Of a stretch of DNA of 39,814 bases, positions 1-39,814 are shown in pieces (within the stretch, counting starts at the first letter, position 1; each line of letters opens with the position of its first letter). Source of the stretch: a virus. The stretch is taken from positions 1 through 39,814 of the IMG/VR virus record IMGVR_UViG_3300032315_000542; one strand, given 5' to 3'. Both the position numbers and the translations under genes were made by a program. Below the pieces are notes generated by a model. That model was not told the origin of the DNA, ran no database searches, and was given only the letters and a program-made list of their open reading frames with translations.

Positions 1-3000
1 CCCGGCAGGGTCGGTAGATAGAGTTACTGTAGTCGAAGTTGGCTTTGACTTGATGTAGTATACCTGTCCCAGTGTGATTTCTGAAGCAAATATATTACCA
101 GTAAAGACTACCGAATCGTTTAGATTGAACACGGAAGAATCTCCGACAGTAATTCTATCGTCGGACGCAGTTGCAGCCGTAGCAGTAGTTGATGTTAGCC
201 CTACATAAGGGAAAGTTTTTCCGCTTACTGGAATCGTCATTAATGAGTTTTCGTAAACCTCAAATTGAGTAGCAGAAATAACCTTTAGATAGTAAGATAG
301 TTCAATGTTAGGGGGCGACCCTGCAGGTGAAACTCTAGTTATCACACCGTTGGCGTCAACTTCACTGACCGTGATAATGATGTCGTTCTTGGGCGATAGC
401 CCTTCGACTTCTGTTCCGCTGATAGTGATCACGTTGTTGATTGCAAAACCAGAACCACCGTCGGCGATTATAGCTCTATAACCGCCCAGAATATATGAGA
501 TATCAAACGCAGGGTTAGTGAGGTTAACTTGATCCAATGCTGATGGAGTCGTGGATGTTGACAGAGACACCGGTGATCCGCCCGGAGATGCTGAGACGGT
601 GATGTAAGGATACCCAGTACCAACCATTTCACCTGCATCATCCGATAGGGCAGTAGTGGTTCCGCCCGGTAATTCAGATACCGTAAAGTGAGTGGGGTCG
701 TCGATGCTCTTTACAAAGTACTGATCACTGATAATTAACCCGCCCAATCCTGTACCAGAGAACGTTATTGGCATATTCAAGTATAGGTCACTCGTGTCTG
801 TCCCGGCTTTGCAAACTAGTTGATTCCCGGTACTTAATGTTACCTCTACTTGCACTTCTAGATTTGGTAAAGTAGAGCCTCCTGAAGACTTACCAGAATA
901 CTCTAGTACGTAATAGGTTGTTCCAGTAGATAGTCCACCGGTTGCTACCTCAAACTGAATCGGCAAGTTAGTATAGAAGTTAGTAGTTGATTCAACCGCA
1001 ACCTTGTTCACTGGCGCCGCAATAGTAGCATAAACAGCAGTCTCGATTAGATTGCTAATTGCACCTGACTTATTGATATATTGACCCGAAGTCTCATAGA
1101 ATCTAAATTCTTGACCGTTAACTTGACCCGGGCTTACCGGAAGAGCTACGTTCATCGTTAGTTCACCGGTTGCATTCGCTAGCGGTAACACATTGCTTTG
1201 GTTAGTTGCAACTGCGCTAGTATCGCTTGCTGCTACAACCGTGCTGAGATCAAAGTTGACGCCGCTTCTAGTAGCAGAGATTTTAATTTGCGTAGGGCTA
1301 CCATCAACTACTTCACTCACGTAGTACACCGTGCCAGAAACAATGTTACCAAATGTTGATACTTCACTGCCAGCAATTACCATTGTGTTGAAGATTACTG
1401 GATCGTTGAAGTTGAAGTTTGCATTAGAATCCAGCACAACAATGTCAGATGCGCCGCCGATAGTTGCTGTAACTGTAGCAGTTATTGGCAACACTAATGA
1501 GGTGTCTGCGATGTTCTGCAATACATTAGTGAATGTAGGATTCTTGAACTCAGAAATAGTAAAGGTCTGCTGATCGATGATCGTATTGATATAATACACC
1601 TCGTTTGCAATGATCTTATTCTCAAAATCAGCAAACTGAGCATCTGTTCCTGTAAAGAACACGGTTAAGCCAGGATAGAATCCATTAGTGCCGCCTGTTC
1701 CAAGAGCAGTAAGAGGAACAGTGATTGCATTGTTACTTGCAGTAGTCGCTGTTGCAGTTAGAATGCCAGGATAGTTCACGCTTACGATTGCAGTATCGAC
1801 TACTTGTCCTGTGTAGCAAAGCACAGGAACCTCTACTATGATATCGTTCAATCCAATAATTGTACCATTTGCATCTTCGATAGAGAAATCCGTTTCGTTA
1901 ATTATTTTTGCGACATAGTATGTTGTTCCAGACGTAATACCGGTTCCAGCTAAGCCACCTGTAAATTTGATTGGCATTCCTACGTAGAAACCGATCGTTG
2001 ATCCTGAAGCGTTTGGTTCGGTGCTATCTGATAGCACAAGTCTGATAAGGTATCTGTCCTCATCGGGGAAGCCCGACCCTTCATCAATGGTTTCTTCTAC
2101 GTTTCTAACCAAAGAAGACCAAGTGAGCGTTTCTTGATTTTGTACGTCAGTAATTTCAAACGTTGCGCCATCAGCAGATGCCAACAACGTGTTGATGTCT
2201 GGGTGGGTGCTTTCCAAAGAGACGCCGGAACTTGCGGCAGTAGTATCAACGCTGTAGTAGCTTCCTGCAAAGTAAGCACCGTAGAATGAATCAGCTTGCC
2301 AATCCACAATCTTTGAGCCGTAAGTAGTACGGTCAAACTTAAGAGTGATGATGTTTTCTCTGATCGGAGCAGAAGAAGTAATGATAGAAGCCTTTGCCCC
2401 CAGATTCAATGACATTCCGGTCGATGTTCCGTTGTCGAACAATGCGATTCTATCTTGGTCGTTGATAGCGTTGCTGTAAGTAGAATATAATCCGATCACA
2501 GAAATAGTCGTGCTTTCTAGAACGTTGATGTAATACCATTGTCCGTCTGCAAGTCTGCCTGCTCCTGCACCGACACCTGCTCTATAACGAACAAGATCAC
2601 CTGTTCTTAGATCAGGCGCATATATATTGATAGTATTGAATCTTGAATTGATATCTGTATTGCTAAAGTAAACAGTAAGTGCTGGTTCAATTTCTAGAGT
2701 TGGAAGAACAGCATATCCGCTACCCGGATTAACTACATTGATTTGTACTACAGAATCTGTACCCAACACTGCCTCAAACACCGCTAGTTCTCTTGGGACA
2801 GGGTACTTCGTAGTGTCAATTACTGCGGTTACTTTAGGAGGATTAGTATATCCTCTACCGCCGTCGAGCAGGATGACAGCAGGGAGATCCATAAAAATTT
2901 GCTCGCCCGGAATGTGATCAACTGGTGTAGTTTGATTTATACCTCTAGATAGTCCACCGACAATGTTTAGAGAGCGGTCAACGTATGAATAGCCAATCTG

Positions 3001-6000
3001 TTCTGTTCCAATAGTAATCATTCCGTTAGCCGGGAAACCATGTGCGTTATCTACTAGAATGTACCTAGTCCCGCGAGTTAAGAATGAGTTTAGCGTTGTG
3101 ATCGGGAAACCGGGCTGACCGGTTACTGATAGTCCGAAATTCTGGAACCACTGCGAGTATGCATTTGTTTGCCAGATCGGATCCTGTGCATTATACTCGT
3201 AAATTCCGCTAGTGTCAATTGTGTATACTAACTGAGGTGAGATAAACTGCTGGTCAGTTGAATTGTATGCTGCCGGTACGTCAAAGTCTGTAACGTCACC
3301 CTCAAAAACATCTGTCTTAGTGTATTTGAATAAGAAGTCTTTAATTACGACATGATATGGTTTTGTTTCATTGACATAGCCAGATAAGAATGTTTGATCG
3401 TCTGTCTTATAAACTTCGTAAGGAATCAACTCTCGGATAACATGTGAAACGTCAGCGAGTGAGGTCTTATTTAACCAAGGTAAGTAATTCTGAGACTCAA
3501 TGGTTTCAGCCTGAATATATTCAAACAGCAGAATCAAACTCTTGTTTCGGTGAATCAACAGGTCACTGACATAAATCTGTTCGTTCAATGCACGAACGAT
3601 GCTACGAGTTTCTTCGCTAGGGTATAAGTCAAACGAGTTAGTATCAAAGAAGTTACCATCCCATCCTAATTTACCTGCTGCATAGTTCCACAGGTCATCC
3701 TTGAATTGCAACGTTCCGTTTTGTAGACCGATTCTATTCCAAACCCCAATGGCAGTTTGAATATAGACTTCCCATCTACCTGATATATTTTGCACTACTC
3801 TCGCAACAGTGCCAACCGCAACGTTCAGTGTAGACAATTCAGCAAATACTGAAACTTGTACAGAAGGTTTAACACCGCTATTATATCCAGGGGCCCACCA
3901 ATCTACGTAGCTCCAATAATCAGGAGTATTGTAGAATTCACCGGTAGTGAACAAGAATGAAAGTTCTTCTCTCAACTCAAAAATTGGATAGTTGATTATA
4001 ATGTCATTTGCGTAGATCAAGTAGTTTTTAATTGCGTCAAGTCGTGCGTAGAAGAAACTCTGACTTGGACGTACCAGCACACCCGACTGAACTGCTGCTG
4101 GCAAGAATGGGTCAGGTACAACAGTTCCTGACGGAGTGCATCCTGCAAGAGAGTCGAGTAGCTTGGCGTATAGGGAATACGGCGCGCCGTAGATGTATTG
4201 CTGTCCAATGTCACCGTGTATGCCACCTTCAACATGAGTAGCGTTTATGTTAGGGAAGCCAGGCAAGAAGTCATCTTGGAAATTTGCTCTAATGAGTGAG
4301 TACTCATTGTGAATCGTATCTTCAGACTGACTGTTAGAGAACCCAACGTGAAACACAGTGTCGTTGGCGTTGATGTAAGCACCTGAATTGTAAATACCAA
4401 ATGTGTTTGGCAACAACGGAGCCATGTAAGAAATACCAGATGTGCGTGGGTTAGCGATATATGATTGCACTACCGAATCAGATAATGTCTTACCAGTCTG
4501 GCTGAAAATTACATTAGTGTTTCGCACCCAGAAGTAATACATCGGAACAACAACGTTTGATGAATTAATCACGTTGTTGACTACATACTGATTGACATCG
4601 TACGGTACGCCCGGGCCCTGATAGTTCTGTGGAGGGATGAAGCTACTGATCCAGCTGTATACTGCAACGTCTGATCCAGGGAATACTTGGCCCCAGTATC
4701 TGCTGTTATATACAACGTCATTTTGATGATAATTTACCCATCTTACGTTTGATGTGTCGAACCAAAGCCTACCGACATGTGCCGCGCCCCAGACAGGACC
4801 CGATTCTGTATTATAACTTACGTTGTATGTTGCAGGGTCTACACCTGTCACGAAATCAAGATTTTCGCGGGCTGCTCCAAGGATCTTGTTTTGTAGAGGA
4901 TCAATGTAATCAAGATTTACTAGTGTTTCATTAGTGATTGCACCGAACAACTGCGTATTCTGAATTCGGTTGATATCAACAACGGCTGAACTCTGTCTGT
5001 ACACTGCCCAGTCATTTACGCCAGTTTCGTTAAGATAAACGACAGCTTTCCCGCCGATTGTAGTTGGTTGGAAGTTTGGCGACCCGACAATTACCACGTT
5101 TGAATTAAAGTCTAGTGCTTCCCCGTATTGAGGATTAAAACCATAATCAATAGCAGTGTCATTGACACTCTGTGCATATGTCCAAGAACCGGGCGATGAC
5201 ACGCTTTCGTTGTTATTTGAAAGATACTCAAACATGTAGACTGCACCGGCATTTGGATACGAGTCAACAAATCTTGTTGCATTATTGTCAAATACTGTGT
5301 CATTGTTTAGATTTTCATCGTCGGTGAAGTCAAAGAAAGTACCGGTATAACGAGTGCCGACCGGAGCAGAGACTACGATGCCATTAGACTGATTAGTTTT
5401 TATGTTGTTACCGAACGCAGTTGGTCCGAATCCGTGAGGACACTTGACGACCTGAGTATTAGCGTAAAGCTGTATACCCAATTCGTCTAAGACGCTGTTA
5501 TCAAATACAGTTAACACCAACTTTTCGTTTACACCCGCTAGATTATTATTGATCAACTGAATAATAATCTTGTTGTCTGCTGTTGCGGTTGCTCGTACAT
5601 TCGTAATTCTAGTCTCGGTAATTGCATTCGCTACCATAGTTGCATCACCTGCTGGCAAGACGGCCGCATATCCGTTAATCAACAGTGTTCTTGTACCAAG
5701 AAGATTACAAGGGGAAGTACCAATTACCACGCCATATTTGGCGCCGCCGTTGATATAGCCATAGACTGCACCTTCTCTACCTTCAGCGTCAATTTCATAA
5801 GGAGAACCAACGAGAACGTCAGAGCCGTATCTAGTAGTTGCTACTGATGTGCCATAATAGATGTCACTTCTTTCAGTCGATGCAGAGTTGAGTTCTTGTA
5901 CCATGAAGAATTCATTGCCGCTTACACTCACGATATCACCTGCACGTAGATTGCCCGTGTAGTATAGTGTGCCTTCACCTAGTGCGTAGTTGTTGTCTTG

Positions 6001-9000
6001 AACAACAGTGCCGTTGACTGAAACATATAGCTGACTATTCTGCGGATACATCGTGCAGGATACTGTACTATTGGTTAGGGTAATCCGAGTATTAGTAGAA
6101 CGTGAATTCTTCAATGCGATAGTGCTACCTGCAATATCTTGAATGTAATACGTTATGTAAGGACTAATACCGCTAGCACCGAAACTAGTGCCAGTAAACA
6201 TTACTGGCATGCCTACTTCTAATCCAGAAACACTATTGACTGTCAAGTAGTTACTAGCCACAGCCACTGAAGAAAGAACCTGTTTAGTATCTGCGGGGGT
6301 CCATGCTAGCTGGAATGTTTGTGGCTGATAAGAAACACTAGGGGTTTGTGTTTCGAAATTCTGTTCTGCTCTTTGGTAAACATATGCTGCTCCCCAATTG
6401 TCAATTGACGAGTTTAGGATAACCTTAGGTGCGCCTACAACAAGCACACTGCCATCATAGTTTGTTGCAAGGGATTGACCAAATGCGCTAGCTGAGGTGA
6501 GACCCAAATCAGTGCAGTCAATAGTAGTAACAAGTTTATATGTTGTCTGAGTAGCTGTACCGAATACGGCTCCGTCGGGAAGTAATGCACTTCCGCTGTT
6601 TAGTGCGATGAATGAAATTCCTACTTTATTATCAAGTGCTCCGGCAGCTACCCAATTCGTATCGCCTAATGTAGTGATAGTATAAGTTTCACCTATTTTA
6701 AGGTACCCAGCATTGATTAGAATGTTGTCTCTGCGATAAACTGAAATGATTCCTGAATCAGGAATACCGAGATACATCCAATTGGCATCACTAGACATTG
6801 CGATGTCATTTACTGATCCGCTGATTGGTGACTGATATTTCACCATCTGCTGAGAAAGAATGCTATCGTTGATCACATAGATGTAAGTTTTGTTTGTACC
6901 TGATGTAGGATCATTTGCCGCGATAGCGTAGACGTTCTGTGCGTATGCGATAGATGACCCAAACCCTGAACTTACAGCAGGACTATATGGAGTTACAGTC
7001 TGATATAGTTGTGAGGTATTACTCATCGGATCATAAGAATATCTGTAGACTACGTTACTTCCAGCATCACCGATCAAGTATCCTGCTTGATCAGTGTACG
7101 CGACAGCAGAACCGTATGTAGACGATTGCGGAATCTGGAACTGTGTCTCATATTGGTAATTGATACTCTTGCGATAGACTGCCCAATCACCGTCGCTATT
7201 CTCATCAACCCAAACAGTATTTTTAATGAATTCGTTTTCAGTTAGGTCTAGTGCTTCGATTTCGCTAGGGGTTGCTACACGCTGAGATTCAAATGCAAAT
7301 CCCAATCCTCTGCCCTGTACAGTGGATTGATTGGCACCAACAACAGAAAGATTTATGATGACTTCATACATGTTAACAATGTCTGTCACAATGTAGTATC
7401 CATCAATGTTTGCTGCAAAGTTAATGATTGCCATAGGATCTAGTCTGTTTAGTCCGTGCGGAGCACTGAACGTGACTGTAGCAGTTTGATTTTGATTATT
7501 CCTAACCTGAGTTACTTGACCAATAGTGTTCCATCTGAAGACGCCCCACTTCTCTTTGAAGTTTGCCATCCAAAGATACTCACCCACATAGAAATTCTGA
7601 ATAGGAATAATCGTGCCATTGATGTTGGTTGCCGTAGGTAAGCCTGAATAGAAGTACGTTGACATCTTAACGTCATTGAAGTTGACGTAGCCTGCACTTG
7701 GGTATAGACCTTGAGTCGCATATGTCGTAGTTGTACTAAGAATGTTAGGTGAGCTAATTGCAGTACCGTAGTTGAACAGGTTAGAAAGAGGAATTTCTTG
7801 CATCGCACCTTCGGTGCTGCCGCCGTTAGTCAAGCTGACGATAGCAGGATCGCCTGTCATGTTCGTTTGGTTGATTCTGAATTCTACGAAGTTTTCATTT
7901 AGGACGCCGCCGTACTCACCTGACTTAATTGCCCAATTTTCATAGATGTCGTATTGAATTCCACCTTGAGGAAGATTAGCTCCCTTAAATGCACTTAGTG
8001 CATTAAGGGTTCCCTTGTTCTTGATTAGATTCTTGTATACCTGAACCTGAGCAGTAGAAGTCAAGTCAATAAGTGCGAGATAGTCTCTTGGACGATAACC
8101 AATCAAAGAGAATGCAAGCAAGTCTGCATCCTTTTCTAGATTAGCCTTTTCTGCATTGTAATAAAGAGTGCTTTCATATGCACGAGTGCTTGGGTTGGCA
8201 AACAGTCCTTGCTGAATGTCACTATAATTTATGCGCTTCCATTTAGTCTCATCGAACACATTAGATGGCTCAATGATTGTTAATGAAGTCCAATACTTAT
8301 TCTTGTATTTTACAATTTCATTCTTAGTGTACTTTACAAAGGAATTGAATTCTTGGATATCTGATTGATTAACAATGAATCCCCACGCATTAACTGTACC
8401 GTTCCATTCAGCAGTCTTTTGACCGCGCACATAGATTCTATTTTGGCGTAGTCCAGTGGTCAAGTTGTAAATGATATCGTTGAACAATGTCGTGTTGTCG
8501 AACACGATGCCGTGTTCAAAGTTACTAAAGTTGAACTGTGCATATGCCATTGCATCGCCGGTGTTAAGCGTGTGCATATGGAACAGCGTATCATCACGAT
8601 TGACGCAAAGATCATTCAGTCTAATTGGATACAAGTTCTGATTTAGAACAAAGTTCTGTTGCTGGACTGTCAATGGTTGAACGAGCGCACTAGGCTGGTT
8701 AACATCCAATGTTGTTGCCGCAGGGTTTAGCGTGATGACACTGCCATTTGACCATCCTGTTTGTATCCAGTACAGGAATTCATAGACCATTTGTGTCCAA
8801 GTAATAGGAATGCCATTCTGAACATCATTAAACATCATGCCTTTTGATTCTAGGTATTTACCGTAGGAGAGCAAGAATTGAGCAACGTCCTGCGGTGTGT
8901 AAAACTTAGTGCCATACGGAACAAACGATATATCAGTAGTATAATTTACAGCAACCTTTACTGTTTGTTTTTCAAGAGAAATAGTAGTAAAATTACCATT

Positions 9001-12000
9001 AAAAGCCGGATCTAATATTTCAAAGTAAGCTATGTTCTGTGAGTTACCGTACACTGTCCAATAACCTTGGTTCTGTTGAACGATAACGCCACTGAACAGC
9101 AACCGATCGAACGGTTGATTATCATACAGCAATATTGAATAGCTCTCGTCTGGGATTAGTAACGAAGCATTAGTGCTAGTCGGTGTTGGCTTTTCCACAT
9201 AAAATTGCAGCATAGACTTGTCGCTGTAGCCAGCGAGACGATATACCAGTCTAACGTCTAGGTTATCTAGTGTTGTGGTAATTTCAGTAGTCGCGTCAAT
9301 GCCTTGTTGCTTCTCATAGTCAACAATCCAATTGATGTAACTAGTCTTTGCAGTGCCATCGCCGTAAACTTCTATGTTGCTAGGTACGAGATGGCTTCTG
9401 TCATTGAACAGGTACTGATTAAATTCTGCATTATACTTGTAGTTGTCTAGGTCTACGCAAAGATTATAGAACTCTGCTGGACGAGTTAATGCAAAAATTC
9501 TTGTTAGGTCGAACGGGAAGGTTGAGCTACGGCGATAGCTTAGCTCAGCAGGACCGTCATCTCCTACGACCCAATCTTTATTAAAAGTGCTTGGGTTGTA
9601 GTTACTGACTATTACTTTGAATGGTGACAGCAAGTCACCGTTCGAATTTACAGGAATGACAGCAGACAATCCCGGACGAGCTACTAGTGGATTGATGTAG
9701 GGCTCGCCGTTATTCCAGATCAAGCCTTGCTCTAGATCATTCCAGAGAATGCCGTTATCACTAGTGTACGGTGCCGGACCATAACGAGCAGTCCACCAAG
9801 TTGGCATGATAGTAAAGCCAAGCATTTCCCAAGGAGTTGTGTCTGGAGTAGTAGTGTCATAGTAATACTGATACACACCTCTCCAATAACCCTGAAGGAT
9901 AGGACTATTGTCTAACTTACTTGAAGAATTTGTATAGTTGTAAGTAAATTCATTTACTCTTGAGAAGTACTGTGTCTTGTAATCAATACGATTTTGACCA
10001 ATCCAGTTTAAGAACTGAGTTGAGTAAATTCTTAAGAATTCATCCCATGAATAAGTAGGAGTTCTAAAGAAGCCCGGAACAACCTCGTATCGTGTGATAG
10101 GTGTTTCAGTGCTTAGTTTGAGATTGTTATAAACTCTCTTTTCAAATTCTAGCAATGCCTGGTCTCTGAAGTCAACAAGAATATCAAATTCAGGAATATA
10201 ATCACCATACAACTTAGTATATGAACCGTCATGTCCAAGAATGAAATATGTTGGGATCAAATAGTTAGAGTCAAGGATTACTTGAGGAATGTACTTAGGA
10301 TAGATGCCTAACTTAGTTGGTGTATTAGGAACATATGATCCATAAGTCTGATTGTATTCTCTAATAGTTACTATGTCTCCGTCTTGCATTGGAATAGTGA
10401 TAGTAAGGGTAGGTGAATCGGTACTAACCACATACTCTGTACCAATAAGTAGTTGCTTTTCAACAATGATGTTGTCAACCGCACGACTTAGGTATACAAG
10501 AACACCATTGTAGTTTGCAGTCTCAAAGTTGTACACATGACTTAGTGGATATTGTGATCTATCTAAATCGTTGTTGAATACATAGGAGTTGCTAATGTAC
10601 GAAGACTTGTTTGGCAACATGTCTGACCAAAAGAACGCATTGATCTGGCTCTTCGCCGCCGTGATTTGATCCAGTGCTTCATCTAGAATTTCTGCCGGAG
10701 TATAACGCTGCTCGTATGGAGTGTTCTGAACTGTATCTACCAACAGTTGCTTGTACTTGACATATTCACGAGAGTTGAATTGCAACGCATTAAACAGATT
10801 GTACTGTGGATTACGTAGGAATGTTCCTGGTAGCACGAGTGACGCACTATTTTGAATGATCTTGGTGCCATATGGATTTAAGTTGCCGCAGTCTCTGAAG
10901 TTGTTTGAACCAAAGATTGTTCCTGTTGTATTAGGAGCATTGATGAAAATATCTTGATACTGTGTTCTAATGTCACCAGTGTTTACTGTAGTTAGGTCTG
11001 TATTAAGTGGGTTGTTACTTAGGTTGAGAGGAACTTGATAGTATCCAACCTTGCTGACTTGATCACTAAGCAATAGTACCTGCACCAGTGTGTTTTCGTC
11101 GATTTGTGTGAACAATTGTATTGTAGTCGAGTTGGTGCCGATCTCTACCGAGTAATCAGAAGGTTCTTGATATACGTTATTGATATATACCTTAACTCTT
11201 GGCCAACCCGTCTCATTTGGTTGAAGTGCTGGTAGTGCTGCGATGTCGCATATAAAAATATACGCCGGTGCAGTCACCGAGAAATCAAAATTAAAGATTT
11301 GATATTGCTGACTAGGTGCAATCGCGGTTTCCCAACCTAACAATCTAGTGTATGAAACATCAGATGTTATATTGTAAACATAACCAGTGTTAACTTTTTG
11401 ATTGAATGGGTTACCGCCGGAAACGTATGAGAATGTATCAGAGTTCAGGGAGACATCAAAACTAACGTCACCTTGGTTAGATACGGAACTATAACGAATT
11501 GGGAAGCCCAACACCGGGTCCTTTGTGCCTGACCCTAACGTGTAGTTGAATAATTTACAACCAGTAAAGGTCGTACTTGGGTATACGATAGGATCACTGA
11601 AGCTGATACCGTTTCCATCTAAAATGTCGAATTCAGGAGCTTGGTTTAGTTGTGTCTTCTGTTGTGATTGCATCCAGTCGATGCCGTCGAACCAATAACT
11701 CAAGCCGGAGTTTGCGTAACCGCGTGTTATTACAGTTTGTGTATCAGGAGCAACGATACCGTCTTCTGCGACAGTGAGAGTAATAACCGAACCAACTGGG
11801 AGCAGTGTGGCAGTTCCGGTGCCTGTTCCGACTACTTCGCATACAATGATGTCGCCTACCTGATATGTTACACTGGTTGTACCAGCTACTACATTCCAAT
11901 CAGTAGTTCCCAATGTATTAATTTGGTAAGAGCTTCCTACTACAAAAGTTGGAGGATCACTCGGAGAATGAACAGTTGAGAATGCCGCTACATAAATCTT

Positions 12001-14586
12001 GCTTCGTACAGTAACATCATTGTCAGCAGCAAAGATTACACGGGCGCCGGGGAACAATCCATAATTGTTAACAGTGGTATCGCTGGCATAAAGAATTGCA
12101 GTAGATGTTCCTGCAATGTTTTGCGGAATAGCCCAGCTTACTGTTAAAGTTAATGTATCGGTTCCTGAAATGTTAGTGATTTGTGTATTGGCTGGAAGCA
12201 ACGCAGTAGAGTCTGCGATGAACATAAAATTCGTTAGTGTGCCGGTCAATGCAGCAGCGGCTACTGTTATAGTAGTTGAGGTTGCTAATGGTACTGCGGC
12301 TCCGTTGCCGGTGCCTGCGGCTTCACACACGAAGATGCTGCCCAACGCATAGTTGTTATCAACCGTGCCTGCTACTACGTTCCAGTCTGTAGTTGTACCG
12401 TATGTGCTAATCTGATATGTTAAGCCCGGCACAAACGAACCTGCTGCTATCGGAGTCACCGAAGTAGCATTGATGGTTGCAGTTGCAGTAGAGTACGTCT
12501 GCACATCAGGGTAATATGCGAGTGATCCAGGAACAGTTGACAATGCGTCAGTGTTGGTAGTGTCAATGAAGTCTACCGGATCTTTACCTACTGCACCGGA
12601 ATTGAATAATTTTAAGTTTGGATAAAACTCAATGATAGGTCTTGCGGCTTTATGAGAAATATTCGCATATGTTGTTACAATAGTAGGATCGTCGTTGTAT
12701 CTTGCAGTTGCAGTGATTACATCGATGTGGAACCAGCGGTTACTTCTTGCCCATGCATTCTTATTAATTGAGTTACGTGCAATGGTAACATAGTCAGCTT
12801 GAACAGGAATATCAAGGCTGATATCCCAATTTCCGATATCCCAATCCAAGATGTCCCATGCGATGTATTCGCCTTGGCTAAACTCTTCCGGCACTACGAG
12901 TGTTTCAACGGGTACCAGTTCAATTGAGGTTCCTACGCCTTGGACATAGTATTCACCGGTAAGGTAGCTTGTAGGGATTACATCGCCGTTGAAACTTACC
13001 TTTAGTCCATTAGTAAACACCACACCGTTAGGAGATGTATAATTTGCGCGACCCAAAATTTGTGTCTCGACATTGATAGTATTATTCAAGTTATCTTCGA
13101 TGAGGCGAATAACACCTACTTTATTTGGATTATCTCCGTCTTGGTAGTACAGTACATCAAGGGGTGCGCTGATATACGGAATCAGTTCTAGGTTGTTAGA
13201 AGCGTTAAGATAGAAAGGTATGTTATTCCATTCTGTGCCGTAAACTGGCAAGATGCGAGTGTCTGCGGGAATTGCCCCGTCTGGAATCAATCTTATGATT
13301 GGATCAGCCGGATCGCCGATATACGTAACTACAAAGAATGTGTTTCCTACATTTACACTAAACCCGTCTTCATACAGACCTTGGTTGACATTAACTGTCA
13401 TTGTACCTGAAGCCGCAGTCAAGGTGATTGGGTCACCGTTCAATGCAGTTGAAATAGTGAATGAATTTGAGTTCGGAATACTTTGAATGAAGTAAACTTG
13501 TCCTAGGTTAATGCCACCAAAGCCAACTCCACTAAATGTTACGGTGCCTCCCACGATCAATCCGCTTGTACTACCTGAAGCTAAAGTAAATGCGCTAGTG
13601 TCGCAGCTACTAACAGTGAGTGTGATAGGTGCAACTAAATCAGGAGCATTAGTATCATATTCAGTTTCATCAAAGTAAGAAGAAATGTATGCAATTGGTT
13701 GCGGGGTGTTATAGAAAGCAACACGCAAGCCTTGCAACGATGTGATTCCATCGATACCCTCAAATGAGTTTACGAATTGGCCGTTGATGTCATCAAAGGA
13801 GCTAGTGCTAATCACATCGGTGTTAACTGTAGTAGGGAAAATGTATTCATCTTGTGCGTTACGTTGCGGAACTTCAAAAGTAACAAGACCCGAAGTGGCG
13901 CCGTTGTTGACTACACCGTATACATCGCGCACTGATTGATTTGGTTGTGTCGGGCTATATCCGGAAACACCAGGAGCGCCCTGAATCCAAAACGGGGAAG
14001 ACTGGTCTACTTGAAAAGTATACGTGCCGCCTCTCAATAATGTGATTGCAGGATTAGTATTTGATCTGGTAGAACCTTCTCTAACGATACTATACGTGTT
14101 AGTGTTGTCGGTAACAACAAATGCTTCTCTTGAGAATACAGTCGATGCTGCGACCTGAACGGAAGGAGGCCCTTCCGGCAACCAATAATACTGATTGAAA
14201 TTGATGAGAGCGTCTAGATTGGTGAACGAATCCCAGGAATAGAATTGACTCTTAAACAATATATTATTGTTTTCAGTTATTCCGCCTTCCATCTTGAGCG
14301 CATCAATGATTCCAGGATAAGTGATGAAATCTTTAGCAGTAGACTCGTCTGGCTTAGTGAAAACAACACTAGGATCCAGCTGATAGTCGGCGCGAGTTTT
14401 AGTAGGTTCAGTAACGTATGCGTCTGTTGCATTGACACCGGTTCCAAATGTACTACCAACATAGCCTTGGATGTTTGCTACACTCGGTGGATTTACGAGT
14501 TGATCGAGGGTTGCTGCCAAAAACTGTGCGTTGGGAGGGGTTTGAAAAACCTCTGGAAGAAAATTAAGTGTTCTTACTCTAGCCAT
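1..14586 (-). CDS. Giant virion structural protein, baseplate-associated (C-terminus outside window)
   Basis: I read the frame codon by codon from ATG at 14586 to base 1: 4862 codons with no stop, so the protein exceeds 4800 residues and its end lies outside. It begins MARVRTLNFLPEVFQ, a start I associate with giant structural proteins of marine T4-like phages. It lies directly after gp6, where T4 has gp7, so it is probably a baseplate-wedge or peripheral tail protein; this is inferred from position. It is rich in beta-type sequence. A recurring module reads roughly YY[VI]..I followed by F[ST][IV]S (for example near 13480, 1935, 1600 and 700). Residues about 2463-2750 and 3055-3180 resemble FG-GAP beta-propeller blades (FGQSLATNYDGSVLVVGAP; YGEALDFNSNVVIVGSP). 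No Shine-Dalgarno is evident. Open frames on the opposite strand here are shadows. Confidence 0.93.
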   Translation of the reverse strand, partial: MARVRTLNFLPEVFQTPPNAQFLAATLDQLVNPPSVANIQGYVGSTFGTGVNATDAYVTEPTKTRADYQLDPSVVFTKPDESTAKDFITYPGIIDALKMEGGITENNNILFKSQFYSWDSFTNLDALINFNQYYWLPEGPPSVQVAASTVFSREAFVVTDNTNTYSIVREGSTRSNTNPAITLLRGGTYTFQVDQSSPFWIQGAPGVSGYSPTQPNQSVRDVYGVVNNGATSGLVTFEVPQRNAQDEYIFPTTVNTDVISTSSFDDINGQFVNSFEGIDGITSLQGLRVAFYNTPQPIAYISSYFDETEYDTNAPDLVAPITLTVSSCDTSAFTLASGSTSGLIVGGTVTFSGVGFGGINLGQVYFIQSIPNSNSFTISTALNGDPITLTAASGTMTVNVNQGLYEDGFSVNVGNTFFVVTYIGDPADPIIRLIPDGAIPADTRILPVYGTEWNNIPFYLNASNNLELIPYISAPLDVLYYQDGDNPNKVGVIRLIEDNLNNTINVETQILGRANYTSPNGVVFTNGLKVSFNGDVIPTSYLTGEYYVQGVGTSIELVPVETLVVPEEFSQGEYIAWDILDWDIGNWDISLDIPVQADYVTIARNSINKNAWARSNRWFHIDVITATARYNDDPTIVTTYANISHKAARPIIEFYPNLKLFNSGAVGKDPVDFIDTTNTDALSTVPGSLAYYPDVQTYSTATATINATSVTPIAAGSFVPGLTYQISTYGTTTDWNVVAGTVDNNYALGSIFVCEAAGTGNGAAVPLATSTTITVAAAALTGTLTNFMFIADSTALLPANTQITNISGTDTLTLTVSWAIPQNIAGTSTAILYASDTTVNNYGLFPGARVIFAADNDVTVRSKIYVAAFSTVHSPSDPPTFVVGSSYQINTLGTTDWNVVAGTTSVTYQVGDIIVCEVVGTGTGTATLLPVGSVITLTVAEDGIVAPDTQTVITRGYANSGLSYWFDGIDWMQSQQKTQLNQAPEFDILDGNGISFSDPIVYPSTTFTGCKLFNYTLGSGTKDPVLGFPIRYSSVSNQGDVSFDVSLNSDTFSYVSGGNPFNQKVNTGYVYNITSDVSYTRLLGWETAIAPSQQYQIFNFDFSVTAPAYIFICDIAALPALQPNETGWPRVKVYINNVYQEPSDYSVEIGTNSTTIQLFTQIDENTLVQVLLLSDQVSKVGYYQVPLNLSNNPLNTDLTTVNTGDIRTQYQDIFINAPNTTGTIFGSNNFRDCGNLNPYGTKIIQNSASLVLPGTFLRNPQYNLFNALQFNSREYVKYKQLLVDTVQNTPYEQRYTPAEILDEALDQITAAKSQINAFFWSDMLPNKSSYISNSYVFNNDLDRSQYPLSHVYNFETANYNGVLVYLSRAVDNIIVEKQLLIGTEYVVSTDSPTLTITIPMQDGDIVTIREYNQTYGSYVPNTPTKLGIYPKYIPQVILDSNYLIPTYFILGHDGSYTKLYGDYIPEFDILVDFRDQALLEFEKRVYNNLKLSTETPITRYEVVPGFFRTPTYSWDEFLRIYSTQFLNWIGQNRIDYKTQYFSRVNEFTYNYTNSSSKLDNSPILQGYWRGVYQYYYDTTTPDTTPWEMLGFTIMPTWWTARYGPAPYTSDNGILWNDLEQGLIWNNGEPYINPLVARPGLSAVIPVNSNGDLLSPFKVIVSNYNPSTFNKDWVVGDDGPAELSYRRSSTFPFDLTRIFALTRPAEFYNLCVDLDNYKYNAEFNQYLFNDRSHLVPSNIEVYGDGTAKTSYINWIVDYEKQQGIDATTEITTTLDNLDVRLVYRLAGYSDKSMLQFYVEKPTPTSTNASLLIPDESYSILLYDNQPFDRLLFSGVIVQQNQGYWTVYGNSQNIAYFEILDPAFNGNFTTISLEKQTVKVAVNYTTDISFVPYGTKFYTPQDVAQFLLSYGKYLESKGMMFNDVQNGIPITWTQMVYEFLYWIQTGWSNGSVITLNPAATTLDVNQPSALVQPLTVQQQNFVLNQNLYPIRLNDLCVNRDDTLFHMHTLNTGDAMAYAQFNFSNFEHGIVFDNTTLFNDIIYNLTTGLRQNRIYVRGQKTAEWNGTVNAWGFIVNQSDIQEFNSFVKYTKNEIVKYKNKYWTSLTIIEPSNVFDETKWKRINYSDIQQGLFANPSTRAYESTLYYNAEKANLEKDADLLAFSLIGYRPRDYLALIDLTSTAQVQVYKNLIKNKGTLNALSAFKGANLPQGGIQYDIYENWAIKSGEYGGVLNENFVEFRINQTNMTGDPAIVSLTNGGSTEGAMQEIPLSNLFNYGTAISSPNILSTTTTYATQGLYPSAGYVNFNDVKMSTYFYSGLPTATNINGTIIPIQNFYVGEYLWMANFKEKWGVFRWNTIGQVTQVRNNQNQTATVTFSAPHGLNRLDPMAIINFAANIDGYYIVTDIVNMYEVIINLSVVGANQSTVQGRGLGFAFESQRVATPSEIEALDLTENEFIKNTVWVDENSDGDWAVYRKSINYQYETQFQIPQSSTYGSAVAYTDQAGYLIGDAGSNVVYRYSYDPMSNTSQLYQTVTPYSPAVSSGFGSSIAYAQNVYAIAANDPTSGTNKTYIYVINDSILSQQMVKYQSPISGSVNDIAMSSDANWMYLGIPDSGIISVYRRDNILINAGYLKIGETYTITTLGDTNWVAAGALDNKVGISFIALNSGSALLPDGAVFGTATQTTYKLVTTIDCTDLGLTSASAFGQSLATNYDGSVLVVGAPKVILNSSIDNWGAAYVYQRAEQNFETQTPSVSYQPQTFQLAWTPADTKQVLSSVAVASNYLTVNSVSGLEVGMPVMFTGTSFGASGISPYITYYIQDIAGSTIALKNSRSTNTRITLTNSTVSCTMYPQNSQLYVSVNGTVVQDNNYALGEGTLYYTGNLRAGDIVSVSGNEFFMVQELNSASTERSDIYYGTSVATTRYGSDVLVGSPYEIDAEGREGAVYGYINGGAKYGVVIGTSPCNLLGTRTLLINGYAAVLPAGDATMVANAITETRITNVRATATADNKIIIQLINNNLAGVNEKLVLTVFDNSVLDELGIQLYANTQVVKCPHGFGPTAFGNNIKTNQSNGIVVSAPVGTRYTGTFFDFTDDENLNNDTVFDNNATRFVDSYPNAGAVYMFEYLSNNNESVSSPGSWTYAQSVNDTAIDYGFNPQYGEALDFNSNVVIVGSPNFQPTTIGGKAVVYLNETGVNDWAVYRQSSAVVDINRIQNTQLFGAITNETLVNLDYIDPLQNKILGAARENLDFVTGVDPATYNVSYNTESGPVWGAAHVGRLWFDTSNVRWVNYHQNDVVYNSRYWGQVFPGSDVAVYSWISSFIPPQNYQGPGVPYDVNQYVVNNVINSSNVVVPMYYFWVRNTNVIFSQTGKTLSDSVVQSYIANPRTSGISYMAPLLPNTFGIYNSGAYINANDTVFHVGFSNSQSEDTIHNEYSLIRANFQDDFLPGFPNINATHVEGGIHGDIGQQYIYGAPYSLYAKLLDSLAGCTPSGTVVPDPFLPAAVQSGVLVRPSQSFFYARLDAIKNYLIYANDIIINYPIFELREELSFLFTTGEFYNTPDYWSYVDWWAPGYNSGVKPSVQVSVFAELSTLNVAVGTVARVVQNISGRWEVYIQTAIGVWNRIGLQNGTLQFKDDLWNYAAGKLGWDGNFFDTNSFDLYPSEETRSIVRALNEQIYVSDLLIHRNKSLILLFEYIQAETIESQNYLPWLNKTSLADVSHVIRELIPYEVYKTDDQTFLSGYVNETKPYHVVIKDFLFKYTKTDVFEGDVTDFDVPAAYNSTDQQFISPQLVYTIDTSGIYEYNAQDPIWQTNAYSQWFQNFGLSVTGQPGFPITTLNSFLTRGTRYILVDNAHGFPANGMITIGTEQIGYSYVDRSLNIVGGLSRGINQTTPVDHIPGEQIFMDLPAVILLDGGRGYTNPPKVTAVIDTTKYPVPRELAVFEAVLGTDSVVQINVVNPGSGYAVLPTLEIEPALTVYFSNTDINSRFNTINIYAPDLRTGDLVRYRAGVGAGAGRLADGQWYYINVLESTTISVIGLYSTYSNAINDQDRIALFDNGTSTGMSLNLGAKASIITSSAPIRENIITLKFDRTTYGSKIVDWQADSFYGAYFAGSYYSVDTTAASSGVSLESTHPDINTLLASADGATFEITDVQNQETLTWSSLVRNVEETIDEGSGFPDEDRYLIRLVLSDSTEPNASGSTIGFYVGMPIKFTGGLAGTGITSGTTYYVAKIINETDFSIEDANGTIIGLNDIIVEVPVLCYTGQVVDTAIVSVNYPGILTATATTASNNAITVPLTALGTGGTNGFYPGLTVFFTGTDAQFADFENKIIANEVYYINTIIDQQTFTISEFKNPTFTNVLQNIADTSLVLPITATVTATIGGASDIVVLDSNANFNFNDPVIFNTMVIAGSEVSTFGNIVSGTVYYVSEVVDGSPTQIKISATRSGVNFDLSTVVAASDTSAVATNQSNVLPLANATGELTMNVALPVSPGQVNGQEFRFYETSGQYINKSGAISNLIETAVYATIAAPVNKVAVESTTNFYTNLPIQFEVATGGLSTGTTYYVLEYSGKSSGGSTLPNLEVQVEVTLSTGNQLVCKAGTDTSDLYLNMPITFSGTGLGGLIISDQYFVKSIDDPTHFTVSELPGGTTTALSDDAGEMVGTGYPYITVSASPGGSPVSLSTSTTPSALDQVNLTNPAFDISYILGGYRAIIADGGSGFAINNVITISGTEVEGLSPKNDIIITVSEVDANGVITRVSPAGSPPNIELSYYLKVISATQFEVYENSLMTIPVSGKTFPYVGLTSTTATAATASDDRITVGDSSVFNLNDSVVFTGNIFASEITLGQVYYIKSKPTSTTVTLSTDPAG

Positions 14587-14591
14587 CTATA

Positions 14592-14599
14592 TATTTATC
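14592..14599 (-). promoter_or_regulatory. Late-promoter-like motif before the giant gene
   Basis: The minus strand reads GATAAATA, one base off the T4 late -10 element TATAAATA. It lies in the 14-base gap between the gp6 stop and the giant-gene ATG. Only 5 bases separate it from the ATG, so a transcript starting here would be nearly leaderless. The same extended string GATAAATATA stands before gp6. Confidence 0.45.
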
Positions 14600-14600
14600 T

Positions 14601-17600
14601 TTATGCAACTTGGAGTTCTGCGGGTGTCAACGCCGCCACAACTACGATATCATTTGGTGTAGCTGCGTTTGCGAAAATCTCATACGGTAAACATTTGATT
14701 TCATACAAGTCTCCGAATGGTTTTTGCGGGTCATTGGGGACAAGAACCGCAGAGCTAATCAAATCTCCGCACTCTGCGTGAAGATACGCACTTAGTTCTG
14801 AGAAGTAGAACGTGTCCCCAAAGTCCCAGTTATTGACATTGAAGTACGAGTTCATCGCGGTTAGTACAGCACTTCTGATCTCACTGTTGCTTGCATTTGT
14901 GCTGCTTGCCTTGATGACCTTGATAGTACCCTGCAATGCAGAAGCAGCTTTAGGACCAAAGAGAGGTTTGAACACGACGCTATTTAGAATCACTGAATCT
15001 GACAACATTTTATAATCTTGAAGTTGACCATAATCTTGTCCTAGTTCAGTCATTGTTGGCATTTCCGGAATAGGGATAGTTCCGGTGGTGTCTTGAATGT
15101 AATTTTGATAGGCAGTGTAATATGATTGGGTCACTACATACATGTCAATGATATTTGTAGTTGCAGGATCAATTCTGTTCGTATTATTAGAATTGTGTCT
15201 GTATTGGAAGGACACACCCTGACGACCCGGCATCATAGAATACTGTGGTTGCAACGTCATAATATAAAAAGGGGTAAGGACAGTAAGGTCTTGCACTGAT
15301 GCATAGAATTTGTCTTCACTGGACGCATAAAATACTTGTCCCAAAGGATAGTCATACTTTACTACTTCAATTTGATTGAGCGTTGGCCATGCGTACACGA
15401 TGTCAGATGACGGAATAACATACTGCCTCGACAGATTGAATGGATCTATCACTGTTTCGAAGAACGTATAGATTCCAACATTGGGTGTGTTGTTGACATA
15501 ACCAGTAATCTCATTAAAGAAGTCTGGATTTGCGATCAATTGACGATTGTTAACGTCGGTAGCTGCAACTTCTACTTCAAAATCATTGATGTACCCGTCA
15601 CTCTGTGTAGTCTGACCAACAACATTTATTTTATAGTCTCTACCTAGCGATTGTGTTGCGTTGGGTTGAGGTTGAGGGTTTACTGAAAGAACGTTAACGA
15701 AATCTTGAATAACTTTTCCTGAGAAAGGATCATAAACGATCTCGTCTCTGTTAAAAGTGAATCTAGTGTCAGCCACTGATCCAAAGTAGTATGTCAATGA
15801 GCGGTAAGTGATCGTGTATGCATTAGTTCCAGTGCAGACAAACTTGACAAAATAATTTTCATTGTCACCCCGACCGACTGACCAACGCTGTTGATTGATC
15901 AACAATGAATTATCAAACAGTAGAGTGAAGTTTTGTTGTAGTTCCATTCTCAAAGCACACTCTCGGATAACCTCAGCAGGAATAGAATTATCAAATACAG
16001 GAATTACTTGCGCTAGAATCGCATCATTGGGCAAATATCCACTAATCTTGATAGGCCCTGTTCCGTTAGCGAAGCTACCTTGATTATTATTACTACCATC
16101 ACCTGCGACATTCAATATAGTAGTCCAAACGTAACTAGAGTCGCCCGGACCCGGAATACCAGATTGCAATCTATTATTGGCATCAAAGTAAAATCCAGAC
16201 GGTGCAACAAACTTACACAAGGCGCCGGTAGTGACATACTTTAGATTAGTAGATGCAAAGGTCCCCACAGACTGCGGTGTTTCGAGCGCACCTAGCACGT
16301 TATAAAAGTAGCCTGACTCAGTACTAGTATCTACTGTACTAGTCTTCCAATAGATAACTTGTGATGCAGGGGTAGTTCCAGGATTTGTTACAGTATATCT
16401 AGGATAGTCCTGAATATAATACTGATTAGCTCTGTTCAACGCTAGCACCGAAGCTAAGGTGTTAGTAAAGAACGAAATGATTTCACTGCTATTAGTAATT
16501 GTTAGAGTTAAGAAACCCTCTGCATCACTCTGGTACAATGCACCATCGCTTCCAAAAGAGTTGGTGCTTGAATATTTGCCAGTAGGGTCAAGTAAATCTA
16601 AGTTCTTAGATACACCGATAGAAGAACGGTTAATTGCTTTAGACTTAATGATCGAACTGTACAATGTATACGGGAAGTTATTATAGTCTTCACCGTTAAC
16701 CATTCTGTTCTGTGTATAGTAACGAGTTGGTGCTCGTTGCTTAATGTCTTGTAAAGACTCACGTGCCTGTGCATTGGAAACTGTCAACGTGAGAGTTAGT
16801 CCAGCAGTGAGAGTTTGTGGTCTTCCTGTTCTATCAATGTAAGTGAATGATATCGTAACACCGTTCATTTCATTTGGGGCAATCGTATATGTTAATGCAT
16901 TTCCTGCACGAACATACGCTCTGAAATTTCCTAGGGGAATTTCAGAGAAGACGCCATCTCCAAAGATGTAAGATACCGTATCGTTGAACCCTGAGTTTAC
17001 TGAGAAGATTTTTCTTCCTGAAGTTTCAGTTTGCAGATACGCATTGGCATAGATGTTAGAAACCTGATTCCAAAGCGTTCTTGTGTTGTTACTATTAATC
17101 TGATACAACCAAGTATCCGTGTTGTTGACACCCTCGATGCCGCCGATACCAATATTTTGATTTGAAACTTGTTGTTGTAGTGAGAAATCGTAATTCTGCA
17201 ACTGACCCTGCTTGAAGTAGAAGAAGAATCCAGTTTCAGGGGACCCAAATCCTAACTTATCATTACGATATAGCACATTGAATCTTCCGGACGGAGCCGG
17301 AGGAATTTCATAAACATAGTCTTCACCAATCGTAGATGTGCTTACTAGTTCAAAATTCATGTTCATCCCGTTAATGACAGATGTGAAGGGGATGATTGGC
17401 AAAGATGTAGTAGGAATCTGTAATGCGTATTCGCTAGTCGTGACTCCTAGAACGTCAGTCGTATTGCCCGGTCTGCCTATTCTCTGCGTGTTGATCATAG
17501 CAGAATTCCAGATTGTGTTCATCTGTTCTAACCAATTGGGGTTGGCAGGGTCATTCCAAAGAACTGTCTGATTACCTAAATTCATACCGTTAATATCAGT

Positions 17601-17987
17601 GATGTTCTGAGTAGTCTGAAGACTAGTAACCTTTAAGTAGCCTTGACCGGCTAGATTACGCTTTGGAGTGTAAGAGACAAGATTAGCTAGCTTGATAACA
17701 GAGTCACGGCGTTCAGCAGTATCAATAAAGTTTTCACGGGCATTTAGGTCATCGCGGAAGGCAAGACCCTGTCCCATGAACGCAATAACATCCAGTAATG
17801 CGATAAATTCTGAAGATTCAGTGTAGTCGTTGAAAGTTTCTGGATAGTATAGGCGTAGGTAATCAATGAAAGACTTACGTAAGGTTTCATAATCATAGCT
17901 CTGAAAGTCAGCTTGATTGTATGTTTGATATAGGGTCTTCCAGTCATTAAGACCGAAGAGTGCTGATTGCCTGGAACTTGATGCCAT
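14601..17987 (-). CDS. 6: Baseplate wedge protein gp6, enlarged
   Basis: This is a homologue of T4 gp6, the dimeric wedge protein that forms the inner ring of the baseplate. The N-terminal 130 residues (SALFGLNDWKTLYQTYN, then a LRKSFIDYLRLYYPETFNDY-type segment and SSEFIALLDVIAF) and the C-terminal block (NNWDFGDTFYFSELSAYLHA, LVPNDPQKPFG) are characteristic of gp6 in marine T4-like phages. At 1128 residues it is much longer than T4 gp6 (about 660), and the extra length is in the middle. ATG at 17987 follows a 55-base gap carrying a late-promoter motif. It lies between gp25 and the giant gene, matching the T4 6-7-8 order. Identity is secure; the role of the middle part is unknown. Confidence 0.95.
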   Translation of the reverse strand: MASSSRQSALFGLNDWKTLYQTYNQADFQSYDYETLRKSFIDYLRLYYPETFNDYTESSEFIALLDVIAFMGQGLAFRDDLNARENFIDTAERRDSVIKLANLVSYTPKRNLAGQGYLKVTSLQTTQNITDINGMNLGNQTVLWNDPANPNWLEQMNTIWNSAMINTQRIGRPGNTTDVLGVTTSEYALQIPTTSLPIIPFTSVINGMNMNFELVSTSTIGEDYVYEIPPAPSGRFNVLYRNDKLGFGSPETGFFFYFKQGQLQNYDFSLQQQVSNQNIGIGGIEGVNNTDTWLYQINSNNTRTLWNQVSNIYANAYLQTETSGRKIFSVNSGFNDTVSYIFGDGVFSEIPLGNFRAYVRAGNALTYTIAPNEMNGVTISFTYIDRTGRPQTLTAGLTLTLTVSNAQARESLQDIKQRAPTRYYTQNRMVNGEDYNNFPYTLYSSIIKSKAINRSSIGVSKNLDLLDPTGKYSSTNSFGSDGALYQSDAEGFLTLTITNSSEIISFFTNTLASVLALNRANQYYIQDYPRYTVTNPGTTPASQVIYWKTSTVDTSTESGYFYNVLGALETPQSVGTFASTNLKYVTTGALCKFVAPSGFYFDANNRLQSGIPGPGDSSYVWTTILNVAGDGSNNNQGSFANGTGPIKISGYLPNDAILAQVIPVFDNSIPAEVIRECALRMELQQNFTLLFDNSLLINQQRWSVGRGDNENYFVKFVCTGTNAYTITYRSLTYYFGSVADTRFTFNRDEIVYDPFSGKVIQDFVNVLSVNPQPQPNATQSLGRDYKINVVGQTTQSDGYINDFEVEVAATDVNNRQLIANPDFFNEITGYVNNTPNVGIYTFFETVIDPFNLSRQYVIPSSDIVYAWPTLNQIEVVKYDYPLGQVFYASSEDKFYASVQDLTVLTPFYIMTLQPQYSMMPGRQGVSFQYRHNSNNTNRIDPATTNIIDMYVVTQSYYTAYQNYIQDTTGTIPIPEMPTMTELGQDYGQLQDYKMLSDSVILNSVVFKPLFGPKAASALQGTIKVIKASSTNASNSEIRSAVLTAMNSYFNVNNWDFGDTFYFSELSAYLHAECGDLISSAVLVPNDPQKPFGDLYEIKCLPYEIFANAATPNDIVVVAALTPAELQVA

Positions 17988-18011
17988 AGTTATACTCTCT
18001 TGATATGAATA

Positions 18012-18019
18012 TATTTATC
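18012..18019 (-). promoter_or_regulatory. Late promoter upstream of gp6
   Basis: The minus strand reads GATAAATA (extended GATAAATATA) 24 bases before the gp6 ATG. It matches the gp55-type late -10 box TATAAATA at seven of eight positions. The spacing resembles that of the motif before the cap-like gene at 27150 (27 bases). Confidence 0.6.
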
Positions 18020-18042
18020 ATTATCAAAAAAGTGTATTTTGA

Positions 18043-18546
18043 TTATACCGGAGAGGCAACAGCGGTTTCTTGGTTAAAGAAGATGTTCAATAACGCCGGG
18101 TTGTTGAAAGGAACTACAGAACATTGGATTTCTATCAATATACCCTGCTCTTGCGGAAAGGCTTTAATAAAGTTGAGAGCAAGCCTAGGATCCTGTGATG
18201 CGACTCGGCGAAGCTCATTTTCTAGTTGAACTTGTACGTCTGCTGTATTAGGTTCAAACAAGAAAGACCAAAGAGATGTTCCTAACTGCGGTTGACCAAC
18301 TTTGCTTCCAAGCGGTGTGTTCAACGCATTTAAGAAATCCCTGATCACAAGTTGTTCGTCAGTTAAGGTGAATTTTTTACCAGGAATCAACGAGCTACCA
18401 ATCCCGCCGTAGCCTGTAGGGATACCATAGCCATTAATGTTGAGACCATTGATGCTAACCGACTGGTTCATTGAACTGCCGAGTTGCATGTTCGTACTTC
18501 TTGGTTGACAAGCATTTTGTGTACTGAATCCGATATATTGTGGCAT
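18043..18546 (-). CDS. 25: Baseplate wedge / sheath initiator gp25
   Basis: This 167-residue protein has the gp25-like fold signature: a TDEQLVIRDFLNALNTPLG segment, then GTSLWSFLFEPNT and ENELRRVASQDPRLAL, with the family's Glu-Pro and Pro-Arg positions. gp25 joins the wedge gp6 ring to the tail sheath and starts sheath polymerisation. T4 gp25 is 132 residues; the extra length is an N-terminal stretch rich in Ser, Asn and Gly (residues 1-55). The start is ATG at 18546, with an AGAGG ribosome binding site about 7 bases upstream that lies within the end of the preceding spike gene. It sits between the spike gene and gp6. Confidence 0.92.
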   Translation of the reverse strand: MPQYIGFSTQNACQPRSTNMQLGSSMNQSVSINGLNINGYGIPTGYGGIGSSLIPGKKFTLTDEQLVIRDFLNALNTPLGSKVGQPQLGTSLWSFLFEPNTADVQVQLENELRRVASQDPRLALNFIKAFPQEQGILIEIQCSVVPFNNPALLNIFFNQETAVASPV

Positions 18547-18549
18547 TGT

Positions 18550-21500
18550 TTATCCTCTTCTACCGTTTAACTCTCTGCCCAGTGCTATCAACTCTTCTGG
18601 TGTCCTCGCATTATTTATATTACTAATATCCTGTGAAAGGCGAGCATTGCTGATCGCCCTCCAGCTGTCGGTCGCTGCGCTGCTGCGAGATATTACAGCA
18701 TTAGTTTCTGCACTGTACCGAAGATCGCGGAACCTCTGATATGCCTCTGCAATTCTAGGGTCTCCCGGAGGTAACGTAGCATCAAGTCTTTTGAATTCGT
18801 CCGCCGCGGCGTCGATGATGTCGAATCTTGCGTTAAACGCAGCATGGGCTTCGCGCCTTTCTACTTGTGCTGCCTGGTAGCGGTCCTCAAGCGTAGCAAC
18901 AGTAGTATCCGGAATTGATCCAACTAAATTAGGAGTCGGAATTCCTGGATCACCTAACGTACTAGTAATTTGGTTGGTAATAGCTGTCCTATCTGTCGTG
19001 TTAAATCCTATCGAAGGAAGTGCGATTGTCCCCGGTGTCCCTCCCGCTAATGCAGAGATAGCCGACTGTAATTGCGCGACCGCCCCGACCGGAAGTCCAG
19101 CAGAAGCTAATGCTGTTAGACCGCCTAATTGGCTTGCGGCTGCGCCGAGTGCTCCGCCCAATGCACCGGCTGCTCCGCCCAATGCACCCGACACGCTACC
19201 CAGATTACTAGCCAGCGAAGACAGCGCTCCTGTTGCCGCAGTTACTGAAGATAGTCCGTTCATTGCAGCACTTGACGCAGCACTAATTGCACCCGACAAT
19301 GGGCCGAGTCCTGGAATAGTATTGATTGCACCCGCTGCTTGATTAACTACATTACTGACAGTGTTGATGCCTCCCGGAAGATTACTTAACCCGCTTGCGA
19401 GAGCGGATGATGTTGCAGCAGAGGCGCCTCGCTGAATGGATGAGGCTGCGTTAGTTAGAGCAGCCGTTCCACCTGCTGCGATTGTTGCCCCTGCCCCTGC
19501 CAGTGCGCTAACCGAGTTCACTGCATTTTGTACGCCGCCGATCGTGGTGTTCAACGCAGAACCAGTGACGGCCCCGGAAACACTACTTGCAACGGCAGTC
19601 ACGTTATTGATAGTTGCTGAAACTGCGGTGCCGAAGCCGCCGACAGAAGTTGCAGCATTGGTGACAGAGGTGAGGCCACCTGTAATGCTAGCAACACTGT
19701 TGTTTATCGAAGCAGCAGCATTAGTAATACCACCGACAGAACCTGCAATAGAACTCAATGCACCGGTCGTGCGAGTGATTGCACCTCCAACTGAACTCAA
19801 GGCACCGGTTGCACTGCTCAGTGCTCCGGCGGCTCCCGACAATGCACCTCCAACTGAACTCAAGGCACCGGTTGCACTGCTCAGTGCTCCGGCGGCTCCT
19901 CCTGCGATTGACCCGGCAGCATTTAATAGGTTACTGCCGGCTTGTGTAGTTTGATTGGCGACTTCGGCTGCTGCTGCTGCATTTTCTTTTGCAATCTGTG
20001 TTAGATTTTGTGGCACACCAGCCTTAAACGGTTTGAAAGAATTCTTGATAGCATCAAACGCCGATGCTGCTACGCCCTTTGCTTGATCCATAAGTCCGGC
20101 TAAGCTAGGAACATTGCCCATTGCAGTTAGTGCGCTTTGAATCCCGCCCAATCCACCAATAGATTCTGCTAATCCTGCTGCTGCTGCACCCGAACCAATC
20201 GCTGCTAGTGCAGTCCTAGCAGAACCTAATGCATTGTCGACCGCGCCGCCCAACTGTCCTGCTGCACCTGATACCGCACCTGCCAATGATCCAGCAAGTG
20301 AGTTTGCTGTTCCGGCTAACGAACCAGCAGCACTTGCTGCACCGGATATTCCGGCTAAGGCTCCACCAATCGATCCTGTTGCACGACCTAACGCGGCCAC
20401 CGCACCGGATGCTAAATTAGTCGCCCCTGCAACCGAAGATGCCGCGCTACTTACTGCGCTACCTGCCTGTTGTATTGCAGCTACAGTTGGACCCAAACCC
20501 ACCGTAGCTGCGGCAGTTACCATACCCGTAATTTGGGTGGAAGCCTCTGAACCTGTGATTGCACCGACTCTGCCTAATGCAGTCTGTGCTTGCTGCATGG
20601 TATTTACGACTGAAGTAGCTTGGGCAGGCATGTTCTGTACTAGACTTGTTAGGTTCAACGCTCCTGCTGCACCGGTAAACAATGATGCGGGCATCGCTTG
20701 AGCAATGTTTGCACCGGCTTGTACTAACCCAGTGACTAGCGTTGCCGAACCTGGCTTTAATATGCCGCCGGCTGCTAACTGGGAAGCAGTTTGTGCGAAT
20801 GCCCCCACTGCTGCAACCATACCTGTAGCAGTAGGTACTACTGCTGCGCCCTGACTTACAGCAGCCGCCAATACGCCGCCTGCTGCTGATGTAGCGATTG
20901 AGCCCAATGCTGCCGCTGTTGTGTTATTGTTGACGGCCGCAGAGATTGCCGGTACTCCCGCCGGAGCAGAGGCAACCGTAGCGACTGCCGGAGGCGTTGC
21001 TCCCGTGTTTGCTGCCGCTGCTGTAGTCGCAGCTACTGCTGGACTAGGTGCGGCTGGAAGCTGACTTGCAGCATCTAGGTTTGTTTTTACATCAACGCCC
21101 TGACCTGCATTGGCCCAAGGTGCATGTGCCGGAGCACGAGAAACAATCGTGAGCAACTTACCAGGAGCTGCCATAAATCCTTTTCCTTCATCATACAACG
21201 TATCAGTCTGTGCAATTAAAGGAATAGTGCTGACTGCTTCAGGGGAAGTTCCCGGCGCGCCGCTGTTTAGGTTTACTTTGCTTCCATTAACAAATGCTTG
21301 ACCTCCACCGACTAGAGAAGCATCTCCACCTGCTGCCCATGCAACAGGACCGCCTGCCAAACCAGTAAGCTTTCCTGTAGCGGACATGTTGATGTCGCTA
21401 CCGGCTCTCATCATAGTTTTTTCTTCAGAGTTAGTTTGAATGTTCTTTGCTTGGATATTAAGATTTTCCATAGCATGAATGTTGACGTTTCTGTCAGCAT

Positions 21501-22506
21501 GTAAGTTTAAATCACCTTGTGTTCTAATGTTTACTGAGTTAGTAGAGTACATATCAATCGTACCCTCTTTACCTAATTCAATATATGATTGTCCGTTAGA
21601 GTGAAGTATCATCAGAGTCTGACCATCATCCGACATTAGGATTTGATGACCCAATGCTGTTCTGATTCTGACTAGTTGATCACGCCCAATGATGTCTCCG
21701 TCATCCATGACGATTGAGTGTCCGCCTCTACGAGCTACAACTTCTAATTGTTGGTTTTTACTTGCATCCAAATTTTCTGTTACAGTTGAGTCATCAAACC
21801 CTCCGCTGTAGATAGGGCGGCCCGGGGTAGAAACGCCCCATCCAACACGAGATGCAGGTTCACGAGAAGCAGAAGATGAGATAGGGCCTCGAATAGGATC
21901 ACGAATTATTCCTTGCTGATTCATGATCGTAGCAGAGTAACTGTGTACAGGGCGAGGACTGTCGTTAAAGTTAGGGCTGTTAGAGTTAGTAGGATTATTA
22001 GAATTGAAGTTTGTTACTGGTAATCTAGTGGCACCGCCATAGCTAGATGCCTCACCTTCATTAGTGATGACATTATCGGAAGAACCAATGGCGGGGACCA
22101 TATGAAGTGCATCCGGTTCTGGCACACACCCGATATAAAACCCGTAGTTGGGGTCACCGTTAACAAAGATACAAATTACTGTTGTACCGATGTCAGGGGG
22201 AGCATGCCATTGACCGTACGACGTAGGATTTGATTTGTATGTCCCGTGATCCTCAGGACCGCTAGCAGCAGAGCCGCCGATTGTTCCAAAAAAGTCAGAA
22301 AGAAAACTGACTGTTACCCAGTTGGCCGAATTATTAGAGTCGTCCGGGTTGTTTCCGCTTAACAGAACCTTAATACGGCCGGCGCGTGTAGGATCAATGT
22401 TATCTTTAACGATACCAAATACTGGAAAATTCTGTGTGTTGGCTCCACCAACAGACGGGCTAACTGATTTGGGAGGACTTTTTGTTTTAATTACGTCTTC
22501 TGGCAT
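18550..22506 (-). CDS. 5: gp5/VgrG-like baseplate spike protein with long Ala/Gly/Ser-rich region
   Basis: 1318 residues. Residues about 27-145 look like the gp5/VgrG OB fold (FPVFGIVKDNIDPTRAGRIK; YGQWHAPPDIGTTVICIF). Residues about 262-360 carry short beta repeats typical of the spike (IVMDDGD, LMSDDGQTLMILHSNGQSY, alternating GDLNLHADRNVNIHAMENLN). From about 480 to 1155 the protein is almost only Ala, Gly, Ser, Thr and Val, with internal repeats such as GALSSATGALSSVGGALS. The last 110 residues are charged and probably helical. No lysozyme domain like that of T4 gp5 is visible. The gene is GC-rich in the low-complexity part. ATG at 22506 is preceded by AGAGAG. Spike function is well supported; the Ala-rich part is unexplained. 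Confidence 0.82.
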   Translation of the reverse strand: MPEDVIKTKSPPKSVSPSVGGANTQNFPVFGIVKDNIDPTRAGRIKVLLSGNNPDDSNNSANWVTVSFLSDFFGTIGGSAASGPEDHGTYKSNPTSYGQWHAPPDIGTTVICIFVNGDPNYGFYIGCVPEPDALHMVPAIGSSDNVITNEGEASSYGGATRLPVTNFNSNNPTNSNSPNFNDSPRPVHSYSATIMNQQGIIRDPIRGPISSSASREPASRVGWGVSTPGRPIYSGGFDDSTVTENLDASKNQQLEVVARRGGHSIVMDDGDIIGRDQLVRIRTALGHQILMSDDGQTLMILHSNGQSYIELGKEGTIDMYSTNSVNIRTQGDLNLHADRNVNIHAMENLNIQAKNIQTNSEEKTMMRAGSDINMSATGKLTGLAGGPVAWAAGGDASLVGGGQAFVNGSKVNLNSGAPGTSPEAVSTIPLIAQTDTLYDEGKGFMAAPGKLLTIVSRAPAHAPWANAGQGVDVKTNLDAASQLPAAPSPAVAATTAAAANTGATPPAVATVASAPAGVPAISAAVNNNTTAAALGSIATSAAGGVLAAAVSQGAAVVPTATGMVAAVGAFAQTASQLAAGGILKPGSATLVTGLVQAGANIAQAMPASLFTGAAGALNLTSLVQNMPAQATSVVNTMQQAQTALGRVGAITGSEASTQITGMVTAAATVGLGPTVAAIQQAGSAVSSAASSVAGATNLASGAVAALGRATGSIGGALAGISGAASAAGSLAGTANSLAGSLAGAVSGAAGQLGGAVDNALGSARTALAAIGSGAAAAGLAESIGGLGGIQSALTAMGNVPSLAGLMDQAKGVAASAFDAIKNSFKPFKAGVPQNLTQIAKENAAAAAEVANQTTQAGSNLLNAAGSIAGGAAGALSSATGALSSVGGALSGAAGALSSATGALSSVGGAITRTTGALSSIAGSVGGITNAAASINNSVASITGGLTSVTNAATSVGGFGTAVSATINNVTAVASSVSGAVTGSALNTTIGGVQNAVNSVSALAGAGATIAAGGTAALTNAASSIQRGASAATSSALASGLSNLPGGINTVSNVVNQAAGAINTIPGLGPLSGAISAASSAAMNGLSSVTAATGALSSLASNLGSVSGALGGAAGALGGALGAAASQLGGLTALASAGLPVGAVAQLQSAISALAGGTPGTIALPSIGFNTTDRTAITNQITSTLGDPGIPTPNLVGSIPDTTVATLEDRYQAAQVERREAHAAFNARFDIIDAAADEFKRLDATLPPGDPRIAEAYQRFRDLRYSAETNAVISRSSAATDSWRAISNARLSQDISNINNARTPEELIALGRELNGRRG
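19781..19899 (-). repeat. Two identical 56-bp direct repeats, period 63 bp, inside the spike gene
   Basis: Copies at 19781-19836 and 19844-19899 are identical base for base. Each encodes the same Ala/Ser/Gly-rich unit, and the 63-bp period keeps the frame (21 residues). Degenerate copies continue on both sides. The identity at DNA level implies a recent in-frame duplication. Confidence 0.9.
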
Positions 22507-22518
22507 TTTTACTCTCTA

Positions 22519-25437
22519 TTATCCGTTTGGCGAGCCATCGCTATTTGCAACCGGTTGTCCATTAGGACCAGTCAGGGTCACGGGTGTTGCCGATGTTTGA
22601 TTACTATCATTAGCCGGCGTAGTCGTAGACGCACCTGTCCCTTCCTCGGCTGGCCCTTCTCTGTCGGCGGGCGGGTCTGCATTTGAAAACGTATTAATTT
22701 GTCCGGATAATTGCTGTGTGAAGGATCCGCCGCTGAACTTGCTATCGACTTTAAAGAGCATATAACTAATACCCTTAATCTTGCTAGATATGCCCTCTGG
22801 GTATTTCCAAAATTGAATAGAATCGTTGATACTCAACGTACCGGTTTGACTCGTATAGTCTACTGCTTCTTTGAAATCGATTTCGATAAAGACCTGTCCA
22901 CCTGTTGGATTTATGTTAAAGCTGTTCGAGCCCGATCCGTAGATTGAACTATATATAACATTTTCACTGAATGAAGGTTCTTCAAATAGATAATCCGGAT
23001 CTCCTAAAATCTCCATTGTGAATGATGCTAGTTTTGCAGGGTCATAGAGTGAGGTAAGGTAGTTGTTCTGTGCTTCCATACCAAGCCCTGTTCTACCTAG
23101 CCTAATTTGATTAGATTGTTGGCCCAACACTTGAGAAACTCCGGGAGTAATCGGGGCCGATTCTGTACTTGTAGCGGGGGGAGGATCCGTACGAGTGCCA
23201 GGATTGCTAGCAGATGCGGGTGTCGGTGAGCCGGCTGGTTGGCCCGGTGCCGGCACTATATCACTCGGTCTAGGGTCTAGCGCAACATTTATGAATAGAT
23301 TGTTAAAAACCTGCTCGTATTTAATGATCTCGGAGTTTTTACCTGTATACCAGTAGTCATACCGTTTGTGTGGGCCCGGATAATACTTTCCCGGTTTTAT
23401 ATAAACACTATCTACGACCGGGGTTTGGTAGCTTTGAATATAATAAACGATATCATATGCCCAGTCGTCTACATTACTGTCCCATACCATTTTCTCAATG
23501 ATTGCACTACAGCTATACCAAGATACTCTTGTTTGTTGAGCGTTTTCAACTTGAGCCGGTGCATTTTGATTTTCAGGTGCTTGTAGTGAAGTAGTGTATA
23601 CTGTTTTTAATGCATTCTCTAGAAAAGAACTCTGTGTTATTATTTGATTGATCACCTGTAAAATAGGAGTTTGTTCTTTTATCTCTATTTTAATCGAAGT
23701 ATTAGACGCACTTGATGTCCGCACTTCAAGCGCAGCGTTGACTTGTTCTTGTGTGATAGCTCCGCTTCCCGGCCACTTGAATTTTTGCAAATCAGCATCA
23801 GAAATCAAGGTGGCATCAATTATCTGTTGGGTGCCGGGCGCCCAAACTACTTTATATTTGTTAACAGCACCTATCCTACCACTAACAAGGCGTTGCTGCT
23901 GTACATCGTTTAGCTTCACCATCAAGTCATCGATAGCCTGAGCCACGTTTCCAGCAGTTATACTAGTCGCGAAATTTACCAAACCACGTTTCATAGAAAA
24001 TCCGCCTTGACTGCCTGCATTTTTAGCTTCCATTTGATATACAGTCATCTTACCGTCAAGTTTCATTTTGATCGAAGTTATTTGTATTTCTTTATAATAT
24101 TCAAAAAGATTGCCGTTTCGAGACAACGGATCAATTGCTCCGGTCACATAATTGGGTTCTGTCTCTGCACCGTTGTATGACATCACATCCGATGGTTTCG
24201 CAGGTGTTCCGGCAGATCCGTATCCTAAAAATTTAATTCCTAAAATAAAAAACTGTTTCGACGGGTTTTCTGGAGTGCTTGCTTGGCCACCGGAGTATTC
24301 AGCAATCACATCATTTATCCTTCTTAGGTTAGTAACAAAGGAAAATCCGTATGGTTCATATATATCAAAGCTGTAGTCGTAATCTGAAACATTTGCTGTC
24401 CCGCCATTTGAGTTGCCGGTTATGAAGGATTTTATCTGAAGATTATCTATGCCATAGTCATACTCAAACCCGGGAGCCCTTTTACTATTTGTATTATTGA
24501 TGCCACCGCTTTGTGCAACTAACCATGCGCCGCCGCCTTCCTTACCTTCAGCAACCGAGTTAAAAATATCAATTTTTTTTCTTCCACTGGCAATAAACGC
24601 TGCATAGGCATCAGGCGTGATCACATATAAACTCAATTGATAGGTGTATGAGTTAAATTCTCCTAATGGATTTTTCAATCTTCTACCCGGGGTAGAAATC
24701 CTGTCTACTTCTTGAGTACTAGCCTTAGAAAAATCACTGAAAGTATAATTAGCAATCGTAGGCAAAGTAACTGAACTGGGCCTGCCTGCAGGTGGAGCGG
24801 TTTCGCTACCACTAGCCGTTGATGGCGTAGTTCCACCTGCACCTGCCGGGCCTGCCGGAGAGTTAGGGGTAGTTCCGGGTGCTGATGCTTGTGGCGCCCC
24901 GCTGTCATCGTCGCCTGATCCTGGAACTGGATTTGTGACGACGGTTTCTGCAGGTGCTGCAGGTACTACCGGCGCCGGGTTTACAGTAGCGACGTTTGTT
25001 GGTGGCGGAGTTACACTCTGCTCTAACCTAGCCATCACCGCTGAAAAACTAAAGAAGAATTGGTTGCTGGCATTTCTTAGACTGGTTGTAGTGCTTGTTA
25101 ATTCTGCTAATATAGCCCTTTCCTGCACAAGCTCCCTTTCAGCGGCCGCTTTTGATTCAGGGTCTAGGGTGCCGCTGTTTATAGTTGCGACTAGTTGGTT
25201 TACTTGTCTTTCCTTTGCTAATTGGGCTTGACGGGCGCGGGTTTCGGCCCTGAACAGTTGGTCTCTAATGGTCCTATCCATTGAATCACGATCAGAAAAG
25301 TTACCCGTCGCTGCTCCATAAACTTGACCGGTCCGCGTATCAGTGACTGATATTGTTAAGAATCCGTCAGGGCCTGATCCGGTTAAAGTATAAACTGCAT
25401 CTATATTGGGAGCGAGAGTCTGTACTATTTCTGCCAT
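22519..25437 (-). CDS. Virion structural protein, probable baseplate hub component
   Basis: 972 residues. I do not recognise a named family with certainty. Residues about 55-125 form a charged, probably coiled-coil segment (RDQLFRAETRARQAQLAKER). Residues 140-235 are a Pro/Ala/Thr/Gly linker. The following part begins NPLGEFNSYTYQLSLYVITP. A second Pro/Ser linker lies near 725-775. The C-terminal domain contains YMLFKVDSKFSGGSFTQQL, a pattern I associate with hub proteins of contractile tails. It lies between gp53 and the gp5-like spike, where a gp27-type hub partner would be expected. ATG at 25437 has AGGAA about 8 bases upstream, and 12 bases separate it from the spike gene. Confidence 0.6.
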   Translation of the reverse strand: MAEIVQTLAPNIDAVYTLTGSGPDGFLTISVTDTRTGQVYGAATGNFSDRDSMDRTIRDQLFRAETRARQAQLAKERQVNQLVATINSGTLDPESKAAAERELVQERAILAELTSTTTSLRNASNQFFFSFSAVMARLEQSVTPPPTNVATVNPAPVVPAAPAETVVTNPVPGSGDDDSGAPQASAPGTTPNSPAGPAGAGGTTPSTASGSETAPPAGRPSSVTLPTIANYTFSDFSKASTQEVDRISTPGRRLKNPLGEFNSYTYQLSLYVITPDAYAAFIASGRKKIDIFNSVAEGKEGGGAWLVAQSGGINNTNSKRAPGFEYDYGIDNLQIKSFITGNSNGGTANVSDYDYSFDIYEPYGFSFVTNLRRINDVIAEYSGGQASTPENPSKQFFILGIKFLGYGSAGTPAKPSDVMSYNGAETEPNYVTGAIDPLSRNGNLFEYYKEIQITSIKMKLDGKMTVYQMEAKNAGSQGGFSMKRGLVNFATSITAGNVAQAIDDLMVKLNDVQQQRLVSGRIGAVNKYKVVWAPGTQQIIDATLISDADLQKFKWPGSGAITQEQVNAALEVRTSSASNTSIKIEIKEQTPILQVINQIITQSSFLENALKTVYTTSLQAPENQNAPAQVENAQQTRVSWYSCSAIIEKMVWDSNVDDWAYDIVYYIQSYQTPVVDSVYIKPGKYYPGPHKRYDYWYTGKNSEIIKYEQVFNNLFINVALDPRPSDIVPAPGQPAGSPTPASASNPGTRTDPPPATSTESAPITPGVSQVLGQQSNQIRLGRTGLGMEAQNNYLTSLYDPAKLASFTMEILGDPDYLFEEPSFSENVIYSSIYGSGSNSFNINPTGGQVFIEIDFKEAVDYTSQTGTLSINDSIQFWKYPEGISSKIKGISYMLFKVDSKFSGGSFTQQLSGQINTFSNADPPADREGPAEEGTGASTTTPANDSNQTSATPVTLTGPNGQPVANSDGSPNG

Positions 25438-25438
25438 C

Positions 25439-25756
25439 TTAAGTTCCTAATACCGTTCTTAACGTATCTATATTAGGTATATATATACCTGAGCCAGCTG
25501 TGAAATTAAAGTACGGATCAGGACCTAACTTGTTTGGATTACGAGCGGCAAACACCCACCATAATTTAGGGTCACCGTACAAGTCATATGCTAGTAGATC
25601 AGGTCTGTATTCATATACTGATGTCAGCACCATATACACATCGCTAGGTAGCATTGGAATATTGCGAGAAACCATAACGTCTAGGAATTTGTTACTTACC
25701 ACGTTAGTTTCGTTGTAAGGACTCGTTTTTGGATATAAATTCTGATTACCTGACAT
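25439..25756 (-). CDS. 53: Baseplate wedge protein gp53-like
   Basis: 105 residues with the core YEYRPDLLAYDLYGDPKLWW followed by VFAARNPN and GSGIYIPNIDTL. This is the compact LysM-like signature of the gp53 family of wedge proteins in T4-like phages. gp53 completes the wedge and lets six wedges join around the hub. T4 gp53 is 196 residues, so this is the short form. I chose ATG at 25756: it overlaps the upstream stop as TAATG and has GGAGG about 9 bases upstream. An in-frame GTG two codons earlier is less likely. Confidence 0.85.
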   Translation of the reverse strand: MSGNQNLYPKTSPYNETNVVSNKFLDVMVSRNIPMLPSDVYMVLTSVYEYRPDLLAYDLYGDPKLWWVFAARNPNKLGPDPYFNFTAGSGIYIPNIDTLRTVLGT

Positions 25757-27150
25757 TACCACATACCTCCGCCTGTGTTTTGAGAGCTAGAGCCACGGAG
25801 AAGCTTACCACTAGCATAATCTTTCAAGCTGAATTTGTTCGATACCATATTTCTACTCATTACCGGAGCACAGTTGATCTGAAGTTCAATCCTAGTCGGA
25901 ACCCAAGTCGTTTCTGCATTTATAGAAGCTGGAGTCGACGGATACGAAGGTGGACGAGGAGTACCTCCTGGTCCGACCCCTATTCCCAGCAATCTTGCTG
26001 CCCCTGACAAGAAATTAGCTGACCCATTGGTGTTATTGTTCGGCAGGGTAGGTTGAGGGGTCCCTGCGAGAGACTCACCGGTAGTAGGAATATAGTCAAC
26101 GTCGGTTGGTAAATTATATGTAAACCCTGTAATCGCTAACGGCAATGCGTCAAACTGGTATCCACCCATGCCGTAAATGTAGCACAGCGGGGGCGGAGTT
26201 CCGTTCTTTGGATCGTTGTCTTGACCATAGAACATCTTGGTCATTGATCTGAAGAAATGAATCACAGCTAAAAGATATCTTGCCTCAAATACGTCCTGAC
26301 AAGTAAAAGTACCTGTAATGTTTACTGTATCAACACTACTATTTTGGTATTGATAGACTTTATAGTTACTATGAGTAATATCTTGGGGATTGTAATTCGC
26401 AGAATATTGTACAGTGATCGATGGTGTATACGGAAAAATTACACCGTCTGATTCGTAGAGTGGATAAAGGATGTCTGTGCCTGTCTGTCCGTTAGTGTTG
26501 TTGGGGGCTTTATACAAATAGTTAGCTCCCGGAGCAAGGGCGAGACGAACTCTCCAGTCTTTGCTTTTACGATCAAAATTGTTTTGATCTTGTTCAGTTG
26601 CTTGTACTGCAAGGTTCTGTCTTTCTCCCGTTATGCCGTTGCCTTGGAGCAGGGACTCGACCCTAGTACCCTGCACCACAACATCAGACAACTCGGCCGC
26701 ATTCGGCTCTACTACGGTCGGAGGTGCTGTAACAGGTGCAGGTGTGTTTGCAGTCGGCGGTTGCGGTGCCGCAGATGCTGCTGCCTGAAGCTGGGGAGCT
26801 ATAGCCCGTATGCCGGTTGCACCTAAGGCCGGAGTCGCAGTTACTACGCTAGTACGAATATCATTCAATGCCGTTGTCACTGCATTTCTTATGCCTGCGG
26901 TAAAGCTAGCAGCTTCACCTCGTGTGCCAGTAAACACGCTAGTATTGCTTTGGCCGACGGTAATAGTAGTGGTTCCGTCAAGATTAGTAACAGTATTAAA
27001 GAAAAGACCTCTTGCAGCGCTGAGATCAGCAGCAATATCTGACCCAACAACAACACCATTAATAGCATATGTAACCGGAGCTCCGCTCGGAAAAGGTGTG
27101 GTGGCGGTTAATGTGTATCCGGGAATAATCGTTGAAGATGCTGTAGCCAT
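25756..27150 (-). CDS. Tail-tube cap/initiator-like structural protein (gp48/gp54 position)
   Basis: 464 residues, first gene of the minus-strand baseplate transcript. The N-terminal part (about 1-115) is beta-rich and is followed by a Pro/Ala/Thr linker (about 125-155). The conserved part includes SDGVIFPYTPSITVQYSANY, THSNYKVYQYQNSSVD, and YLLAVIHFFRSMTKMFYGQD followed by PPPLCYIYGMG, then FTYNLPTDVDYIP. I recall this block from structural proteins beside the baseplate in T4-like and other myophages, and it fits a tube-initiation or cap role like gp48/gp54. That role is an inference from context. Start ATG at 27150 has GAGGTAAAGG just upstream and a late-promoter motif 27 bases before it. 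Confidence 0.6.
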   Translation of the reverse strand: MATASSTIIPGYTLTATTPFPSGAPVTYAINGVVVGSDIAADLSAARGLFFNTVTNLDGTTTITVGQSNTSVFTGTRGEAASFTAGIRNAVTTALNDIRTSVVTATPALGATGIRAIAPQLQAAASAAPQPPTANTPAPVTAPPTVVEPNAAELSDVVVQGTRVESLLQGNGITGERQNLAVQATEQDQNNFDRKSKDWRVRLALAPGANYLYKAPNNTNGQTGTDILYPLYESDGVIFPYTPSITVQYSANYNPQDITHSNYKVYQYQNSSVDTVNITGTFTCQDVFEARYLLAVIHFFRSMTKMFYGQDNDPKNGTPPPLCYIYGMGGYQFDALPLAITGFTYNLPTDVDYIPTTGESLAGTPQPTLPNNNTNGSANFLSGAARLLGIGVGPGGTPRPPSYPSTPASINAETTWVPTRIELQINCAPVMSRNMVSNKFSLKDYASGKLLRGSSSQNTGGGMW

Positions 27151-27161
27151 CCTTTACCTCT

Positions 27162-27185
27162 GATAAATACTTAATAGTATTTATC
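27162..27185. promoter_or_regulatory. Divergent late promoters as a perfect inverted repeat
   Basis: GATAAATACT (27162-27171) and its exact reverse complement AGTATTTATC (27176-27185) flank a 4-base TAAT spacer. Each arm presents GATAAATA, a gp55-type late -10 box, in opposite directions. The minus arm lies 27 bases before the gene starting at 27150. The plus arm faces gp55 about 100 bases away. It could instead be a repressor operator or serve as both. Confidence 0.6.
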
Positions 27186-27215
27186 GTTTCAAAAAACCGC
27201 TAAATTTACCCAATG

Positions 27216-27247
27216 CTGTTGCATTTATGCAACAGTACTAGTACAAT
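27216..27247 (+). promoter_or_regulatory. Sigma70-like promoter with overlapping 8-bp hairpin, upstream of gp55
   Basis: TTGCAT (27219-27224), a 17-base spacer and TACAAT (27242-27247, five of six to consensus) lie 24 bases before the gp55 start. The -35 box is embedded in a perfect hairpin, CTGTTGCA-TTTA-TGCAACAG (27216-27235). This suggests host-polymerase transcription, possibly controlled by a protein binding the dyad. The -35 match is only moderate. Confidence 0.45.
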
Positions 27248-27271
27248 ACGTATTACTGTAAAGGATACAAT

Positions 27272-28171
27272 GTGATAACAAAATCAAAGAGACCTGTTAA
27301 TTATCTAAACAACAAAGACATTCTTAAAGAAATTCACACGAGCAAGAACTCCTACTGTTACTTTACTGAACCGGAATACAATCGATATGATCTTATCATC
27401 GACATGCCCGATTCTCCCATAGAAACCAGTCTAGATTTTGCAATAAAGCCAGAACAAATCCAAGCAGCTAAACAGACTAGAGCAGTCTGGCTTTCACTAC
27501 AGTCAGAAGAAAAGATTCTTCCAGAATCAATAAAAACTGAAGATTTAATCTTCAGAGTCATGACTTGGGACCATATCCCAGTTGCTCAAAAGCAGCCTCG
27601 TAAGACTACAAAGAAGAAAACAGCCAAAGACATCATCGTTTTTGAAGATGACGAGTTGGAAGATTTTTCTGATTTAGAAGACAAGGCCACAAAAGCCGAA
27701 GTTGACGACATGGTTCACGTTAGAGTGAACTTCCCTCCCTTCCAGCACTTCAAGCTAGACGAAACCAACACATTTAGGTGTGTAGGCAAGTCGCATTGGG
27801 TTGACGGAATTGAGAATGGGCATTTCTCTAAGGATCACGGAAACATCACTAACAAACTAGCTCGTATGTACATGATGCTTTGCGAAAAATATGCAATGAG
27901 GTTCAACTGGCGCGGCTACACATATAATGACGAGATGCGTAACTCTGCTATTCTACAGTTGACCTATGTTGGCCTTCGATTCAACGAGGCAAAGTCTTCT
28001 AATCCGTTCGCATACTATACAGCAGCTATCACTAATAGCTTCTGTCGAGTACTAAACTCAGAAAAGCGAACCCAAAACATCCGCGATGACATTCTTGAAA
28101 TGAACGGGCTTAACCCTTCGTTTACAAGACAAATGCGTGAGGTAAAACCTAAACAAGTTAAGGTTACCTAA
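27272..28171 (+). CDS. 55: Late-transcription sigma factor gp55 with N-terminal extension
   Basis: 299 residues. Residues about 150-290 match gp55, the T4-type sigma factor that directs host RNA polymerase to TATAAATA late promoters: FPPFQHFKL, NWRGYTYNDEM, NPFAYYTAAITNSFCRVLN, then QNIRDDILEMNGLNPSFTRQ. T4 gp55 is 185 residues. Here residues 1-150 are extra: a folded-looking part (YLNNKDILKEIHTSKNSYCY to LIFRVMTWDHIP, residues 11-103), a basic stretch KTTKKKTAK (111-119) and an acidic linker (125-137). The start is GTG at 27272 with AAAGGA about 6 bases upstream; no ATG occurs before residue 45. It heads the plus-strand operon and probably drives the structural genes around it. Confidence 0.9.
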   Translation: MITKSKRPVNYLNNKDILKEIHTSKNSYCYFTEPEYNRYDLIIDMPDSPIETSLDFAIKPEQIQAAKQTRAVWLSLQSEEKILPESIKTEDLIFRVMTWDHIPVAQKQPRKTTKKKTAKDIIVFEDDELEDFSDLEDKATKAEVDDMVHVRVNFPPFQHFKLDETNTFRCVGKSHWVDGIENGHFSKDHGNITNKLARMYMMLCEKYAMRFNWRGYTYNDEMRNSAILQLTYVGLRFNEAKSSNPFAYYTAAITNSFCRVLNSEKRTQNIRDDILEMNGLNPSFTRQMREVKPKQVKVT

Positions 28172-28175
28172 CTGA

Positions 28176-28211
28176 TTGCGATTTGCAACTAAGGATAATA
28201 TAATATAAATA
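28176..28211 (+). promoter_or_regulatory. Overlapping sigma70-like and late promoter elements before gp47
   Basis: TTGCGA (28176-28181), 17 bases, then a perfect TATAAT (28199-28204) match an early-type promoter. TATAAATA (28204-28211), a perfect T4 late box, overlaps it and reaches the A of the gp47 ATG. AAGGA at 28191-28195 is rather far (15 bases) from the ATG to be a good ribosome binding site. Transcripts from either element would start at or inside the coding region, so the real use is uncertain. Confidence 0.4.
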
Positions 28212-29227
28212 TGGCACAACTATTCAAGAAGGCAGCAGTCTTCACGGACATTCATTTTGGGTTAAAGAGTAACAGCATACAACACAATACTGATTGTATT
28301 GAGTTTGTAGATTGGTTCATCACTAAAGCTAAGGCTGAGGGATGTGAGACATGTTTGTTCTTAGGTGACTACAATCACCATAGATCAAGTATAAACATGC
28401 ACACCCTTCAATTTGGCCTTCGTGCGTTGGAAAAACTGAACGACGCATTTGAACGAGTATATTTTATTCCCGGTAACCACGATCTCTATTATCGTGATCG
28501 CAGAGACATTCACTCAGTAGAATGGGCAAATCATCTACCTAATGTTACCATCGTCAATGATTGGTTTCAGCAAGACGATGTAGTCATTGCTCCTTGGTTA
28601 GTCGGTGACGATTATAAGAAGCTACCCAACATGAAGGGCAAGTACTTGTTTGCCCATCTAGAACTGCCGCATTTTTATATGAATGCGATGATACAGATGC
28701 CCGATCACGGAGAGATCAACTCAGAATACGTTTCAGGATTCGAGTGGGTCTTCTCTGGTCACTTTCACAAGCGTCAATGCCGCAAGAACATCTGGTACAT
28801 CGGTAACGCTTTCCCTCATAACTATGCAGATGCAGGCGACGATGCCAGAGGCATGATGATTCTAGACTGGGGGTGTGAACCTGAATTTCATGCATGGCCG
28901 AATCAACCTATCTTTCGGGTCTACAAACTAAGTGCTATCTTAGATAACCCAGAAGGTCTTCTTCTTCCTAAGTCTAGTGTCAGAGTACATCTTGACATTG
29001 ATATTTCATATGAAGAAGCTAATTTTATTCGTGAAACACTAATCCCACAATATGGACTAAGAGAAATGTCTTTGATTCCTATCAAGAACACAGAGTTCGC
29101 ACAGGATCTTGCTCCCGGCGAGGTGAACTTTGAAAGCGTAGACCAAATCGTCATCGATCAGATCACCAAGATCGAAAGCGATTTCTACGATCCTAAGCTA
29201 TTACTAGAGATTTACCGTAACCTATGA
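28211..29227 (+). CDS. 47: Recombination endonuclease subunit gp47 (Mre11-like)
   Basis: 338 residues, equal to T4 gp47 (339). It is a calcineurin-like metallophosphoesterase with all metal-binding motifs visible: D13-x-H15 (FTDIHFG), G52-D53 (FLGDYNHH), G88-N89-H90-D91 (IPGNHD), H149 (FAHLELP) and G183-H184-F-H186 (SGHFHKR). With gp46 it forms the Mre11/Rad50-type complex that resects DNA ends for recombination-dependent replication. Its stop overlaps the gp46 start as ATGA, so the two are translationally coupled, as expected for subunits made in matched amounts. Confidence 0.96.
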   Translation: MAQLFKKAAVFTDIHFGLKSNSIQHNTDCIEFVDWFITKAKAEGCETCLFLGDYNHHRSSINMHTLQFGLRALEKLNDAFERVYFIPGNHDLYYRDRRDIHSVEWANHLPNVTIVNDWFQQDDVVIAPWLVGDDYKKLPNMKGKYLFAHLELPHFYMNAMIQMPDHGEINSEYVSGFEWVFSGHFHKRQCRKNIWYIGNAFPHNYADAGDDARGMMILDWGCEPEFHAWPNQPIFRVYKLSAILDNPEGLLLPKSSVRVHLDIDISYEEANFIRETLIPQYGLREMSLIPIKNTEFAQDLAPGEVNFESVDQIVIDQITKIESDFYDPKLLLEIYRNL

Positions 29228-31302
29228 GTATCGTCCTCAAGAATATCACCCTCCGTAACTTCCTGTCAATTGGTGCAGTAACACAAGCTGTCAACTTCGA
29301 TAGCAAAGAACTTACGCTTATCCTAGGTGAAAACCTAGACTTAGGCGGGGACGGTTCTCGCAATGGTACCGGAAAGACTTCGCTCATGCAAGCTCTTTCT
29401 TATGCTGCATTTGATGCCCCCATCAATAAGATTCGCAAGGATAACCTAATCAATCGTACCAACGGTAAGGGTATGATGGTCACGCTAGAGTATTCTTCTA
29501 AGGGCGTTGACTATAAGATTGAACGAGGTCGTCGTCCAAACACTCTTAGGTTCTATGTCAACGGAGTTGAACAGGCTGATGACAAGGATACTGCTCAAGG
29601 AGAGAACAAAGATACGCAAAAAGAAATTGAGCGTACCCTGGGTATGTCACATGATATGTTTAAGCATATCGTTGCATTGAACACCTATACTGAACCGTTT
29701 CTTTCATTGGGTGCCGGTGAGCAGCGCAAGATCATTGAGCAGTTGCTCGGTATTACTTTGCTTTCAGAGAAAGCAGAAACAATCAAAACAAAAATCAAGT
29801 CTAACAAAGAAACGATTGAGCAAGAGCAATTCAAAGTTAAGACAATTCAAGAAGCTAACAAGAGAGTCGAAGAACAGATCGAGAATCTTCGGCGCCGTCA
29901 GCGTTTATGGAATGCCAAGCACAACGAAGACCTCAACAGGCTTGTCAGTGATTACGATGAGCTAAGCAAGATTGACATCGTTGCTGAACTTAAAGCTCAC
30001 CAAGATTTGACGATCTATAACGAAAAGAAGAAAAAGCAAGAACGTTACGAAGCTATCCTAGCTCGTCAAACTGCTTGGAAGCAGAAACTTGACAGTGACG
30101 TTGCATCATTGCAGGCTCAATATAATACCCTAAGTCATATTGATATCACTTCTGAACTTCAATCTCACGTTGATCTTAAGGTATATGAAGCCAAAAAGCT
30201 AGAGCTTGCAAACACAACCAAAACTGTTGCAGGACTTGAAGCTTCATTGAAGAAGGATCAAGCACTTGTTGTGAAACTTGAACAAGAAATCAAGACACTT
30301 GAAGATAACAAGTGTTACACTTGCGGACAAGATTTCCATGATGATAATCACACTCATGTAATTAACAGCAAGCATAAACTTCTTGCTGATGCAGTATGTG
30401 ATCTTGCCCAAACCCAAAACGATTTAGAAAAAAATAAAAATAATATTTTCGTTTTGGGCGAGAAGCCAACAACATACTATAGAACGGAAACAGAAGCAAT
30501 CAAACATAGTTCCGAACTTGAAAGATTGCAACAGAATATTGAAGCAAAGAGAAACGAAGATGATCCTTATGCTGAACAGTTGATCGAGAATTCTTGCCTA
30601 ATCGTTGGCCCTATGCCTGTAACTCATTATGACACCGAAGCAGAAGCAATCGAACATCGTAGTGTTGTATCAAGCTTGTTAAAGCAGATCGAGAAGAAGG
30701 CAGAAGATGTTGATCCATATGTTGATCAAATCAGCGAGATGGAAGCCAATGCCCTACAGGCAATTGACTTTGAAATCGTTAATGAACTGTCAAAGTTAGG
30801 TGACCACTTAAAGTTCTTGCTTGACTTGCTCACTAGCAAGGATAGCTTCGTTCGCAAGAAGATCATTGATCAGAACTTGTCATATCTTAACGCAAGACTG
30901 ACTCACTATCTTGACAAGATTGGTCTTCCACACACAGTCGTGTTTATGAATGATCTTTCAGTTGAAATCACTGAGTTAGGGCGTGAACTAGATTTTGACA
31001 ACTTGTCTCGCGGTGAACGTAATCGTCTCATCCTTGGTCTGTCGTTTGCATTCAGAGATGTTTGGGAAAATCTATACTTCCCGATCAACACTCTATTCAT
31101 TGACGAACTCATTGATAGCGGTCTTGATAGCATCGGGGTTGAGAACGCAATGGCAATTCTAAAAGATATGTCACGTAGACGTAGTAAATCTATATGGCTC
31201 GTCAGTCACCGAGAAGAACTTGCAGGACGCGTTCCTAGCGTTCTCAAGGTGATTAAAGAAAACGGGTTTACTAGTTACAATACTACGACAGATATCACAT
31301 AA
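29224..31302 (+). CDS. 46: Recombination endonuclease subunit gp46 (Rad50-like ATPase)
   Basis: 692 residues, longer than T4 gp46 (560), with longer coiled-coil arms. Walker A is G44-x4-G-x-GKT (GSRNGTGKTS, K51). Two long coiled coils flank a zinc hook C364-Y-T-C367. The ABC signature is LSRGERNR (S595-G597), Walker B is TLFIDELIDSGLD (D627-E628) and the switch histidine is H662 (WLVSHREE). It is the SMC-like ATPase partner of gp47 in end resection and origin-independent replication. The start overlaps the gp47 stop. The arms contain a loosely repeated pattern (AELKAHQDLTIYNEKKKKQ / SELQSHVDLKVYEAKKLEL), suggesting internal duplication of a coiled-coil segment. Confidence 0.96.
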   Translation: MSIVLKNITLRNFLSIGAVTQAVNFDSKELTLILGENLDLGGDGSRNGTGKTSLMQALSYAAFDAPINKIRKDNLINRTNGKGMMVTLEYSSKGVDYKIERGRRPNTLRFYVNGVEQADDKDTAQGENKDTQKEIERTLGMSHDMFKHIVALNTYTEPFLSLGAGEQRKIIEQLLGITLLSEKAETIKTKIKSNKETIEQEQFKVKTIQEANKRVEEQIENLRRRQRLWNAKHNEDLNRLVSDYDELSKIDIVAELKAHQDLTIYNEKKKKQERYEAILARQTAWKQKLDSDVASLQAQYNTLSHIDITSELQSHVDLKVYEAKKLELANTTKTVAGLEASLKKDQALVVKLEQEIKTLEDNKCYTCGQDFHDDNHTHVINSKHKLLADAVCDLAQTQNDLEKNKNNIFVLGEKPTTYYRTETEAIKHSSELERLQQNIEAKRNEDDPYAEQLIENSCLIVGPMPVTHYDTEAEAIEHRSVVSSLLKQIEKKAEDVDPYVDQISEMEANALQAIDFEIVNELSKLGDHLKFLLDLLTSKDSFVRKKIIDQNLSYLNARLTHYLDKIGLPHTVVFMNDLSVEITELGRELDFDNLSRGERNRLILGLSFAFRDVWENLYFPINTLFIDELIDSGLDSIGVENAMAILKDMSRRRSKSIWLVSHREELAGRVPSVLKVIKENGFTSYNTTTDIT

Positions 31303-31341
31303 GAAATATTACCAGCACTACGAGAAAGCATAAGTTATTAT

Positions 31342-31905
31342 ATGACATCACCTAGCAAAGCCAAAGGCTCATCATTCGAACGAGAAGTTGCAACCTTCTT
31401 GTCAAAGACATATAATGAAAGTTTTATCAGGGCTCCCGGCTCAGGTGCATACATTGGCGGCAAGAATCAATCTCGCAAGCAATATTTGGATGAAGGTCAG
31501 ATTCGTAGCTTCAAGGGAGATATCGTCCCGGGAGTTACCTTCACTAAATTTAACGCAGAATGTAAGTCATATGCAGACTTCCCCTTTCATCTTCTTTTAT
31601 CCGGGGACTGTAAACAAATCGACAGTTGGCTAGACCAGCTGATGGCTGTAGCAGAAACCGATGATTGCAATGTGCTATTCATGAAGTTTAATCGTAAAGG
31701 CAAGTATGTTGCTGTACAAGCAAAATGTACTTGGGTTACGGACAACTTCATTTACTACAGTTCCTCTAAGTTTGGGGACTGGATCATCATTGAATTTCAG
31801 CACTTCTTCAAGCTCAACAAAGACCTTCTTAAAGCTTACTCAGGCTCACCTATCGCAAACATTGACACCGCGTCTACAGCTAACCTACTAACACTCAACA
31901 CCTAA
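31342..31905 (+). CDS. Holliday-junction-resolvase-like PD-(D/E)XK nuclease
   Basis: 187 residues. The N-terminus KGSSFEREVATFL with E13/E15, then RAPGSGAYIGGKN, KGDIVPG (D60) and AECKSY (E73-x-K75) reproduce the Glu / Asp / Glu-x-Lys layout of the PD-(D/E)XK fold as in archaeal Hjc-type resolvases, with the typical R-x-PGSG loop. A role in resolving recombination or packaging intermediates is inferred from this pattern and from the neighbouring gp46/gp47. It follows gp46 by 39 bases. The ribosome binding site is weak (AGAAAG about 15 bases upstream). The C-terminal 60 residues show no feature I can name. Confidence 0.7.
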   Translation: MTSPSKAKGSSFEREVATFLSKTYNESFIRAPGSGAYIGGKNQSRKQYLDEGQIRSFKGDIVPGVTFTKFNAECKSYADFPFHLLLSGDCKQIDSWLDQLMAVAETDDCNVLFMKFNRKGKYVAVQAKCTWVTDNFIYYSSSKFGDWIIIEFQHFFKLNKDLLKAYSGSPIANIDTASTANLLTLNT

Positions 31906-31924
31906 ACAAAAACACAGAACCCTA

Positions 31925-32419
31925 CATAGATGTTTGGTCGGGATTGCTCGACTCTCCTTGAGGACGCATGGAATACTGCGAACGGATTCTGGAGCCGAAG
32001 GTGCATTCCTTCAAAATTGCATAGGTGTTTACATCTATGGAATACCGATAGGGCCCTCGTTAGGTTAAGCGAACCCTAAATGAGTCTGTGTCGTACTCTG
32101 TCTTGAGAACACAGAACATGCGTTGCCGAGGAATCGAAAGATAGCCTCACTACAGTCCCAGTAAACTTTACAGGGCAACCGGTAGCGTCAATCAGCATCA
32201 AAAGCTAGGTTGACGGGGAATAGACAGCAAGGGTGACGGGCCATGGCAATGTCCTAGACCATTGGTAGTGCTAAGTAGCACTACCATGGATTCTGAACCG
32301 GCAAATATCATTCAGTAAGTCTATCTTAAACATTACCATTAAAGAGAATGAAAAAGAATATACCGAAACGAACGAAGTGAGTAAGGTATAAGTTGTCCGA
32401 AGGACAACTCTGAATGATA
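31925..32419 (+). ncRNA. Large structured non-coding RNA candidate (about 500 nt)
   Basis: No convincing protein frame lies between 31906 and 32470, but many stems do. Domain 1 is closed by CATAGATGT (31925-31933) with ACATCTATG (32031-32039). Then come 32060-32079 (TTAGG/CCTAA), TCTGTGT/ACACAGA (32085-32115) and GTTGCC/GGCAAC (32122-32179), the last enclosing GAGG/CCTC with a GAAA tetraloop. CCGGT/ACCGG (32179-32301) encloses GTCAA/TTGAC and a perfect 10-bp hairpin, TGGTAGTGCT/AGCACTACCA. TATCATTCAG/CTGAATGATA (32306-32419) encloses TATACC/GGTATA and AGTTGTCC/GGACAACT, which abut as if stacked. The plus strand is favoured by the upstream plus operon and by the minus terminator just beyond it. 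I cannot assign it to a known class. Confidence 0.7.
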
Positions 32420-32434
32420 GCTAGGATAGAAGCC

Positions 32435-32469
32435 AAAAAAAAGAGAGAACTAAATGAATAGTTCCCTCT
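32435..32469 (-). terminator. Rho-independent terminator of the gp26-like transcript
   Basis: Read on the minus strand, AGAGGGAACTA and TAGTTCTCTCT form an 11-position stem with one mismatch and a 6-base loop, followed by a run of T (complement of A 32435-32442). It stands two bases after the stop of the frameshift extension. It also shields the structured RNA region from minus-strand transcription. Confidence 0.88.
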
Positions 32470-32470
32470 A

Positions 32471-32701
32471 TTAGAAGAATGGCATGTTTGACTGCTTTGT
32501 GACCTCTAAATTCGATTCAATTATCTCATTTATAGCTGTTCGTTCGAAACTAGACATGTTTAAGATGTCTTCGTAAGAAGCGCCCCCTCGCATATACCAG
32601 GCCATAGAGAGAGCACCTTTTTTAATCCCTTCTACGTCTTTTTCATACTGCTCTAACAGCTTCTGAATTTCCTCGGGGGTAGAACGTAGAAGCCTTAATC
32701 G
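32471..32701 (-). CDS. -1 frameshift extension of the gp26-like protein (76 residues)
   Basis: An open frame runs from CGA at 32701 to TAA at 32471, in the -1 frame relative to the gp26-like gene. It has no ATG, GTG or TTG before residue 33 (GALSMAWYMRGG), so independent translation would lose nearly half of it. Entered from the slippery site it adds 76 residues, from RLRLLRSTPEEIQ to a QSNMPFF end, giving a fusion of about 349 residues. The mostly charged, helical content, position beside the tape measure gene and fused-product design resemble the gpG/gpGT tail assembly chaperones of lambda and P2 E/E'. A short independent protein from the internal ATG remains possible. The terminator follows at once. 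Confidence 0.72.
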   Translation of the reverse strand, partial: RLRLLRSTPEEIQKLLEQYEKDVEGIKKGALSMAWYMRGGASYEDILNMSSFERTAINEIIESNLEVTKQSNMPFF

Positions 32702-32707
32702 AAAAAA
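32658..32707 (-). promoter_or_regulatory. Programmed -1 ribosomal frameshift site
   Basis: On the minus strand the last codons of the gp26-like gene read GAT TTT TTC GAT TAA. This places T TTT TTC (32707-32701) in the exact X XXY YYZ phase needed for a -1 slip. Six bases later GGCTTCT (32694-32688) can pair with AGAAGCT (32664-32658), a 7-bp stem with a 23-base loop, at the usual distance for a stimulatory structure. The loop contains GAGGAA, which could act as an internal Shine-Dalgarno-like stimulator but lies downstream of the slip site. Confidence 0.75.
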
Positions 32708-33519
32708 TCAACAGGACTCAAAGTGAATGCTTGATCATATTCATGTTCACATGAATCACACTTTAGGTGCAATGGTTTGATCTCAGTCTCTACTCTTAGC
32801 TTTGCGTTGTAATCTCTAACTAAAATGAAGTTATTTCTATCACAGTTTCTAAGGAAGTCTAGAATAAACTCTTTGTCGTCTACTTCAGTAGTAGGAGTTG
32901 TGATGTGTTCAATAGACTTACTTAGCAACTCCATAGTTAGGAGTGTGATCTTTTCTAATGCATTTTTGCTAATTAGGTTGCGTTCTTCTTCGGAACTAAT
33001 ACTTTCTAAAGTTACAAAGATGCGTTGAATCTCGAATTGTGCAAGGGCAGCTTCGTTCATGTCTCGGTAACGGAGTGGCTTAAACTTGATGCTCAGATCA
33101 CCGATAACCAACGGGGTTTGGTAATCACCTGATTTAAGCGTGTTCAGAATAGGAAGTAAATTTACACCGTAGGTGCGAACTTCTTCGCACTTAGGACAAG
33201 CGGTCTCAATCTCAAGAGTATCTCCTGACGATGCAGCTTTGATAGCAATCAAAACGGCATCCATGTCGTTGCTACTAATCTGCCAAGGATCCTTGATAGC
33301 AGGAATGCAACTCTTTACTAGTTCTGCTAGTGCAGTTCCGTTGAACAGGGCATCGGGGGTTCTAGATGTGACTTCATCGATAGCAGTCATGGGGAAAACG
33401 GGTAGTTCCCCGTTTTCCGGCATGTCAATCATATCAGGAGAGTAGTCTTTGCCCCCTGAAGGCAGTTTGATGTAGACAGCTGGTCTTCTAAAATACTGTC
33501 TTAGCGGGTTATTTTCCAT
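32695..33519 (-). CDS. 26: gp26-family baseplate hub/tail assembly protein (T4_baseplate family)
   Basis: 274 residues with the family pattern VYIKLPSGGKDYSP, NGELPVFPMTAIDE, TPDALFNGTA, SCIPAIKDPW, then a Cys pair. Two CxxC motifs (C108-x2-C111 in CPKCEEV, C254-x2-C257 in CDSCEHEY) could bind one zinc ion. The family name (T4 base plate protein, gp26-like) comes from memory of the pattern. In T4, gp26 belongs to the 26-51-27-28-29 hub and tape-measure cluster; here it is divergent from the tape-measure gene. ATG at 33519 is preceded by GAGGAAAAAGT, a good ribosome binding site. Its end is a -1 frameshift site, so this protein is probably made in two forms, short (274) and extended (349). Confidence 0.8.
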   Translation of the reverse strand: MENNPLRQYFRRPAVYIKLPSGGKDYSPDMIDMPENGELPVFPMTAIDEVTSRTPDALFNGTALAELVKSCIPAIKDPWQISSNDMDAVLIAIKAASSGDTLEIETACPKCEEVRTYGVNLLPILNTLKSGDYQTPLVIGDLSIKFKPLRYRDMNEAALAQFEIQRIFVTLESISSEEERNLISKNALEKITLLTMELLSKSIEHITTPTTEVDDKEFILDFLRNCDRNNFILVRDYNAKLRVETEIKPLHLKCDSCEHEYDQAFTLSPVDFFD

Positions 33520-33543
33520 ACTTTTTCCTCATAAATCGTAGGG

Positions 33544-33581
33544 TATTTACATACACTAAATACTTGTAAGTATATTTAGTG
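33544..33581. promoter_or_regulatory. Divergent late promoters between the gp26-like gene and the tape measure gene
   Basis: CACTAAATA (33554-33562) and its exact reverse complement TATTTAGTG (33573-33581) flank a 10-base spacer, so ACTAAATA points both ways. A further minus-strand TGTAAATA (33551-33544) lies 24 bases before the gp26-like ATG, the same spacing as the gp6 motif. The plus arm is 57 bases before the tape measure ATG. The design repeats that of the 27162-27185 element, with C instead of A in the second position. Confidence 0.55.
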
Positions 33582-33619
33582 GCTAAAAACACCCAAAAAT
33601 ATAATTTTGGAACAAAAAT

Positions 33620-36600
33620 ATGGATCCTGATGTAATTGTGCAGTTAAATTCCCGTCTAAGGGAAATGTCCGACCTTTTGAGTCAGCAAAGTTCTGTTTTA
33701 GCTGTTCAAATTCAGGCCATGAATGCTGCTACTGGTGCTGCTAAGAGACAAGCAACTGCAACAAATGAACTAGCTAACGCCGAAACGCAAGCAGGGTCGG
33801 CTTCAGAATCCGTATCCAAATACGAGGAATCATATACTAGAGCTAGCGCAATGACCAATCAGGCGGCCAAATCATTCGGGGCCGCAGCGGATTTGGGTAA
33901 AGATGCAGCACTGAATTTTGTTAGCACAATGGCTTCTAATGTTCCGGGAATGGCCAAATACGAAGCTAGCGTGAAAACAGCTACCGAAGGACTAGGAACA
34001 GCACTTTCTAACTTTGGAATGTTGGGTAAAGCCGCAGGTGCTGTATTAGGAGTGTTCGGTGAGCTGATTGGTGCTGTATTTAGGTACAATGATAACATTA
34101 CCCAAGCATATGATGATGTTGCTACTGCTGGAGCAAGAATAGGTTCTAGTCCAGAAAGCATAATGAGTCTGGGTGCAGAAGCAGGATTAGCATCTAGTAC
34201 TATCGGACTCTTAACCAAAGGTGTTACTTCTTTAGGCACTGATCTTAGAGCATTAGGACTTACTTCCTCTCAGGGTGTCGAAACCTTTGGTAAAATGATT
34301 GACTACGGGGATTCTTCCTTAGCCGGATTTAGAAAAATAGGTCTGACACAAGAAGACGTAATTGATATGACTGCAAAGTACGTAGAATTACAAGCGAAAG
34401 CCGGTGCCAACATGAGAAAGCCCATTGCGGAGTTGCAACGGGAATCTAAAGAATATATTACGAATTTAGTAAAGCAAGCTGAACTTCAGGGAATAAGTGC
34501 AAAGAAGCAGATGGAGCTGCAAGAGCAAGCACTGGCTAATGAAAACTACGCTGCTTACATGAATCAATTAGAATACAAAATATCTCAAACTACCGATCCT
34601 GCAGAAAAAGCATTATTAGAAAATGTACGTAACGCTAAAAGGGCAATGTCCGCAAAAGCTAATACATACGGTGCAGAAAAAGCTACTACTATTTTAAACG
34701 CTATTTCTACTGATAGCGCCGTAATATTTGATGAGAACACCGCAAAACTACAAATGGGCGGGTATAACCTAATCGAAATGGTTGAAGGTGCCAATCGAGG
34801 TCAAGATCAAATAGATGCCATGAATAGAGGCGACTTGGAAGTTGCTAGATATGCTGCACAGACGTTTGGAAGACAGGTGTATGAAGCAGGCCAAGCATCT
34901 ATCGACAATCAAGATGCTATACTATTTGATAGTGAAACTAGAGCAAATGCAGCAAGAGAATTGTCTCGTCAAAATGCGGAAGGGGCAACAGCACAGGCTG
35001 AGGTCAAATCACAGATAGAAGCTCAACTAGCAGCAGCCATGGAAGCAGAAGAAGGCATCATGGCGGACATAGCAAAAATAGAAGGGAAAGAACGTGAACT
35101 CAGAGTAGCAATAGATCCTCTGCTGAAGAAACTTCAGGAGTTGGTTAACAGTATTTGGACAAGATTGCCAAATGTACAAAAGATTGTAACTTACGTTAGT
35201 GAAAACTTTGACCAAATAACAGCCATAGTTAAACCCCTAGCCATCACCCTTGGCGCGATAGCCGGAGGAGCAGTTGCAATTAAAGTAGCAGGTGATATTA
35301 AAAATGGATTAAGTTTTGTTAAAGGGATATTTACTGGTGGAAACAAACCCGTAGGTTCGTCTGAAAAACCAGCATATGTAGAAATCTCCGGCGGCGGGGT
35401 TGCAGGTGGCGGCCGAGGTGGCGGCCGAGGCGGCGGGGTTGAAGGTGCGTTGACATATGCATCTGCAAATGCCGGATCTATTGTAAAAGGTGGTGCTGCA
35501 TTAGCTGGCGCATTTGCCTTAATTGGTGGAGGTGCAGCAGCATCTATATGGATAGTTAGCCAGGCGTTGCCTGTTTTTGCTAACGGTATGAAGTCATTCA
35601 ACAAAGTTAACGGTGCTAACTTAGCGTCAGTTGGACTTGGATTATTAGGAATAAGCGCAGGTGCAACGATGTTTGCCGGTGGCGCTGCCCTTAGTATGCT
35701 AACCGCACTTGCAGGTAAGTTTGGTGTTAAGGGGCCTTTAGAACTTGCTGCTGATCAATTGATCGCGTTCCAAAAACTACCTATTGATGCAAGTAAAGTA
35801 AAAGCGAACGGAGAAGCTGCATTATCTTTTGCCGCAGCCATAGGTGCGACACTCGTGGTAGGAAGAATAGCAGAGATAGTTGACTCTATGAACGAGTTCT
35901 TTGCCAAAAAGCCTCCGTTTAAAGATTTTGAAGACTTTTCTAAGTTAGACATCGATGAAAATAAAGTAAAGATTAATTCTATAGCCTTCACTGAGTTTGC
36001 AAAGGCGATGTCTGCATATACAGGTTCAAATACGATAAGCACTATTAGCACTGCGTTGGCTGACGCGGTAGCTAATCATCTTAAAGTACCGTTGCCGCTA
36101 GACAAGTTCAAAGCCTTCTCTGAAATTACTATTAATCCAGAACAAACTAAACAGAATGCGACAGCATTCAAATACTTTTCAGAAGCAATGTCTACCTATA
36201 AAGGTACAAATGGCGGGGTATTAGACGCTCTTAATGAGTTAATAGGAAGTCAAATAACTAAATTATTTGATCCAGGCGGTGCAGTAAAAGCATTCCAAGA
36301 CTTTTCTAATACTCCGCTTGGTCCTAACGCAGATAAGAAGGCTGCTGCTTTCTTCAAGTTTGCTACTGCTATCGGAATTCTGAGTGGCGGCGGCACTGAT
36401 TCATCGGGCGGAGTATTAGGCAGCGCGGTAAGCGGGGTAGCAGGATTTATTTCAGGTCTTGTAGATGCAGTATCCAGTCAAGACAATTCTTCGGGGTCAG
36501 GGGCCGCAAGAGTCGTAGAAGCCGGAGCCGGATTCACTACAATACAGGATCAATCGGGCAGGATAGTCAAGAGAACAGGTGTCAGAAACTGGAGAAACAA

Positions 36601-37267
36601 CAATCCTGGAAACATCCAGTATGGAGATTTTTCTAGGAGGTTTGGGGCAATTGGAACCGATGGAAGATTTGCAGTATTTCCTACATATGATGCTGGTAAA
36701 AGAGCAAAAGAATTCTTGTTGTTTGAAAGTTCAGGATACCGAAATCTAGATATTGCCCGTGCTATTTCACGATATGCGCCACCGAATGAAAACGACACTA
36801 ATAGTTACATAAACACAGTAGCAAGGGCCGCGGGAGTTCCTTCTAGCACACCTCTATCATCATTGAACACTTCTCAGCGACAATCAATGTTGTCTTCGAT
36901 GGAAAGAGTTGAAGGATTTAGAGTGGGTAGAGAAGAAGTGCTAAAGGCTGCTAAGGGCGGGGTCTTTACTGGTCCAAAAACAGGATATCCAATGGAGCTA
37001 CACGGTACTGAAATTGTAATTCCGTTGAATCAAAATTCGGTGCTTACTAAACTGTCTCAACTACAACATGACGCAAAAGAAGCAGACTCCCTGTCTTCAT
37101 TATTAGGAGACAACACTGCATCTGCTAAACAAAACACGACTGCTAGATTGATAGAAATAGACGGTGAAATGAAAGAAATGATGCTTGTTAAATTAAAAAC
37201 AGTACTAACTGTATTGGATAGCAGGCTCAACACATCTAAGAAACTACTACAGCACATGAGTACATAA
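33620..37267 (+). CDS. Tape measure protein 1 with C-terminal peptidoglycan-hydrolase-like domain
   Basis: 1215 residues, far longer than T4 gp29 (590). The N-terminal half is helical and Ala/Gln/Glu-rich (MDPDVIVQLNSRLREMSDLL). Hydrophobic segments lie near residues 135-155, 540-555, 620-645 and 665-695. A GGGVAGGGRGGGRGGG tract lies near 594-610. Residues 717-925 hold four copies of an F..F.....(I/L)....K.NA.AF..F..A module. Residues about 988-1130 (NWRNNNPGNIQYGDF, GAIGTDGRFAVFPTYDAG, AISRYAPPNENDT) match the small muramidase/transglycosylase-like domain seen in phage structural lysins. The tail GGVFTGPKTGYPMELHGTE is typical of tape measure C-termini. It sets tail length and may open the cell wall at injection. 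ATG has GGAA 7 bases upstream. Confidence 0.85.
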   Translation: MDPDVIVQLNSRLREMSDLLSQQSSVLAVQIQAMNAATGAAKRQATATNELANAETQAGSASESVSKYEESYTRASAMTNQAAKSFGAAADLGKDAALNFVSTMASNVPGMAKYEASVKTATEGLGTALSNFGMLGKAAGAVLGVFGELIGAVFRYNDNITQAYDDVATAGARIGSSPESIMSLGAEAGLASSTIGLLTKGVTSLGTDLRALGLTSSQGVETFGKMIDYGDSSLAGFRKIGLTQEDVIDMTAKYVELQAKAGANMRKPIAELQRESKEYITNLVKQAELQGISAKKQMELQEQALANENYAAYMNQLEYKISQTTDPAEKALLENVRNAKRAMSAKANTYGAEKATTILNAISTDSAVIFDENTAKLQMGGYNLIEMVEGANRGQDQIDAMNRGDLEVARYAAQTFGRQVYEAGQASIDNQDAILFDSETRANAARELSRQNAEGATAQAEVKSQIEAQLAAAMEAEEGIMADIAKIEGKERELRVAIDPLLKKLQELVNSIWTRLPNVQKIVTYVSENFDQITAIVKPLAITLGAIAGGAVAIKVAGDIKNGLSFVKGIFTGGNKPVGSSEKPAYVEISGGGVAGGGRGGGRGGGVEGALTYASANAGSIVKGGAALAGAFALIGGGAAASIWIVSQALPVFANGMKSFNKVNGANLASVGLGLLGISAGATMFAGGAALSMLTALAGKFGVKGPLELAADQLIAFQKLPIDASKVKANGEAALSFAAAIGATLVVGRIAEIVDSMNEFFAKKPPFKDFEDFSKLDIDENKVKINSIAFTEFAKAMSAYTGSNTISTISTALADAVANHLKVPLPLDKFKAFSEITINPEQTKQNATAFKYFSEAMSTYKGTNGGVLDALNELIGSQITKLFDPGGAVKAFQDFSNTPLGPNADKKAAAFFKFATAIGILSGGGTDSSGGVLGSAVSGVAGFISGLVDAVSSQDNSSGSGAARVVEAGAGFTTIQDQSGRIVKRTGVRNWRNNNPGNIQYGDFSRRFGAIGTDGRFAVFPTYDAGKRAKEFLLFESSGYRNLDIARAISRYAPPNENDTNSYINTVARAAGVPSSTPLSSLNTSQRQSMLSSMERVEGFRVGREEVLKAAKGGVFTGPKTGYPMELHGTEIVIPLNQNSVLTKLSQLQHDAKEADSLSSLLGDNTASAKQNTTARLIEIDGEMKEMMLVKLKTVLTVLDSRLNTSKKLLQHMST
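35768..36394 (+). repeat. Four-copy protein module inside tape measure 1
   Basis: The encoded segments FQKLPIDASKVKANGEAA, FEDFSKLDIDENKVKINS, FKAFSEITINPEQTKQNA and FQDFSNTPLGPNADKKAA begin near residues 717, 770, 831 and 893, with a spacing of about 55-60 residues. Each is followed by an F..A....-type helix. The paralogue downstream has at least two copies (near residues 769 and 825). The repeats are diverged, so the duplication is old. Confidence 0.7.
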
Positions 37268-37275
37268 ACTAAATA
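37268..37275 (+). promoter_or_regulatory. Late-promoter motif before tape measure 2
   Basis: ACTAAATA follows the stop codon of tape measure 1 directly and lies 19 bases before the next ATG. It is identical to the motif before tape measure 1 and would let the second gene be transcribed on its own. Confidence 0.5.
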
Positions 37276-37294
37276 TAGAGTAATGGAAAAGTAA

Positions 37295-39814
37295 ATGGAT
37301 CCTACGGTAGAAGCACAACTTAACGAACAGTTGCAGCAAATGGCTGATCTATTAGGTCAGCAGAACGCTGCTATGGCTTATCAAATCAAGATGATGACTG
37401 ATTCGGCTGCTGCTACCAAAAGTCAAAGCACAGCAACCGAACAAGCTACAGAAGCAGAGCAAACCGCAACCAAAGCAGTTTCTGGAACGTCAAAGTATAC
37501 CGAATACCAAGGAAAATCCTTAAGTAAAATAAACGAAGCAAATGCTAAATTTGCGAGTGCGTTAGAATCAGGTAAAGCCTCGTTAATTAGTTTTGTCGGG
37601 TCAATGGTTGATGTAACTCCCGGCGTGTCAAAATATGCTGGTAGTATTAAGAGCGCGACAGTAGCAGTAGCCTCGATGGCATCTACCTTAGGTCCGGCTG
37701 GAGGAATAATTTCTAGCCTGTTAAAAGTATTTGCTAGTCTAGTAACAGCATCTTTAAATTACACAGACAACATAGTTAAAGGGTATGACGATGTTGCTGC
37801 ACTGGGCGGTGCTATAGGTTCTTCAGCCGAAGGTATAGCCCAATTGGCTCGCCAAGCCGGGCTATCATCACAAAACATACAGATACTAACCAAAAATGCA
37901 TCATCTTTGGGCACCAACATTCGAGCCTTTGGTCCGACTACTTCTGCCGGTGTAGCTAATTTTGGAAGATTTATTGCTGTGGGAGATAGACAGCTTCAAC
38001 AATATCGTAAATTAGGACTCACCCAAGAGGATCTTATTACAACGATGACGAAGTATGCTGAGCAGCAAGCAGTTGGAGGGGCAAATTTACAGAAAAGTCC
38101 GGAACAACTTCAACGAGCAGCACTCAAATATGTAGACGATCTCAGTGTTCTTAGTGAAATGACCGGAGTTAATATAGCGACACTTCAAGAAGGAATTGAT
38201 GCTGCTTTAGCGAATGAGAATTTTAACGCATACATTAATTCTCTTAGAATGAAACAGGCAGACATTCTTGCCAAAGGTGGTCCAGGTGCAGAAGCAGAAG
38301 CAGCAAGAATCGAATCGGTAATCAAGGCGAAAGAAGAATTTGCAGCATTAGTAGTAGCAACTGAAGATTCAAAAGCTGCCACTGGACTTCTTGAAGCAAT
38401 ATCTACTGACGGTGCGGTTATTATGACTGAAAATAATGCCGGGATGATAGCAACTGGTCTTCGGGTCCCCGAAATGGTTGAACGAATGAATAGGGGTATA
38501 TCTCAAACCACAGAATTTGCAGCTAATCGCGGAAGACAGGTTAGAGAACAGCAAGCAATTTTTGGTACTGTTTTTAGTGCCGCCGGCGCAGCCTCTCAGG
38601 AAATGAGAGATATAGCAATGATTTCTGGAAAAACTCTTGCTTCTACTGCAAGGAACGGTGATCTTCTAACTAGAGAAGGACAAGCCGCACATGAAGCTAC
38701 TATGGCAAGGGTTAGGGCACAGCTAGAGGCCAAAAAGAAAGAAGAAGACGGGACGATGGCGGCAACTGCTTTGCGAGAGTCAAACGAACGTAAAGTAGCA
38801 TTAGCGTTGGACCTTGTACTAAAAAAGCAATCTGAAATGTTAAATCAACTGATATTGAACGTGATGACACCGCTGGTGAACGTCGTAACTTTTATATCAA
38901 ACAATCTTGAACAAGTAGCAAATGTATCAAAACTACTATTGGGAGGGCTTGCCGTGTTAGCTGGAGTATTTGCCGGCGGCAAATTTATATCAATGATTAG
39001 TAGCATAGGAGAGTTCGCCTCTGGATTGTTTAGTGGAAAAAGGGGTGAATTGGGTTCAAATTCCAGAAACCCATTGCATGTTCAGATAGCTGGCGGCGCC
39101 GGCGGATTGTTAAGTGGTGCTACCGGAGGCGGCAGACGAGGAGGCGGACGAGGAGGCGGGGCAGCTAATGCTGAAGCGGGTGTTTCCGGAATAACAAGAA
39201 TGGCATCTCAACCCGGAGCTTCTAGATCAGGCGCCTTCTTAAAAGGACTTGCTCAGGGACTTCGTATGATAGGGAGAGCCGGCCCCGTTATTCTTCAAGG
39301 GTCGGCTTATTTAAGTGGAGCTATCTTATTAATAGGAGCAGCAATTGCTGCTACCGGTGCCGTTTTAGGATTAACTCTACCTCTTCTTGCAAAGGGGTTA
39401 ATGTCCTTTGACAAAGTAAAAGGTAATAATCTCAGAGATGTAGGGATAGGAATGGCAGGCCTCGGCGCTGGCATTCTAGCAATGGGAGGCGGCCAGGTAG
39501 TAAATGCATTTGGTAGCTTGCTCAACATGTTCAAGAAAGACGACCCTAATAATGATCCTATTCGAAAGTTGGGCGAAAAGATTGTTGTCTTCCAGAACAT
39601 ACCTATCGATACTGAAAAAGTAGAAAAAAACGCCAAGGCATTTGTATCCTTTGCTAGAGCGTTTGCTATTTCTTCTTCAACCGCCGCGCTGGGAACAGTT
39701 GCATCAGGTATTGCAAATGGAGTAAGCAGCTTCTTTTCTAAAGAACCTCCTTTTGCTAGATTTAAGACTTTCTCTGAACTAGAGATTGACCCAGAGAGAA
39801 CTAAACAAAATGCA
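37295..39814 (+). CDS. Tape measure protein 2, paralogue of the first (3' end outside window)
   Basis: I translated the frame from ATG at 37295 to the window edge: 840 codons, no stop. It parallels tape measure 1 along its whole visible length. The start is MDPTVEAQLNEQLQQMADLL. YNDNITQAYDDVA corresponds to YTDNIVKGYDDVA, and KIGLTQEDVIDMTAKYVE to KLGLTQEDLITTMTKYAE. The same Arg/Gly tract follows (GGGRRGGGRGGG), then hydrophobic segments and the F..F repeat (VVFQNIPIDTEKVEKNAKAF; FKTFSELEIDPERTKQNA). The two therefore arose by tandem duplication and have diverged strongly. Whether it also ends in a hydrolase-like domain cannot be seen. ATG is preceded by GGAAAAG. Confidence 0.88.
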   Translation, partial: MDPTVEAQLNEQLQQMADLLGQQNAAMAYQIKMMTDSAAATKSQSTATEQATEAEQTATKAVSGTSKYTEYQGKSLSKINEANAKFASALESGKASLISFVGSMVDVTPGVSKYAGSIKSATVAVASMASTLGPAGGIISSLLKVFASLVTASLNYTDNIVKGYDDVAALGGAIGSSAEGIAQLARQAGLSSQNIQILTKNASSLGTNIRAFGPTTSAGVANFGRFIAVGDRQLQQYRKLGLTQEDLITTMTKYAEQQAVGGANLQKSPEQLQRAALKYVDDLSVLSEMTGVNIATLQEGIDAALANENFNAYINSLRMKQADILAKGGPGAEAEAARIESVIKAKEEFAALVVATEDSKAATGLLEAISTDGAVIMTENNAGMIATGLRVPEMVERMNRGISQTTEFAANRGRQVREQQAIFGTVFSAAGAASQEMRDIAMISGKTLASTARNGDLLTREGQAAHEATMARVRAQLEAKKKEEDGTMAATALRESNERKVALALDLVLKKQSEMLNQLILNVMTPLVNVVTFISNNLEQVANVSKLLLGGLAVLAGVFAGGKFISMISSIGEFASGLFSGKRGELGSNSRNPLHVQIAGGAGGLLSGATGGGRRGGGRGGGAANAEAGVSGITRMASQPGASRSGAFLKGLAQGLRMIGRAGPVILQGSAYLSGAILLIGAAIAATGAVLGLTLPLLAKGLMSFDKVKGNNLRDVGIGMAGLGAGILAMGGGQVVNAFGSLLNMFKKDDPNNDPIRKLGEKIVVFQNIPIDTEKVEKNAKAFVSFARAFAISSSTAALGTVASGIANGVSSFFSKEPPFARFKTFSELEIDPERTKQNA

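Follow-up and report, generated by a model that had tools for sequence, protein, structure and literature searches.

GOLLD and ROOL are the closest described counterparts of the RNA reported here. Both are large, ornate phage RNAs of unknown function that often lie near tRNA islands and form nanocages; the solved example of ROOL has 659 nt and multiple pseudoknots, and GOLLD has been found in aquatic metagenomes (PMC12286853). The only non-coding RNAs mentioned in a 2026 review of jumbo phages are those of phiKZ (PMC13282480).

The window analysed here is an IMG/VR virus record of 39 814 bases. Positions 31922–32411 of its plus strand encode a conserved RNA structure of about 490 nt (table 1). 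A four-way junction lies in its core, and it comprises three covarying pseudoknots and about sixteen stems. The structure belongs to a family that is absent from Rfam and occurs in a wide range of uncultivated T4-like phages, many of them jumbo phages. The window RNA resembles GOLLD in being large, ornate and phage-borne, but it is shorter (GOLLD often exceeds 800 nt), occupies a different genomic place and has neither a match to the GOLLD model nor adjacent tRNAs. It shares with ROOL a similar size, multiple pseudoknots and a phage origin; unlike ROOL, it has no model match and no tRNA island, and it keeps a fixed place between the SbcC/resolvase genes and a baseplate hub gene. OLE is likewise a large, ornate RNA of similar length, but it is found in bacterial genomes, and its model does not match the phage-borne window RNA, whose core motif (type I, see below) is absent from GTDB genomes.

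None of the 4227 Rfam families matched the window, even at E = 10 with lax filters, and none reached its gathering score in 18 type I and six type II loci; the models giving no match to the RNA include those of RNase P, group I and group II introns, OLE and HEARO. ARAGORN detected no tmRNA in the window, nor in any of 40 related loci. tRNA genes are missing from the same sequences; their lack in the window had been observed in an earlier note made from the window sequence. Because it fails both the model match and the tRNA context, the RNA is not a member of GOLLD or ROOL. Its size, ornateness and phage origin would suit a diverged form of these or of another known large RNA, but the Rfam result and the lack of nearby tRNAs make such an origin very improbable. 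The class appears to be new by sequence and fold, within the already existing broad heading of large phage RNAs of unknown function. A search for literature on the RNA or its locus, with preprints and most subscription journals outside its coverage, returned no matching description.

Table 1. Features of the RNA locus and its surroundings in the window. Percentages are cells paired.
Feature	Position	Strand	Evidence
Late sigma factor gene	27272–28171	+	
SbcD and SbcC genes (gp47/gp46-like)	28211–31302	+	
PDDEXK/RusA-like resolvase gene, neighbour 5' of the RNA	31342–31905	+	
GACACCnnGTC element, within 3' end of resolvase gene	31864–31874	+	
Conserved structured RNA (type I), stems P0–P12	31922–32411	+	63-sequence full-length alignment A3 and pair counts
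P0 hairpin	31936–31953	+	76%; two-sided changes in 6/6 pairs
5' domain, P1 (CUCC/GGAG) closing variable inner stem P1b	31954–31994	+	P1 100%, P1b 77%
P2 hairpin (32020–25/32034–39)	32020–32039	+	93%; two-sided changes in 6/6 pairs
Core junction: invariant ACCG/CGGU helix P5 around P3, P4 and P6	32044–32183	+	
P3	32049–78	+	99.7%
P4	32081–118	+	99.6%
P6	32122–179	+	96.3%
P7 hairpin, within P6	32128–148	+	79%
Pseudoknot PK1, CUGUC (32098–102) with GACAG (32223–227)	32098–32227	+	96.8%; two-sided changes in 5/5 pairs; blind scan
Pseudoknot PK2, UCCC (32156–159) with GGGA (32216–219)	32156–32219	+	98.3%; two-sided changes in 3/4 pairs; blind scan
Pseudoknot PK3, CU (32166–167) with AG (32184–185)	32166–32185	+	99.2%; two-sided changes in 2/2 pairs; blind scan
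P8 hairpin	32187–32214	+	95%; two-sided changes in 10/10 pairs
Repeat A (CCAUGGCAA)	32241–32249	+	Letter-for-letter co-variation with repeat B
P9 hairpin GGUAGUGC...GCACUACC, sequence-conserved	32264–32285	+	94.5%
Repeat B (CCGGCAA)	32298–32304	+	Co-varies with repeat A
P11 stem, loop GAAACGAACGAAGUGAGUAA	32359–32390	+	45–63% in A3; recognisable by eye in the majority of rows
P12 terminal hairpin	32391–32409	+	95–99%; two-sided changes in 7/8 pairs
Hairpin with T-run, loop carrying the AAATGAATAGTT motif, itself recurrent 3' of the RNA	32442–32469	−	
T4-type baseplate hub gene, constant neighbour of types I and II	32695–33519	−	

The RNA lies in a gap (31906–32470) between two convergent gene sets. 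Inspection of the ORFs of this gap revealed small ORFs and no plausible gene, which bears out its description in the earlier note as gene-free. The RNA starts about 20 nt past the resolvase stop codon and the baseplate gene is convergent to it; no promoter of known type was found nearby. The conserved unit extends from about 31922, possibly from 31864, to about 32411, and thus measures about 490 bases, perhaps 600.

The gap almost certainly holds a real, conserved structured RNA gene. With a folding energy of −168.9 kcal/mol, the plus strand is far more stable than its shuffles (−133.2 ± 7.1; z = −5.1). When 90 sequences were scanned blindly for APC-corrected covariation, helix pairs ranked at the top, including long-range pairs that are absent from the nested consensus fold. 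A model of 95 pairs was counted on alignment A3, composed of 63 diverse full-length sequences: 92.8% of its cells are paired, compared with 78.1% in shuffles and 33–42% when the model is slid by 1–3 columns. Two-sided changes total 877, whereas shuffles give 269 ± 15 and the slid models 119–174; the A3 sequences are related, so that these pair counts are not independent events, and both the shuffled and the slid controls lie far below. At least one two-sided change occurs in 73 of the 95 pairs, and the core was checked separately on alignment A1 (42 sequences). The earlier note had proposed a large, ornate RNA of no known class and of GOLLD- or ROOL-like size, and this is supported by the Rfam search, by abundant homologues and by covariation that is overwhelming on most helices in the A3 pair counts.

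In confident pairs G·U exceeds A·C by 127 to 30, which identifies the plus strand as the functional RNA strand. This ratio is not expected of a DNA element such as a replication origin, a role that the proximity of the SbcCD, resolvase and late sigma factor genes might otherwise evoke. The small ORFs of the gap could be taken for protein genes, but the indels seen in the alignment are not in multiples of three and the pseudoknots covary. A DNA element or small protein genes in place of an RNA are therefore scarcely credible.

The individual helices contribute unequally to this evidence. P5 is invariant and hence contributes no covariation; P9 shows little, because it is nearly invariant; P11 is variable and aligns poorly, and P12 has strong support. 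The secondary structure drawn in the earlier note was partly right, and it missed the three pseudoknots. Two of its perfect stems, 32263/32277 and 32391/32402, are conserved and correspond to P9 and P12. Two others are not: the 10-bp stem 32306/32410 is limited to the window and one almost identical contig, a further contig having 8 bp of it, and the 9-bp stem 31925/32031 has a 3' strand that is also used by the strongly covarying P2 and a 5' strand that is not kept in homologues. Helices abutting without an unpaired base had been remarked at two points. The junction 32390/32391 (P11/P12) recurs in many homologues, whereas 32409/32410 is not a conserved feature, because stem 32306/32410 is confined to the window and its closest contigs. 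The GAAA tetraloop is present in the window and, among homologues, only in close relatives.

Many unpaired bases of the pseudoknotted core are invariant (ACUACA, UUUACAG, AACCGG). Such a core could belong to a ribozyme that cleaves or ligates RNA, but there is no likeness to any catalytic family of Rfam, and we consider this quite unlikely.

Repeats A (32241–49) and B (32298–304) flank hairpin P9. The column pair 32241 and 32298 is the ninth strongest of all pairs in the covariation scan and is never complementary. A and B of the same molecule have a similarity of 5.91, which drops to 5.24 ± 0.08 once the repeats are exchanged among molecules, a statistic partly confounded by relatedness. Between the close relatives L135 and L107, both repeats differ by T to G, with no matching change elsewhere in the RNA. 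A third strand pairing with the repeats was looked for within the RNA and none was found. The simplest reading of these sequence patterns is that one external partner reads both repeats.

Homologues were collected with the resolvase protein as bait, giving 61 IMG/VR viral loci; strict peptide patterns with the 274-aa baseplate protein as query found no loci. The RNA lies directly downstream of the resolvase gene in 60 of the 61, the sole exception (L038) being a contig that stops right after that gene. These homologues are 67–99.7% identical over the aligned parts. A scan of viral sequences with the core motif of this form, type I, matched at least 120 contigs, and contigs carrying the RNA reach 524 565 bases (approx. 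525 kb). The RNA is common to hundreds of uncultivated, often very large phages. The resolvase and baseplate genes flank type I in all 144 loci with data on both sides. The type I core motif has no match among 84 980 GTDB species genomes. In the cultured phages of INPHARED, blastn gave no meaningful match to the RNA, and short conserved pieces matched at chance level only.

The RNA can be better conserved than the neighbouring protein: in locus L062 the resolvase is 39% identical and the RNA core 76%. In this locus (L062:3080–4162) an ORF resembling a GIY-YIG homing endonuclease stands in place of the N-terminal half of the resolvase, which is broken or split; the RNA is intact.

The nearest isolates by protein are jumbo phages with 37–48% identity, namely PA5oct and Paride (Pseudomonas), Salicola SCTP-2 and Sinorhizobium Phosso; PA5oct, Paride and Phosso are the nearest cultured relatives by SbcC and resolvase. 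The syntenic gap of these three phages is likewise gene-poor beside the resolvase. Unlike the window, it gave no match to either covariance model (R1 and R2, described below), nor did SCTP-2, though the gaps look structured. Strong hairpins are present in the gaps of PA5oct (about 1.4 kb, L187:3490–4990) and Phosso (about 1.0 kb, L186:4000–4990), which may be the site of a further diverged RNA.

A second bait, the resolvase of a distant relative, yielded 77 loci, which were scored with the core model R1. It matched 27 of them at 101–159 bits. A second architecture, type II, is present in many of the remaining syntenic loci and is laid out as a P4-like helix with a CUCUGnGAAAAAG-type loop, an extra hairpin, and CCGUUG ... 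GUACMGnnCAACCGCCUCC. Pairing in two of the type II helices reaches 97.7%, and their two-sided changes number 115, compared with 30 in shuffles. The type II motif scan listed at least 120 matches, and model R2 matched all 49 loci tested from it. The type II pattern also has 10 matches in GTDB genomes, weak by R2 (best 26.5 bits) and probably due to chance. Type II itself has two sub-forms (L318, L353, L330, L355 and similar loci), one of which is distinguished by a shortened helix b together with a CGAGGUACCGGACAACCGCCUCUGUAA core.

There are several reasons to treat types I and II as one family: they occupy the same place beside the baseplate gene, share a GUUG...UACMGnnCAACCG core and a common upstream element, and never occur together on one of the fetched loci. 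Caution is required because the covariance models do not find each other convincingly; the best match of R1 on L200 has 13.1 bits, at the right spot, and other cross-matches are unconvincing.

The upstream element, GACACCnnGTC, is closely tied to the RNA. It occurs 142 times in 1.5 Mb of type I loci, and 136 of these copies lie a short way 5' of the RNA, mostly 67–120 nt from the CUCC strand of P1. Of 66 type II loci, 14 also have it, 210–534 nt upstream of the core. Where it lies inside the resolvase gene, GAC is retained in 90 of 95 cases; the G is constant at a third codon position and the other bases of the codon, as well as the amino acid, vary. This pattern indicates conservation as nucleic acid and not as protein. 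The element serves as a promoter or regulatory sequence, or else the RNA extends far enough 5' to include it. Sequences of the GATAAATGAAYAG type come after P12, on its 3' side, in 33 of 108 type I loci, against one occurrence elsewhere, and in the window this stretch is part of the minus-strand terminator hairpin. A GATAAATGAAYAGTTACGG-like sequence 3' of the RNA (window 32452–32463) is present in many type I loci and nearly absent elsewhere; it could be part of the RNA or of the convergent operon's terminator.

This terminator hairpin abutting the RNA, the start so close behind the resolvase stop codon, the convergent orientation of the baseplate gene and its constancy as a neighbour are all consistent with a cis element between the two operons: an elaborate 3' UTR, a two-way terminator, or an antisense brake on the resolvase and baseplate mRNAs. 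A terminator or 3' UTR, however, needs no 490 nt, no three pseudoknots and no invariant junction. The baseplate neighbour is kept by type II in 94 of 150 loci, the rest mostly having no data there, and in 56 of the 94 no resolvase was found. Type II is not a resolvase 3' UTR, because these 56 loci keep the baseplate neighbour without it; in L200, moreover, type II lies on the strand opposite the resolvase. A role in cis is unlikely, since the RNA keeps its position next to the baseplate gene in loci whose resolvase is elsewhere and since no terminator or UTR requires a fold of this kind, though for type I taken alone such a role may still hold.

We hold with moderate confidence that the RNA is a trans-acting structural RNA with its own transcription, a scaffold of an RNP or of an oligomer for phage development. 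It would be transcribed separately while the phage infects its host, would have a control element near 31864 and would work in trans through its folded structure. Its core P3–P8, with the pseudoknots, would form a compact body, and P9 together with the two matching single-stranded repeats would dock one partner twice. This partner could be a protein dimer, a second copy of the RNA or another nucleic acid, and the product would be an RNP or RNA oligomer serving the development of the phage.

Two further observations concern the surrounding genes. At its 3' end, the hub gene (minus strand, window 32471–32710) reads GAT TTT TTC GAT TAA, and after the slippery-looking T TTT TTC the −1 frame is open for 76 further codons. 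The TTTTTTC run is retained in 101 of 104 related loci. A programmed −1 frameshift, giving a longer hub protein, is likely from these sequences. On the minus strand of window positions 1–14600, about 14 kb are without a long listed ORF. Reassignment of stop codons was considered and rejected, as no altered code yields long frames there. The region appears to be one giant minus-strand gene running past the left end, and this huge frame leaving the window is the likely explanation for the missing ORFs.

To our knowledge, few bacterial or phage RNAs of such size and complexity exist. GOLLD, ROOL and OLE each became targets of structural work, and the support for the present structure is sufficient for the direct design of probing experiments, compensatory mutants and cryo-EM constructs. 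The family comprises two architectures or more, shows strong conservation among phages and keeps its place beside the baseplate hub gene; this conservation, sometimes above that of the neighbouring protein, suggests an important function. A wider reading, which we offer as tentative and rather doubtful, is that of a widespread jumbo-phage RNA machine with a novel core fold, in which one trans partner would evolve together with the two matching recognition sites flanking P9, and specificity would change from one close relative to another. As a ribozyme, guide or RNP scaffold, the RNA would then be a factor that the phage needs for its assembly or protection. The genomes of uncultivated jumbo phages thus contain large RNAs with no entry in Rfam.
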